A stretch of DNA of 64,000 nucleotides from Bryum argenteum (lineage: Eukaryota > Streptophyta > Bryopsida > Bryales > Bryaceae), in the NCBI GenBank assembly GCA_037043015.1, contig CM073321.1, positions 9,866,001 through 9,930,000 of the forward strand, given 5' to 3'. Shown here one piece after another: positions 1 through 64,000 of this stretch (position 1 is its first letter; each line of letters opens with the position of its first letter). Under the pieces are notes generated by a model, which saw nothing but the letters and a program-made list of their open reading frames with translations, did not search any database and was not told the origin of the DNA. The position numbers and the translations under genes are program-made.

Positions 1-1290
1 ACGTCTTCAAGTACGACAATTTCGAATGAAGCTACAAATATCCTTTCGTTCATCTACCCCTTCTATCAGTTCAAATCTGTGAGTGATTACATGATTCATT
101 CTAATAGACCCGATCAGCTTCACTATGAAGTTGCACATTCCCTCAAGTACGGTGTTCTCCTCGGATTACAGTATACCTAGGTTTTACCTTGTCTGCATGC
201 CTATTCGCTGCGAGCTGACACTACAAGCTTCTTCAATCTAAGCTTCTTCACACCGCCAACTCCAGCAAATCTTGGCAAGCTCGGTCTTTCAGCAAGGCAT
301 TGCAACTATTCCAAGTTGTATTTGCACAACCTGCGATGAGCCGGTGCAGCATTGGCATTTGTGGTCGCAGTTGCAATCGAACTTTAAATTGAGAATGTCC
401 AAGAAAGAATATCCTGGATTGATGAACTTCGAGCGCCAGAAAGAAGGAAGTCGGTGATGGAAACACGTTGCTGCTTATCGACTGCGAGCCGACACTACTG
501 CAATGTTCCTATGTTAAATTAATGTTTTGTTTCAACACCTTAATGTTGTTGAAGATTGAACAAAATGTTGTAATATTTATTGAAGCGTGGTTATAGTTGT
601 CGGCTGCTCGCCGACACCATGAAGTAGTGGGTCCAACTTCATGTAGAATATTCTTTTATTCCTTGATTGAAACGGATTTGTTTCCTACTGTGACACTGAT
701 TTCAATTTTCAAAGTCTACGAATTACTAGTATTTTCTATCATTCAATTTTTTTTGCTCTCGTTTTTTGTTCCTTGCGCTTTTAGCGTCTGTCGGACGGAA
801 GTCGATTTATTTTTGGACTGTCAAATTGTCCATATTTAGTTAAATATCGGTTAAGTACAATTTCTTCTTAGGTTAGCACTTTTTTGCTGCAATGTCACTA
901 ACTTTTACATGTATTACTATTTCTTACATATGATATTCCTTGTGTGTAGAATTGGAATCGGAAGAGATCTGCTTACAATTACTGAGCAACATAGTTTAGT
1001 AGCTAGTCGCATCACCTCTTCTTATGGCGTTCAAATTATCCTTTTTGCACAACTATGGGCATCACCGGCAAATTACATGTCTGGTTGATGAATTGATGGC
1101 AAATTTGGTGGCGAACATTTGCACAAAGCCTCGATGGTCCATTTTGAAGGTCGTTCATCTTCTACTTTTAGTAGAGAAAACTTTGTTTGCTGATATCAGT
1201 TGCGAGAAGCCGTTAGAATTGTACTACTCCATCCTCAAATAGGAAAATGAGACGCTATATTGCATTCCATGATGGATTAGGTGTAGGTGG
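1..1290. other. No recognisable gene
   Basis: AT-rich DNA with only short open frames on both strands, none with a family motif I recognise. The frame at 1024-1242 (+) is open for 72 codons but has no recognisable domain. The element with agacatc words begins at the right edge. I see no RNA gene or clear repeat. Confidence 0.5.
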
Positions 1291-2249
1291 TACTATAAGA
1301 AAGCCCTATTATTTTGGATGTCTAAATCCGTGTCTTGAGATGTCTAGTAAGTGGTTGTTAGACGTGTAGACATAGTAAGACACCCTAAAACATTGCAAAC
1401 GTCTAAAGTTATCCAAAGACATCCGTGTTCTCAAGGAGTCTTAAGGTAACTTTAGGAGGGTAAAACGTATGCCACGTAGGTAGTACATCAACACCATGGC
1501 GACGGGCAATGCCGCATGGCAATGAATTTTATCCTAATGTGGACGTTTTGGTTCTCTAGTGGAATCCGATGTGACGGCGCCAAAATCCAACATGGCTGCC
1601 AAGGAATCTGATGTGGCACCCAAAAAAGGTGGATGCAGACCCTGGGAAAATGATGTAGCATGCCACGTCAACAAACTTTTTGGGGTTTTGTGGTCAAATG
1701 ATGTTACAGTTAGACACCATGTAGGACATCTTTGTGTCTCGCTTCATGTCTCCAATGCAGAGAAGGATGTCATGATTGATGTCTCCGTTATATTTGTAAC
1801 GTTGACACGGATGTCTGTAGCTACATCTCAAGGTTCATCAATGTAAACGTTGTCTATTTTGGTGATTTTTTTAAAGGATGTCACAATTCATGTCTTTTCA
1901 ACATATTGAAAGACATCCGACATTACATTTGTAGATGTTTACAAAGACATCATAATCTTAAACCACAGTCGTCTTACATAACATTTGTATATATCTTCTG
2001 AGACATCTTGTTAGTTCACCTATATGTCCCGAGAAGCATGCTCTTATCACCATGAAGCCAAGCATTCTCCTAATTGGAATGACCAAATAAACAAATGTAC
2101 GATATGTTACAAACGTATTCGCATTGCATAACACTAAATATGGTCACATTACAAAGTGAAGGTCTATCAAATATTGTTTAGGTCTTTAGGACCTCAGATA
2201 GCACAAAACTAGCATATTGAAAAATACACATGTCAACAACTGCGAGATC

Positions 2250-3030
2250 CTACGCACTGATAACCTCCAGCCCCTCCAATATTATAACTTGCTGTTAGTA
2301 CCCCCATAGGTTGTGCGCATGTCCCGTTGCTGCACATTCGATAAGCCAACAACAAATGCACTTAATAAAGGGTTTTCAAAGGCAATTTTTTTCTTTTCAT
2401 TCCATTTACGTGTACTACCTATGTAGACATGGTGCACTTCCTAATATCAACAAATGGACACAATTAGACACCCCTGCAGGGTGATGGTATGGTTGAGGTA
2501 CCCAAAAAGGTTGTCTCATGAACAATTGCAGTGTCTATAACATATTCATTTTCAAACTGTAATACAGTAAGACTTCATTAGATGTGATCTTAGTTGTCTA
2601 TACTTATAATGTATCAAGAAAATTAAAAAAATATTTTGAAGTAATTTTATTTTATTTTTTAGTTGAAAAAGTAAGTTATGTCTCACTAACCTAAAATCCA
2701 TAGAATCAAGCAAATGGAATATCAACCATTTTTATTTTGATATAATTTTTGAATATGATCTACATCTTCTAGTATAGAATACAAAATCATTTATTTAATT
2801 TTTAAAAAATCAATTCATTGTACACTATAATGTATGCAAATCCCAAAATTTAGCATTTTTTCCCTCATCTATGAATGGATTCAAAATAATAAAAAAATCT
2901 AAGAGAAACTCTATAGGCATATATCCTTTGATTTCATTGAGGTGCATGATATTTTATTTTCCATTTTAGGGTCTTTTTACTTGATTAAAATGGACAAACT
3001 AGACAAACTTTGGAGGCGTTCATTAAAAAT
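2250..3030. other. AT-rich stretch without genes
   Basis: Strongly AT-rich sequence with homopolymer A and T runs and no open frame of note. It is probably intronic or spacer DNA of the surrounding decayed transposon. I see no promoter, RNA or terminal repeat. Confidence 0.4.
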
Positions 3031-3439
3031 AACCTAATTAGTGTGTCCAAAAAGTGATACACCAAGCTTACTATTGCCCTGCAGACATCTTTATATACAA
3101 CCTTGCAGGCATCCTTGTAGACATCTTTATAGACATTTCCTAAGACATCCATGTAAACATCTCCAGAATGTCATGTTCCACTTACCTATGTGCATGCCTC
3201 TCCCGTCGTATTCTCTTTACGGCTTCTGATCGTGTTTTGCTGCCTCTCTGCAATTGTTAGAAAACAACAGCTCACTTACTATGCGTATGCAATTACGTCT
3301 TGTACTACAAAGGGGGGCTTATTTCATCTGTGTTCATGTGTTTTCTATGCTTTCCCTACCACCATACTATCCATTTGAGAAATATATGTGCATACTTCCT
3401 AGTAAATAAGTCCAAACATGACATCATAGTCATTTCTTA

Positions 3440-3668
3440 TGTACCTTTTTAACCACCTTCTTAGGTTTTGACTTACTTCCTTGCTTCTCTTCATGTGCCT
3501 TCTTCGGTTGATATTACCCTGTTGCCTTTGGTTTGACAGACTTTGCCGCTTTTGACAATCTTACTGGCTTGAGCGTCTTCATCGGAGCCTTTGTTTTGGT
3601 ACTTGCCTTCGCATTCCGCCTTACAAAATATGCAAAGAACTCATCTCCTTTTTTAACTGCCTCCTGAT
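3440..3668 (-). pseudogene. Lysine-rich coding fragment of the agacatc element
   Basis: Read on the minus strand from about 3668, an open stretch begins with QEAVKKGDEFFAYFVRR and becomes very rich in lysine, alanine and proline, as in a basic, DNA-binding-like tail. One stop lies near 3520 and the basic composition resumes after it. I recognise no family. The composition differs clearly from the AT-rich flanks, which is why I list it. It may be the 3' end of the transposon protein whose other pieces lie at 3996-4382 and 7800-8417. Confidence 0.25.
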
Positions 3669-3995
3669 TCTAACATATTTCAAACATAAAATATTATGCA
3701 TAAATAAGCTAAAATGTCTAGACGTCTCTTTGAAAATCTACGTAGACATCTGCGTAAACAAAATGTGTGACATAAACATGTCGCTCACATTAAACACTCA
3801 ACACCATGTGCTCTGACTTCTCACCATGACATTCACAAGTATGCGTCAAAGATAAGTATAAAGATGTCTGACTAGATGTCTCTACAGATCGCAAGAATGT
3901 CTCCAAAGACGTGTGTGCGTCATCCAAATGTCGCTGCAGATGACATTTTGAACGTGCTGACAGATGGCATAGTTCCAAACATGGTCACTGCATCT

Positions 3996-4382
3996 CTACT
4001 CTAAGATTATCTTTTTAATGTACTCCGTTACTATTGTCTTTCCTGCAAGCACTACTATAATAGCCTCCTCAAGAGGTTTAGCAACGGCAATTAAGTGTAC
4101 TACCACTGTGTGTGCTTCTTGTGAGCCCCTTCTTTCAACAACCTCCATGGATGTGCCTTCTTTTTCTTCCGTCGCAACTCTCATGTTGGTATCCTGCCCA
4201 ATCTTGTGTTCAGACAGACCCGATGTGCCATAGTTTGGAGGTGCTGCCCGCGTCTTGTCTATGGGGGTTGTTGATGTATGAGTGACCCGCATTAACGCCA
4301 TCGCCTTACACATTAGCGATGTCATTTCAAAAATCTCTCCAAACATCTTTGGAGACATCATCTTAGACATCCCCTCAAACAT
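3996..4382 (-). CDS. Unidentified minus-strand open frame in the agacatc element
   Basis: A 128-codon open frame with a methionine-rich start, a central hydrophilic part containing a KEGTSMEVVERRGSQ stretch, and an aliphatic C-terminus. No family motif is visible. It lies between agacatc clusters on the same strand as the other weak coding pieces, so it could be an exon of the element. The first codons are made of the repeated word itself, so the true start is unlikely to be the first ATG. Confidence 0.25.
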   Translation of the reverse strand: MFEGMSKMMSPKMFGEIFEMTSLMCKAMALMRVTHTSTTPIDKTRAAPPNYGTSGLSEHKIGQDTNMRVATEEKEGTSMEVVERRGSQEAHTVVVHLIAVAKPLEEAIIVVLAGKTIVTEYIKKIILE

Positions 4383-4638
4383 CTTTCAATTGAAGAAATC
4401 TTCACACCGCGGGGGGTGCACTAGGAGGTAGAAGTAGAAAAGTACGTGCGAAATAATATAGGGTGTCAAATAAATCTTGGAGCTAAAAATTACAACTAGT
4501 TTAGATCTACAATAGCATATCAAAATATGCATTGGGTGCCATTATAACTAATATAGAGTGATATATAATTCTACCAAAGTAGAAAAAAGTAGAAATAGTA
4601 TAGTGTATGGATTATTCAGAATTTATGCTGGATCGCCG

Positions 4639-4985
4639 AATAATGGCGCAGTGCCAAAAATGGAGCTCTAATAATCTTCAATCAGAGGTACATGATAGCT
4701 CAATTCTTAGCACAAAAAATCTACAGAAATGACACTAGTACAAGCAATTTTCGTGCATGGGGAAAATTAGAAGAAAGATAGAGCAGATGGAATCATCATC
4801 TTTGGATTCTTCTGCAATGAGTTATTAATTTTTGAAGTTAGAAATATAGGTGTTTCTATAATGGTGCCCTAAAGTGATACCCTATAATCTTTGTAGTGAG
4901 TACATGATATTATTGCATGGGAGAGCTATTATGTGCCTCTGACTAAAAATTACTAGAGCTCCATTTTTGGCACTGCGCCATTATT
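4639..4985. mobile_element. Hairpin-forming MITE-like element
   Basis: Bases 4639-4670 and 4954-4985 are perfect inverted copies of 32 bases, containing ATGGCGCAGTGCC and ATGGAGCTCTA. The similarity continues weakly inward (AGAGGTACATGATAGCTC against GAGCTATTATGTGCCTCT). The outer flanks (about 4400-4480 and 5200-5245) also show weak inverted similarity around a gggtgtcaa / ttgacaccc pair, so the full unit may span about 4400-5245. There is no coding capacity. I could not assign a target duplication. Confidence 0.6.
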
Positions 4986-5331
4986 AAACACTACCATAAT
5001 CACTTGCTTTCCATCTGAAAAATAAAATTTCAAAGAAATATAGCATATGATATATAGATAGAAATCAAAAATTACAATTAATCTATGCCCTTACTTTAAT
5101 GACCCAAAGTATCAAATTATGTAATGATAGGGTGCCAATAATTAGAGAAAAGGAAAATAATAGCTCCCATTTAAATACTCCATGATCGCACCTATATCCT
5201 TATTTTTTTCAAGGATTGCACCCCCCAAGCTTGACACCCATCTTATTATGAACCAATTACATAAGGAGATTATAGAAGTGTAAACAATGTTTGTGAGCAT
5301 ATAATCCTTAAGACAAGAACGACAAGTACTC

Positions 5332-5664
5332 CTAAGTAACCTGCAATAAGACGGGTGTTGCAGTTACTAGCGGCTCTAACTGAGCTTGCGGAGTCATGGA
5401 AGTCAGGGAGTCTAAAAGCTGGCAAATTATTGCTACCAACTGCTGATAAGTGTTATCAATCTTGGCCTCCAAGCGTGTACTGGAGGCATCAATCCTCCTT
5501 TCCAAACGAGCCCTTAGTGCATCAATCCTCCCCTCAATTTTGAACTCGAGCTCTTGCAGCTTGTTCTCCACATTTGGCTTGTCCTCTTTGACCTCATTGC
5601 TATTTTTGTGCTCTTTCATTTCATTGTACAGCTCCTTTATCTCCTCATCGATCTTTGATTCTAT
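5332..5664 (-). pseudogene. Coiled-coil fragment abutting an LTR
   Basis: The minus-strand frame is open from inside the LTR (5685) to 5332. It encodes a charged, heptad-like protein beginning ESKIDEEIKELYNEMKEHK, with repeated RIDALRARLERRID-type segments. Coiled-coil N-termini are common in retrotransposon Gag and in other transposon proteins. It starts exactly where the LTR ends, so it could be the internal region of that retroelement, although I see no primer-binding site at the junction. It could instead be the target into which the LTR inserted. Identity is unresolved. Confidence 0.3.
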
Positions 5665-7119
5665 TGTGGCCCTAGTTACTCCCAACTCTTTTTTCCTTTC
5701 TAAGCCTTACTTTATTGCGGAATCACGGCTCACTTTGTTCGTAGCAACCGGCCACAACTTAACTAACATTGCACAACCACGCCAATACAATGTTAGCACA
5801 ACTTCTAGTCAAGGTGTCCAACCCACCTTGACTTCTAACACATTATCCGGTACTCGTTGCCCAAAAGTCCCACCAACACATGGGTGTGTTACTTGGTGGC
5901 ACGGGGCGGCCTTTCACAAATGTCCAAGATCCCAAGGGTGACACCATTCACCCTGGGAGCTAACCGCCTATACTCATTGTCCAACTTTCTACTAATCTTC
6001 TTCCACATTTGTCTCTCACTCCATTTGGGACTCTACCGGAAACACTCCCGGAAACCGGTACTAGTATTCCCAAGGACTAGCTTTGAGCGGGACTCTTTCC
6101 AATCCAATGTTGCGGGATGCTCAAGAGCATTCTATAATGCCCAAGGTGCAGGAGTGAGGCTTCTTTTTCATGCCTCACCCTTTAGAGCTATTGTCGGCCA
6201 CTCCCGGGAACCGGCACTACTCATCACGGGGACTAACTTGGGGAGGGACACTTCCCAACCATATGTTTAGGGATGCTCCAAAGGACCTTCCAATTTCTCC
6301 AAGATGCGGGAGTTAGGCCCCATCCCAAGCCTCACCCCTTGAAGTCACCCCGGCTCTCCTTGGCACCATGTGCAAGTGAGGAATGACACCACCCCTCCTC
6401 ATAGTACCCTCTGTGGTCTTCGGCAGCCCCCCCCCCCCTTGTGTTAAGGAGCCTTCCATGACACTCTTTTCTTTGGAAGACCACCCGATTTTGCCTTAGT
6501 CTCAAAAACGGGTTGTAACTTCTCGTCAGGCTAGCTCCTAGCTCACATATCCAAATGGGACGTGCAAGCCCATTTTTGACATCTAATCTTCAAGTAGATT
6601 TTGATAGACTACCCACTTGCCCCAATCAAAGCTGTTCTAAGGGAGATATGCCCCTCTGAACATACGGTGTCCCGAGAGGCAACATTCTCGAGTCCCAAGT
6701 CCCGACCACTTTGAAGAGCCATATCTCTTAGACCATTGCTTTTCTCCTCATGAGCCTTAGCATTCTAAAAAGCAATCATCCTTAGCTTTCCATTGATATG
6801 CAACATGCTGCCTTCCACGAAAATCGACACATTGAGTCCCGGGAGGCAACACTCCCGAGTCCCTAAGTGTCCTGGAACGCGCTCCAACTTTGGAGAGCCA
6901 TATCTCATGACTCACAACTCCAAATTGCGCGTTCTTTGGTTCCATCGGTGCGTGTTTGCCACGCCACCAAGATTTTTCTGATCACGGCGCCATTGCATGC
7001 TGTTTGCTTGGGACTCCCTTTGGTCACCTCACCTTGTCTTTTGCCAAGCCGAGACGTCACCCCCGAGGTCCTCTTCGCTCACCACGGTGTTCGGTCAACC
7101 TTTGGTGAGGGATGTGACA
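5665..7119 (-). repeat. LTR (minus orientation), same family as the solo LTR at 35631-37119
   Basis: On the minus strand the unit begins TGTCACATCCC (7119) and ends GGGCCACA (5665), giving TG...CA ends and 1,455 bp. It matches the LTR at 35631-37119 along its length in inverted orientation, for example in the GGGACTCGGGAGTGTTGCC and GGGGCATATCTCCCTT segments. The flanking five bases (TCTAT and GATTT) are not duplicates, so it is either part of a damaged full element or a recombinant. It contains repeated near-copies of the 'gagatatggctc' block, internal to the family. No coding region is visible. Confidence 0.85.
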
Positions 7120-7799
7120 GATTTGTATAGTAGGCGGTGAAGCTGATAGCACTGTAGGAAAGTTTTTATCAAAAGGCAGCCAAATACATCCACACAAACA
7201 TCAAAGATAAATTTTGCATAGGTGTCGTTGGATGTCCCGTACAACTTTTAAGATGCTTACAATATCACCATCTCCATCTCCCTGATGGCTGCACGTGTTG
7301 CTTGCTTCCTGCACTTATTTCTCTAAGAGGATTCCGCCATTCTCTCAGACTTTCACTTTTGCTTCTGAGGTGGTTCTTCTCTTTAGGAGGTTGTTCGATT
7401 GCTGATCCGTCACCTTTGGTAGTTTCTGATGTCCTCTATCAATGAGCCTATTCAATGCGTAGCGTCAATTTGTTGACGCCTTGTTCATCTCTATAGAAAC
7501 TCATGTAGCGACCACTTTGTCCTCCAAGCGGTGTCTTTAATGTCCTAATCTATTAAAGATAACTAAATCGGCACAGTTAGACATCCCTTTGGACATCTTC
7601 ATAGGCATCCTCAAAGTCATTTCTTCAAATATCATTATAGACATCTTGTCAGACATCATTGCAAACATCCGGCTAGGCATCCTAAAAGACATTGTTATAG
7701 ACAACCTATAGACATTGTTATAAATATTATGTTAGACATCTTCTCAGTCAAAAAACCATAAATCACTAAAATAGAAGCCCAACTCTCTTACATGACACC

Positions 7800-8417
7800 A
7801 AGCAATTGAAGAAGCTCTCTCTCATCACTTCAGTTTGTTCTTTGAAGCTGAAGTTTGGATCCAACTCTTTTGCAATCAAACACAATTCTTCCTCATATGC
7901 TTTTTGAAATTGCCTTCAGAAAAGCCCTTCTCATTGACGGTCAAGACTTTCTTCACAGTTTCCCTTTTCAACTCTCGTACTCATTTACACAGGAGAGAGG
8001 TCTCCTCTTGTGCTGCAACTTCAACAATGTCTTTGTCTTCTCCGACCTTTTCATCTTCAGGGTCCTTATACCCCCGAATGTATAACAAGAAAGCTTGCTT
8101 GAACAAATAATACAACATAAAACCACTAAATACTGACTTGTGCTTTAACTAAGAGTGCACACACCGAAAATCTTGCCGAAGTTGAAGTTCTCTCATCCAC
8201 TTGGTGCGATTTCAAGTGACACGGTCCTCTAATGCTTCTTGCTAGGTCCAGCGTGGAAGTCTTCATTGCTCTTCATCCGCAACTCTGAGTGTAGTTGTCC
8301 TCTTTCAGTGGGGATGGCTTTTGCTTCTTGTTGTGCTTCCTCATCATTATAACTCGCCTTGCTGGTCACTCCATGAACGCCTTCTACTTCGGGCCCATGC
8401 CGCAAACAAGAAAGCAC
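7800..8417 (-). pseudogene. Broken coding fragments of the agacatc element
   Basis: Two minus-strand stretches are open. One (8417-8229) is rich in E, K and S. The other (about 8098-7800) encodes QAFLLYIRGYKDPEDEKVGED followed, after stops and frame changes, by segments such as GFSEGNFK and LDPNFSFKEQTEVMRESF. The amino acid composition is protein-like and differs from the AT-rich surroundings. I recognise no domain. Being on the same strand and lying between agacatc clusters suggests they are exons of one decayed transposon gene. Confidence 0.25.
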
Positions 8418-9269
8418 TGCGGTTAGAGAACTTAAGCAAAAAAATTTATATATCTTGTTAGATGTAGGAGAGAAATTTCCGCAAACATTCCCGTAGATAT
8501 TTACTCATGCGAGAGCAAACACACCGTCTGGACACAAACACATAGTGATTAGTGAGCAAAAGCAAAAAGTACAACATCTCATAGACATCAACTTAGACAT
8601 CATTTTCAACATCTTTCTAGACATCCTATTAGACATTTCTATGGACAACTTCATAGACATTGCAATATATACAGACTATACGTATATCCAATAGAATATG
8701 CACATGCAGAGCACACAAAGTGCATGTGTATTACACAAAAATGTAAACATATAGACACTACAGTCGTAAAAGAAGATACTAGGTCAAATTCTCTACAACT
8801 TCAGCGATTCATCAACCAGTGAATTGATGAGGACAACTTAGATTCATAGAATCCACAACTGAAGTTCGTTGCATGAGATGTTTGAGTTAGAGTTTCAGTT
8901 TCTTATGATTTCTGACTGGCTTGCAAAAGTCAGACATCAGTCTAGATATTGCTTACAACATTAGTTTAGACATCAAGTAAACCTCAAGTCAATTTGTTTG
9001 AAGCCAATTGCCGACATCGAGTGTTCGAAACACTTAGAACAAATTCAATAAAGACAATCTCCTTGAGATTGCACGAGCAACGTAGGGGGATTCAATTGAT
9101 TGGCAAATGAGTCAATACCCATGGAGTAGAATTCCAAGCAGACGTTTCATGCTCTGCAAGTCTTCAAGTTGGTTACAACAACTACCTCATCGCAAAGTTA
9201 ATGAAACACCGGAATTAAACATTAGTCTAGACATCGACTCAAACATCTCCTCGGAGATCTAAGGCTCTC

Positions 9270-9900
9270 TGATGGCTCCTCAGATGTGTATATATGGACC
9301 ACAACTTTTAGAAATTGGATGCAAATGAAGATGCGTGGGGAACTTTAATCTATACTTGCTGATGCGAGACATGGCGGAGGGTGCCAGGGCTACTGGACGA
9401 GAAACTCTTGTTGTTGGAGGTCTGTGCGATTGCAATGTCCTGCTAAACGTTTGTACAGGTGCGCACAGTGCAAGAGCAAGGGTTGTGAGTAGACGGAGCC
9501 ATAGCGACGGCTCCTGGGCAAATGGTGCAATCTGCGATCGGCGGAGAGAGCAACGACTATAAGAAGACAAGAGGAGGGCAAGCGCCAATTCTAAACGCCG
9601 TGCATTGAAGGCGAACCCGCCCCGCTAGCCCATCCTCGATGGAGATGGTCGCGGGCCCATGGCTGCGCACTCATCGTTGCGGGGCGGAGGAAGCGACTCT
9701 ACAAGGACGGCACAGATGGCGGCTACGACCCGGATTGCGGCAAAGTCCAAATCACTACTTTCTTCCATCAAGATGCTACTCCAACCCCAATTCTTAAACC
9801 GGAGTAGAGGTGCAAATTGCGTATAAGGGAACCAACCATTTTGTAAAAAGAGCTTAGGGTTTTAGTTTCTTCCTATCTTGTAATTGATCATTTTCGCGGT
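9270..9900. other. GC-richer patch with overlapping open frames on both strands
   Basis: Open frames overlap on both strands (9280-9588 minus, 9335-9562 plus). At 9680-9810 (+) there is a short frame with the segment LYKDGTDGGYDPDCGKVQI. The composition is distinctly less AT-rich than the neighbours. I cannot decide which strand, if any, is coding, and no family is recognisable. Confidence 0.2.
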
Positions 9901-9917
9901 ACTTGGTGCGGGGATTG

Positions 9918-10195
9918 CTATAGGAGGAGGTAAAGTTGTTGGAAGCGGTTTGCTTCCATAGCTTCCTTGAATCTTGCGCTACGCCGCATTTCCGTTCCAC
10001 GAATTTGACATCTTTCTTTCATTGTTGTTGTAAGAGGTGTGACTTTTGCAAGGATATTGACAAAGTTATTGAACACGTCGAGAGCTGCGTTTGTAACCAT
10101 GGGTTCACCCAACTCCACTGGTCCGATGTTTCGACATCCACGTTGTCTAAATGCATATGAAAGCCTCTTCTTCCCTCCATGTTTTCAAAAAGCTA
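9918..10195 (-). CDS. Unidentified coding-like exon
   Basis: The minus-strand frame from about 10195 reads KKRLSYAFRQRGCRNIGP and then a mixed hydrophobic/charged segment including ALDVFNNFVNILAKVTPL, ending at 9918. Amino acid use is protein-like and the frame has no internal stop over about 90 codons. No domain is recognised. Position and strand suit an early exon of the agacatc-rich element, or an unrelated captured exon. Confidence 0.3.
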
Positions 10196-10369
10196 TAGTA
10201 TGCACTATAGTGATTTTTCACACTTGCCTTAGCTGTCTCAGAGTATGCGCAGCCGTCGCTAAGTATGTTTAATACGTGGATTAGGGTTTCTTATTATTTA
10301 TTCATACTGTCATTTCTAAAGTCTAGACATCTCTTTAGACATCTGCGTACACATTGCAGCAAAGAAGAA

Positions 10370-11960
10370 TACACGTATGTGAGCACAAAACAATGAGGAA
10401 TTATTCTAAAGTATTTTGTGGAATTATAAAAAGAAAGGTACTCTATAAATAAAAATTATTTTCTAATAAATAATAAATTAAATTTCTTTTGAAACAAACG
10501 GGTCCCAAGTCCATGGATTTTTGAGGTATATTGTATTGATTTGATGTCTTTAAAGTATTTTGAATTAAAAGATTAAAGCTGACGTTATAAATTAAATACA
10601 TTCATATATTATGTTATATCCCTTATATTGTACAAACTTGTTACAAATCAAGGCTGTCATCATCATCATGTATGTGTGACTGCAAGAATTTAATTTCGGG
10701 TTTTGGTTTCATGACAAAGGCTCTTCAGGTGGAGTTATATACCCAATTTTGCAACGGATAATCTTAGTAATAATTTGAAGCTTACAAGTTTAAGAATCTT
10801 TTTAGGATTTATATTTGGCAAAAAAATATACAAGGACCGTGCCCATAACTATGTGAACAATACATAATGGCCTAGTAATATTATTCAATAAAGAATAAGG
10901 TCTATATTAGCTCCAACATCATCTAATGCAAATGATGATATACTAAGGGTTAGTGTCATTTTTTCCGTATTAAAGACTTCTAGTTTGAATTGTAGGGCAG
11001 GGGAAGCCTTCAAAATATCAACAACAATATCACATGTTGATAGTCGTTCTCCAAATGAAAGTCTTTTAATATTTGTTATTCATGATTTTGGAATTCTATT
11101 CTTTTTAGTACGTTCCCTTATATATTTGTGATTTTAGGGGGAGAATTAACAATTAGTACGTACCCTTATATATTTTGGAATTCATGGAAATCCTCAACTG
11201 AGTTATCTACATGATAAAAAATTATGAGGATAATACGTTGAAGTAACAATCATTAAGTTTCCGTTTGCACAAAGTAGACTAAATATTTCTAAAAAATGCT
11301 CAATAATATTTTTTTAATTAACTACAAATGTTGTCATTCTACATATGGTGAAAATCCATGTATTAAAATTCAACAGTAGGGTGGAAGTGCACTTGGAAAT
11401 TTTGAATTGGCCATTCAATATATAAAGTACATTTATAAAGTAAAGTTTTTCAAGGTTGAAATTTTGTATTTGATTGATGTTTTCATACGATGTGGCGGAT
11501 AGTAAGATTTGCTCTATATTATTTGAACTTAAGGATTGGCGAACCATAAACAACAAAAATAATTCAATACTTTGATCTCCAAGAAATGCCTTCGTGACAA
11601 TTTTGTGCATGGTATTTGATAGAAAATGGATTGCTAAAACATAGGGGTTGTGCGTGTAAATAATCCACTGTCTACTTGGGCCTCTACAAGAGGAACAGAA
11701 CCAATAGAGAACAACAATTCAAATTTCAGTGCAATTTATAGTAATAAAAAATCAATCCAAATAATATGCAAATCACTCCATACAAAATTTTCTAAGAAAA
11801 ACAATCAAACTCTGCAACGCTAATTTCCAAATACTGCCGAACACGAGAGTTGTATCGAGATGGTGATGATGTCTCATCACTCAAATCAAAATCACACTAC
11901 AAAATGCACGAGCAATTCCTTCAGCATAACATAGAAGGCTAAAGGAAGGTGATGGTGTTT
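10370..11960. other. AT-rich region without a recognisable gene
   Basis: Long AT-rich sequence. The only sizeable frame is 11314-11610 (minus, 98 codons), leucine/isoleucine/asparagine-rich with no domain motif, as expected by chance in AT-rich DNA. I found no terminal repeats, RNA genes or promoter that I can support. Confidence 0.4.
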
Positions 11961-12156
11961 TAGAGCGGATGAAAAAATTGAAGGTCGAATTTGGAAAGCC
12001 ATTGTTTAGATGACTGCCCAACCACATATACAAATCACATTAGAATTGATTTGATAAACATGTGTGAAGATAAATCAACGAAGACTATCAACTCACTTAC
12101 AAAAATCCTCCAATGGGACCGCTGTCATTGGGTATTTCTCTCGTCCAAGTTAGTGC

Positions 12157-14076
12157 TCACTTCACTTGGTGCACATTGCACAGTTGTTGGGGCTGTGGGA
12201 TTGGCTCAAGTACCTCCTTGAAGATGTGAGGATCACGCTCCAGAGCTACAATATGGCAATTCAAGGACGATCCCGCTTGAATCGTCTCACCTACACACAT
12301 TTGAACATTTAGTATTACACTTGTAAGCAAACAAAGAGAAATAAAGGAAACAGTTAACAAAATGTACGATAGAAAAAACCTGTGCCAACTCGAAAAATCA
12401 ACTACGATGTTGTTTGTTGGAGTTAAACCATGAATTAGAACCTTCATAACAAGGTCTGATTTATGTCTTAATCCTCTCCATGGTTTACCATCTACCGCTC
12501 TACACAACAAAGACTTGAAATCCACCAAGTTACATATCATATCATGCTTTCCGAGGTTGAGTTCTGGTGTGTGCGAATCATCTGCAATAACAAGTGGCTT
12601 AGGTTGTCTAGAAATGTCAAGTGCAACCGATCGTACCAATACCATTGCCTTTGACTTGTAGGTCACAAAAATAAACCGGGAAAATAGTCAATATCACAAA
12701 CTGCAGATTTCTTCTTTATGATTCGCTTGCCTTTTCCTGAAGTGCCTACTTCTCCATCTTCAACACTTTTCTGAAGTGATTGCTTAATAATGAGACTGGA
12801 GTCCAACTTAGTCCTCATAGCAAGCCCATCGGATGGACATTTATTCATTGGACAATCCATGTACCATCCACAGAGCTTGTAATGCCCCAAATTCCAATCC
12901 GCCACCATTTCAAGTATATACATGCACTCAAGATTATTCAAGTTAGTAGAAGACATGAAGGACGCTGGAAGTTTCTCTGTAGCCTTGGCAAGGACAAGAA
13001 TATGTGTATAATATCTGCAGAGCACATGGCTACAAGCATAGTTAAATTTGAGTTGTTGATTTGGTTCATGATTCCTTTTGAGGCTTTTTTCTTCCTTAAA
13101 CTTCCGAAAGAACGCGTCATCCCAAAGATAATTTCTCCACAGCTCAATGTAATTCAAAATCTCCGGACTTGGATTTGTATCTAGGGATTGTTTTGTAACT
13201 TGTTTTGTCAACTGCACACACAATAATTTTAGTGCTTAGTAAATACACAAAGAATTCTTCGAGTACGAGAAATATTTGCAACATTACAAAACGTGCTGTT
13301 GCTAAACTCTCAACACTCATAAACCATGATAAAAGGTTTAGAATGAGATTTGTATCAATAAAATACAAAGAATTGATATGGAAGTTTAAAACATGTATAT
13401 TTACGTTAGAGTTGAAATCCAAGTCAAAACTCACTCACAACCATATACATTTAATTAAATTGAGTTGACACTTTATACTGTAAAAAATACTATGCTACAC
13501 ATACACTTCAATTCTTAAAACTTGGCTTTTGAATAAGTAGACATACTTGCGCCTACCAAGTAGCCTTGTCCAAGAATTTCTCAAATATGACATTAGAAAA
13601 ACCGGATTTTGAAAAATCCTGATTGCTCGCGGCATTGGGGCGCCATGTTTTAACGTTGTAGCTACTTGATTTTAGTGTCAACATCCATTGTGGTGATAAA
13701 AATTGTGACAATAGTGACGTTTGATCTCCTCGAGGAACTGCTCGCCATCGAGGAGCTATAGGAAGTTGTTTTTTCAACTCTGAAATGGTTTTCTTACTCA
13801 TCTTCATAACTGCAGCGTTCACATAATCATGGACCGATTTCTTTGTCCAATCCTCCTTGTTAGGATACTTCTTGTAATACTTCCTTGTTTGAGAAGCAGC
13901 CTCCTCTGCAAAGTCTTACTGCAATCCAATAGAATTGCCATTCCAACAAATAAAGTCACAAATTCTAAATTCAAGTCAATTGCACGAATAAAATACCTGA
14001 TACAATACTCTATTAAGCGCCTCTACGGTCAACTTGTACCAAGTTATCTTCTTCGTGTTTATGAATGCATTATATT
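12157..14076 (-). pseudogene. 3' half of a spliced ParB/methyltransferase-like transposon gene
   Basis: Exon-like blocks on the minus strand are 14076-13997 (donor CAG|GTATTT), 13919-13553, 13212-12381 and 12290-12157, with an 89-bp intron before the last. The C-terminal part shows a KPWRGLRHK block, then a beta-strand ending in acid (NNIVVDFSS), a glycine/serine turn (AGSS), then CHIVALERDPHIF. This order fits motif I and the motif II acidic residue of a Rossmann DNA methyltransferase. I do not see a DPPY catalytic motif. A frameshift lies in a T run near 12667, and one frame problem occurs at the last intron. A second copy of the tail lies at 54244-54733. The 5' half continues at 29443-30453, beyond the hAT insertion. 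The methyltransferase assignment is inference from motif order. Confidence 0.5.
14069..14076. repeat. Left 8-bp target-site duplication of the hAT (ATTATATT)
   Basis: The eight bases directly outside the CAGGGATG end match the eight bases outside the right end (ATTATATC, 29435-29442) at 7 of 8 positions. An 8-bp duplication is the hallmark of hAT insertion. Confidence 0.85.
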
Positions 14077-14115
14077 CAGGGATGTGACAGCGTCCGGACG
14101 TCCGGACGTCCGGCA
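14077..14115. repeat. Left terminus of the hAT with tandem GTCCGGAC units
   Basis: The TIR CAGGGATGTGACAG is followed by three overlapping CGTCCGGACGTCC palindromes. The right end carries related CGGACGGACGTCCGTCC palindromes just inside its TIR (29378-29398). Such subterminal palindromes are likely transposase-binding sites. Confidence 0.7.
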
Positions 14116-14194
14116 GGGGTCCGGGGACCGTCCGTGACTTAGAGATTTTGGTCTTTTTACAAAGGGTAAATGACCATCGGGGTGCGTTCATTGG

Positions 14195-14375
14195 TCAAAC
14201 CACCCCGTCGACCGGTCCTCCAGCTCGCCGTCGGCCTGACCGACCGGTCGGCTGGCCGGCCGTCCAAAAGGGCGACCGGCGGTCGGTCCGGGGTGACCGG
14301 CCTTTGGTCCGGCCGTCGGCCTCTGCGACCGGCCGTCGGCCGCTGCGATCGGCCCTCGCCTTTGGCGACCGCCTG
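14195..14375. repeat. CGACCGGTCGG-rich array at the hAT left side
   Basis: A GC-rich run of overlapping GACCGG, CCGGTCGG and GGCCGTCGGCC words, palindromic and dense in CpG and CHG sites. Related arrays precede the RING gene (23480-23730), the zinc-protein gene (25640-25880) and the kinase gene (28990-29250), so the array marks each gene start in the element. Open frames on both strands here (Arg/Pro/Asp-rich) are by-products of the repeat. Confidence 0.7.
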
Positions 14376-14426
14376 TGGCCGGATGGCCCCCTTCAGCATC
14401 CAACGGTTTAGAAGCATTTCAACCCG

Positions 14427-16778
14427 GGGTTGTCTTATAAGACACTGTCGGACGTCAGAGAGACACGACATGTTAGACAGACATTGAGCCTCAGAATGTC
14501 TAATAGAATCTACAGAATCTTTTTTTTACCCTTGATTTACCCTGTCTACGTTGCATCCTATGTGGCTGCCACGTGGCCTGTTCAACTCAGCAATAAGGTG
14601 TGTGACTACGCCACGTAGGACTGGACTGGCGGTCGCCTCGTCTAGACCGGCGGTCGCCTCGACTGGACCGGCGGTCGCCTCGTATGGACCAGCGGTCGCC
14701 TGAGCAACCCACGATCGCCTATTAGCGACCGACGATCGCCCATGAGCGACCGACGTTTGCCCCTGGGCGACCGCCGATACAGCCGATGGGCGAAGGTCGC
14801 TGAGTGGGGCGACCGCCGATCCAAGTGATGGGCGAACGTAGCTCAAAGGGCGACCGGCGGTCTACCCTCTAAAAACAAAGGACATGAACTTTGAAGAGCT
14901 ATAACTTTTTCATTTGGACTTTGTTTTTGACGAAATCACTTGGGTTGCGTCCCAAATTAAGTCTAGTTTATGTGGTGAAAATTGCAGACCCATACAATTA
15001 AGTATGAAAAAATGGCATGCATTTTAGTGAAGGGAGTATTTGTTTTTTGGGTTTTTAAACATTTAGCATGTTTTACCATTGCAAGCCTATTATGTGACAT
15101 CAAAAAGGTTTTTGCATGATGTGTTTTAGACAAGTGTGATCTTTAGATGCATCCCACAATCTTTGTAGTTGGAAGTAGTTTGATCCAGATAATTGTAGTA
15201 TTGGCTTTGCAATGATATTTCTACGATGAAAAAAGTGAAAATATGGATGATTTTTGAAGAGATAGATCTACTTCAACCATCGTCAGATTTTGAATTTTTA
15301 TTTTAGAATGGATTCCAATTAGAGTGTTGTATTGGTGATAGAAACCTCGAGTCACTTGAAGATATATTGAAGATAAAGTATAATTTGAGTGCTAGGGATC
15401 TAGGTTTAGACTATATTAATTACTTTGTAAAATATTTGGCAGTTTTTATCATTGCAAGAATCATCTCTTCCCTCCTTTTATACACACCCCATTTCAACAA
15501 ATTTAATTAATCTCAGGTATTTAACAGAAACTACTTACCTTCCTCTTATAGTCCAAAACTTCTAATCATGTTTCATATAAAATACATAGGAAAAGTATAA
15601 ATACTACTCTCTCTCTCTGTATTTCCCTATACACCTTACACTTCCCTATGGCTCAAATAGTAGCCTTGCAATGATAAAAACTGCCAAATATTTTACAAAG
15701 TAATTAATATAGTCCAAAACTAGACCCCTTACACTCAAATTATACCTTATCTTCAATATATCTTCGAATGGATCGAGGTTTCTATCACCAATACAACACT
15801 GTAATTGGAGCCCATTCTAAAATAAAAATTCAAAATCTGACGATGGTTGAAGTAGATCTATCTCTTCAAAAATCATCCATATTTTCACTTTTTTCATCGT
15901 AGAAATATCATTGCAAAGCCAATACTACAATTATCTGGATCAAACTACTTCCAACTACAAAGATTGTGGGATGCATCTAAAGATCACACTTGTCTAAAAC
16001 ACATCATGCAAAAACCTTTTTGATGTCACATAATAGGCTTGCAATGGTAAAACATGCTAAATGTTTAAAAACCCAAAAAACAAATACTCCCTTCACTAAA
16101 ATGCATGCCATTTTTTCATACTTAATTGTATGGGTCTGCAATTTTCACCACATAAACTAGACTTAATTTGGGACCCAACCCAAGTGATTTCGTCAAAAAC
16201 AAAGTCCAAATGAAAAAGTTATGGCTCTTCAAAGTTCATGTCCTTTGTTTTTAGAGGGTAGACCGCCGGTCGCCCTTTGACCTACGTTCGCCCATCACTT
16301 GGATCGGCGGTCGCCCCACTGAGCAACGTTCGCCCATCGGCTGTATCGGCGGTTGCCCTAATAGGAGGGTTAACAATAGGCTCGCGGACACTTTGTCCTT
16401 GCCCATAAGGTTGCCTAGAAGCGGTTGCTAGGGCGACCGTCGGTCTCCCTACTGGACCGCCGGTCGCCTACGAGCGGTACCTCAGTGCGATCGGCGATCG
16501 TCGCATGTAACCGACGTTCGCCCCTATGCTACGGTCGGTCGCCTAGCAAGGTCGCCCACCCACGGTCGCCCAATGTGACATGTATTTTGATTTCCACGTC
16601 ATTATCGACCCTACGCCACGTAGGAAAATAGCTTTTTACCTCAATGTCAATCTCAACAAGTTTTTTACTATGTAATTTTTGGTACGGTCGACATTTTTGT
16701 CGATTGGACGTCTAACAGACATGTCCAATACAACAAATCAGACAGACATTCCGAAAAGTGTGTCTAATAAGACAACCC
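14427..16778. mobile_element. Foldback element with about 1-kb inverted arms
   Basis: Bases 14427-15458 and 15665-16778 are inverted copies around a 206-bp spacer. The ends read GGGTTGTCTTAT. The inner 590 bases of each arm are nearly identical, differing for example at TTGCGTCC against TTGGGTCC. The outer part contains GGTCGCC/GGCGACC repeats that vary more between arms. A related single arm lies at 48660-49187 next to a gypsy fragment. It sits just upstream of the truncated hAT transposase and may have replaced its N-terminal coding part. No transposase is encoded. Long arms suggest a foldback or long-TIR Mutator-type non-autonomous element. I could not resolve a target duplication. Confidence 0.85.
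14616..14870. repeat. GGCGGTCGCC degenerate tandem array, left foldback arm
   Basis: Repeated units of about 20-24 bases built on GACCGGCGGTCGCCTCG, GCGACCGACGATCGCC and GGGCGACCGCCGAT. The mirror array is at 16258-16560 in the other arm, and a relative is at 48660-48975. Confidence 0.7.
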
Positions 16779-19530
16779 TGTTCGAAGCTGCCATGATGAA
16801 GACTGCTGGATTTCAAAAATCCTATGCTCCACCATCTTACCATGACATTCGGACAAGGTTGTTAGGAGAAGTATAGACGGAGTTACAAAGAAAACTAGAT
16901 AGTAGACTCTCAGAGAGCCTTCGGAAGTTTGGAGGAACTTTGACCATGGATGGATGGTCATCTGTAACCAGTCGCCCTTTGGTAAATGCGATGCTCGTGA
17001 CTCAAGCTGGAGAGCTTTTTCTTGGAGCTGTGGATACTACTGGCATAGAAAAAACAGCGGTGTACATGTCAACTCTCATGTTGAAGTACATAGAACAAGT
17101 TGGACCAGAGAACATTGTTCAAGTATGCACAGACAATGCTTCTGTAATGCTCAATGCCTCAAGAATAGTCCTTGAGAAATATCCGCACATTTTCATGCAA
17201 GGGTGTGCAACAGATGCAATGGACTTGTTGTTGGAGGATTGGGGAAAGGCTGGATGGATGGCGAATACTTTGGTCATGGCGAAGAGAATGGTCAAGTTTA
17301 TCAAGAGGCGACAAATGCCCCTAGCTGTGTTTCGTAAACACGAGGCGAAATTTTGCCTACTGATGCCTGGGAAAACAAAATTTTCTAGTCAATTCATAAT
17401 GATAGATCGCTTGTTATAGGTCAAGGAATCATTGGAGCAAGTTGTTGTCGACCCTATGTTCACAGCCTATGCCTCGAAGAAGACGGTATCAGATAGAGAT
17501 AAGCTTATATTCTCCCGTAAGGTCAAGAAGGTGGTGTTGAGCGATGACTTTTGGGAGCAATGCAAAAGATTACGGGATATGGTGGCCCCCGTAGTCTACG
17601 GTCTGAGAGAATTCGACGGCAAGGCTCCTAGTACGGGCAAGGCTTGGCATATAATGCGTGATCTTGAGAGACATGTCCATACTTTGCATGCACCGCCAAT
17701 CTCATTGGAACCACTTGAGGTGGCCACCGCAAAAGAGGAGTTTTACCATCGGAAACGGCTCATGACAACTGATTTACATGGCGCGGCAGTACTTTTAACA
17801 CTAGGACTAATAAGTGTAACATATATGTTACGAGTAACATATGTGTTACGCTTATAGGGCTGAAACACACCTATCTTTTTCTTGTGCTTTGAGCCTGAAC
17901 CCTTGATGTTTCTACATCAATGGTCTGTATACATTGCCTAGCAACTATTTTGATTGAGTAGACCTTGTTGATGTGGGATATGACACACGACTTTGACCAA
18001 TCAGAACTATCCATTTAGAACCATTTCCAGAATCTCATGGCGTACTCATTTCACTCCGTATGAGTGCATCTAAAGTATGTTCTAATGGTATATTGTTGTT
18101 GTAGCTATTTTAGGCAAGTTGTTAGGAAGTGCTACACCAAAGTCTAAGTCATTTCGTGCAACCAATGAACCTCCACTACCCTATGGATAAGCGTAACTTA
18201 TATGTTACAGGTACGGTAGCAATCGGTCCTAGTGTTAAATCCGTATTTAGTACATGACCAAGAGTTAGCTGACGATCCCGATCTTACAATAGCTTGCAAG
18301 CGTGTTTTACAAAAACTATGTCCTGCGGAGGATTACGCAGACGTGGTGAGTGAATTTCTTGCGTTTTGAGTAAGGGGTCCACCATTCCATGACATGCTGG
18401 AGCCTAATACTCAAAAACTAGCTCCACATGCATGGTGGGAGTTTGAAGGTGCTTGTGCTAAGCTCCTCTCTCCAATTGCAAAGCGAATACTAGCACAGAC
18501 CGTGTCCTCGTCGGCTTACGAACGCAACTGGAGTAGCTACTCTTATGTTCACAACAAGAAACGGAATCAGTTACTACCGGGCAGAGCTGATGACTTGGTC
18601 TACATATATTCCAACTCGAAATTGCTCGCGAATGATAAGTTGAGTGAGGATGGGCACTGGTATAGAGAGAACTTGGATTTAGAGGAAGACCAAGTACATG
18701 AAAACGATGAGGAAGCTGTCGAGGACGAAACTGAGTCTGATGACAATGATATTTTTGAATTTGGTGATGAAGACGATGATATGACTTTCTTCCCCGCTTC
18801 AAATGATGAAGATGCTCCAAATGTTCAGGATGCTAATGGTGATTTTCTCGCTCATGGTGTTTCGGCGGATGATCGAGATGATGAGCAACCGTTAGCCCGG
18901 TTAATGACACAAGGCGGCATGGAAAAATCGAATAACATCCTACTTGTTCTCGCTAGTAGTTTACGGTTGGAAAAGGAGGCGATAGATGTGAAGACCACTG
19001 TGTGCAATACTAGTGCTGGCACTATGAGCTCTGATCCGGTCGCCGAGAATATCGCATCATGTAGTAAGGATGAACTATCTTCATCATGTGCTACTCCCCG
19101 CGCTTTATTTCAACCCTCTACTGCAAGGGTTACGACAACCTTGGAGAAATCCTCTATGGGTTTAGTATCCCTTTCAAGAGCCAAATATGGCAGCATCTCT
19201 AGTGACTCTGATGTACCGTTGGGCAGGTATTTAAAAAATGCCAATGTTCCTCGTACTGCCACGGGCTTACAGCACATGCTTGGCACTTCCAAGTTGCAAA
19301 TTTACATTTATGCAACGCTTCCAACTGTTCCGCCAAAAAAACCAAAGATCCCTGTTACTCTCCTCGAATTTGATACTTGGCATAAGTATGGGAATATACA
19401 ATGTCCAGAGAATAAACCCAAGATCAAAGAAGATGTTCCAAGCGATTATGAATATGATCCTACGGGGTCTAGTGGAACTGAAGTGAAGGGAGATAGCGAT
19501 AATGAGCAATCCTTTGGTCCTGAAGAGTAG
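16779..19530 (+). pseudogene. hAT transposase (DUF659 plus hAT C-terminal dimerisation region), N-truncated
   Basis: The frame begins at the foldback edge with LFEAAMMKTAGF and runs into YAPPSYHDIRTRLL. It then shows a DUF659-type RNase-H-like block (GGTLTMDGWSSVTSRPLVNA, QVCTDNASVM, EKYPHIFMQGCATDAMDLLL) and, at 18430-18640, the dimerisation block SSSAYERNWSSYSYVHNKKR followed by RADDLVYIYSN. A long acidic tail (to 19530) is unusual. Nonsense codons lie at about 16876, 17417 and 18368. A 436-bp inverted-repeat element (17799-18234) splits HGAAVLL from NPYLV; removing it with one target copy restores the frame. The BED-type N-terminus expected in many hATs is missing. The family is secure; this copy is inactive. 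Confidence 0.88.
17799..18234. mobile_element. 436-bp MITE inserted in the hAT transposase
   Basis: The left end CACTAGGACTAATAAG and the right end CTTATCC...CGGTCCTAGTG form inverted repeats including CACTAGGAC. Both carry a second inverted block around GTAACATATATGTTAC and TAACTTATATGTTAC. TTAA flanks both sides (17795-17798 and 18235-18238). The empty site rebuilt with one TTAA restores the transposase frame. The CACTA-like first bases are probably coincidence, because the duplication is TTAA (or TA), not 3 bp. There is no coding capacity. Confidence 0.85.
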
Positions 19531-19913
19531 TTGAATTTGGCATCTTTATGTAGTAAAGGTTCATAGAACTTATACTTATTATAGAAATTGTAGCTATAAT
19601 TTATTTTAGTACTTTATTGTTATACTCCAAATGCATTTGGAGATTCTATTGTCTAAATCACTACATTTAATGTGTTGAAAAATATTACATATATTTTTAC
19701 ATACTTGTCGTACGATGGTCTTCACTCTCAAGCATAGAGAAGAAATGCACATTAAATCAAAAAGATTGCAACCCTTTACTTCAAAAATAAGGCCCCATGG
19801 ATCAATGGTGGCATTTTCATCATTTTTAAAACAACATATATACAACCTAGAAAAAGCATATATATATATATAGTTATATACTTGCAACTTAAGGTCCAAC
19901 ATCCGTTCTAACT
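19531..19913. other. Convergent intergenic region
   Basis: AT-rich 380-bp gap between the 3' ends of the transposase (+) and RING (-) genes. It presumably holds both polyadenylation regions. A TATATATATATA run is at about 19859-19871. No gene is visible. Confidence 0.5.
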
Positions 19914-22900
19914 TCAAATTGAAGATCCATCCGATTGACCAATCTGAGCTATACTACGAGTACGCGGTCTTTGACTTGGACGGGCAATTCGACCGCCCTC
20001 TTCATACTCTCGATCCACGGCTGCAATTTCGCCTCTCATCTCCGCCTGCCAACTATCCTCCCCATCTTCGCCCGATTGCCTCTTCCACTTTTTGCTAGGA
20101 TCCACTTGTTTGTTACGTAAGATTTCCATGGCCTTCTCGATCTGTGCAACGACATCCTGTACAACACCTTCGAACTCATCCAATAATAGAAGTTGTGTGT
20201 CTTTTGGGTTTAAAAGACATTCTCTCCAAAATGAAATGTCGTCATCGATACGCACATCAAACTTCTTCACCGCATCCCAATATGAGACCTCCACATCTTC
20301 AAAAGAATTTTCCGGTATCGAAGTCCGGTATATTGCGGCCTCCTCCAATTTCGCAAGGACCATAGCTCTTCCAATTGGAGTATGATCGTACTTTTTATAC
20401 TCCTCACCAAAGCTGTTTGAATCGGTTATTTCGTGCCACGAACCATCTTCTCCCTTTTCTACTCTCTTTGGAAAAAATCGAAAGAAACGGTTGTGTTCGA
20501 CGCTCCAATGCCCTCCAAAATTACGACAAAACAACTCTCGTTGCTCATCACCTTCAATATTCCTCCCCCTTATCTCTATTTCGTAATCTCGTGTCATCCA
20601 AAATAACCGATCATGCTCCCCACCATATTGAATGGCTAGTTGGTGTTTTGATTCGGATGTACTCCAGTTAAGTGCATTCCCCCAATCAGAGTAGTTTAGA
20701 AATTTCTTTGGGTATTGATCCAGTGGAAGATTCCATCGGTTGAACTCGTGCCCTGGTGGCATAAGATCTCGTATGTCCATCATCTCGTAGAATCTTGTGC
20801 TAAATGGGGAGCGACATACCAGACATACCAATATTGTCATCGCATATCGGCATATGCAAGTAACATGGAAGTTATGGCCACATTGGCCCAACGTGTATGC
20901 GCCCTCTGGACCAAAATGATGTAGGCACACCGCACATTTGTCTTTAAGTATTGTGGGAGGAGGGTCGCATGTGTTGATTACAATGCGAGCTGACTCTTGT
21001 AGGTGCGATGAGAATCTACTATACGGCGCCCATTCTTCCTCTATCTCCAAAGTCCAATCAACATCAATGTTTCGCCCCATCTTAGAGTAGTTTGTACGCT
21101 CCATCATCTCTTCAATATCCCCCCAAAAAATGACCTCTACAGGGTCATATCGTTTTTTCGATCTGTTCGTACAGAACTTCTCCAATGAAGCATCTACAAC
21201 TTCACGTGATTCTTTTGATGTAGATGCAATCGATTTCAGATCTTCTTTTGCCCTCGAAACCAAGCTCCACCTATCTTGAAGTCGATGAACCCATCCCAAC
21301 CATGGTAGTATGCGTAGGTGGATTGTTGCCTCTGTAGAATCTACCGTTTTGAAGGTTTTCCGTAATGCCTCCAATTCAGCGACTGCCTCATCTCTCTCTT
21401 TACTTGTAGCCTCCAACTTGATTGAGCATGCTTTTGCTTCCTCCTCCAATTTCGCAATTGTAACATCTCTCTCCTTCTTCGCTGCCTCGAACTTCATCGC
21501 CCATGCTCGTTGTCGCTCAACCTGTGCATCATCTCTCCTTTTGTGATATCTCCAACTTCATTTCTAACGGAATTTCATCATCGTCATCATCATTTATTTC
21601 GATAATGGACTTTCCCTTATCTTCTTTACAATCCTCTCCACCATCCTCTTTAAGAGGCCCTAAATCCCTTATCTTCCCCCTATAGGTCTTTCCATTATCT
21701 TCTTCACCATCCTCTTTACAACCCGCATCATTTTGTAAAAGAAAAAGACTATCAGAAGTCCCGATAATGGTCTTCCCCTTATCTTTATTACCATCCTTTT
21801 CACCATCCTCTTTACCATCCTCTTTACCACCCGCATCACATTCTGGAACAACATGACTACATGAAGCCCCCTGAGTGTCATTCAGTGATGGAACAAACTT
21901 GTCACCTTCTTCTAAGTCTTCTAACGCATCCCTTTGGCGCATTGCTTCTTGGTACTTTGCCACATACTCGCTAGCAGGACCTTGGCCAAACAACCGCAAT
22001 TCCCTGTAAAACTCGTCAAGGGGACGTTGCGTAATTTGGTGTTGTTTCTGCAGTTTCACAATTATTAGCTCAGTCTTCACTCGGTCCTTCAGCAGAGGGT
22101 GGAATTGATTTATGATTGCCTCATAATTTATGGCAGCCTGTAGAACGTTGGGCATACTACTTGCCATAGCGTTACTCATCTCCACAAAACCAAGAGCCAT
22201 ACGAGCAAGTATTTGTGACCCCTGCTTCACGATGGTCTCTACACTAACTATGTGATTAGCCGAGGTAACTCCCCAATCATTCCCTGACAATCCTCTCTCT
22301 TTATCTACCTCATTGCACCAATCTGCCATTTTTTGTGCGGTGTTCAGCCACTCCTCCAATTTCTTTTTGCTTGGTACCGTATGCAGATACTCCTCGAAAT
22401 TTCCCACCATACCCGAATCGGGATTTATGTCATCCATGGCATCCGTTGGTGATTTGGTTTTCCGTGGCTCACTTGGCCCTCCCTCTTCTGATGTTGGTAC
22501 CGGGATTACATGAGGTTCTTCAACTACGTTTGCACCTTCGAGCCTATCAGTTATAGTTGGTTCTACGATTGGGGCATCCGTGGCAACCATATTCCTTCCA
22601 TCCTCCTGCTTTGTCGTGGTTGTTGGAGGAGAATCCTTCACCGCCGTATCATGAGTTTTCCTCCTCAAGTGCTGCAATAAGGCCTTTGTAGAGTTTGATT
22701 CTGGATCCAACATATCTGGGATCTCCTTCTGATTTCTCCCGATTTGAAGAGGAAATGCACTACTCGCCGTGAATGTGCTATTCACCTTCCGCTTCAATAT
22801 CAACTCAGCATACACCATGCTCAAAAGCGTGTAGGAAAAGTAACCTTTGCTCTTGGGACGAGTTCCAAACAATGCCACCCAAACTTCTTCAGCACAATGA

Positions 22901-23262
22901 AAAAAGTGATCGTCCTTGCATGTTTGTGGGTTGCAAGTAAATTTATTGGTATTCACTTTGTGACATTCTCGAGGCCAAAGTTTCCCAATGTGATACATCT
23001 TCACATATTTCTTGCACGTCGCCAATCTCTAGTATTTCTCCGTTTCATTGGCCCAACCGCTCTCAGCTTTGATGGCCTCATTATCCAGGATCTTGTAGTG
23101 CAACTCGTGTCTCGCTCCTTTTGGTTTCACTCTCTTTGACGATGTCTCCTGTAAAACCAACTCAGTCCCCACCAATCCTGCGTTTGTGTTTTCTGTCGCA
23201 GGTGACCTCAAGGTCTGTTCAGAATCAGCCTCCATGTTCGTGTTATCGGTATCCGTCGCCAT
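19914..23262 (-). pseudogene. RING-H2 protein with N-terminal CKKYVKMYH/KLWPR zinc motif and coiled coil
   Basis: The start is chosen at 23262 (MATDTDNTN). About 80 codons in comes TCKKYVKMYHIGKLWPRE with later C and H residues, the same motif as in the zinc-protein gene at 26039. A single TAG near 23027 interrupts it. A long hydrophilic region follows, rich in lysine/aspartate repeats (KEDGKEDG type), then a coiled coil, then a canonical RING-H2 at about 20937-20812 with spacing C-x2-C-x14-C-x-H-x2-H-x2-C-x10-C-x2-C. The last 370 residues have no family I recognise. A one-base frameshift lies near 21530. RING-H2 domains usually recruit E2 ubiquitin enzymes, so an E3 role is plausible but inferred. 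It runs toward the transposase gene and is preceded by a CGGTCG array. Confidence 0.8.
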
Positions 23263-23479
23263 GAAGAATAGGGAGTATTTAAAATACCCCGAAGATACCC
23301 CAAGTATGCAAAAATTCGATGCGGCAGCCGCAAGTATCGCGCATACTTCCCCCCGCCACCACAAATGCAGCACACGAGAAGCTAATGCCCACGGTTGTAG
23401 CCCAGTTGAGGTGGATGAATACGAGAAGAAGTGAGGGGAAATGAGGCCCCAAGGGCCATTTATCCCCTTGTTCAACCCT

Positions 23480-23735
23480 AGAGACCGGCCGCACGGACCG
23501 GTCGCTCGGCCAATCACGGCCGCGACCGATGCTAGCCGGCCAGTTCGGCCGACGGATCCTGGCTGGTCGATCCGGTCGACCGTTCGGGGCCGGCCGATCG
23601 TGGCCGGTCGTTCGCGCCGACCGATCGCAGCCGACCGCTGACTGCCGACCGATCCTGGCCGCTTGATGTTGACTAACCGATGCCGGCCGACCGATGCCGG
23701 TCGACCGATGGCGGCCGACCAATCTAGGCGGCCGC
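23480..23735. repeat. CGATCGG/CCGGTCGACCG array upstream of the RING gene
   Basis: A GC-rich run of overlapping GGCCGACCGATGCCGG, CCGGTCGACCG and related words lies about 220 bp upstream of the RING start codon. It resembles the arrays before the other cargo genes. It may be a promoter/binding array or a methylation target; the role is inferred. Confidence 0.7.
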
Positions 23736-23771
23736 TGCGGGTTTTTTTTAAGTTTTTTTCAAATTTAAAAA

Positions 23772-23802
<31 letters not shown>

Positions 23803-25500
23803 TATATATTACAAAAATCTTACAAAATTGCATAGGATCCTTTTTTATTCTTCAAAGGTTTCTGTTATTTGATTCTCAGTGATTATTACACAATGAAAAA
23901 AGAAATCCTATGTTGATTTCTGAAATGCTATATATTCTTTATTCACGGATACATTTTCACTTTAAATTTTGAGAACAAAACCATTTCCAGTCTACTCTTT
24001 AAAGTATAAATCTTCACAAATTCCTAGATGTTTCATACATGAGGCATACATTTGGGTCCAATCAGTTTCTTTCTTCATTATTTCTCTTTTGTAAATTAAT
24101 TGGCCATTGGCTTTATGAATTAAACTTTGAGCCACATGACCTTCAACAGTAACTCTATTCCAATATTGCGTAGTTGAGAATATCGATTGAAGTATCCTCA
24201 TTTTAATATAGGACACTTATTTTCGAACAGCGTCATTGGGTTAAAAATAGGCTATGAGATTGAAGATTCTATAATCCTAAATCCTATGTTGAATGTTGAA
24301 TGTTCAATATTGTACGAGTATATTTTTTGCAATAAATGTGTGATTTATTCCATGTCAATAACATCTTCATCAAAAATGATAAATACAAAATAGATTATTT
24401 TGCACATAATAACTATGCGATGTACAGTACTACAATTGTTATCCACTTAAAATATAACTTAGAACTACACCATACATACACGAGTCCAATATTTCCTTTC
24501 CACACACAATGGTGTTTGCAAAGCTTTGGAACACCAAAACTAGAATTAAAATGAAATCTATCCCAAAATCCCAAGACCCTAAACCGTAAACCCTAAACCC
24601 TATACCGTAGAGGCCTAAAGAGTAATTCATACATCCTAAACCATAAATCATAAATCCTATCTTCAAGTGATGTTATCCACGAGTTACTCTAAATGAAGAA
24701 GAGATGCCTCTTTAAAATATTATATTCTCAAAACAAACAGTAAGAGTTAATTCAGAAATTACTAGAAATTGTGAAGATTATTTTTGTAATCTCTCAAGGC
24801 TACCCTTGTGAAATTGACAAACATTTTGACTTGGGTCACTTTGGAACTCAAGTACTAAATCGTTCATGAACATATTTCCATAAAGAATTTCAAACAAAGA
24901 CTAAATTTAAACAGCTCTTAATGGACTTCAAACCTCAATATTCTAGATGTAGGTTGTAAATTTGGAATTTGGATATGCAAATTTTACCACATGCACTTTG
25001 CGGTGTAAGGAGCACCCAGTAAAAATTAATAAAATATTATTACTTTTGACTTCTTCATCTAAGCTGCCCGAAATAGGAAACCTCCACTTTGGTGGCCATG
25101 GATCTTTAGGGGTTAAGAAGGAATATTTAAACAAAAATAAATTAATGTGTACAATCAAAAACATGGTCTCTAGCTTATAATAAGAATTGGCCTCATGGCC
25201 TTCGCTTTCCTTATAGACAAGGGCAACAACTCCCAATGGCTTCACAAATGGGAAAATTGGCCCCACTATACTGATTGTTAAATGTTTTGTCAAATTCAAG
25301 CTAATAGGGCAACATAACTCAAAAAGTGAGTGAATTGGCTTAGAGATTTGTTGGCCTTCACTCCTCTTATAAAGAATCCCTTATTATAGATTTATTTAAA
25401 GCCGTGCGTACCTTTGTCATAAAACATTCCCGTTTATGACAAAAAGATATTCTCGACATTCCCTTGTCAGAACATTCCCTGTCCATATTGAGACGCCACG
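23736..25500. other. AT-rich spacer between the two gene pairs of the hAT
   Basis: Starts with long T and A homopolymers (23741-23810). It includes two minus-strand open frames with protein-like composition: 24216-23992, containing TQYWNRVTVEGHVAQSLIHK, and 25299-24943, containing LTPKDPWPPKWRFPISG. I recognise no family in either. A telomere-like patch is at 24575-24605. If two elements were fused, the lost internal ends should lie here, but I see no CAGGGATG-type end. Confidence 0.4.
24575..24650. repeat. Short interstitial telomere-like CCCTAAA repeat, degenerate
   Basis: Contains ACCCTAAACCGTAAACCC and TAAACCCTATACCG, imperfect copies of the plant-type CCCTAAA telomere unit, followed by more decayed CCTAAACC words. 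Only two or three units are exact, so chance or low-complexity origin is possible. Confidence 0.4.
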
Positions 25501-25639
25501 TGGACTATACAGGCTAAAAATAGTACTATTTAAATTGCAAATATGTAATGCAGAGAAGTGATCGAAATTGTGGAAACGAGGAGAGTTGGGGAGATGCAAG
25601 TAGAGGAGGGGGAAGGGTGGTACGGGGGAAGAGAGGTAC

Positions 25640-25885
25640 GCCTGGCCGGTCGCCGGTAGCCGGACGCCGGCCCAGTCGCACGACCGGTCGCCGGTCGCTA
25701 GGCCGGTCGGCCGACCGGTCGCCGCTCCCTCGGATCGGTCGGCCGCCATCGGCGGCCCCGACCGACCGATTGGTCGTGCGACCCCGATCGGTCGTACGTC
25801 CATCCAGGCCGCTGGACCGGCGATTTGACCGCTGCCGTTCGGGATCGGACGGTCAGTGCCAGCTAGCCAATGGCGTCCGATACCC
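25640..25885. repeat. CCGGTCGCC/CGACCGGTCG array upstream of the zinc-protein gene
   Basis: Dense overlapping GGCCGGTCGCCGG, CGACCGGTCGCCG and CGGTCGGCCG words end about 150 bp before the start codon at 26039. It is the same class of array as at the other three gene starts of the hAT. Confidence 0.7.
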
Positions 25886-26038
25886 GGTCGGCAGAAATAG
25901 GAGGGGAGGGGCTCATTCTCCCTCACTCTGGTAAACGGGCTGTACATTGTCGCTTTTTTTAAAGCTGCATCGACTGCGTTACTCAGAGTCCGCGTGGGTC
26001 ACCCACGCCCTTACTGTGCATACTTGTCGCTGCTAGAA

Positions 26039-27196
26039 ATGGCGCCGAAGTTTTCACGTTCGAGGGGTGAGGCCAAGTCTCCACGACCAAAGGGCGACCC
26101 TCCAAAAATGGATTGGGAAGCATGGAGTGACCCAAACTGTGTTGCAGAGCCGGGTTGGCGAGAGGAGAGGGCAGATATTTGGAATTGCACCATGTGCAAG
26201 AAGTACGTGAAGATGTATCACATAATGAAGTTATGGCCGCGTCACGAAGCAGAGAAATATGGTCCTTGTCGTGAAGGCCCAGTGAACAGTTGCAAGAGCA
26301 AATATTTTGCGCACAGATATCATAAAGTCACAATGGCGGTTGGAATCAAGAACACCAGGCCAGAACTGATGCTGTATTCTACCATGGCCATGGTCTGGAC
26401 TGAAGTAGTCCTTCACAAGGACATTGACTGGACCACTGTGATAGGTTTGAACGTGCATTTATTGGATCGCAGCAACTGATTCATTCCAACAAATTGGATG
26501 GGACCAAGCGATTGTTATACTACTTATTGAGGACGTTCAGCTGATATGGATGCCCAACTTCAACAACATGGAACTCCAAGGGCATATGGGGGCACTAACC
26601 AAGACTCAAACCATGATGATCGTCAAGCACCAGTATCCTTTGGCACAGGAAGTGAGGGGTATTACCATGGTAACCACCAATTCAGTACTCCTGTGAGTTA
26701 TATGCCACCCCATCAGCAAAACACGTAAAGAGTCGAACGCGAATACGGTAGAGGTGGATCTAGTTCGAACTACCCATCTCCAATGTATACAGGAGGTACA
26801 CATGGTTTAGGAGGTGAGCAGGGTAGCGGATCCAATGCTCAATGCAACTCAAGCCCAACTCATTCTATAAACCCATACAATCATGGAAACCAATACGGTA
26901 TAACATTTGGAAGTCCCGAGTACCGTAGGCCATCACACCCGAAGGAAACATACGAGTATGGAGGTCAATATGATAGAAGATTAGACATTGTTGGCTACAC
27001 AAATTATGGATATGGTCAGAATGCATACGGAAGTAACGACATGCCTTCAGCACCTTTGCTATCTCTTGAGGACGAAGAGGCGAGGTACCAACGAGATCTA
27101 CAACAAGCCACACTTCTAAGTCAGCAGGAATACATTGAACAGCTTGAAGCCGAAAGAAACTTTAGGCAAACTTACTTGTTTGGAGAATCTTCTTGA
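26039..27196 (+). pseudogene. CKKYVKMYH/KLWPR zinc-motif protein with Gly/Tyr/Asn-rich tail
   Basis: Start at 26039 (MAPKFSRSRGEAKSP). Residues about 48-66 read NCTMCKKYVKMYHIMKLWPR, followed by spaced C and H residues (a PCREGP segment, SCKSKYFAHRYHK). This suggests a C2/CH zinc knuckle. The same block lies near the N-terminus of the RING protein at 23262, so the two are paralogous modules. The rest is low-complexity, rich in G, Y, N, Q and S, ending in a Glu/Gln-rich helix (QEYIEQLEAERNF). In-frame stops at 26477, 26528 and 26726 break it, each one transition away from an Arg or Gln codon. No known family is recognised. It is convergent with the kinase gene. Confidence 0.65.
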
Positions 27197-27199
27197 GGA

Positions 27200-27950
27200 C
27201 CACCTTCGTAAACATGATGATGAAGACTCGGATTAAGAATGACAAATCATCATATATAGTGTCATTATAGTGAAGGTTATGTAGTTTTTTGCAACGGATA
27301 ATGTCTACACTATTATTGCACTGCTAGGGGCCAATTTTGAGGATACAGAAATCCATATTTTGTTTATGAATGGATTATCCGATATCGGACTATATCGTTA
27401 TATATTAATATACTATGCAATTTGTTTTTTTACGGATTTTATCGCGATGTCTTTGTATTTTATACTATAAGTTCACTTGGTGGTAATAATTTCTTTTGTA
27501 TGGCTTTAAGCCTTTTTTCACTATTTACACTCTCACCTAACATATGATATGTTATTCAATTCATACAAATAAAGGCATATGTAAGAAAAGTCATATTATG
27601 CTTGACTTGACTTCAGACAAACCATTAATATCACAAGTACGCAAGGTTGATGTAATGAAGAAGTTTCACAATTCATTATATATTCTCAAATATTGTTCAT
27701 GAAGCTTTGGAGATATTTGTATTAAAGGTATTAAGTAATAAAATCAAATGACAAACAATGGAGAAGAAGTCATTCATTGGAATTATTGCAAGGTATATAA
27801 ACAAGAATGTACTTGAAGTAGCTACATATAGAAGGCATGTAATACATTTGACTACAAAAAATTTGCCTACATCTACATGAGGACTTCAATGAAGAATCTA
27901 AAAAGCTAATAAAGCCGCAAGAACTAAAACAGATGCGCAGAACTAATTTA
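27200..27950. other. Convergent AT-rich 3' region
   Basis: AT-rich DNA between the ends of the zinc-protein gene (+) and the kinase gene (-). There are several AATAAA-like words but no open frame worth calling. Confidence 0.45.
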
Positions 27951-28945
27951 CTAATCATACTTGGTGCGATACTGATCATTTGGCACCGGCCAATGGAATG
28001 ATTCCATGAAGCGGTTGACAACGTGGGTTAGCGTATACTTTGCATCAGCCACCATCTCCAAGTATTGGTCAAAAGCATTTGCCAAGTCTTGATTTGACCA
28101 CCGGTCAGGCCCCGTTGTACTTTGGCAATTCTCGTAGGCCGTCGACATGCTCTTTTTGAGGATTCGTTGTGCTATCCGTGCCGTAGCAAACTCCTCCAAA
28201 GCGCAATCAAAAAGGGGAATAACGTCAATGTCATCACTCCGTTTGTACAAGTACGCCACCCCAGGATCCACCCAATATCGTGCTTGTAGAGTATCAATTC
28301 TCTATTGGGGTTTGTGAACGTGTACAAGGACCTCATTTTATCATCCATGCTCGTGCTTAGCCCCCAATTGCATACTCCAATATACACTCGTGATTCATCT
28401 TGAGGGAAGTGAAGAAGTATGTTGTCTGGAGACACATCGTTGTGGAGGTAGTTCAACCGCTGGACTTGACACATGATATGCACTAAAGTCCAAGCAAGCT
28501 CTGTTTGTTTCTTGCGAAACCAGACCAACTGCCAAGCTCGAATACGCTCATCATCAGAATGAGGTGTGAGTTCGATCTCTCCATTAACATCATCTCCATA
28601 TCTTGCACCAAGGGCCAACATCAATCAAATCGTGCCACCATTCCACCAGTACGTATAGCCTTGGAACTTATTTGCATGAATGGCTATATAACGAATAACA
28701 CCTGCATATTGTATCCTCACAGCAAACGCCTCATTCTGATGCTCCACCTTGACCAAGTCTGGTCGTGTCACAGCATGGTTGGGAGTCTTTGCAGCAAATT
28801 CCCAAAACTCTTCAATGGCCACAACCCCTCTTATATGAACTTTGGAAATTGTGCCGTATCCTCCCTTTAGAGTCCTCTTCTCAAGTTCGATGGTACAGGC
28901 CGCGACAGGAATTACTATCAAATTATTCATGCGACCCAGCTCCAT
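27951..28945 (-). pseudogene. Divergent protein-kinase-like protein carried by the hAT
   Basis: Start at 28945 (MELGRMNNLIVIPV). A glycine-loop-like LKGGYGTISKVHI lies at about 28870-28832. The catalytic loop NYLHNDVSPDNILLHF (about 28450-28403) keeps the Asp and Asn of H-x-D-x4-N. The position of DFG reads GVCNWGLS, with Asn in place of the metal-binding Asp, so this copy or the whole lineage may be catalytically weak. A TGA lies near 28625, and a frameshift near 28270 separates the C-lobe (VDPGVAYLYKRSDDIDV onward). Its 5' side abuts the CGGTCG array and the hAT right end. The kinase fold is well supported by the loop; substrate and role are unknown. Confidence 0.7.
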
Positions 28946-28989
28946 TAACCTTCCTTGATCCGTGTGCCACCATCCTATGGAGCCGCGCC

Positions 28990-29255
28990 GGTTTTTATTA
29001 CATGAATACGGCCGATTTTCGGACGGATGCCGCCGACCGGCGCGATCGATCGGCTAACCAATCGGATGGCCGGTGCCGACCGATCGGACGGCCGACAGAG
29101 ACTGTGATCGATCGGACGGCCGACACCGACCGCGCCCCATCCGACGGCCGACCGAGACCGCGACCGATCGGACGGCCTGCGGCCGATCAGGCGACCGCTC
29201 CGACGCCGTCGACCGGTCGTTCGGCCGTGGCCGATCGGATGGTCCTGGGCCGCAC
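28990..29255. repeat. CGATCGGACGGCCG array upstream of the kinase gene
   Basis: Overlapping CCGACCGATCGGACGGCC-type units with a period of about 30 bases lie between the kinase start codon and the hAT right end. Both strands are open but repeat-derived. Confidence 0.7.
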
Positions 29256-29372
29256 ATTACAATCAAATGGTAACAACCTACACTCACAACACAATTTCAA
29301 TGGCTAAAATGCGACCTCCAATACGATCTGACGGTTAAAAAATTTACTACTGTCATAGTAATTCCGATATAC

Positions 29373-29434
29373 CCCCCCGGACGGACGTCCGTCCGACCAA
29401 AAAAACTCAAAAGACGTCCGAATTGACATCCCTA
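29373..29434. repeat. Right terminus of the hAT
   Basis: Ends TGACATCCCTA, the inverse of TAGGGATGTCA, with CGGACGGACGTCCGTCCG palindromes just inside. It matches the left end CAGGGATGTGACAG plus CGGACGTC block. Confidence 0.8.
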
Positions 29435-29442
29435 ATTATATC
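29435..29442. repeat. Right 8-bp target-site duplication of the hAT (ATTATATC)
   Basis: Seven of eight bases equal the left copy at 14069-14076. On the minus strand these bases are the first eight of a methyltransferase-gene exon, directly after a plausible AG acceptor. Confidence 0.85.
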
Positions 29443-30453
29443 CTTTTTTAGAAAATGATGATTTAAAATTTTCTACAAACTTTTGTCCTACCATATTTAC
29501 TCGATAGAGTTTGTGCACCGAGTTTGCTTTTACATAAGACTTCTCAATGCTCTGGTAAGCACAATGCACATTAGAACAGTAACTGATTATGTTCAATGAA
29601 ATACTTAGAAACTTTACAATATTATAAAGGTTAATACAATTCACATTGTATATCTAAATTTTATCAATTAATTTCATGCAATGCTGTCAACATTGTCACA
29701 AGATTTTTGAGTATTGTGCAGTCAACGATATAATACCACTTCAATTCGTTGGCATGATGCATGTCAATGATGGGACGCCATACCTGAAGCTTGTGATTGC
29801 CATCCCAAACGTGAAACATTTTCTTTAAAAAAACTTTTAGCACTAGATCTGCAAGCAATAGTTTGTCAAATTCAGCATTCCTGGTCTTTCAGTGTGCGCT
29901 CCACATAGATTCAATAGCCGGTGTAAGGTTGGCAGAATTTCCTTTGTCATCCTCCAAGGATACAGAAAATGCTCCAAAGCCTTCTATGTAGCCCTTCTTA
30001 ACAAAATGCGCCTGTAGATCCGTGATATCATCTTTGAGAGCAGGCCACATAGCTTGGAGGGACACCAATTGACAAATGGGAATAAACAACCTTGATTTAT
30101 TAACTGGATGGAACTGAAGTTGTTCTATTTTGGATATGGTGTCCACTGATTGCTCTGCTGTTCTTCGTCCTCTTGGTCTTTACAATTTCCTCTTCTTCTT
30201 GTACAACACTGTGCAATTTGCTAATTGAATCCCTAGGATTCCCTTCTCTATCATCTGACTCATCCCCTATGGTTTCATTTTGTGCCCAAGATACTAGAGC
30301 GCGATGTGTTGCTATTAGGACAACATCATATTGGAACAAACCCCTCCAACTTAAGGCCATTGAAAAGAGGAATGTTCCCAAAGCTGCACCAAGCCAAACA
30401 CACGAAACAATCAGCACCAAATGGTAGGATCCAAATGATGGAAGGAACACCAA
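29443..30453 (-). pseudogene. 5' half of the ParB/methyltransferase-like gene interrupted by the hAT
   Basis: On the minus strand an acidic/basic segment (30290-30110, EEEEIVKTKRTKNS) leads by frameshift or intron into 30146-29664. That part reads DTISKIEQLQFHPVNKSRLF, then MWPALKDDITDLQAHFVKKG, then KMFHVWDGNHKLQVWRP. The DGNH-(K/R) turn (29790-29804) followed by a hydrophobic helix resembles motif II of ParB/sulfiredoxin-like domains (DGxHR). One TGA lies at 29888, one transition from CGA. ParB-like domains fused to DNA methyltransferases are known in bacteria and phages, and the same order would hold here once the hAT is removed. The ParB call is inference from one motif. Confidence 0.4.
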
Positions 30454-30743
30454 AATTTAAAGTCCATAGTTGTATCACTTACATCAAAATACATAGCATG
30501 ATTTCAATACTTCAAATTGAAATTAGCTCCTTACAACGAATACTAGATTAACATCAAACTGAATACAACTCAATAAATACTTATATTCTTCTTTTCATTA
30601 TTAAACACCAGACCTGAGAGAAACTGTTGGCGCTGACATAGAAAAATATCTAATATGGAAGCAATCATATTTATCCAAATTGGCACTGACAAACTTGTAA
30701 TCCTAGAAGAGACATGCATTCATTTTTATTAGCGACAACTTAC

Positions 30744-30925
30744 ATTGTCATTGCGGGCACCGACATTCAATATTATACACATACCCATCTCATTGTCAGC
30801 ACCGACATTCAATAATTTGCACATATCCATCTCTTTGCGGGCACCGACATTCAGTAATGTGCACATACACATCTCATTGCCGGCACCGGCATTCAAAAAT
30901 TTGCACATACCCATCTCATTGTCGG
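30744..30925. repeat. 42-bp tandem repeat, four units
   Basis: The core GCACCGACATTC recurs at 30757, 30799, 30841 and 30883 (the last as GCACCGGCATTC), exactly 42 bases apart. The period equals 14 codons and one minus frame stays open across it (MGMCKFLNAGAGNE-type repeats). Stray copies of the core appear near 30955, 31290 and 31335, and a relative is at 32570. Confidence 0.85.
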
Positions 30926-31198
30926 ACCATATTTACAGTAGCTACTTTCCACTGTCGGCACCGGCACTCAAAACATGACATGAACCCAACTCACCTTAAC
31001 ACACCATTGCCTATAATCTAATATCCTTGACAAAATACATGTTCATGAGATGAAAGAGCTACTTACTTTAAGCTTTGACGGAGCACGAAGGGGAAGCTGA
31101 CGAGTCACATGACGAACCATGAAATGAAGCAATTGAAAGAGCAAATCAACATCATAGTTCATCCTTAAAATTTGGATCTCTTGACGTGACAATACGTT

Positions 31199-31480
31199 TC
31201 AGCAATGCGAATGAAATGGTCGGAACTTCTTCTTATTTGCTAGATAAAGAAGAATGGTCGGAAACTCATCATTCATCAACCACATTGCCGGCACCGAAAT
31301 TCTAAATGGCCATTTCATCAACCACATTGCTGGCACCGGCATTCTAAATGGCCATCTTTGTTTGGCGGTCACGTTGATGGCAATCCAGCACTGGCGCTCT
31401 TTCTTGACGGTGGCCATGAGCTCTTTGTAAATATATGGCTTTGCATTGAGCATGCTGTAGAGACAAAAGCTTTGAGTGAG
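31199..31480 (-). pseudogene. Possible exon of unknown identity
   Basis: On the minus strand, after a pyrimidine-rich tract ending CTCTACAG (about 31460), an open segment reads MLNAKPYIYKELMATVKKER then QCWIAINVTAKQRWPF, ending in copies of the CCGGCACC(G/A)A repeat core. It looks exon-like, but I cannot assign a family. Confidence 0.25.
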
Positions 31481-31994
31481 TCTAAAGTGATCTTGATTAA
31501 ACACAAAAAAAAATTTACAGTCATTGTACATCACAAAAAATAAAGACTATATTCGCTATGAATAATTACGTAGGAGAGCTTGTTCAGATGTATAGCATTT
31601 TCACAAATGATAAGAAGCGATAAGCTTGATGATAGAAATGAGCACAAGTATTGCAAATGAGATATAGGACCTGTAAAGCAAGTAGCGGCAAATGATGCAC
31701 ATAGGGTCCTGCATACAACAAATTATACATATGGGAAAAATTAATAGCATAATCCTTGCAAACATATCATTCAGCCTTTGGAGTTTATATTCTGAACCTA
31801 TAGATTATTACTAACGTTAGTGGTAAATCTTCATAAAACTATAGCTATTTGACATCAACAAAAGTGAGATTTCACATGTTGTATAAACAATGAACAAGGT
31901 CATATCATTGGAGATTCATAGCACCCAGAGACTCACAGATTCAAATAGTTCTTTCAACTTGGATAATCACTCGGCGCATTCCTTTTTTGAGATC

Positions 31995-32324
31995 TTAGAG
32001 AACCACGGGAGAGGAAGAACATGTTGCGATATCTGCAATGGTCCAACACATCATATTAGATTGCTACGCTCGTTTTTTTGAAACTGATATGTTGTGCAAG
32101 CAAAGTGATGTCATAGATACGAGGACCTGGTCTTTCTTCTTAAACAGGGCGTTGGAATGGTATCGAAGACGTACCACACATGTTCTTACCCATTTCCATG
32201 TAGAAGTAACCACCCTGACTCCACTCGACACCCCACGAGTTTTTGATGATCCAGTAGGGTGTTCTATTGTCATCCTCACCATAACCCACAACCAATACAG
32301 CGTGATTCACCGTTTGCAAAAGAA
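31995..32324 (-). pseudogene. 3' exons of an aleurain (cathepsin H)-like cysteine protease
   Basis: Two minus-strand exons. The first (32324-32175) follows an AG acceptor and encodes [22 protein letters not shown] and [11 protein letters not shown]. These are the catalytic His and Asn blocks of papain-family (C1A) proteases, and the EMGKNMC tail is typical of plant aleurains. It ends at a GTACGT donor. The second (32032-31995) encodes the ending IATCSSSPVVL and a stop. The junction codon gives Asp where Gly is usual. I did not find the upstream exons carrying the catalytic Cys within the window; the DNA above is repeat-like. It is either the tail of a real gene split by transposons or a captured fragment. 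Confidence 0.75.
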
Positions 32325-32329
32325 CTAGA

Positions 32330-34190
32330 AAATAAGTTCCAGATTAGTCCATTATAGTTGCATGCTTCAAAATTCATGGAAATTTCGGATCTGTGAATTG
32401 CATAGAAGTACAAAAAAAATTACAAGAGAATTATGAAGAATGATACTTTGATCATTATTTTAGAAATTTCTTGTATTGGAATGCACCCAAAGAATGGTGG
32501 CACTAATCGACACTCCAGAACCCTAAATCGTAACAGCAGAAGGATCGCCTTCTTCAGACTGCCAACACCGGCACTCACTGCACACCCTGCACATGCCAAA
32601 TTCCCTCAAACCCTAAAGTTTTGAACTTCACCTTCCTGTTCGATCAATGCTAGGCTATCTTGATTTATTGATCCACCTCCTACTTTGAAATTCTCGTCGC
32701 CTTCATATAGCAGTAGGAGGTGCATTTTAACTTCGCTTGAAGTTACTTCCAAAAGCCCTAAATCTAACCAAAGGCAAGCCTTCTCTCTAACAAATGTAAA
32801 TAAAGAGGAGATTGCCTAGCAGGAAGTAGACAATTGCGCATGCGAGCATGACCATTCAACATTAAATTAGATGCTCTTTAGTGACCTTCTAGACGGCCAA
32901 ATCTGAAATTTGTTAATAAATATTACGAAAAATTGATTTTGGAAGATCCAATCGTAAGATCTTGCTTGTCATTGTCTAATTAGTCTATCTACAAATTTTT
33001 ATCTAATTCTACCCTGAGAATCTTGAGTCGAGCCAGAGTTTTAATTTTTGTGAAAACTACGCATTTATTTAAAGAAAACCGACCCAATTCTACTTCTCTC
33101 TCTTTTAAGGGTCAAAGGAAGATCACGCATGCGAGAAGGAGGAAATGACAACGGCTAACAAGGGAAAAATATCAGTGGTCGACGCTCAAACACAAGAGTT
33201 GACCGCCATCGCGTTGCTCTAGAAAACGAAGGACTCCAAACCTACTTGAGGGCAAATTGTATACAGTTTTCGTTTGACCAATCCTTTCATTTGTGCTTGG
33301 TCGCCCAGGGGGGGCAATGTGCGTCAACTTAGAAAGTACCTGAGTTCAAAAATATGGGGGTTTTAATTCTTTCGAGGTAAAATTTATATTTTTTTTTATT
33401 GTAAGATAACATGAATTAATTGGAAGTTTACATCTTAGAAGAAAATAATGGTTGCGTAAAATACCTCCACTTTGTTTTTTCTCAGAAATAATATATGGCA
33501 GGCAAAAAAACTTAAGAAAATGAAAATATTAATGAATCACCATTGATGATCTTGAGATCCTGTGATGGATGAAAAGAGTGAAGAATGTGTTCAAAACTCT
33601 AGGATGAGATCCAACTGGCGGGGGTAATGATGTTTGGAATTTACTGTGGAGCTTCTTCATTTTCTCGAATCTTTCTTCTTCTTTCCTGCCGTTTAAGTTT
33701 TGGAGCTCCGTTAGGGTTTGCTTCAAAGTCTGTAGAGAAATTTTTGGAACTCTCTGCGTTGCGGCGGTGCTTCTGTGGGTGTTGCAAGGGTGTGAACCGC
33801 CGAAACGGTTCACGCTTGCGGGAATTGCTTTCTATAAGCTTTAGTTTAATTTATTCATATTCTAATTTCCTAATTGGGACATTTAGGCCAATTCCTCCGA
33901 TTCTCGAAAAATCTATGATCTTGGGTGGGGTCTTGCCTAATGTCCCAGCGTTGATTAAGTTTACTCTAAATTAGTAATATTGATTGGTGTCAAAGTATTA
34001 TGGCATGTTTTCGGGTATATTTTACGCCTTCATTATTATTCATAAGTTAGCGCACGTACATGTGATTGCTTCAATTCCTCCTATTTAATAATCAAGGAAC
34101 TTAATTGGACCATACAGATGAATCTTGTCGGATGAATACAGGTTCATCTATTGAAGCGGATTAAACTTGTACTCCATCCAACTAGGCCGA
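32330..34190. other. Mostly non-coding, AT-rich; one minus-strand frame of unknown nature
   Basis: No family motif is found. The frame 33813-33529 (minus) encodes a basic, helical segment (SLQTLKQTLTELQNLNGR, then EERFEKMKKLHSKF) that may be a first exon. Introns of the protease gene could lie here, but I could not find its catalytic-Cys exon. Confidence 0.3.
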
Positions 34191-35625
34191 ATTGGGTCAG
34201 GGAGGAGAGAGAGTTAGTCAGGGTTTTATATTTTTGGAGTGTGGGTGTGATTTTTTGGGGAGAGGAGAGAGTTTTTTGGAGAGTGTGCAAGTGCAGGGCC
34301 GAGGGCTACCTTGGCCGGAGCCAGATGTAGATAGAGAGAGGACCATTTTGCTAGAACAAGGACGACGACGGGGATCCAGTTGAGTGAGCAGCTCGGCAAG
34401 GAGGAGCAACAGTTCAAACGCCGGCAACAGAGCCTAGTCGAAGACCGACCAGCGCCAATCCAGCATCGAGACGGCAACTAAGGAGTTTAGTAGGTAATCG
34501 ACAGCAGCCACGGAGCGGGCAGCAACAGCGTCGAGGTCGGAGGTCGGAGGCCGGCAACGACAACACCTGCAGCAGACAGGAGAACGTCGAAGCGAGGCCC
34601 GAAGGAAGACGGAGCCGGAACCAACTCTTACGTTGCTGATCGGGGAACACACTACTGACAGCCAATCCAGTACAAGGACGAGGGTCAGAACGGCAGTGAC
34701 CGCCGGAAGGTCGGCGCAAGCAGGAGCTCGATCGAGAGCCGAAGCAGCGTCGGCACCAGCGTCCCTGAAATCGGGAAGCCGGCAGTCCGTAGTTTGGAGA
34801 AAGGAGGTCAGCGATCGGCGAAAGGGAGTGTGGAACCAGGAGATTAAGGATGGCCGAAGCCCGGCAGCGCAACATCGACATGAGGACGAGCACGAGCGCC
34901 GAAGGTACCTTCGATCGGCACATCAGCATCAATACGAGGACGAGCACGAGAATGGGGAAGGCCGAAGCTCGGTAGCACAACATCGACGGCGAGCAGGACG
35001 AGCAGGGCGGAGATTGGTGTTAGTTGGGCCTCACAGGTTAGTGCTTTACGAAGTGACTCAAGTCAACCTTGGTAAGATTTAAAAGGGTCAGCAGGTGAAA
35101 GAATGAGAGGGACTTTGTCCTTTTCTGGCATGGACAGCGTGGAACGACTGTTTGACCTCGGACCAAGGCTAGGTCGGACTAGAGAGTTAGGGCTACGCTA
35201 GATTCCGTCTATGCGCTCTTGAGGTATACTCAAATTGCCTGCTCGAGGAGTATTGGGGGACGGGGAGTCTTCGTAAGTAAACAATCAACAAGGGAAGTAA
35301 AGAGATGAGGTTAGGACTCAGGCTGTCGTACGATGCTTCTTCGACAGCCGAGGCTAAGGAAGACAACGTTGCAATCCCTGCTGCCTTGGCCAACTTAACA
35401 CCCCAAGTAGGGTTCTTGCTGTATCAGTTGACGGCAGCGTGGGCAGCGAGTAGCATCGGCTGATCAGCATACTAAGTCGTCATAGCAATGATGATGATGA
35501 GGTACGCAGAGTTCGGTCGTGGAGAGGGCGCGAGGAAGACAGTGCAAGGAGGCAATGAGATTAGAGAAGAAGTAGGCTCTAGGACCATTGTATTGATAAC
35601 AATGGGATAAAGATATAATCGCGGT
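34190..35625. other. GC-rich region with overlapping frames, unidentified
   Basis: GC-rich, with AGGACGAGCACGAG repeats around 34880-34960. Frames are open on both strands (34633-35082 plus, 34983-34414 minus) and have biased composition (Arg/Ala/Ser). Neither shows a domain. It may be the untranslated leader of a retroelement. It forms the left flank of the solo LTR. Confidence 0.3.
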
Positions 35626-37124
35626 ATCCTTGTCACATCCCTTTCCAAAGGATGCCCGAACACCGTGGTGAGCCAAGAGGACCCCGGGAGTGACGCCCCG
35701 GGCTTGGCAAGAGACAAGGTGAGGTGACCAAGGAGAGTCCCAAGCAAACAGCACACAATAGCGTTGTGCTCAGGACGAACTTGGTGGTGTGCCTTACATG
35801 GTTGCAAACATTGTTCAAGCATGCACCCATGGGTCCAAAGAACGCGCAATTTGGAGTTGTGAGTCATAAGATATGGCTCTCCAAAGCTGGAGCGCGTTCC
35901 GGGACACTCCGGGACTCGGGAGTGTTGCCTTTCGGGACTCAATGTGTCGACCTTCGTGGAGGGCGGCATGTTGCATATTGCTGGAAAGCTAATGACAAGG
36001 GCTTTCTAGAATGCTAAGGCTCATGATGAGCAAAGCAGTAGTGTAGGAGATATGGCTCCTCAAAGTGGTCGGGACTTCGGGACTCGGGAATGTTGCCCCC
36101 CGGGACACCGAATGTTCAGAGGGGCATATCTCCCTTGCGACGAATCGGATTGAGGCAAAGAGGTAGTCTATCGATATGTACTCAAAGAGCAAATGTCGAA
36201 AATGGGCTTGCACGTCCCATTTGGATACCGGAGCTAGGAGCTAGCCCGAGGAGAAGTTACGGCCTGTTTTTGAGACTAAGGCAAAAACGGGTGGTCTTCC
36301 AAAAAGAAAGTGTGTCACGGAAGGCCCCTCAACACAAGAGGGGGGGGGGGCCAACCGAAGACTCCAGAGAGTACTATGAGGGGGGGTGGTCTCCCTCCTC
36401 ACTTGCACATGGTGCCATGAGGAGCCGGGGTGGCTCCAAGGGGTGAGGCTTGGGATGGGGCCTCACTTCCGCACGTTGTGGAAAATGGAGAGTGCTATGG
36501 AGCATCTCTAAACATGGGGTTGGGAAGTGTCCCTCTCCAAGTTAGTCCTCGTGATAAGTAGTGCCGGTTCCCGTGAGTGACCGGGAATGGCTCAAAAAAG
36601 GTGAGGCATGGAAAAGAAGCCTCACTTCTACACCTTGGGCATTGTGGAATGCTTTTGAGCATTCCGCAACATTGGGTTGGAAAGAGTCCCGCTCCAAACT
36701 AGTCCCAATGAAAACTAGTGTCGGATTCCGGGAGGGTTTCTAGCAAAGTCCCAAATGGGGTGAGAAACAAGAGTGGAAGGGGACTAGTGGGAAGTTGGAG
36801 AATGGATAAGGGCGGTCAGCTCCAGGGATGATTAGTGTCATCCTTGGGAGCTTGGACATTTGTGGAAGGCTGCCCCGTGCCACCAAGAGGCATGCCCATG
36901 TGTTGGTGGGAGTTCCGGGTAATGAGTATCCGGTAATGAGTTATGGGGTCAAGGTTGGTTGGACACCTTGACTTAAAATGGTGCTAACATTGTGTGTGTG
37001 GGCACATGCAAGTGTTAGCAAAGTCGTGGCTAGTTGCTACCAACTAAGTGAGCGGTGATTCCGCTACCAAGTAAGGCTCACTAAGAAAAAAAAAAATTGG
37101 AGTAATTAGGGTCGCGACAATCCT
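35626..37124 (+). repeat. Solo LTR with perfect 5-bp target duplication (ATCCT)
   Basis: ATCCT (35626-35630) and ATCCT (37120-37124) flank a 1,489-bp unit that begins TGTCACATCCC and ends GTCGCGACA, so both the TG...CA ends and the duplication are intact. It matches the inverted LTR at 5665-7119. A solo LTR with duplication arises when the two LTRs of one element recombine. G-run and A-run tracts (36342-36351, 37085-37096) are internal. Confidence 0.92.
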
Positions 37125-37129
37125 GCCAA

Positions 37130-39620
37130 AAGCTACCGCTGGTTGACTAAGAAGTGCTACTCTGTGGTTTCTACATCTTTACGTACTCTTTCTTGTCACC
37201 GTAATCTGCAGCTGTCTAACGGTTACCCTATCCTCCCGACTTGGTCGCTCCTTGGGCTGACGTCGTTGCCTGTTGTTACTCCTTGACTGCGTCTGACGTC
37301 GTCCTCCGATGAGTTCCTCCGGAACTGTCGCGCCCTCAGTTGACAGCGTTGGCTAGGGTAACATTTTGTCGTCTCTCTGAGAGCACAATCCGTCCTCGGA
37401 TTGGTCATCGGCGGGAAGTACGTTCTGCTGGACGACGATCAGGACAGGTGACTTCCGGAGGAAGTTGTTGTCCACGACGAGGAGGATCCTGCCCACCATA
37501 AATAACCTGGATGGCTGCAGCAATTCCTCTGTGCAACAGGAGTTTATCGCGGACATTGGCGGCATGGGCGTAGACATCGTGGACGGTCTTACCTAACATC
37601 TTATTGCACCCGGGACAGTTGACGGTATCGGCTTTGGGGTTGGCAAACCTTTGAGCTAAGTTTGGATGATTGACAAAGTACTGGCAGACCTCCTCTATCG
37701 CCTGATGATACTCCTCTTCATCTTCACTGGAATTCCCTGTTTCGACATCCTAGGATCCATCGTTTGACAACTTGAATAATTTTTGTTATGCTCTGCAAAA
37801 GATCGGGGTGTTGAGTTTACCAATTAGCGTCGTGGAGAAGTGGGCGAGAGCAGTGGCGAAGACAGTCGGCTGGATGCAGTTTCCTCCGAAAGGGGAGGCC
37901 TCGCTGACGGCTGGGGGATTTCTTTAGTGTCGGTGAAATGGTCCGGAATTTGGACCCGTTCCGCACAATCTTCGGCAGGTACAATCTGAAACCTTTCCAA
38001 GCCCCTGTCGCTAGTAGGCGTAATGGCTTTGAGGGAGAGGTGCTAATTTCACCTTCTAAGATGTCTCCCGTCGTCGCCGTATCCATCACCTCGAGGTTGG
38101 TGGCGTTGTCGTAAGAGCCCTCATAATCGGGTTCGTTGAGCCCTAATTCTCTCATCAAATCCTGTACACATTGAGGAACAAAATCCTCCAGCAGCTGTTG
38201 TGAGGCGGGGAGTTTGCACATGGCGTTGTACATCACCGTCGCTATGGTAGTGGCGGTGTTGTGCACCCATAGCAGCTTGTTAGCCTCGAAGTTGTCCATG
38301 TCGTTCTGCAGATCTCTCTGCCTAATGTTTGCCATTGACATCGTGTGGCGTTGGCTCGCCAGCTACTCGTAGCTCTCTCGAAGGGCTACTTGACTATTCT
38401 CCATGGCCTTGACACGTTCCATGGCAATATCTTGTTCCTGGGCCACCATTTGGACTCGATCGTTGGCCGCTTGCAGATCTATCTGCAAGATGTCTACCCT
38501 TGTTGACAAGTGCTGTTGATCAGTGTTGGCCTTCTCTAGGTCACGCTAAATTTGTAGGATCCTGTCGTCCTTCTTTCTGGCGTCAGCTTGTACAGCTTGC
38601 AGCTTCCGCGCATTCTCCACTTCGAGTTTTCTGACCTTGATGTCTAATACTTCTTTCTGGGTCTCCGCTCTGTCGAAGTGTGCCAACAGGTTTGCAGACA
38701 CGCCGTGAGGGCGTCCGCATGTACGTGCAGTTGCTCCCGCAGTAACGACTGCTGCAATGCCTCTACTGCCTGCGCCTCAAATTGAATTCAAGGGCGCTTA
38801 TTGGAGCTAGGAACTGTGGGGTTGGCAAAGGCCAACACTATGGAGTTGGTTTGCTCATGTTGTTGGATGTCAGCGAAGCGCATCAGTGGCGGCATTGGAC
38901 GTTGTTCATTGTAAATAGCCAACGTTCGGCTGATGAACGTGGACAAAAATGGTTCAATCGGGCTCAAATAATTTGGCCTATGCTGATAGTTTTTTAGCTC
39001 CAGCCGCAAGTGTTGCTCCATCAAGAGCCCTCAATTGATTTTGGCCCCGGCTTCTGTCATCAATAGTAATTATAACTGCAACAGTATAATGAAATTGCAG
39101 TTGATGCAAAAAAAGATCTGACTGAGGATGCCCCGGAGGCGCACATACTAGGGCTCCGGAAGCACGACGCCAATCTGCCTCACGTTCTACCCCTTGTTCG
39201 GCTCGCACTGCACATTGAAAAACCTAGCCCGTAAATCTGGCTTTTCGTATCCGCAGTCCTCCGTCCACCTAGTGAGTGTGGTACCATCCCATCCGTAGTG
39301 CTAAAAGAGGTAACAAGGGGAGAACTGCAGTTCGACCCCGTCCACGGTGCGCATTGGAGATGCATTGGCGTCGTCCCTGAGCACCATGCTGTCTACGAAG
39401 TGCCAGCAACGGCCCATGTCGAGTCGCCAGTTGTACATGTCTTTGCGGTACCGATGAATACCCGTCTCTGCTGCCCACACGTTGTCGATCCTTGTGATCC
39501 AAACGATCATGTCTTGGGCGTATGAAACGGAAGCAACTTTGACTTTGGTGCCACGGCTGACAACAAAACACGCAAGGTGCCGTAAGACAACAGAAGGGGA
39601 GTGCACAGGGAAGGCCGGAC
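37130..39620 (-). pseudogene. Coiled-coil transposon protein with GWDGT block and C-x2-C zinc motif
   Basis: Minus strand. The N-terminal part has TGIHRYRKDMYNW, DMGRCWHF, then HYGWDGTTLTRW and VRLRGILSQIFF. The middle is a coiled coil (RKLEVENARKLQAVQADA). Then comes NFEANKLLWVHNTA, an acidic stretch, and near 37600 the segment VNCPGCNKMLGKTVHDVYAHA, a C-x2-C...H-type zinc finger. Several in-frame stops (mostly TAG) break it. The same protein occurs in the opposite orientation at 52350-54242, so it is a repeated mobile gene. I do not recognise a named family. Confidence 0.6.
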
Positions 39621-39729
39621 GCGGAGGCAGAGGTAAGTGAGAATATTGCGCAGGAAAGGCTGGACTCGGTGGCCGAGGGTGAGAGCGAGAGGCAGTCCAG
39701 CGGAGAAATGAGGACCACTATCTCCCGTT

Positions 39730-40260
39730 GCGTGCCTTAAATAGTTTTTGTTGCTTGTCTCGGCGGGTGGCTCTGGGTCTGTCTCGGCGAATGGCTATGC
39801 GCTTGTCTCAGCGGGTGGCTCTAGCGGGGACGTAGCCGGGGTGTGAGCGGTGAGCGTAGAGCGATGAGCGATGAGGGTAGAAATTTTGATTCTAGAGTGA
39901 TGATTTCGTATTTTTAGTAAAAAAAATTAAAAATTTTTAACTTTTTAATTTTTTAAAAGAATATTCCTGAGAATATTCGAATATTCTTGACTTATTACCG
40001 TGGATTTTGGACCCTAAACCCACGGAATTCGGGAGACACAATTTTACAATTATGCATGCTTGAGATGCACATAGAGACATTCATGACCTCAAACGATACG
40101 ATTACATGTGCATGATACCTACTTACAAGCATAAATCTGTTAAATAGGAACAGAGATTTTTGAACATGTATAATTATATATGTTGATTTTCACTAAATTG
40201 TGAAATCATAGTACATAAGATAGTAAAGAGACAATATTATAGTATAACATATAGAGTATG
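39730..40260. other. Short GC-rich repeats then AT-rich spacer
   Basis: Two or three copies of a TCTCGGCGGGTGGCTCTGG unit at 39755-39825, then gagcgatgagcgatgag repeats, then AT-rich non-coding DNA. No gene. Confidence 0.45.
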
Positions 40261-40273
40261 TGTAGGGTGTCCT

Positions 40274-40847
40274 CTAGTCTCTTGCATGGTCTAGGACCCC
40301 ACACTCTAGAATCCTTTTCACCTCATTAAAACTGAAGGTAGGCGCGTGGATGAAAAGTTCGCTATCAGCATCAAAATTACAGACCCTAACAAAGATATAG
40401 TAAAGGTGCTTACAGGGTCTATATGGACATCCTTTCCCACCCAACTTAGCAAGTGTGTCCTTCATCACTGGGCAAGTCTAATTAGGCAATGCGCTTATTG
40501 AGACTTGATAAACTGACCTCGAATCCGACTCCAAGTCAACAATACAACCAAAACCAGGATGCGGTGTCATGGTGACCTTGAGTATGTTGGCTTGCACAGC
40601 CCGAGCCAAATCGACTCCCTTCATCAACTTCGATGTTGCAGAAGTGACTCGACGAAGATTCTTGGATTTTCTTGATTTGGGAGAAATGTTTGCATCGTCC
40701 GGCACCGGGATGTGTGACAAGTCCCGTGGAGGGACAATGTTATTGAATGTCGAGTTTATAGGAATGCGCTCCTTCTGTTGGAGTTGGAATCCTGCAATCT
40801 CCAACGCCTCGATTTCGCTACGTGTCAGATTTGTCCCTATTTTGACA
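40274..40847 (-). pseudogene. SWIM zinc-finger protein fragment cut by the CACTA end
   Basis: The minus-strand frame opens at the CACTA boundary (VKIGTNLTRSEIEALEIAGF) and continues through YQVSISALPN, a TAG, TCPVMKDTLAKLGGKG and PYRPCKHLYYIF. Cys, then C-x-H after about 20 residues fits the SWIM pattern C-x-C-x(n)-C-x-H; the first Cys position is occupied by the stop. SWIM domains bind DNA or protein and are common in plant transposases such as MULE and FAR1 types. It ends with SFNEVKRILECG. The 5' part must lie beyond the CACTA element, and I did not find it. Confidence 0.6.
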
Positions 40848-40866
40848 CACTAGAGGAAAACAGTGA
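40848..40866. repeat. CACTA left terminal repeat
   Basis: CACTAGAGGAAAACAGTG, starting directly after the SWIM gene fragment. The three preceding bases are ACA. It fits the CACTA-superfamily end; the partner end was not identified. Confidence 0.75.
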
Positions 40867-40879
40867 TTTGTCCCGCGTT

Positions 40880-42250
40880 ATTTCGCGTTAAAAGTGACGT
40901 TTACCTAGAGTAGTCGAAATTAGTGTGGGTAACTTGACCACAATGACTTTCTGCATGTTAGACGGTTTAACATACTTCTGTCACTATTGACTATGGTTTA
41001 ATAGCGAGTGTCATAGTAACACTCATGGATTTTGGAAGAAAAGAACCGCGTTAAAACGAACAGAACCACGTCAACGTTGACATGTATGCCCCCGAGGGGG
41101 TAACTTTAGCACTTCATTTTTCACCCTCTAGTAATACTTAAATGATTAAATATATTCATGATCCACGTCAGCACGTTTCTTTTAACATTGATGACGTTTA
41201 AAGTGACATGGGCGACGTTCAGTGTGTTACTTTTGACATATTTAGAAATCCTACGTGGAATGCCCGGGTGATGTGGAAGGCTTATGTGGAGAATAGGGGT
41301 GACTAGGACAAGTTGGTGTTTGTCCCACGTGGATGTCAATAGTGATGTTGGCGTTTATTTTGACGCACAATTGAGTCACCGTGTGTTTAAGGAAACGTAA
41401 TGACATAGCTGAAGTGTCAAGTGCATTTATGGTAAGGTGACGTGGCAGTTCGGGTTTGACTTGGTCAATGATCCTAGAGAGTGTCAATGGTGACGTGAAT
41501 GTCAAAAGTAACATATATCATTTTAAACTGTGCTTTAGGGTTAGGGTTTGACCTGCGGCGGCTAGGGTTGGACCTGCGTCAAAATTGACGCACGTGTCTA
41601 AAAAGACATAGGATGTGTTAAACACTGATCCTAAAGATGTCATCATGTATGCGTTTCTATGGACGCATGGTTAACGCCAGCGAGTCATTACTGACGTTGT
41701 GTTACTTGTATAACATGAACGTGTCACTAGTGACCATTTTTAACGTGATTGTGTCACTGGTGACGTTGTTGAAGCATGACGTCGTGAATGCGTCACTATT
41801 GGCATTCGTTGAACGTGAACGAGTTGGTATTGACGTAGTCGTAACGTCATCGCGTCCTTATTGACGATCCATTAACGTGATCACGTCATCAATGACGTTC
41901 TTGAAACATGAAGTCTTAATCGCGTCAATAATGATGCTAGTTTAATGTGAACGTGTCACTACTGACGTATGTTTTAAACCAAAGTGTCCTTGTTGACTTT
42001 AGGTTTATACGCGTTCACTATTGAAGTAGATCTAACGTGGATTTGTGAACGCATCACTATTGACGTCGACTAAACGTGAATCTGTCCGTGCTGACAATGT
42101 TTAAACGTGATCCCGTCAGTATTAACGTAATTTAAGCGTTATCACCACACATCAATCGTTGGTTTAACGTCAAAGCGTCAGTATTGACGTTTAGTAAACA
42201 AAAATTGCATTTAACATTGTCTCACATAACATAAAAAACACATTACTTAC
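40880..42250. repeat. CACTA subterminal repeat field (TCA-N4-TGACG, AACGTGA)
   Basis: Imperfect palindromes of the type GTCACTATTGACGT, GTCACTAGTGAC, GTCATCAATGACG and GTCAGTATTGACG recur every 20-35 bases, alternating with AACGTGA words. The same words fill the introns at 43260-43370 and 44560-44870 and the far flank 46560-46760. In characterised CACTA elements such repeats bind the second transposon protein. Here the TGACG core also equals the plant bZIP (as-1) half site. Confidence 0.8.
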
Positions 42251-42329
42251 GTGTTAAACTGCGTTAAGATAAACATCATGTGTACCAAGGAACGTATTCG
42301 AAAGCACTACTATTGAGATCACTGTTCAC

Positions 42330-45300
42330 TATCTGATGAATCGCCAAGGAGGTGGTCTGATTCCTCCTCGTCAACGTCCGTTGCTACCAGCTCTCCTACG
42401 TGCATGTCTACAAGAGACCCTTGTAGTACAAAGTCCTCCACCTCCGTAGATTCTGTTCTAGAGCTGTCTATGTTATTGGAATGTGATGAAACCGGGCGGT
42501 TGGTGTCTAAAAAGACATTGTCCTGTTCGATAGCAAATGTGCGACCTCCACGGCTGCCTCAAACTTCAACCTTGCACACCACTTTCCGCAGCCCGTCATC
42601 CACTAGAAAAGAAACTTGCAACACATGAATGGGGAACGCAAAAGACGTCGGACCCAAAGGTACTTTGTTGTGATCTGCAAAATTCACGGAAAGAAACCCA
42701 TGCTGGTCCTGCTTCATTGTTGCAGCAACACCTCCTATTCTTCCTTTAATCCATGAACAGACAAGGACTACAACGCACGTGCGCTTGTAGTCTAATTCGA
42801 GTATTTTTTCAACATGGCCCACGTACTCCTCCGTATCTGCCCCTGCATCGTTGGTGAGATTGCGTGTACGCCACTATCCATAGTGGCGCTTGAAGCTTCA
42901 AGTGAGCGGCAACGGAAGTGCATGCCATAAGCCTTCATTGACCGATAAGATGTCGCATTCAGCAAGGGAGGCCTAGACAAATCAATTGTTGTTTGGTCAA
43001 TGTGACGCGAGTCATCTGGACGGTCGCTGTCGACCGCGACTGTCAGCCAATCTGGAAATGGCTCCAAAGCTCTTAACTCCGTCGGCATGTCAGAAGGCTT
43101 TTGTCGCCTACGCCTAGGTCTTCGGCGATTTCTTGCACGGTGTAGTGTGGTCTTTGACTTCTGCTCTACCTCGTACGCCCTAGATTGTGCATTTAGCATT
43201 AGTGGTGTGTGCAATCAAAAACAGTAGTCAACAAGCTGCGGCATAAGAGTAGATGGGAAATGTGTACAGAGTGACACGTTGCTATGCGTTTTAACGCGTT
43301 GTAACGCATTCTAACGTGGATTTTGTTGACGTCTATGTCACCTAATGTTCACGATGACATAAAATTATGTTTACGAACGTTAATGGAAACGATACAAATT
43401 CAAGAGCGGGTTTGACGACAGAACTTGGCACCTTCTGTAGTGTTGTAGCGTGGCTGAATTTGTCACTACAAAATTGTGAATCCAATCACGTAGAGTGCGG
43501 AACATGTGTCGCCTTATTCCCTTGCCCTCCACCATTTCGTCGTGCATTGCCTGATCTTTGTTTGAATCCCACACTCTTCGCGACGTAGCGCCATAACGTT
43601 CCATATACTCTAAACAGAATCCAAGTGTTTCTTCCTTGGAATATGCCTCTGCCATGCAACCCTCAGGCCTAGCGTAGGAACGCACATAATCCTTAAGGGT
43701 CTTCATATAGTGCTCCATTGGGTACATCCACCGGCTTTGAACAGGGCCGCATAGGAAGAGCTCCTCCATGAGATGCACAAGAAGGTGCGTCATTATCACT
43801 AGTGATTCTAGAGGGAACTCAATCTCAATCATACAAAGCGTCTCGGAAGCGTCCTCGACATACTCTTATTCCTTAGACGCGTGAACTCTGCGTGAGCACA
43901 GGCGTCTAAATACCCTGCTGACCCTCATGATACAAGTTCGGACATCTTCATTCATGTCGACATTCCGTAGTGACACAGGCAGTATCTGCAAATGCAAGTG
44001 AAACATGATTAGTTTGCAATTTACATGGAACTCAGTAATTCTAACAGCAAAGTAATGCAAGGTAAAAGTGAGTTTACAATACCTGCTGCATGAGGATGTG
44101 AAAGTCGTGGGATTTAAGAAACCTCAGTCTACCTTCAGAAACCCTTTTGTAAATTGCTCCAGCATAATTTTGTGGCACCTTTATTGATCCTATCACGCCA
44201 AGCATGTCCGTCTTTGCCCTGGGACTGAGAACATACGGTGCATGGGGCATGAATAGTTGACCATCTGTGCGATGTGTTTGTCTCAACCACAGGTCAGACC
44301 TCACTCCCATATCTTTGAGGTCCATCCGTCCTTGTGGAAAATCAGTCTCTCCAAACAAAGTCTTTATTATATTTTCACTCAAGTTTTTCTCACAATGCAT
44401 GACGTCCAGTGTATGTCTGATGAGCAAGTCCTGCAGCTCATTAGAACACCTTAGATGTAAATATCGCAAAATGTGTCAAAACAAATGTAAGTTGAAAATG
44501 ACTTTGCGGATTGAAGTTTTTGTCGATTAATTCACTTTTACCTTACTTTTACGTTACTATGCGTCTGTCATGACACCGCTGAACAGTAATTAACATTACT
44601 TGACTTACTTCGTGTTAATTTGGACGCTTGTTACCAGAGTTGTACTTTTCGATGCGTTTCGAGTGAAATTGTGTTAACAGTGTTTGACATTCTTTTAACA
44701 GTGTTTGACATTAGTTACTTCCTGTTAACATGGACGGTGGTTAACAAAGTGGTATATGCGTTTTGAGTGACACTTGGTTAACATGTTTTATTGCTACGCA
44801 CCCTTTATCGTTTTGCACTGTTTGACATGATTTGATGTTACACAACGTTTCCTTAGACGAGTTGTAAATTAGTTTACATACCTTCCAATACGAAAGCGAG
44901 AAGAGCACAGATAATCTCTTCACTCCGTGAGTCCTCATAGGATCGCGTGGACCATCCGCCCTTCCTCCTGACGCAAGATAACTGTTTCTTTCTTCTGCGA
45001 AGCGCAGAACATCTTCGCCAGTAATCCTCGAACGGGAAACCCCTTTCTCTTCAAGCCCGTTGAAGCGGAGATCTGTGCGGAACACATGGAAATCTGGAAG
45101 ACGTTGGCGTGCTCCTACATACACTATTTTGTCTTTCTTGGGGCCTCTGGCACTTCTGGAAACAAAGGTAGGATCGCATATGGGGCAAGCTTTGTAGCCC
45201 TTAGCCGGAAAATCAGAAATAGTCCATAAAAGAATGCCACGAAGAGTAAATCTCCGATCTTTGTCATGTGCTGAAGCATCTATGGCTGGTATGCCTTTCC

Positions 45301-46535
45301 AGAGCTCCTGTAATTCTTCCACCAGAGGCGCTGTAAAAACATCTATGTTCTTGTCTGTTGGAGAGTCCTTGCCGGAAATTAGAATACTCATCACAATGAA
45401 AAACCGTTTCGTGAGCAACCATGGTGGGAGGTTGTACATAACCAAGAGGACAGGCCAAGTAGAATGTGATGTGCTGCGAACCGAGAAAGGGTTCATGCCA
45501 TGAAGAGAGAGTGCCATTTGCATGTTGCGTTTTTCCGCCTCGAACGTGGGGTCGATGACTCCGATGTGTTTCCAAGCTGGACTATCAATGACGGTCTCCA
45601 TCTTGATTTCTCCATCATCATTCATGGGCATCTCTCGCTCCGAGTGCCATTTCAGAAGCTTCGCAATTGTCGGTGAGCTATACATGCGCCTCAACCTCGG
45701 AATGAGAGGGAAGTGTCATACAACCTTTACTGGCGTTGACTTCGTGCCTTCTCGGTATCTGCTTCTCTGGCAATGTGGACATGATTCCAGGTCCTTAGGC
45801 TCACCCCGAAATAAAACACATCCTGACGGACAGGCATGTATAACATTATATGCTAATCCAAGTGCCTGCAGCATCCTCTTCGCTCTGTAATGCGAACCGG
45901 GCAAGACATTTCCTCGTGGAAGCAGCTCTCCAGACAAATAATGAAGCAGCTCAGTTACAAAAGCGTTGCTCACCCCATGCGTCGAGCACAGTGTCATCAA
46001 TACGACCACTGCTGAAATGAGGCTCACTTGACTTCCTGGATACAGTGGATGTGAGGCTTGCGAGTATAGTAAATTCAGAGCCTCCATTGTGCTATCTGAA
46101 AACTGTGTCTCATCATTGTCCTCCGTCGGCATATTGTCGCAATTTCGGGTCATTTCCTGTAACTCTTCAACGGTTCTCAAAGCGTCCTCAAAATGCTGTT
46201 GTACCTTGTGGTGGCCAAAAGGATCACAACCTTCGTATTCAGATTCGATATTCTCAAAGCGTTCTTTGTCACGCCCTTGGTTGTCCACCGTCCATTCCTC
46301 ATCACTATAGTACCAAGCTCCATACTGTGGATACCCCCCTGGAGGATCTCCTCCAATCATCAAGTGGTATAGAAATTGATCCCACCCATACGAAGAGAGA
46401 TGCCTTGTTATTGCGCGTGTTGGGATACGTCGGCCGCCATGACAGTAATTGCACAGGCACGACCATCGTGTAATGGGGACATCCCTACTTGCAGCAAATT
46501 GAAGTTCATAATGATTTCCACTTGCGTTTTCTTTT
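42330..46535 (-). pseudogene. CACTA transposase (transposase-associated domain, Transposase_21, DUF4218, DUF4216)
   Basis: Minus strand. The zinc-type transposase-associated domain (SCLCNYCHGGRR, ITRHLSSYGW) is at about 46455-46390. The Transposase_21 core is at about 45640-44900, with DSPAWKHI, STWPVLLVMYNLPPWL, LLWTISDFPAKGYKACPIC and RQRLPDFHVFR. A next exon has DVMHCEKNLSENIIKTLFG and DMGVRSDLWLRQ (44460-44090). A DUF4218-type block follows (HLLVHLMEELFLCGPVQSRW, 43840-43640), then a DUF4216-type block (KILELDYKRTCVVVLVCSW and QVSFLVDDG, 42820-42580). In-frame stops occur near 45715 and 43859, and there is a frameshift near 42820. The domain order matches plant CACTA tnpD-type transposases. 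Confidence 0.88.
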
Positions 46536-46799
46536 GGAGTTCACCATTTCTGCGTTCAAGCCTCGAAAAGATTAAAGTCTATCAAAGCGCCTTAAAGTAT
46601 GTCAAAGCGCGTTTCCTATGACATAAGAGAACTTCAGTAATGACGTTTCAGTATGTTACTCACCGTTAGAGACCGTTGTTGATGACGCGAACAAGCGTCA
46701 CAAATGACCTTTCTGGATGTTTAATCGCGTTATAGATGACGCAATTTCTTAACATTGATTCATCGATTAATGAAAAAACAGTCAAATTACCCGGACATG

Positions 46800-46982
46800 T
46801 TCCCTAACCTTGTGTCCATACACTCACCTGTGTCAAACACAGTAGCCAAAATAAGTCTCATCTCAAAATAAACCCGAGTCATCATTGAACATCAGAAGGA
46901 AAGTGGCTATTGCTACTCAAATGTGGAACGTTGATAGCAACACAGTGGACTCACCATTTGAAACAACTCCTTCTCCTTCTTT

Positions 46983-47024
<42 letters not shown>

Positions 47025-47250
47025 CTAACCCAAATTCACTTACGTCCTTAGCAATCCCAACTACCCTAAAGCAACCATTTGAATGGGATTTTTGATACAC
47101 TCCAACAAGGCCAAATGAAAGGGGAAGGAAACCTTGAACATTTAAATCAACCACTCTACTACTAACAGCTACCCCTAAGAGTTACATTGACCTGCATTGA
47201 ACTCTCGGAGCATATAATGGAGTTATCATTCGAGGACTAGCCGGGCATTT
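46800..47250. repeat. Poly-T tract and flanking non-coding DNA
   Basis: A run of about 38 T with one C near its start spans 46981-47024, flanked by unremarkable sequence. It could be a poly-A tail of a minus-strand retrocopy or simple slippage. I see no retroelement directly upstream on that strand. Confidence 0.6.
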
Positions 47251-47257
47251 GAACCGG

Positions 47258-47790
47258 CATGGGGATCGGCTTTCCTGTCGCCGCTGCATGAACAGTGATT
47301 TTATCAAAAGTCATGCAGCTCCAGTGAAATGAAGTTCTAGAAATAGCAAGAATGAGAGAGGTCGGTAAAGCTGGCACTAGTACTGGAGTAGGCTGTTGCG
47401 CTGGTTGTGTCAGGTTCGTGGCTGCTGGGCATTTGTCGGTGGCTCCCCTTGCAAAAACCTACAGAGGGATTCAAAGACCTCCCTCGTTGCCGAGGGTGCC
47501 AAAAATTTGAATACTTGATCTGCCATGATAGAAGATCCTTGAACAAAAATCTGAGGACGAAATGTTCTCAATTACCACTGTCTTTCAGTCGAGCAAGCCT
47601 TTCTTCACGTTTACGAAGTGCCGCTGGCGTTACTTTGCCACCATCCTTCCCATCCTGCTCTGGAAAAAACAACAATGGCTCAAAATGGAGTGAGGATTTT
47701 CAAATCAAAAAACCTAGTCCTAAGCCTCCGTATACCTGAAATGTACTGATAATGGCCATTTCCTAATCGAGACAAAAATAGACATGTTCC
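47258..47790 (-). CDS. Possible spliced 3' exons of a cellular gene
   Basis: On the minus strand a 27-bp segment (about 47787-47761) between AG and GT encodes EMAIISTFQ. A second (about 47666-47563), after TTTTTTCCAG and before GTAATT, encodes EQDGKDGGKVTPAALRKREE and RLARLKDS. Further down are a Pro/Gln-rich piece (47455-47340) and a possible terminal piece, ATGKPIPMPVQMPG then stop (about 47300-47258). Codon quality and splice sites look genuine and no stops interrupt the exons. I cannot name the protein. It may be the end of a real host gene or a transduplicated fragment. Confidence 0.4.
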
Positions 47791-48460
47791 ATGTAACAAA
47801 CCAGCAATATTCCGTCATGAATAGCAAGCCTTCCTGCTCAAAAGCACAACTGCAACCTCAAATATCCTCATCGACAGCAATCCAAGGACTAGTGAGCCTT
47901 GCCTGGTGCTTTAGATAACATACTCCAACATGAAGGTTATCATGTCAGGTCCAAAATTGGCAAATCTAGGAGACTTTACACTAACTTCTTGATGCACAAT
48001 TGGTTCTCACAAATATCATAGCACTGATACTAGCCATTTTCTACATGAAGATGACCTGATCAAATACAGTGATTCTGCTCCCTAGTGCTTAGATAGCAGA
48101 CACTATTATCAGTGCTGCTAGATCAAGTCAAACTGACTCATCAGTGGCTTTTTGTGTCAGGTTCCTGGCTGCATATGAAGTTTTTCGATTAAATTCAGCA
48201 ACATTATTCTTTGACATTGTGCAAGATTTCGGGCTGACCATTTACTTCCTCTTCTAGCCCGATCTTGTTCACTGCAGATAGAGCTGACTCTAACCCCCGG
48301 AGGAAATTATCTGTGCATAGATCTGTTTTTTGCATTATGCAGAAATATAATGTTCAGTGAGGAATAGTAAAACAACTACTTTATCCGTGATATACGAGAA
48401 TTTAGAACAAGAGATCATGCTGAAAGATTCCTTCGCTTTGAAGATAGATTTTGAAAACCT
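47790..48460. other. No recognisable gene
   Basis: Sequence of ordinary composition, possibly intronic. A phrase resembling TGTGTCAGGTTC(C/G)TGGCTGC occurs both at 47406 and 48154, and AGAGGGATTCAAAGACC both at 47463 and 48463, so this stretch lies between two direct-repeat pieces about 1 kb apart. Confidence 0.4.
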
Positions 48461-48479
48461 TCAGAGGGATTCAAAGACC

Positions 48480-48655
48480 CTCTCGTTGCCAAGGGTGCCC
48501 TTGTTGCGCCGAGGGTGCCCTCGTTGCCGAGGGTGCCCTTGTTGCCGAGGGTGCCCTTGTTGCCAAGGGTGCCCTCGTTGCCGAGGGTGCCCTTGTTGCC
48601 GAGGGTGCCCTCGTTGCGGAGGGTGCCCTCGTTGCCGAGGGTGCCCTCGTCACCG
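48480..48655. repeat. 18-bp tandem repeat, about ten units
   Basis: Repeats of TTGCCGAGGGTGCCCT(T/C)G with a period of 18 bases, encoding EGALVA or CCRGCP hexapeptides depending on frame. A single unit sits at 47484-47500 in a matching context, which may be the source that expanded. Confidence 0.88.
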
Positions 48656-48659
48656 CATT

Positions 48660-49187
48660 GACCGCCATCGTTGCACCTTCGGTCGCCGAAAGCAACAGTC
48701 AGTCGCTAGTAGGCGAGCGTCGATCGCCCACAGGCAAGCTTCAATTGCCTACAGGCGAGCTTCAATTGCCTACAGGCGAGCGTCGATCGCCCACTGGCAA
48801 GCGTCAATTGCCCACAGGCGAGCGTTGATTGCCTTGTGGACCGTGAGACCGTCGGTCGCCCTGGGGTGAACGTCGGTCGCATAGGGGCGAACGTCGGTCG
48901 CTCACAGGCAAACGTTGGTCGCTAATTGGCGACCGGCGATCGCCTCGACTCGCGGTGGACGAGGCAACCGCCGGTCCAGTCCTACGTGGCGCAGTTGCTC
49001 ATCGTATTAGCGTGTTGTATAGTCCATGTAGCAGCCACGTAGGATTCAACGTGGACGCGGTAAATCAAGGGGATCTTATCTTTAGGAAAAGATTCTGTAG
49101 ATTCTATTAAACATTCTAAGGCTCAATGTCTGCCTGACATGTCGTGTCTGTCTGATGTTTGACAGTGTCACATAAGACAACCCCGGT
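48660..49187. mobile_element. Single arm of the foldback family (relative of 14427-16778)
   Basis: Read on the minus strand from 49187: GGGTTGTCTTATGTGACACTG, then the TAGATTCTGTAGAATC-like part, GCCACGTAGGA, and a GGCGACC/GGTCGCC array (48975-48660). This is the same order as the left arm of the element in the hAT. The second arm and the inner 590 bp are missing. It joins a gypsy reverse transcriptase in mid-gene at 49188-49200, showing it inserted there or recombined with it. Confidence 0.75.
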
Positions 49188-49189
49188 TC

Positions 49190-50147
49190 GATGAGGCGTT
49201 GAAATGTCATCGGTGCATTTTTGGCCTCGAAAGGCATTTGCTCGAATTGATATGGTCCCCATTCTGTAGAAAAGGTTGTTTTGCCTCTGTCCTGCTCCGC
49301 CATGGCCACTTAGTTATATCCTGAAAAACAGTCCAGGAATGAATACATTTCATGTCCCGCGACTTCGTCAATGATCTCCTCCATGTATGGTTACGGATAA
49401 TGACCCTTTTTTGTTGCTGCGTTGAGTTTCTGGAAGTCTACGCAGATGCGTAATGTGCCGTTCTTCTTGGGAATAATAACCATGAGAGATGGCCATATTG
49501 CCGCATCCACGAGTGAGTTAAACTTAGCGTGGAGCAATTTATCAAGTTCCGCTTTGACTCGAGGAGCGTAGTTCAAGTTCATTTGGTACCGCAGTTGTTG
49601 TACCGGGGTAGCATTGGGAACGAGGTCGATGGTGTGCTCGGCCAGGGAGTTGGGGATGCCCTTCAGGTCCTCATGGTTCCATGCGAATATATATCTACTT
49701 GTGGAATAGGGCAATGGCCGCTTGCTTAATGGCTGGGGGTGCGTCGGTATTGATTTATATGTACTTGGGCTCGTCCATTGTTCCGATGTTGACTAGCTGT
49801 ACTCTTTTCTAAGCCCCGTGTGTCCACCATGTGATGGTTTTGTGGTGCAACGCCTCCTTTGCGGGGATGGCATTCACCACAATTGTTTCGGCTATCTCGC
49901 GGGCAAAGTGGTCCGGGATGTCTAGTTTTTCTTCCTTTTGTATCAAGCTTGCTAAATGTATTTCTGCTACAGGTACCAAGTTTGGATGGACGTCGAGTAC
50001 GAGGGCCTCATGTTTGTTGGTGAGTACTTGTAGCTGGTCTGTCCATGGCGAGGTCCTGATTTGGTTCATCTTGGCCCGAGTGGGGCAAATATCTAGGGTG
50101 TTAGCCGCCACAGCACCCGCCGTTATCAAGACCGAGGACCACAGCAA
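49190..50147 (-). pseudogene. Ty3/gypsy pol fragment (protease-RT linker and reverse transcriptase)
   Basis: Minus strand. 50147-49809 encodes a segment including DHFAREIAETIVVNAIPAKE. Then VQLVNIGTMDEPKYI leads to the RT N-terminus (FAWNHEDLKGIP, HTIDLVPNATPVQQLRYQM). The RT core follows: MVIIPKKNGTLRICVDFQKL, NAATKK, YSFLDCFSGYN, TTFSTEWGPYQFEQMPF and APMTFQRL. The frame is cut at about 49195 by the foldback arm, before the YxDD box. Stops occur at about 49806, 49753, 49693, 49387 and 49325. The family is certain to the level of Ty3/gypsy. Confidence 0.9.
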
Positions 50148-50245
50148 CTACAAGGATGGAGACCAAAGAATCATAGCGTCCAAGGGGCATGAGACCAAGG
50201 ACTACAGCAACCACGTAGATCGAGACCGAGGACCGCAGTTAAGGT
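50120..50245. repeat. Short degenerate tandem repeat (GACCRAGGACYRCAGCAAC)
   Basis: Repeats of GAGACCAAGGACTACAGCAACC-like units (trimmed core GACCGAGGACCACAGCAAC) with a period of roughly 20-40 bases lie at the boundary between the gypsy fragment and the LTR-like segment. Confidence 0.5.
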
Positions 50246-50545
50246 AAAAGCCAGCGCAAGGATTAGGTTTTATTATAAATAGAGGATAGAATTACATAGT
50301 TGACAATTCTATGTATCGCACGAATGCAGTAGTAGTTCCACGAGCGCATTGTTGCACACCTTTGTAGTCATTTGGCTTCTACTTGTTCAATGCAAACACG
50401 GACCGTCTCTCCTCTACTCTTTCTATCTCCTCCTAAACCCTCTCTTTCTCCCTCCTCTCTAACCTTCAGTATCCTAACCCGTGTGAGCCGTGGTGCCGCG
50501 GATTGATCTCCCTTGGCCGCACAATTGTGTCTCAATCAGTATGGC
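50246..50545 (+). repeat. LTR-like segment with TATA box
   Basis: A TATAAATA box at 50274-50281 is followed by a pyrimidine-rich, CTCTCC-rich region and a terminal TGTCTCAATCA, then ATGGCGTAACATGG. This fits the R-U5 part of an LTR and its junction. No second copy lies in the window, so the start and family are uncertain. Confidence 0.4.
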
Positions 50546-50549
50546 GTAA

Positions 50550-51265
50550 CATGGCTACGGAGACATATTGTCAAACTCCCCGCCGTGCCAAGGTCCTAGC
50601 CATTCCGCAGGAACAAACACCCTGGCTGTAGAAGCAAAGGAGGGAAGATCCCCCCTAGTAAATCGAATGAATGATGGGGAAGGACTAGAGGAGGGAAGAT
50701 CCTCCCTAGTGAACCCAAAAAGTAGAAATAGGCTAGTTGCTTAAATTAACGTCGGACATTTTACCGTCGGCCTTTCACCTCTAACCTTTGATGTCCATGT
50801 TAGTATTTATGATTGATTGTCTTATTTTTATTCACTTAACTTTGGGTGGTATGTGTGAGCTACTTGCATTAATGGAGCCGGTGATAGATTGGATGCTTGA
50901 AGGATGGAGCGCGTGAAGTAGTGACGACATTCATCCCAGAAGACCTTAAGTAGGGCTTTGAGCCTTGGTTGGGATTAGGGTGAGCCGCCACTTTGGCGGC
51001 TCCATATTTTGTACTTAAGAGCTTGCTTTCAAGCTAATTGCAAGACCCTCTTTGTGTCTATCTATCTCTTCTTTTCTAATGATTAGTTAGTACGAGAAGA
51101 AAGGCCATGGGCCTCCTTCTCCCTCTTCTTGTCCTTCTTTGTTCATCTTGATCTCTCTTGTGATGTCTAGGTTTTAGGAGAAGGAAGGCCTCGCGCCTCC
51201 TTCTTAATTCTTGTTTACCCCCCTCTTCCTCTTATAATGTTTGATAAATAGGAGAAGTAAGGTAT
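50550..51265. other. Retroelement-type non-coding DNA
   Basis: Contains two copies of a GAGGGAAGATC(C)CCCTAGT phrase (50640, 50693) and repeated GGCCTCCTTCTCCC words (51108, 51195, 51268). It reads on the minus strand as continuation of the LTR at 51270-51856. No gene. Confidence 0.35.
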
Positions 51266-51269
51266 TGGC

Positions 51270-51856
51270 CTCCTTCTCACTCATTTTGACCTCCTTTTCT
51301 ATTAGGTTAGGAGTTGCATTGAATTCAAGTGTTTTTGGTCAATCTCCATTCAAGGCCGTTCGGTCAAATGCCCATCGGTCACACGATTTTAGTCCAAGTT
51401 CAATGAGATTTGACATGATTTTAGATCTCTAGTAGAGATTTCCAATGGGGGTAAGCATGTTCAAATTGGAGTTGTAGAGAGTGAGATATCACCTCTCAAA
51501 GTTGGAGGTATTGGAAGAGTTTCCCCCCGGCGATAAACAAGTCAACCGCAGTAATTCAGCAATTTGTCAGAGTTTTGGGTGTATGATTCTGATATTTCTA
51601 TAATGAGTAGAGCGCTAGTAGAGCTTTTCAATGATATATGGCATGCTCAATTTCAGTACATAGGGAGGGAGAAATGACCTCTCATAGTCGGGGGTGTTGA
51701 AAGAGTTTTCCTCCCCGGCGGTTTTCTTCTTCTTCTCTCCTTTGCTTCTTGTTTTTTCTTTGTCTTCTTTTGTCTATTCCTCTTCTCTTCATGTAATCTT
51801 GTTCCTTAATCCCCTTGTGGCCAATTGCCACCTCTTTGGTGGTTTTTTGGCTCACA
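51270..51856 (-). repeat. LTR-like repeat, inverted partner of 58545-59318
   Basis: On the minus strand it begins TGTGAGCCAAAAAACCACC at 51856 and matches the plus-strand copy starting TGTGAGTCAAAAAACC at 58545, through the AAGAAGAAGAAAACCGCC block to CTAATAGAAAAGGAGGTCAA (about 51285). The TG start and matched length suggest LTRs. The plus copy carries two extra near-duplicate blocks (the ACTGATTGCCGAATTA(C/T)TGCGGC segment). The two copies face away from 51857-58544. Confidence 0.75.
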
Positions 51857-52349
51857 AGTGGCAACTCCGTCAGAGGGCCACACCTCCAGTCCCGGGGACT
51901 TAGCCGCGCACTGGACCTCCCCCACCTCGGCCATAGCCATGCATGTCCCATGTGCATACATCAATCACATACATGTCATCCATCGCAAAAACAAAGGGAG
52001 TCACGGTCATTATCATGGCTCCAAAGAATGGAGCATTAATGCCATAATAACACCCTTGGATCCCCTCGAGGCATCATCACCCTATGATATAGACTCTTGA
52101 AAACTAGACACCGCCGCCACGGCCAGATCCGTAATGATGACCACTCACGCATCACCGCAGCCAACGGGAGCTCAAATACCATGGAATTCCCCAGAGAACA
52201 ACTCCATTCGCTCACCGCCCCCCCATACTTGGGCTCTCTCTCAGCGCAGCTGTTCACCCTTTTCACTCACCCCACACTCTCACTGCGCACCCCTCGCATA
52301 AAGCGACCCTTGTCCACAGTTGTGTCCCACGATTCAGATTCGAGCAACC

Positions 52350-54242
52350 ATGGTGCGCGGTAAACATAGGGATCGCAGGCCACTTCACATTCCACGGCAG
52401 ATTGCGGAATAGAAGAAGTACCCCGATGTGGAATGGCTTACGAAGGCGGGGTTGTTTAGGTATGCAAACCATCTCCGGGAGAACATCAACCTCGGCCACT
52501 GTAGAGCATTCATCGCATTGATGCGGAAGCGTCAGTAGGAGGACCCCAGCAACAAAGACGTGGCCGGGGTCGTGGAGGAGGTACTTGTTTGGTACACCCT
52601 AAGGTACCTACACTAGTTCTTTGGATGAGACGGCACAGGGGTCACGAGTTGGTCGCCTTAGAGCAGCTTCCCACAACTAGACACCACGGTCTACACCCAC
52701 GAGTACCCAGCATAAGAGGATGGGAAGTTGGACATCTTTGTCCTTACATAGAACAACCCAAACATGCCGGATCCATGGTTTGGCAGAATCCGCGGTATCC
52801 TTAGTCAGGAATTTTTTGCAACGACTGCAATGCAGTGCACCCGGATCAGCTGACGTTGTGTATCATGGCACGCCGTAGCAAAAAAATCAGCAGGGTCATA
52901 TTTGTTGATAGGAACCCCGTCCAGTAGCTCCGAGGGCATGTCCGAAGCGACACATACGAGAGTCCGATTGCCTCGTTTCTCACACAATACATCGGCCACT
53001 TTTTAGATTACCACAGGGTAAACCATCACCCGTGGACCATGGGCTCGTTCCTTGACGTTCAAAGGGAGATAGCGGAGACCGCGCAACTCAACACCCCGCC
53101 ATCTCACCGGGAAAGCGCGCACAGACCGAGGAAGCCGGTGCAGCAGAAGGAGGCACTATGGAGGTCGCTTGTCCATCCACGGCGACGCAGTTGGGTCCTC
53201 GCGCCAAGCAATTTGAGTAACAAAGGCGCACCGTGGAAGCATGCATGAAGAAAATGTTTAATTTCTTCCACGCAGCAGAGCAACAACAACAAACAACCAC
53301 AGTCAAGTACAACGAGTGGAGGCTCGGCACAAACGCCATACAGTACAACTCGTACAATCTGCCCAGGCCACGGCTTGCAAAACCCTAGAGGAATTCGAAC
53401 TTGAATCTCAGCTCCACACGGATCAGCTCCAGGGGTCGATAACATCGCTGCGGAACCGACTTTAGACAAGGGATTTAGAATTACAGGCAGCCATAGAGAG
53501 GTACAAGAACCTTGAGGTTCAAAGTACCATGGACCGGGAGAAGATTAGCCAACTGGACGACTAGACCTCCGAGATCGTAGCGAAGTTGAGAAGTTGGCCC
53601 TTAAATCCACGACCCCGTCCTCGAGCAACGTGGATATCGAAGCCATGGAGCGCCATCGACAGGAGATCAAGAAAGATAAGGAGAATTTCGAAGCAAACAA
53701 GGTGGCTTGGACACACCACGCTGCCAAGGTAATTGCGACCACAGCATACCAACTGTTGTCGTCAACACCACCTACATTGGAAAACCCTTCCCCGTCATTC
53801 CTTGATCAATGGACAAGCAATGCATTAGTGACACTGGAGTTGGAAGGCTCTGACAACAATTGAGGCAGCGTAGGAGAACCCTTCATGGGAGATGAAGACG
53901 AGCAGACACTGCCACAACCCATGGAGGAACCAGAGCTAACACAGCCACAGCCACAGACAAACAAAGAAGACTACGACAACCAATAGGAGGAGCAATCACA
54001 CGAGCAGCAAACCCACGAACAAACGGAACACAAACCGTTAGAGGATAATTCCGGGGAAGAATTGAACCAATTTACGACTCAAATAAGCAAAGAGCAAGTG
54101 GACATACCGGAGGGGTTCACTGATTAGGAGCAGACGCCACACCAATCTCCGTGACAGGAGGCATCAGAGAACTCATCTCAGTACCATCTCCCGGTCTTGT
54201 CACCACATGAACAGTATGAGTCCTCGGTGAGACAAAACTCAT
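52350..54242 (+). pseudogene. Second copy of the coiled-coil/GWDGT transposon protein
   Basis: Starts MVRGKHRDRRPLHIPRQIAE. Across many stops it then reads YPDVEWLTKAGLFRYANHL, VEEVLVWYTLRYLH, FFG-stop-DGTG, FGRIRGILSQEFF, a coiled coil (LQAAIERYKNLEVQ) and NFEANKVAWTHHAAKVIATT, then a Glu/Gln-rich acidic tail. Each block aligns with the minus-strand copy at 37130-39620. At least eight stops are TAG, several where the context suggests Gln. The zinc-finger C-terminus of the other copy is not seen here. The methyltransferase-like tail follows at 54244. Confidence 0.6.
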
Positions 54243-54243
54243 A

Positions 54244-54733
54244 GTGTCCAATTCCCGCACCCGCCGTTTGCGACCTAAGTATGTGCAGTTGGACATCCTC
54301 CCCGAAGAGCGTAATGATTGGACAAACTATACAACGCATGAGTTCCAGCTTCTGCGTCCTAATGGACTTCCTTGGCGTGGCTTGCGTGAGAAGGACCCGT
54401 CTTTTATTTGGTGCTTCATCGAGTGTCTAACAAACGAGCGTAATATCATCTGCGACTAGAGCCCTAGTACAGGTTCTCTATCTCTACTGTGAATTGTTTT
54501 CTATTTTTTTAAAGTTCCATAATCTAATCCCTGTTGGCCAAAATGTTGGTGCTTCTGTTATTGCTTGCCAACGATTGAATCGACACCTCATTGCGTTGGA
54601 GCCGGACGAATTAATCTTTGAGGCGCTTCTCATGCCTTACGACGTTGCGATACCAAAACCCGAAGAGCTTGAAGATTCTACCACAGACTCTGACACGGGG
54701 GAAGAAGTGGTGCCAACAAAGAAGAAGAGTTGA
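54244..54733 (+). pseudogene. Second copy of the methyltransferase-like tail
   Basis: Encodes LPWRGLREKDPSFIWCFIEC, then NERNIICD-stop-SPST. After a probable intron (about 54470-54512) it reads GQNVGASVIACQRLNRHLIA and LEPDELIF, ending in an acidic tail. It aligns block for block with 12157-12550 (KPWRGLRHK, VVDFSS, AGSSLNCHIVALERDPHIF). The acidic residue, Gly-rich turn and E-x-D order again fit motifs I-II of an AdoMet methyltransferase. No catalytic motif is visible. A decayed CACTA fragment follows within 170 bp. Confidence 0.5.
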
Positions 54734-54904
54734 CGCATATACTACAGTATGTGTCATCGCCGTGTTCCAATATCTCAAACATTTGACGTATTTATTGGAT
54801 TTCTCATACTAACTTTGTTTTCTTGTTTAGAGGTAAAGGTCTTGCAGACCAATTAATCCGCCACGCCGATGTCTACATGAGTCCTCCTACTATGTTTGCC
54901 TTAA

Positions 54905-57900
54905 CTTCATAGCGCCTTTGGTGGAAGAATTACAGGCTCTATGGAAAGTCGTACCAGCCATAGACACTTCAGCCAATGACGCAGATAGGAAATTTACTCT
55001 TCGTGACATCTTTCTATGGACAATTTTGGATTTTTCCCCTCATAGCTTGATTTTGGACAACAAACTAAGGGCTACAAAGCGTGCCCCATTTTCGGTCCTA
55101 AGATCGTTTATAGAAGCGCAAGGGGCCCCAAGAAAGACAAGATAGTGCCCGTAGGTGCACGCCAACGTCTTCCAAAGGACCATGTATTTCGTACACATGT
55201 GTGATTCAACGAGCGTGAAGAGAAAGGGGTTTCCAATTCAAGGATGAGTGGCGAAGACGTCGTGCGGTCTGCACAAGAAAGGGATTCATACCGCGCATCG
55301 GGAGGAAGGCCGGAGGGTCGACAGGATTCTTTGAGGACCGCACGGAGTGAAGCGACTTACAGTGCTTTTTTCCATTCTGTTTTGGAAAGTGTGTGCCCTC
55401 ACTTACAACTTATTCACATGCTTAACGGCTTATTTCGTTATATGCATCTATGCAAGCATTTACATTCACAAAAGCGTTGAGTGTAAATTGTGTTACCCAC
55501 CGTCAAAGTAGAAGCACTGTAATATATAAAACTGTGTTATCCAACGTCAAGCTAAACACAGTAAAACATCAGACTATATTAAAAACCAGCGTCTGAGGAA
55601 ACGTAGTGTAATGAAATATTGTGTCAAAACGTGAGCAAAAGAACGATGAAAACAAAGTCATACTATACTTATAACACTACTTAAGATATATACAAAGTCA
55701 AAGTTTCGTCCATGGTTTTCAATGTTGTGCACGACTTGCTCATCAAACACACACTCATCGTCATGTATTGCAAGAGAAACCTTTGTGAAAGCATTATAAA
55801 AACTTTATTTGGAGGGACTGATTTTCCACGAGGGCGCTAGGACTTACCATAGCTTGTAAGGGGGACTAAAGTATGGAGATGTGTTTATAAAGCGTTGGAG
55901 TTCCCTCGAGTAGAGGCGAGAATTCACGTGCTTGCGCAACAAGGGCGTCTGCCGTACCTCAGAAGGTTGTCCCCAAAACCCTAGCTGGGCCGTCATGTCC
56001 AGCAAATCCTCCACATTCCGACCTCATGATGGGGGCTCTAGCAGCTTTTGGAGACGCCCGAAGGAAATACGTCACGATGCAAAACGTCATGAAGAGAATC
56101 TCAAGGAATATGTTGTTAAGGACGTAAATGAAGTTTAAAAAGTTGTGAATGCAAGGCGATTAGTGGAGGACGTACGCACCCTGGAGAAGAAAATAACCTA
56201 GATGATCTTCGAGATGAATCGCTTCAAGGAGCAAGTCAGATAGAAGGACAATGCGCTCACCCTCCATCAACAAGTTCTAGAGACGGCAAAAGAGGACGTA
56301 ATCTAGCTGGCGCAAATGTGCAAACTGCCCGCTCAAGTACAACAAAATGCTAACCTATACGAGGCCGGAACCACAGGGTCGGAAGTATTCAAGGCCGAGA
56401 CCTCCCAGAAATTCTTGAAGGCAACCATGACATACACTCAAAAAATTGACACCAGCAACAAAACAATTACTATTGTACTCTAGTCAATCCAGGACGGAAT
56501 CAAGGAAGTCGGATCAATTCTAGCCCCAACAGCGATACTACCTCAAACTCCGCAAAATCGTCCTCCCCTGACCCTAGGATTGATGCAGGACCTTCAAATG
56601 CTGCCACGTTCAAGGACAAAGGCAATAAGGAATCGGAAGCGCCCATCCTAGCAAACTCTCCGGCAAAGAACACCCGTTCCGTGGCCCGGAAACCTCCAAC
56701 AGAAGATTGGGTTAAGTCGCGGGCTGCACAAAAGCTTCGTGACGACTCCAGAATCACCATCTCTGATGAGGAGGAGTTGTAGAGCGAGCAGGACATGGAT
56801 CGCGTCGAAAGCGAAGAAGATTACAAAGAAGTGGACAGAAAGCGGATTAGGCAGGCCAGATCTCAGCGACCTCGGTGAAACGACCAAGGCGAGGTCTTAA
56901 TCTACCTAGAAGGAGGCAGCAGTATGGATTGGGACTCTAGATTAGGAATTCGGTCTAGGCTTAGGAGTCCTAATTCAAATAGTAGGTAGGATGTTTTCAG
57001 AAAAGCGAGCCGCTTTCCGAAGTGTAGGCCTAACATAGAAGGCTGCGGCTAGAATTTTAGACCTTAGAGTTTTTGGCTCTAAGTACTTATAGGTGAAGAT
57101 TATATCACCTAAGACGCTTTGGCAACGCTTTGTATGATTGAACTCGAGTTCCTTCAAGAATCCATAGTCATCATGAAGCACCTTCTTGTGCATCTCATGG
57201 AGGAGTCCTTTCTATGCGGCCAAGTTCAAAGCCGCTCGATATATCCAATAAAGCGATACATTAAGATCCTTAAAGATTATGTGCGTTTGTATGTTAGGTC
57301 AGAGGATTGCATGGCCGAGGCATATTATATAGAAGAAACATTTGGATTTTGCTTAGAGTATATGGAACGTTACGGCGCTATTTTTCAAAGAGTGTGGGAT
57401 GAAAACGGAAAGCAGGCAATGCGCGACAAAATGGTGGAGGGCAATGGAATAAGGCGAGTGACGTCCCGCACTTTTTGTAACTGGATTCACAACTTCGCAG
57501 CTACAAACACTGCTACACTTTCGTACTACAAAAGGTGTCAAGTCATATCTTATATGCGCACTTGAATTTTTTATGCATATGTAAACGTCTGTAAACGTGG
57601 GTTAACATGCCAAATCACTAGTTAATGTGTGTGTGTGTTAAAATGCGTTATGATACATCACTGTGTTTATTGTTTCCCTCTGATCTTACGTAGACCCCCT
57701 TTTACTTTTTGTTCATGCTTGCACACACTACTAATACTAATTGCACACTCCAAGGTGTACAAGGTGGAGCAAAAGTTGAGGAGCACATTACGCCGCTTGC
57801 AAAATTGTGCATGAACTAGGCGAAGGAGACATAATCCCTCAGCCATGCCTTCCTAGATGAGGGCTTTGCAACCATTTTTGAATTGGCTGACACTAGCCCT

Positions 57901-58530
57901 CGCCACCAACTGTGCTACTGGCTTGAGGAGGATTGATGAAACCACATATGATTTGTCTAGGCCTTCATTGCTTTGTGCAATTGCTCATCAGTCAATGAAG
58001 GCTTATGGCATGCACTTCCGTTGTCGTTTAGTTGAAGCTTCAAGGAGTACTATAGACAGTGGAGTGTACGCAACTTTCACTAACAATGCACAGGAAGAGA
58101 CGGAGGAATACATGGATTGGATCAAAGAAATACTCGAATTAGAATACAAGCACATGTTTGTCGTTGTTCTCGTATGTTCATGGGTTAAAGGTAGAATAAG
58201 AGATCTGTAGCAAGAATGAAGCGGGACGAACATGGGTTTCTTTCTATAAATTTTGCATATCACTACAAAATACCTTTTGGTCTCTAGTCGTTTGCGTTCC
58301 CCATTCACGTACAACAAGTCTTTTTTGTGCCCGACAAAGGCGTATGAAAAGTGATTTGGAAGTTCAAGGCAGTTGTGGTGGTCGCGCCTTTACTGAAGAA
58401 CATGACAAGGGATGTACAACTCTTCAACCCGGTTTCATCACCTGCCAATGACCAAGACACACATGGAACAAAACCTTCACAAGCCGAGGACTTTATAGTA
58501 TACGAGTTTATTGTAGAAGAACACGTATAA
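54905..58530 (+). pseudogene. Second, decayed CACTA transposase with a nested coiled-coil fragment
   Basis: Plus strand. APLVEELQALWKVVPAIDTS, KFTLRDIFLWTI, then after frameshifts RSARGPKKDK, GARQRLPKDHVFRTH and SRMSGEDVV match the Transposase_21 core of the copy at 42330-46535. LIKHTLIVMYCKRNL and IIKTLFGGTDFP follow (55740-55840). The DUF4218 block resumes at 57119 (HLLVHLMEESFLCGQVQSRS). The last exon (57755-58200) and a DUF4216-type remnant (EILELEYKHMFVVVLVCSW) end near 58530, where an LTR starts. The N-terminal domain is absent. It is a relic. Confidence 0.82.
55850..57000 (+). pseudogene. Coiled-coil protein fragment nested in the CACTA relic
   Basis: Between two CACTA exons lies a run of plus-strand coding with TAG stops. 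It reads FRPHDGGSSSFWRRPKEIRH, RRLVEDVRTLEKKIT, then DNALTLHQQVLETAKED, and in another frame RSVARKPPTEDWVKSRAAQK and an acidic SEEDYKEVDRKRI end. This has no counterpart in the other CACTA copy, so it is an insertion or a captured gene. Heptad-rich composition resembles other transposon or Gag-like coiled coils. Family unknown. Confidence 0.45.
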
Positions 58531-58544
58531 CAGCTAACAGTAGG

Positions 58545-59318
58545 TGTGAGTCAAAAAACCACCAAAGAGGTGGCAATTGGTCATCAGGGGATTAAGGAAC
58601 AAGATTACATGAAGAGAAGAGAAATAGACAAGAGAAGACAAAGAAAAAACAAGAAGCAAAGGAGAGAAGAAGAAGAAAACCGCCGGGGAGGAAAACTCTT
58701 TCAACACCCCCAACTTTGAGAGGTGATTTCTCCCTCCCTATGTATTGGAATTAAGCATGCCATATATCATTGAAAAGCTTTACTGGCGCTCTAATCACTC
58801 TAGAAATCTTAGAATCATACACCCAAAACTCTATGACTGATTGCCGAATTATTGCGGCTAACTTGTTTACCGCCGGGGGGAAACTCTTCGAATACCCCCA
58901 ATTTTGAGAGGCAATATCTCACTCCCTACAATTCCAATTTGAATGTGCTTACCACTATTGGAAAGAAATACTAGAGATCTAAAATCCTCTCAAATATCAT
59001 TGAACTTGGACAAAAATTGAGTGACTGATTGCCGAATTACTGCGGCTGACTTGTTTATCGCCGAGGGGGAATCTCTTCCAATACCCCTGACTTTGAGAGG
59101 CGATATCTCACTCCCTATAACTCCAATTTGAACGTGCTTACCACCATTGGAAAGCTCTACTAGAGATCTACAATCATATGAAATCTCATTGAACTTGGAC
59201 TAAATCGAGTGACTGATGGGCATTTGACCGAACGGCCTTGAATGGAGATTGACCAAAAACACTTGAATTCAATGCAACTCCTAACCTAATAGAAAAGGAG
59301 GTCAAGAAGAGTGAGAAG
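58545..59318 (+). repeat. LTR-like repeat, inverted partner of 51270-51856, truncated by the copia element
   Basis: Begins TGTGAGTCAAAAAACCACC and ends abruptly at 59318 where TGTTGAATATTAG starts. Two internal blocks (near 58840 and 59025) repeat the ACTGATTGCCGAATTA(T/C)TGCGGC segment and the following ACTTGTTTA(C/T)CGCCG words. No coding content. Confidence 0.75.
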
Positions 59319-60307
59319 TGTTGAATATTAGATTGCTCGTAGTTACTAAGGGTAACTAGAGTTGATTAGAGTATGTGGAATTGTGGAGAGGGTTGGATGA
59401 ATAGAGTCTTATCGTATATGGAGAGTGTTGGATGAATAGAGTCTTATCATATATGGAGAGGGCTTGTCCACAAGAGCCTTATCGTGTGTAGAGAAGGATG
59501 GACCACTAGAGCCTTATTGTATGTAGAGAGAGAAGGTCCTCTAGTGTGTGAGCCTAAATCCCGGTGACCCGGTTTTTAAGCCACAAGTTTGGCCGTGGGG
59601 GTGGGTTCAAGTAAAACGACCTTCCAAGCAATGGACACCAAACTTCATACAGACATGCAATTTCTAGTTTGGATTCACAAGGAGACACAACCATTCACTC
59701 AAGTCTCCATTTAATGCAAAACAAGTAGCTCCAGCAGTGAATTGAGTCCGCCAAGCCTCCCTAGGAGGTTCAAATAACCCTCATTCGACCACCCAGGGCC
59801 TAGGGCTCAATTATGGGCACAAAATGACCAAAAGGAACACTTAAGGCCTCTAAAACACATATGGACTAAGAGGTCCAGCTCACAATTTAGGGCTGAAAAG
59901 GGGTTGCAAATCACATCAAAGCACCTTCTACCTCAAGCCTAAGCACCCAATCAACATATGAGTGCTAACAATCAACTAAACATGCAATTCTCCACCACTA
60001 CACAATTTTAGGGTTAATTGGAGAATTTTGGGCAGCGCTTCCGCGCGGTTCCCTCACACGAATTCAAATCGTGACACAAGACAAGCAAACCAGCATACAC
60101 AAGCAAGAAAACACACATTCATACATGAAACTATAACACAACATCACCAAATCAAGCTGCAACCCAAACATGTTTTTGGGCAACAAATTGCCATTTCCCA
60201 AAGCATTCATGCATCTAACCTCACTAGGGTCGTTGCACACACAATCTAGCTACTCAAGAGTGTCACAATCACATCAAAGGAGGATGAAATGGGGCTTCCC
60301 TCAATGT

Positions 60308-60847
60308 GCCGCCACCAGTAAGGTCCCTTCGGTAGAACGACGATTTCTCCCTCGTCCTTGCTCCAATGGGGGCGAGCTTGGTTCCGTTAGAAAGAAAACT
60401 CGACAATGCTCCTGGATCTCTAAGGCACGCCCCCCAATTCCTTGCCAATCGTGAGATCTCGTTTTTCAAAGCCGACCCTTCAACTCTGCCGTCACCAATA
60501 AGGGTACTTTGGTAGAATTGCGATTTCTCCCTTGTCCTTGCTCCAATGAGGGCAAGCTTGGTCTTGTTGCAAAGAAAACTTGACAACGCTCCTAGATCTC
60601 TAAGGCACGCCTCCCAATTCTTCGTCAATCGTGAGATCTCGTCCTTCAAAGTCGGCCCCCCAACTCTGCCGTCACCAATAAGGGTACTTTGGTAGAATCG
60701 CGATTTCTTCCTCGTCCTTGCTCCAATGAGGGCAAGCTTGGTCTTGTTGGAAAGAAAACTCGACAACGCTCCTAGATCTCTAAGGCAAGCCTCCCAATTC
60801 TTTGTCAATCGTGAGATCTCGTCCTTCAAAGTCGGCAGCCACTCCCA
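60308..60847. repeat. 180-bp tandem repeat, three units
   Basis: Units start with GCCG(C/T)CACCA at 60308, 60488 and 60668, a constant 180-base period. Each contains TCGTCCTTGCTCCAATG or a close variant and ends near CGTGAGATCTCG...TTCAAAG. Because 180 is a multiple of 3, a minus-strand frame (60958-60269) stays open through all three with a 60-residue repeat (LTKNWEACLRDLGALSSFL). Confidence 0.92.
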
Positions 60848-61426
60848 AATTGAAAACTCCAACCCTTCTATCTTCTCCTCCAACCTACCCACACTCACAC
60901 CCACATGCAACGAATCCACACATCCTACTTGCAAGTTTTTTTGTGTTAGACCACCCAACTCTATTTTGCATAGTTCAACCTAAGAAAACTTTCACACACA
61001 CACACACCCTCTTCCCCCACACATGGGAGAGAAAGAGAGACACACACTCTCTCCAACCCTAGCCCAACGGTAGGGAGAAAACCAACTCCACTACATCCAT
61101 CCAACATTTCATCCACCGGTCTTCTAACCCCTTTTCCACTTTCTAACTTTTTAGAACTAAAACCATTGAGGATTTTGATTCTAACAAGTCCGGATTAGCG
61201 AAATAGGACTCCAAGACATTCTACTATATGGCGAGGTTTGAAACTAAAAGGGTAAAACATAAGAATAAGCATTATATAACGCGCGTAAATAATCAAAACC
61301 TTGCGGGAAGGGTTTTCCCGCCGAGGTCAACCATCTCAAGGGTTCACATAGTGGTCTATCCTTTTTTAGAGTGATCTTGATCACTCAAACCTTATCTTTG
61401 TTGTAGCACCTAGTGCCTTCACTTGG

Positions 61427-61434
61427 ATATATAA
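61427..61434 (+). promoter_or_regulatory. Candidate TATA box of the copia LTR
   Basis: TATATAAG lies within the putative LTR, upstream of gag. Position and match to the plant TATA consensus support it; transcription start not determined. Confidence 0.5.
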
Positions 61435-61539
61435 GTAAGTGCTTGGAATGAGTGAGTATCTCATTCAAGCATTCTTTGCTCTACTACTTGTAAGCTTTGA
61501 GTGTGTTGTATGCTCTCTCTCCCTCTATTGAATCTCAAT

Positions 61540-62275
61540 AGGTTATGGGCCCACTACTTTTGTAGTGAGGTTGAGTTTGAGTACTTTTGAAGGCTTGGAG
61601 AGGTCAAGGAGGTGTTGCATGCACATATAGGGCTCATTTGCACTACTTGGAGTCTCTTGGAGATTTGGAGGTGCACTTGGAGTCATTCGGAGGTGTTTGC
61701 AACCATTTTGAAGGAGGTTTGCAGCATTGGAGGCAATAGAAGCAATGTGGAGGTGTTGGAGGTGACTCAAACACTTGAAAGATTGTATGCTTGTTGTTTG
61801 AGTCTTCCTTGTACATTGAAGGTGCTCCTTTGCATTAAGGGCTCTCAAATCCATTGTTTGAAGTGTTTTGACCTTAGGAGTGTGTGTTGTAATGTTTACT
61901 TGAGTGCACTTGGAGTTGAGAGGGCCGAATCTAGCATTTGGAGTGCATATGTGCACACATAGGGCTGATTTTAGCATTTGAGGTGCAAAAAGTAGGTGTT
62001 TTGAGACTCCTAAGCTTAGATTTGAGTGATTTGTGGATCTAGAAGCTCTGTTGACATAGTTTGAGAGTTGATCTAGTGTAAAGAGTGCACAAGTGCTCAT
62101 TTGCATGCATTGAGGGCTGATTTGAGTGCTTTGAAGTGCAACCACACCTTGAGTGTGTGTAAGAGATCTAGATATTCTATTTGGAGGTCAAATAGCTTGA
62201 AGAAGATCAAATTTAAGTAGGAGCAAGTGTATCTTGCTTGTTTGAGTGTTGTAGGGGCAACATTGGAGCTTCGCC
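61540..62275 (+). other. Low-complexity untranslated leader of the copia element
   Basis: Rich in repeated TTGGAGGTG, TTTGAGTG and AGGGCTGATTT words. A minus-strand frame (62145-61543) is open for 200 codons, but it is a shadow of the repeats. It separates the LTR from the gag start. Confidence 0.55.
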
Positions 62276-62983
62276 ATGGCTTCTTTGGAAGGTGAGAGTG
62301 TTAGAGTGCTTGAAAGGTTCAATGGCACCAACTTCAACTTGTTGAAGTTTAAGATGAACTTGGCACTTTCTTCCATGGACTTGTGGGAGATTGTTGAAGG
62401 CACGGAGGAGGCTCCACCATCCGAAGCAAGTGAGAAGAACAAGAACTACCAAAGGAGGGTGTGCAAGGCGATGTCCATGATTGGGTTCAACTTGGTGGAT
62501 GCGCAACTTGCCCACATCAAGAGTTGCAAGGGTCCGGTGGAAGCATAGTGGGTGCTTTGTAACATCCACGTGACAAGAAGCTTGTCCAACATACTCTATT
62601 TGAGGCGCAAGTTCGTCACAATCAAGATGGAGGAAGGGGCGGACTTGTTGGAGCACATCAACAACATCAAGACACTTGCGGATCAACTCGCATGCTTGGA
62701 TGTGCCCATGAGGGAGGATGACATTATCGTGACATTGCTTGATAGTTTGCCACCTTCATTTGAGAGTTTGATCACGACATTGGAGACCTTAAAACTTGCA
62801 GACCTTAAGATGGAGTTTGTTGTGTCAAGGTTGATGCATGAAGTATCCGAGAAGAAAGAGAAGGGTGCTCCAAATGATGAGGCAGCGTTGGTGGCGGCCC
62901 AAAACAAAGGGACAATGCAAAATGGCCTAAGGATGTGCTACAATTGTGGCAAACCGGGCCACATTGCAAGGTATTGCATTTGA
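62276..62983 (+). pseudogene. Copia gag (UBN2-type Gag with CCHC zinc knuckle)
   Basis: Starts MASLEGESVRVLERFNGTNF, the usual opening of plant copia Gag. It continues through WEIVEGTEEAP, a TAG at 62549, then SLSNILYLRRKFVTIKMEEG, LLEHINNIKTLADQLACLDV and TLLDSLPPSFESLITTLE. The zinc knuckle CYNCGKPGHIARYC is a perfect C-x2-C-x4-H-x4-C, just before a TGA at 62984. Gag packages the element RNA. Both stops share the frame, so the protein would be about 236 codons if read through. Confidence 0.9.
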
Positions 62984-63081
62984 AACAACAAGAAGGAGAA
63001 GGAGAGTGCCAACGTTGCAAGCAACCACGACAACGAGACGGATTGTGCGTTTCTAAGCGTCGTTGTTGCAAGCGATAGGAG

Positions 63082-64000
63082 ATGGAGGTGGGGCATGCCT
63101 TTTCAATCAATGATGGAGATGAGAAGACCATGGCCAAGTTGATGATGGATTCGGGAGCAACCAAGCCCATGTCACCCCATAGGGCATCGTTCCAAACATA
63201 TGAGGTAATATCACCACCACAAAATGTGCACTTGGGAGATGATAGCATTGTGCATGCGGTTGGAGTTGGCACCATTGTTGAAGAGGTGATGGTGATGGGA
63301 GTGAAGCACAAGATCAACATAAAGGAGGTGCTCCACATCCCCAAGTTCAAGAGGAACTTGATTTCCGTGGTAAAACTTGCTCTCAACGGTTTAAAAGTGG
63401 AGTTTGATGATGATGCATGCATTGTGAGAGATGTCAATAGAAAGGTGATTGCTAGATTGCCAAGAGTAGGGAGTTTGTATGAAATGCCCTTCTCCATGCA
63501 TGAAATTGCTAATGTAGCACACCAAACGCCACAATTAGCCTCTTTGGAGCTATGGCATAGACGCCTTGGGCATTTGAATGTGAAGAGTGTCAAGGCGCTT
63601 CAAAGCATGGTGAATGGCATGCAAATCAAGGATGGTGCATCGAATTCGGTTTGTGAGAAGTGCATTAAAGGCAAGCTCTCAAGGACTCCATTTCCAAGTG
63701 AGGGAGGTCAACGTGCAAGCAAGCCTTTGGAGTTAGTCCACTCGGATGGGTGTGGTCCATTTAAGACCATTTCTATGGGCGGTTGCTTGTACTTTGTCAC
63801 TTTTATTGATGGCTTCTCTAAGAAGGTGTGGGTGTATGTGTTGAAGTCAAGGGAGAGAGGTGTTTGCCAAGTTTGTGGAGTTCAAGGCCCTTGTGTAGAA
63901 GCAATCGGAGCATAAGATCAAGGCGTTTTGGACCGACAATGGAGGGGAGTTCACTTCCAAGGCCTTTGAACGCTTCTTGCAAGCACATGGCATTGAGAGA
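63082..64000 (+). pseudogene. Copia pol: protease, pre-integrase and integrase (partial)
   Basis: The aspartic protease has KLMMDSGAT with the catalytic DSG. A pre-integrase zinc region follows (LWHRRLGHLNVKSVKALQ, CEKCIKGKLSRTPFP). The integrase core opens with ELVHSDGCGPF, the first catalytic Asp, and LYFVTFIDGFSKKVWVYVL. A frameshift near 63855 moves the rest (FWTDNGGEFTSKAFERFL, carrying the second Asp) into another frame. The window stops before the catalytic Glu, RT and RNase H. Confidence 0.9.

Follow-up and report, generated by a model that had tools for sequence, protein, structure and literature searches.

A decayed copy of a four-gene hAT transposon family with conserved accessory genes in Bryum argenteum

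Elements of the hAT superfamily are usually thought of as one-gene transposons. A 64,000-nucleotide stretch of the Bryum argenteum genome (hereafter, the window) raises the question of what three further genes are doing between a pair of hAT ends, and whether they belong to the element that carries them. A preliminary description read positions 14077-29434 as a hAT transposon with RING-H2 and kinase-like cargo that might modify host regulation or move as a unit. We found that this segment belongs to a hAT family present in many copies; the intact element is a DNA transposon of 18-20 kb that has four genes, and the copy in the window is damaged and decayed.

The element opens with the left terminal inverted repeat (TIR) CAGGGATGT at 14077 and closes with the right TIR ACATCCCTA at 29426-29434. 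Its flanks, ATTATATT on the left (14069-14076) and ATTATATC on the right (29435-29442, assigned from the sequence and from flank comparison of copies), agree in 7/8 bases. Taken by itself, the 9-base TIR motif does not exceed chance expectation in the window (27 occurrences allowing up to one mismatch, 25.47 expected); CCGGACGTCCG-like motifs are enriched (29 found, 5.05 expected). Both ends recur elsewhere in the genome (40 candidates scored per end). A genome search with the element's flanks joined through one 8-mer found 12 matches: nine contiguous over the junction, two that were the flanks of the window copy itself and one short fragment; the six unoccupied relatives that were fetched from these nine each hold a single ATCATATT. 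The recurrence of both ends in other copies, together with unoccupied sites bearing one 8-mer, excludes chance as the source of the element's ends, and the continuity of the nine related sites over the joined flanks demonstrates that the window element arrived as a single unit. The ends, the imperfect 8-bp duplication and the empty site that had been proposed for this locus are thus all borne out.

Across the family, 23 copies were inspected for target-site duplications, and in 15 of them both ends allowed complete scoring; the two flanks matched at 8/8 bases in nine, 7/8 in four (including the window copy) and 6/8 in two. A better-preserved copy of 18,166 bp has an exact duplication. These 15 copies and the unoccupied relatives display the 8-bp duplication that is a hallmark of hAT. 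The short TIRs begin C/TAGGG, as is typical of the superfamily, and read CAGGGATGT in one subfamily (A) and CAGGGTTGTCA in a second (B). The transposase domains agree with this assignment. In the window copy, Pfam detects DUF659 (1.5e-30) and Dimer_Tnp_hAT (1.1e-10), and the transposase of copy E6 has both DUF659 (4.1e-33) and the C-terminal dimerisation domain Dimer_Tnp_hAT (2.2e-11). Similarity to Hermes is weak (E 0.062), with the last Glu of the putative DDE triad aligned; assignment of its two Asp motifs was by eye only. Placement in hAT, as originally made, is therefore upheld by duplications, TIRs and domains alike. At the N-terminus, a BED-like CxxC...LSH pattern was recognized by eye in both A and B, whereas Pfam gave no match to zf-BED for E values as high as 1. 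Because both transposases retain this BED-like N-terminus of their own, we dropped the idea of a split transposase to which the zinc protein would supply a missing BED finger in trans.

The earlier reading of a hAT unit with four genes holds, with the correction that the window copy is degenerate and all four genes are broken by stops or frame breaks. Relative to the 18.2-kb copy it carries three deletions. The left end, defined by end searches and block comparison, comprises the TIR and a CG-rich subterminal block (14077-14422, plus strand). It is followed by a nested foldback element (about 14423-16779) with arms at 14765-15458 and 15665-16358 that are 97% complementary; it takes the place of about 837 bp of transposon sequence, the N-terminus of the transposase among them. 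Reading frames, Pfam and copy alignment place the remaining transposase on the plus strand, as a broken DUF659 part (16780-17798) and a broken C-terminal part with Dimer_Tnp_hAT (18235-19530). Copy alignment shows that these are separated by a 436-bp insertion (17799-18234) with short inverted ends beside TTAA, which may be of piggyBac-like type. The RING-H2 gene (19914-23262, minus strand) is interrupted by a single in-frame stop and by a frame break, and block comparison places a CG-rich block on its 5' side (23480-23735). The central non-coding stretch (23736-25420) lacks about 3.5 kb relative to copy E6. Beyond it, block comparison again places a CG-rich block (25640-25900), which lies 5' of the Cys/His zinc-domain gene (26039-27236, plus strand); the frame of this gene was found broken by reading-frame and copy comparison. 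The kinase-like gene (27951-29014, minus strand) has lost its N-terminus to a deletion and contains a single in-frame stop as well as a frame break. The right end, a CG-rich block plus the TIR, spans 29019-29434 according to end search and copy alignment. A candidate fifth gene in the element centre was dropped; no long conserved reading frame was seen there. Rfam gave no match at gathering thresholds in 13900-29600.

Comparison with other copies clarified what the accessory genes encode. The RING signal falls below the Pfam cut-off in the window (zf-RING_2, 1.5e-5) and passes it in a better copy (3.3e-8; 34.1 bits, cut-off 27.3). All eight C3H2C3 zinc ligands are retained in E1, E6 and E24 and in the B copy E25. 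The RING gene shares an N-terminal Cys/His domain with the zinc gene. Neither Pfam nor PDB returned a match of weight for this domain, and we thus regard DNA binding by it as a guess. The Pkinase signal stays below the Pfam cut-off in both the window copy (0.074) and the better copy (6.9e-5). The catalytic Asp (25/27 rows), Asn (25/25) and DxG Asp (22/24) of the kinase-like protein are mostly kept, but 27/28 rows have Arg in place of the VAIK lysine, which makes kinase activity uncertain as judged from the alignment. When the kinase-like protein and the transposase were used to scan viral_contigs, no viral relative was confirmed.

The gene order (transposase forward, RING-H2 reverse, zinc-domain forward, kinase-like reverse) recurs at many loci in searches with orientation controls. 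Left-end loci adjoin a transposase start in 28/30 cases, and right-end loci adjoin a kinase-like start in 27/30. Subfamily B has the same four genes in the same order between its own TIRs, with a transposase 54.5% identical to that of A; the flanks of the one full B copy agree in only 3/8 bases, a point against our reading. Loci with the same ends and gene order, and cargo genes accompanying the transposase at more than one locus, had been suggested as checks, and both were found. Between A and B, dN/dS is 0.29 for the transposase, 0.34 for the RING gene, 0.29 for the kinase-like gene and 0.31 for the zinc gene (C-terminal part), from one B copy and with dS near saturation. For pairs of A copies, the interval in some cases extends to 1 (kinase-like gene, E24-E1, 0.40-1.25; N-terminal part of the zinc gene, E1-E24, 0.21-1.25). 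The A-B ratios show purifying selection on the accessory genes of a strength comparable to that on the transposase. Genes preserved in this way probably aid survival of the element in its host, and we consider it very likely that this is a multi-gene hAT element served by its own accessory genes.

How they might do so is suggested by the non-coding DNA. Five CGACCG-rich blocks occupy corresponding places in both subfamilies (E6 compared with E25), and each of the four genes starts beside a CG-rich block. In the scheme that we propose, the transposase would perform cut-and-paste transposition, and the RING and zinc proteins would bind the element's own CGACCG-rich blocks via the Cys/His domain. 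There, the RING-H2 part may ubiquitinate proteins and the kinase-like protein may phosphorylate or regulate them. The targets of both would most likely be host silencing factors, and by acting on these factors at the blocks the element would stay expressible, a VANC-like self-protection that is alike in function and not by descent. The anti-silencing step, taken alone, seems to us possible at somewhat less than even chances. The full scheme is slightly more tentative: a self-targeted effector system in the hAT lineage, in which element-specific Cys/His proteins would read CGACCG blocks, and an E3 ubiquitin ligase borne by one of them would, together with a kinase-like partner, remove or disable the silencing machinery of the host on copies of the element itself, through ubiquitination and phosphorylation and independently of VANC.

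The accessory proteins could instead act in transposition (end recognition, integration or transposase control) and not against silencing. CG-rich blocks are present at both element ends too, which speaks for this, but the A and B transposases have kept their BED-like N-terminus and ordinary hATs transpose without helper proteins; on balance we find such a role rather unlikely. In its favor, PMC6446971 describes mudrB, a maize MULE gene, as apparently required for integration. That the genes serve the host, as a mobile module altering host regulation to its benefit, would suit the regulatory type of the RING and kinase-like domains, but the high copy number, heavy decay and fixed gene set resemble element biology and make this highly improbable. 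Nor are the genes likely to be host-derived passengers carried without function. Gene capture is common among plant transposons, and 4/4 genes are broken in the window copy, but identical genes in identical order in two subfamilies, and A-B dN/dS values well under 1, leave this reading with hardly any probability. The least credible alternative is that a transposase/RING element adjoins a zinc/kinase element: each half consists of convergent genes with CG-rich blocks at the outer sides, and the matches listed include chains with only one half and lone transposase (62), kinase-like (43) and zinc (36) matches, which count against a four-gene unit, but the central stretch is matched almost end to end in 34/40 scored places (window included), the unoccupied sites span the whole insertion, the outer ends have matching duplications, no perfect TIR motif lies inside the window element (internal TIRs at 23.7-25.5 kb had been named as the sign of independent halves), and among the matches listed no right end lies within 9 kb of any of 40 left ends and no half shows TIRs and a duplication of its own. 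The family may nevertheless descend from two elements that fused long ago. Together, the shared order in A and B and the A-B dN/dS of about 0.3 establish that the so-called cargo is a conserved accessory gene set, neither neutral passengers nor part of two abutting elements; three non-transposase genes do travel with the transposase, but the label misleads, since they are conserved parts of the element.

The family resembles Ac, Hermes and Tol1/Tol2 in its C/TAGGG TIRs, 8-bp duplications and DUF659 and Dimer_Tnp_hAT domains, and differs in its 18-20 kb length and three conserved accessory genes. In PMC10175614, Tol1 (4.4 kb) and Tol2 (4.7 kb) are presented as elements that encode transposase. 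Titles and opening lines of abstracts searched described no multi-gene hAT with RING and kinase-like genes. VANDAL elements are likewise multi-gene plant DNA transposons with short repeated motifs in non-coding DNA, and an account in PMC10398659 has VANC proteins binding short motifs within tandem repeats of such DNA, similar to the function proposed here. However, VANDAL transposases are Mutator-like whereas this one is hAT, and none of the Pfam matches listed for the accessory proteins is to a VANC family. MuDR-type MULEs also keep a conserved accessory gene, mudrB, beside the transposase (PMC6446971), but it is a single gene of another kind with a Mutator transposase. If our reading is true, helper systems also arose in the hAT superfamily, as in VANDAL and MuDR. 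The presence of two diverged subfamilies in one genome lets co-evolution of protein and CG-rich block specificity be tested, and the family offers a test of whether plant transposons counter or tune silencing via ubiquitination and phosphorylation. Starships and Teratorn are similarly large multi-gene mobile units, although the former are described as having few copies and variable cargo (27-393 kb) and the latter as a 180-kb piggyBac-herpesvirus fusion (both in PMC10175614), unlike the fixed gene set and high copy number of the Bryum hAT family. A RING zinc-finger motif has also been reported in a giant planarian Gypsy-like retroelement (PMC6431247).

Inspection of the sequence bore out the ends, the duplication matching at 7 of 8 bases and the CCGGACGTCCG subterminal motif that the preliminary description had assigned to the element at 14077-29434 (the window copy). 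The window corresponds to C1:9866001-9930000, and its hAT, CACTA and Copia content appears plant-like. We joined the flanks of this copy with one 8-mer and searched the genome (258.8 Mb, 25 contigs) for empty sites. Of the 12 matches, 9 were contiguous over the junction (80-88% identical), 2 were the window's own flanks and 1 was a short fragment. All six of the nine junction-spanning matches that were fetched carried a single ATCATATT, where the window carries ATTATATT ... ATTATATC. These empty relatives with a single 8-mer indicate that the window copy lies inside a repeat, the other copies of which are empty, and that the entire 15.4 kb arrived as one unit.

Forty candidates were scored for each element end, and 23 copies, picked via gene or end matches and thus a non-random sample, were examined. 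Target duplications in the 15 copies fully scorable at both ends matched at 8/8 bases in 9, at 7/8 in 4 (the window copy among them) and at 6/8 in 2; one of the remaining 8 matched over the 6 flank bases available, and 7 had one end cut or beyond the stretch examined. Copy E6 (C4:25861213-25879378; 18,166 bp), which belongs to the same subfamily (A) as the window copy, has an exact GTCTTCTT duplication and a transposase open frame of 973 codons. Compared with E6, three stretches are missing from the window copy: ~837 bp that include the transposase N-terminus and are replaced by a foldback element, ~0.7 kb that include the kinase-like N-terminus, and ~3.5 kb of the centre. It also has an extra 436-bp insertion within the transposase gene (17799-18234) with short inverted ends beside TTAA. 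Stops or frame breaks occur in all four of its genes. The nested foldback element (14423-16779) has 694-nt arms that are 97% complementary; its outer ends are similar to the TIR start of the diverged subfamily B (CAGGGTTGTC), and its outer part has many relatives across the genome.

The gene order recurred at other loci. Co-occurrence was counted among the matches listed for each gene (at least 150 each for transposase, zinc and kinase-like, and 79 for RING). For 67 of 150 transposase matches listed, a zinc match followed on the same strand no more than 20 kb downstream, versus 3 in the upstream control and 4 in the opposite-strand control. A kinase-like match within 6 kb was in the expected orientation for 83 of the 150 zinc matches listed and in the wrong orientation for none. 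Among the 79 RING matches, 66 had one or more of the other three genes correctly placed and 21 had all three, while 3 had a wrong-orientation partner gene. The first chaining left 62 transposase, 43 kinase-like and 36 zinc matches alone among the matches listed, and no neighbour gene was among the matches listed at 14/40 left ends and 11/41 right ends. Because only listed matches were compared, lone matches are not proof of true gene absence, as readings of the end loci illustrate: the transposase N-terminus is encoded at 28/30 left-end loci (the exceptions being the window copy and L044), and the kinase-like N-terminus at 27/30 right-end loci (the exceptions being L015, L032 and L035). Partial and decayed copies of the element surely exist.

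The full subfamily B copy E25 (C1:39932360-39952894; 20,535 bp) has the same four genes as A in unchanged order and orientation. Protein identity between A and B is 54.5% for the transposase, 55% for the kinase-like protein, 26-56% for the RING gene depending on segment, and 63% and 29-32% for the N- and C-terminal parts of the zinc gene. E25 has the TIRs CAGGGTTGTCA / TGACAACCCTG, and its flanks agree at just 3/8 bases; ends read by eye gave 7/8 matching flank bases for a second B copy (18,892 bp) and a 7-base match adjoining both ends of a third. Of 54 B-type kinase-like matches, 30 had a listed transposase or zinc match in the expected place and 5 had one in the wrong orientation. Identical scores are common among these matches, and in several the open frame runs to at least 509 codons, which suggests that B amplified in a more recent burst than A.

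We calculated dN/dS by the Nei-Gojobori method (stops and gaps skipped), comparing A copies with one B copy only. Values between subfamilies were 0.29 for the transposase (95% 0.22-0.36), 0.34 for the RING gene (0.27-0.42), 0.29 for the kinase-like gene (0.18-0.42) and 0.31 for the C-terminal part of the zinc gene (0.19-0.47). The dS values of 1.2-1.8 are near saturation, and the N-terminal part of the zinc gene gave no defined dS. Between subfamilies, the accessory genes have thus been under constraint similar to that on the transposase. Within A, dN/dS was 0.40-0.45 for the transposase, 0.68 for RING, 0.63-0.67 for the kinase-like gene and 0.23-0.48 for zinc, with two intervals exceeding 1 (kinase-like E24-E1 and zinc N-terminal part E1-E24). 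Higher values of this sort within A are what dead copies would give.

By the features tested, the element is a hAT. Its transposase has DUF659 and Dimer_Tnp_hAT domains (Pfam), a BED-like N-terminus in both A and B (by eye) and weak similarity to Hermes. The RING gene of a better copy matched zf-RING_2 (3.3e-8; Pfam), and all eight RING ligands are present in copies E1, E6, E24 and E25. A Cys/His domain at its N-terminus recurs in the zinc gene, at 30% identity between the two genes of the window copy, and had no match of weight in Pfam or PDB; the RING gene's copy of this domain is 66% identical between A and B. The kinase-like protein fell under the Pfam cut-off (Pkinase 6.9e-5). Among aligned rows drawn from 31 loci, 25/27 retain the catalytic Asp, 25/25 the Asn and 22/24 the DxG Asp, but Arg takes the place of the VAIK lysine in 27/28.

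Blocks rich in CGACCG/CGGTCG occupy five equivalent positions in E6 and E25: the left and right ends, the mid-centre and the 5' sides of the RING and zinc genes. The ~5-kb E6 centre (8.2-13.3 kb) contains an internal duplication, and the window's central stretch (23790-25420) has a near end-to-end match at 34/40 scored places, the window counted. The centres of E6 and E25 are rearranged in order, with parts 71-86% identical and one 41-bp piece 93% identical. This similarity, which contrasts with the near-saturated silent sites of the genes, may reflect either constraint or exchange.

Each gene here starts beside a repeat block, which recalls the VANDAL elements of Arabidopsis: their VANC proteins cause methylation loss and bind to short motifs, located in tandem repeats within the element's non-coding DNA (PMC10398659). 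By analogy, the Cys/His domains of the zinc and RING proteins may read the CG-rich blocks, where RING and kinase-like activities would act on host proteins; we infer the binding, the ligase and kinase activities and the targets alike. The main rival explanation is that the accessory proteins have a role in transposition itself. To our knowledge, no hAT with such a conserved gene set has been described, and the open-access literature searched yielded none; an entry may exist in a repeat database.

The element family is concentrated on contig C1, which makes up 44.1 of 258.8 Mb (17%) and holds 105/150 transposase, 109/150 zinc, 107/150 kinase-like and 50/79 RING matches listed, against 24/54 B-type kinase-like matches. 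C1 is possibly a sex chromosome, or one that recombines little for another reason. A second empty-site case lies in the window itself, where 61862-62258 is an unoccupied relative of the repeat into which the copy at C1:40.35-40.37 Mb inserted. The window also contains a CACTA-type transposase and Copia-type Pol domains at 44744-45715 and 63079-63912 (Transposase_21, 4e-53; Pol_BBD and gag_pre-integrs).
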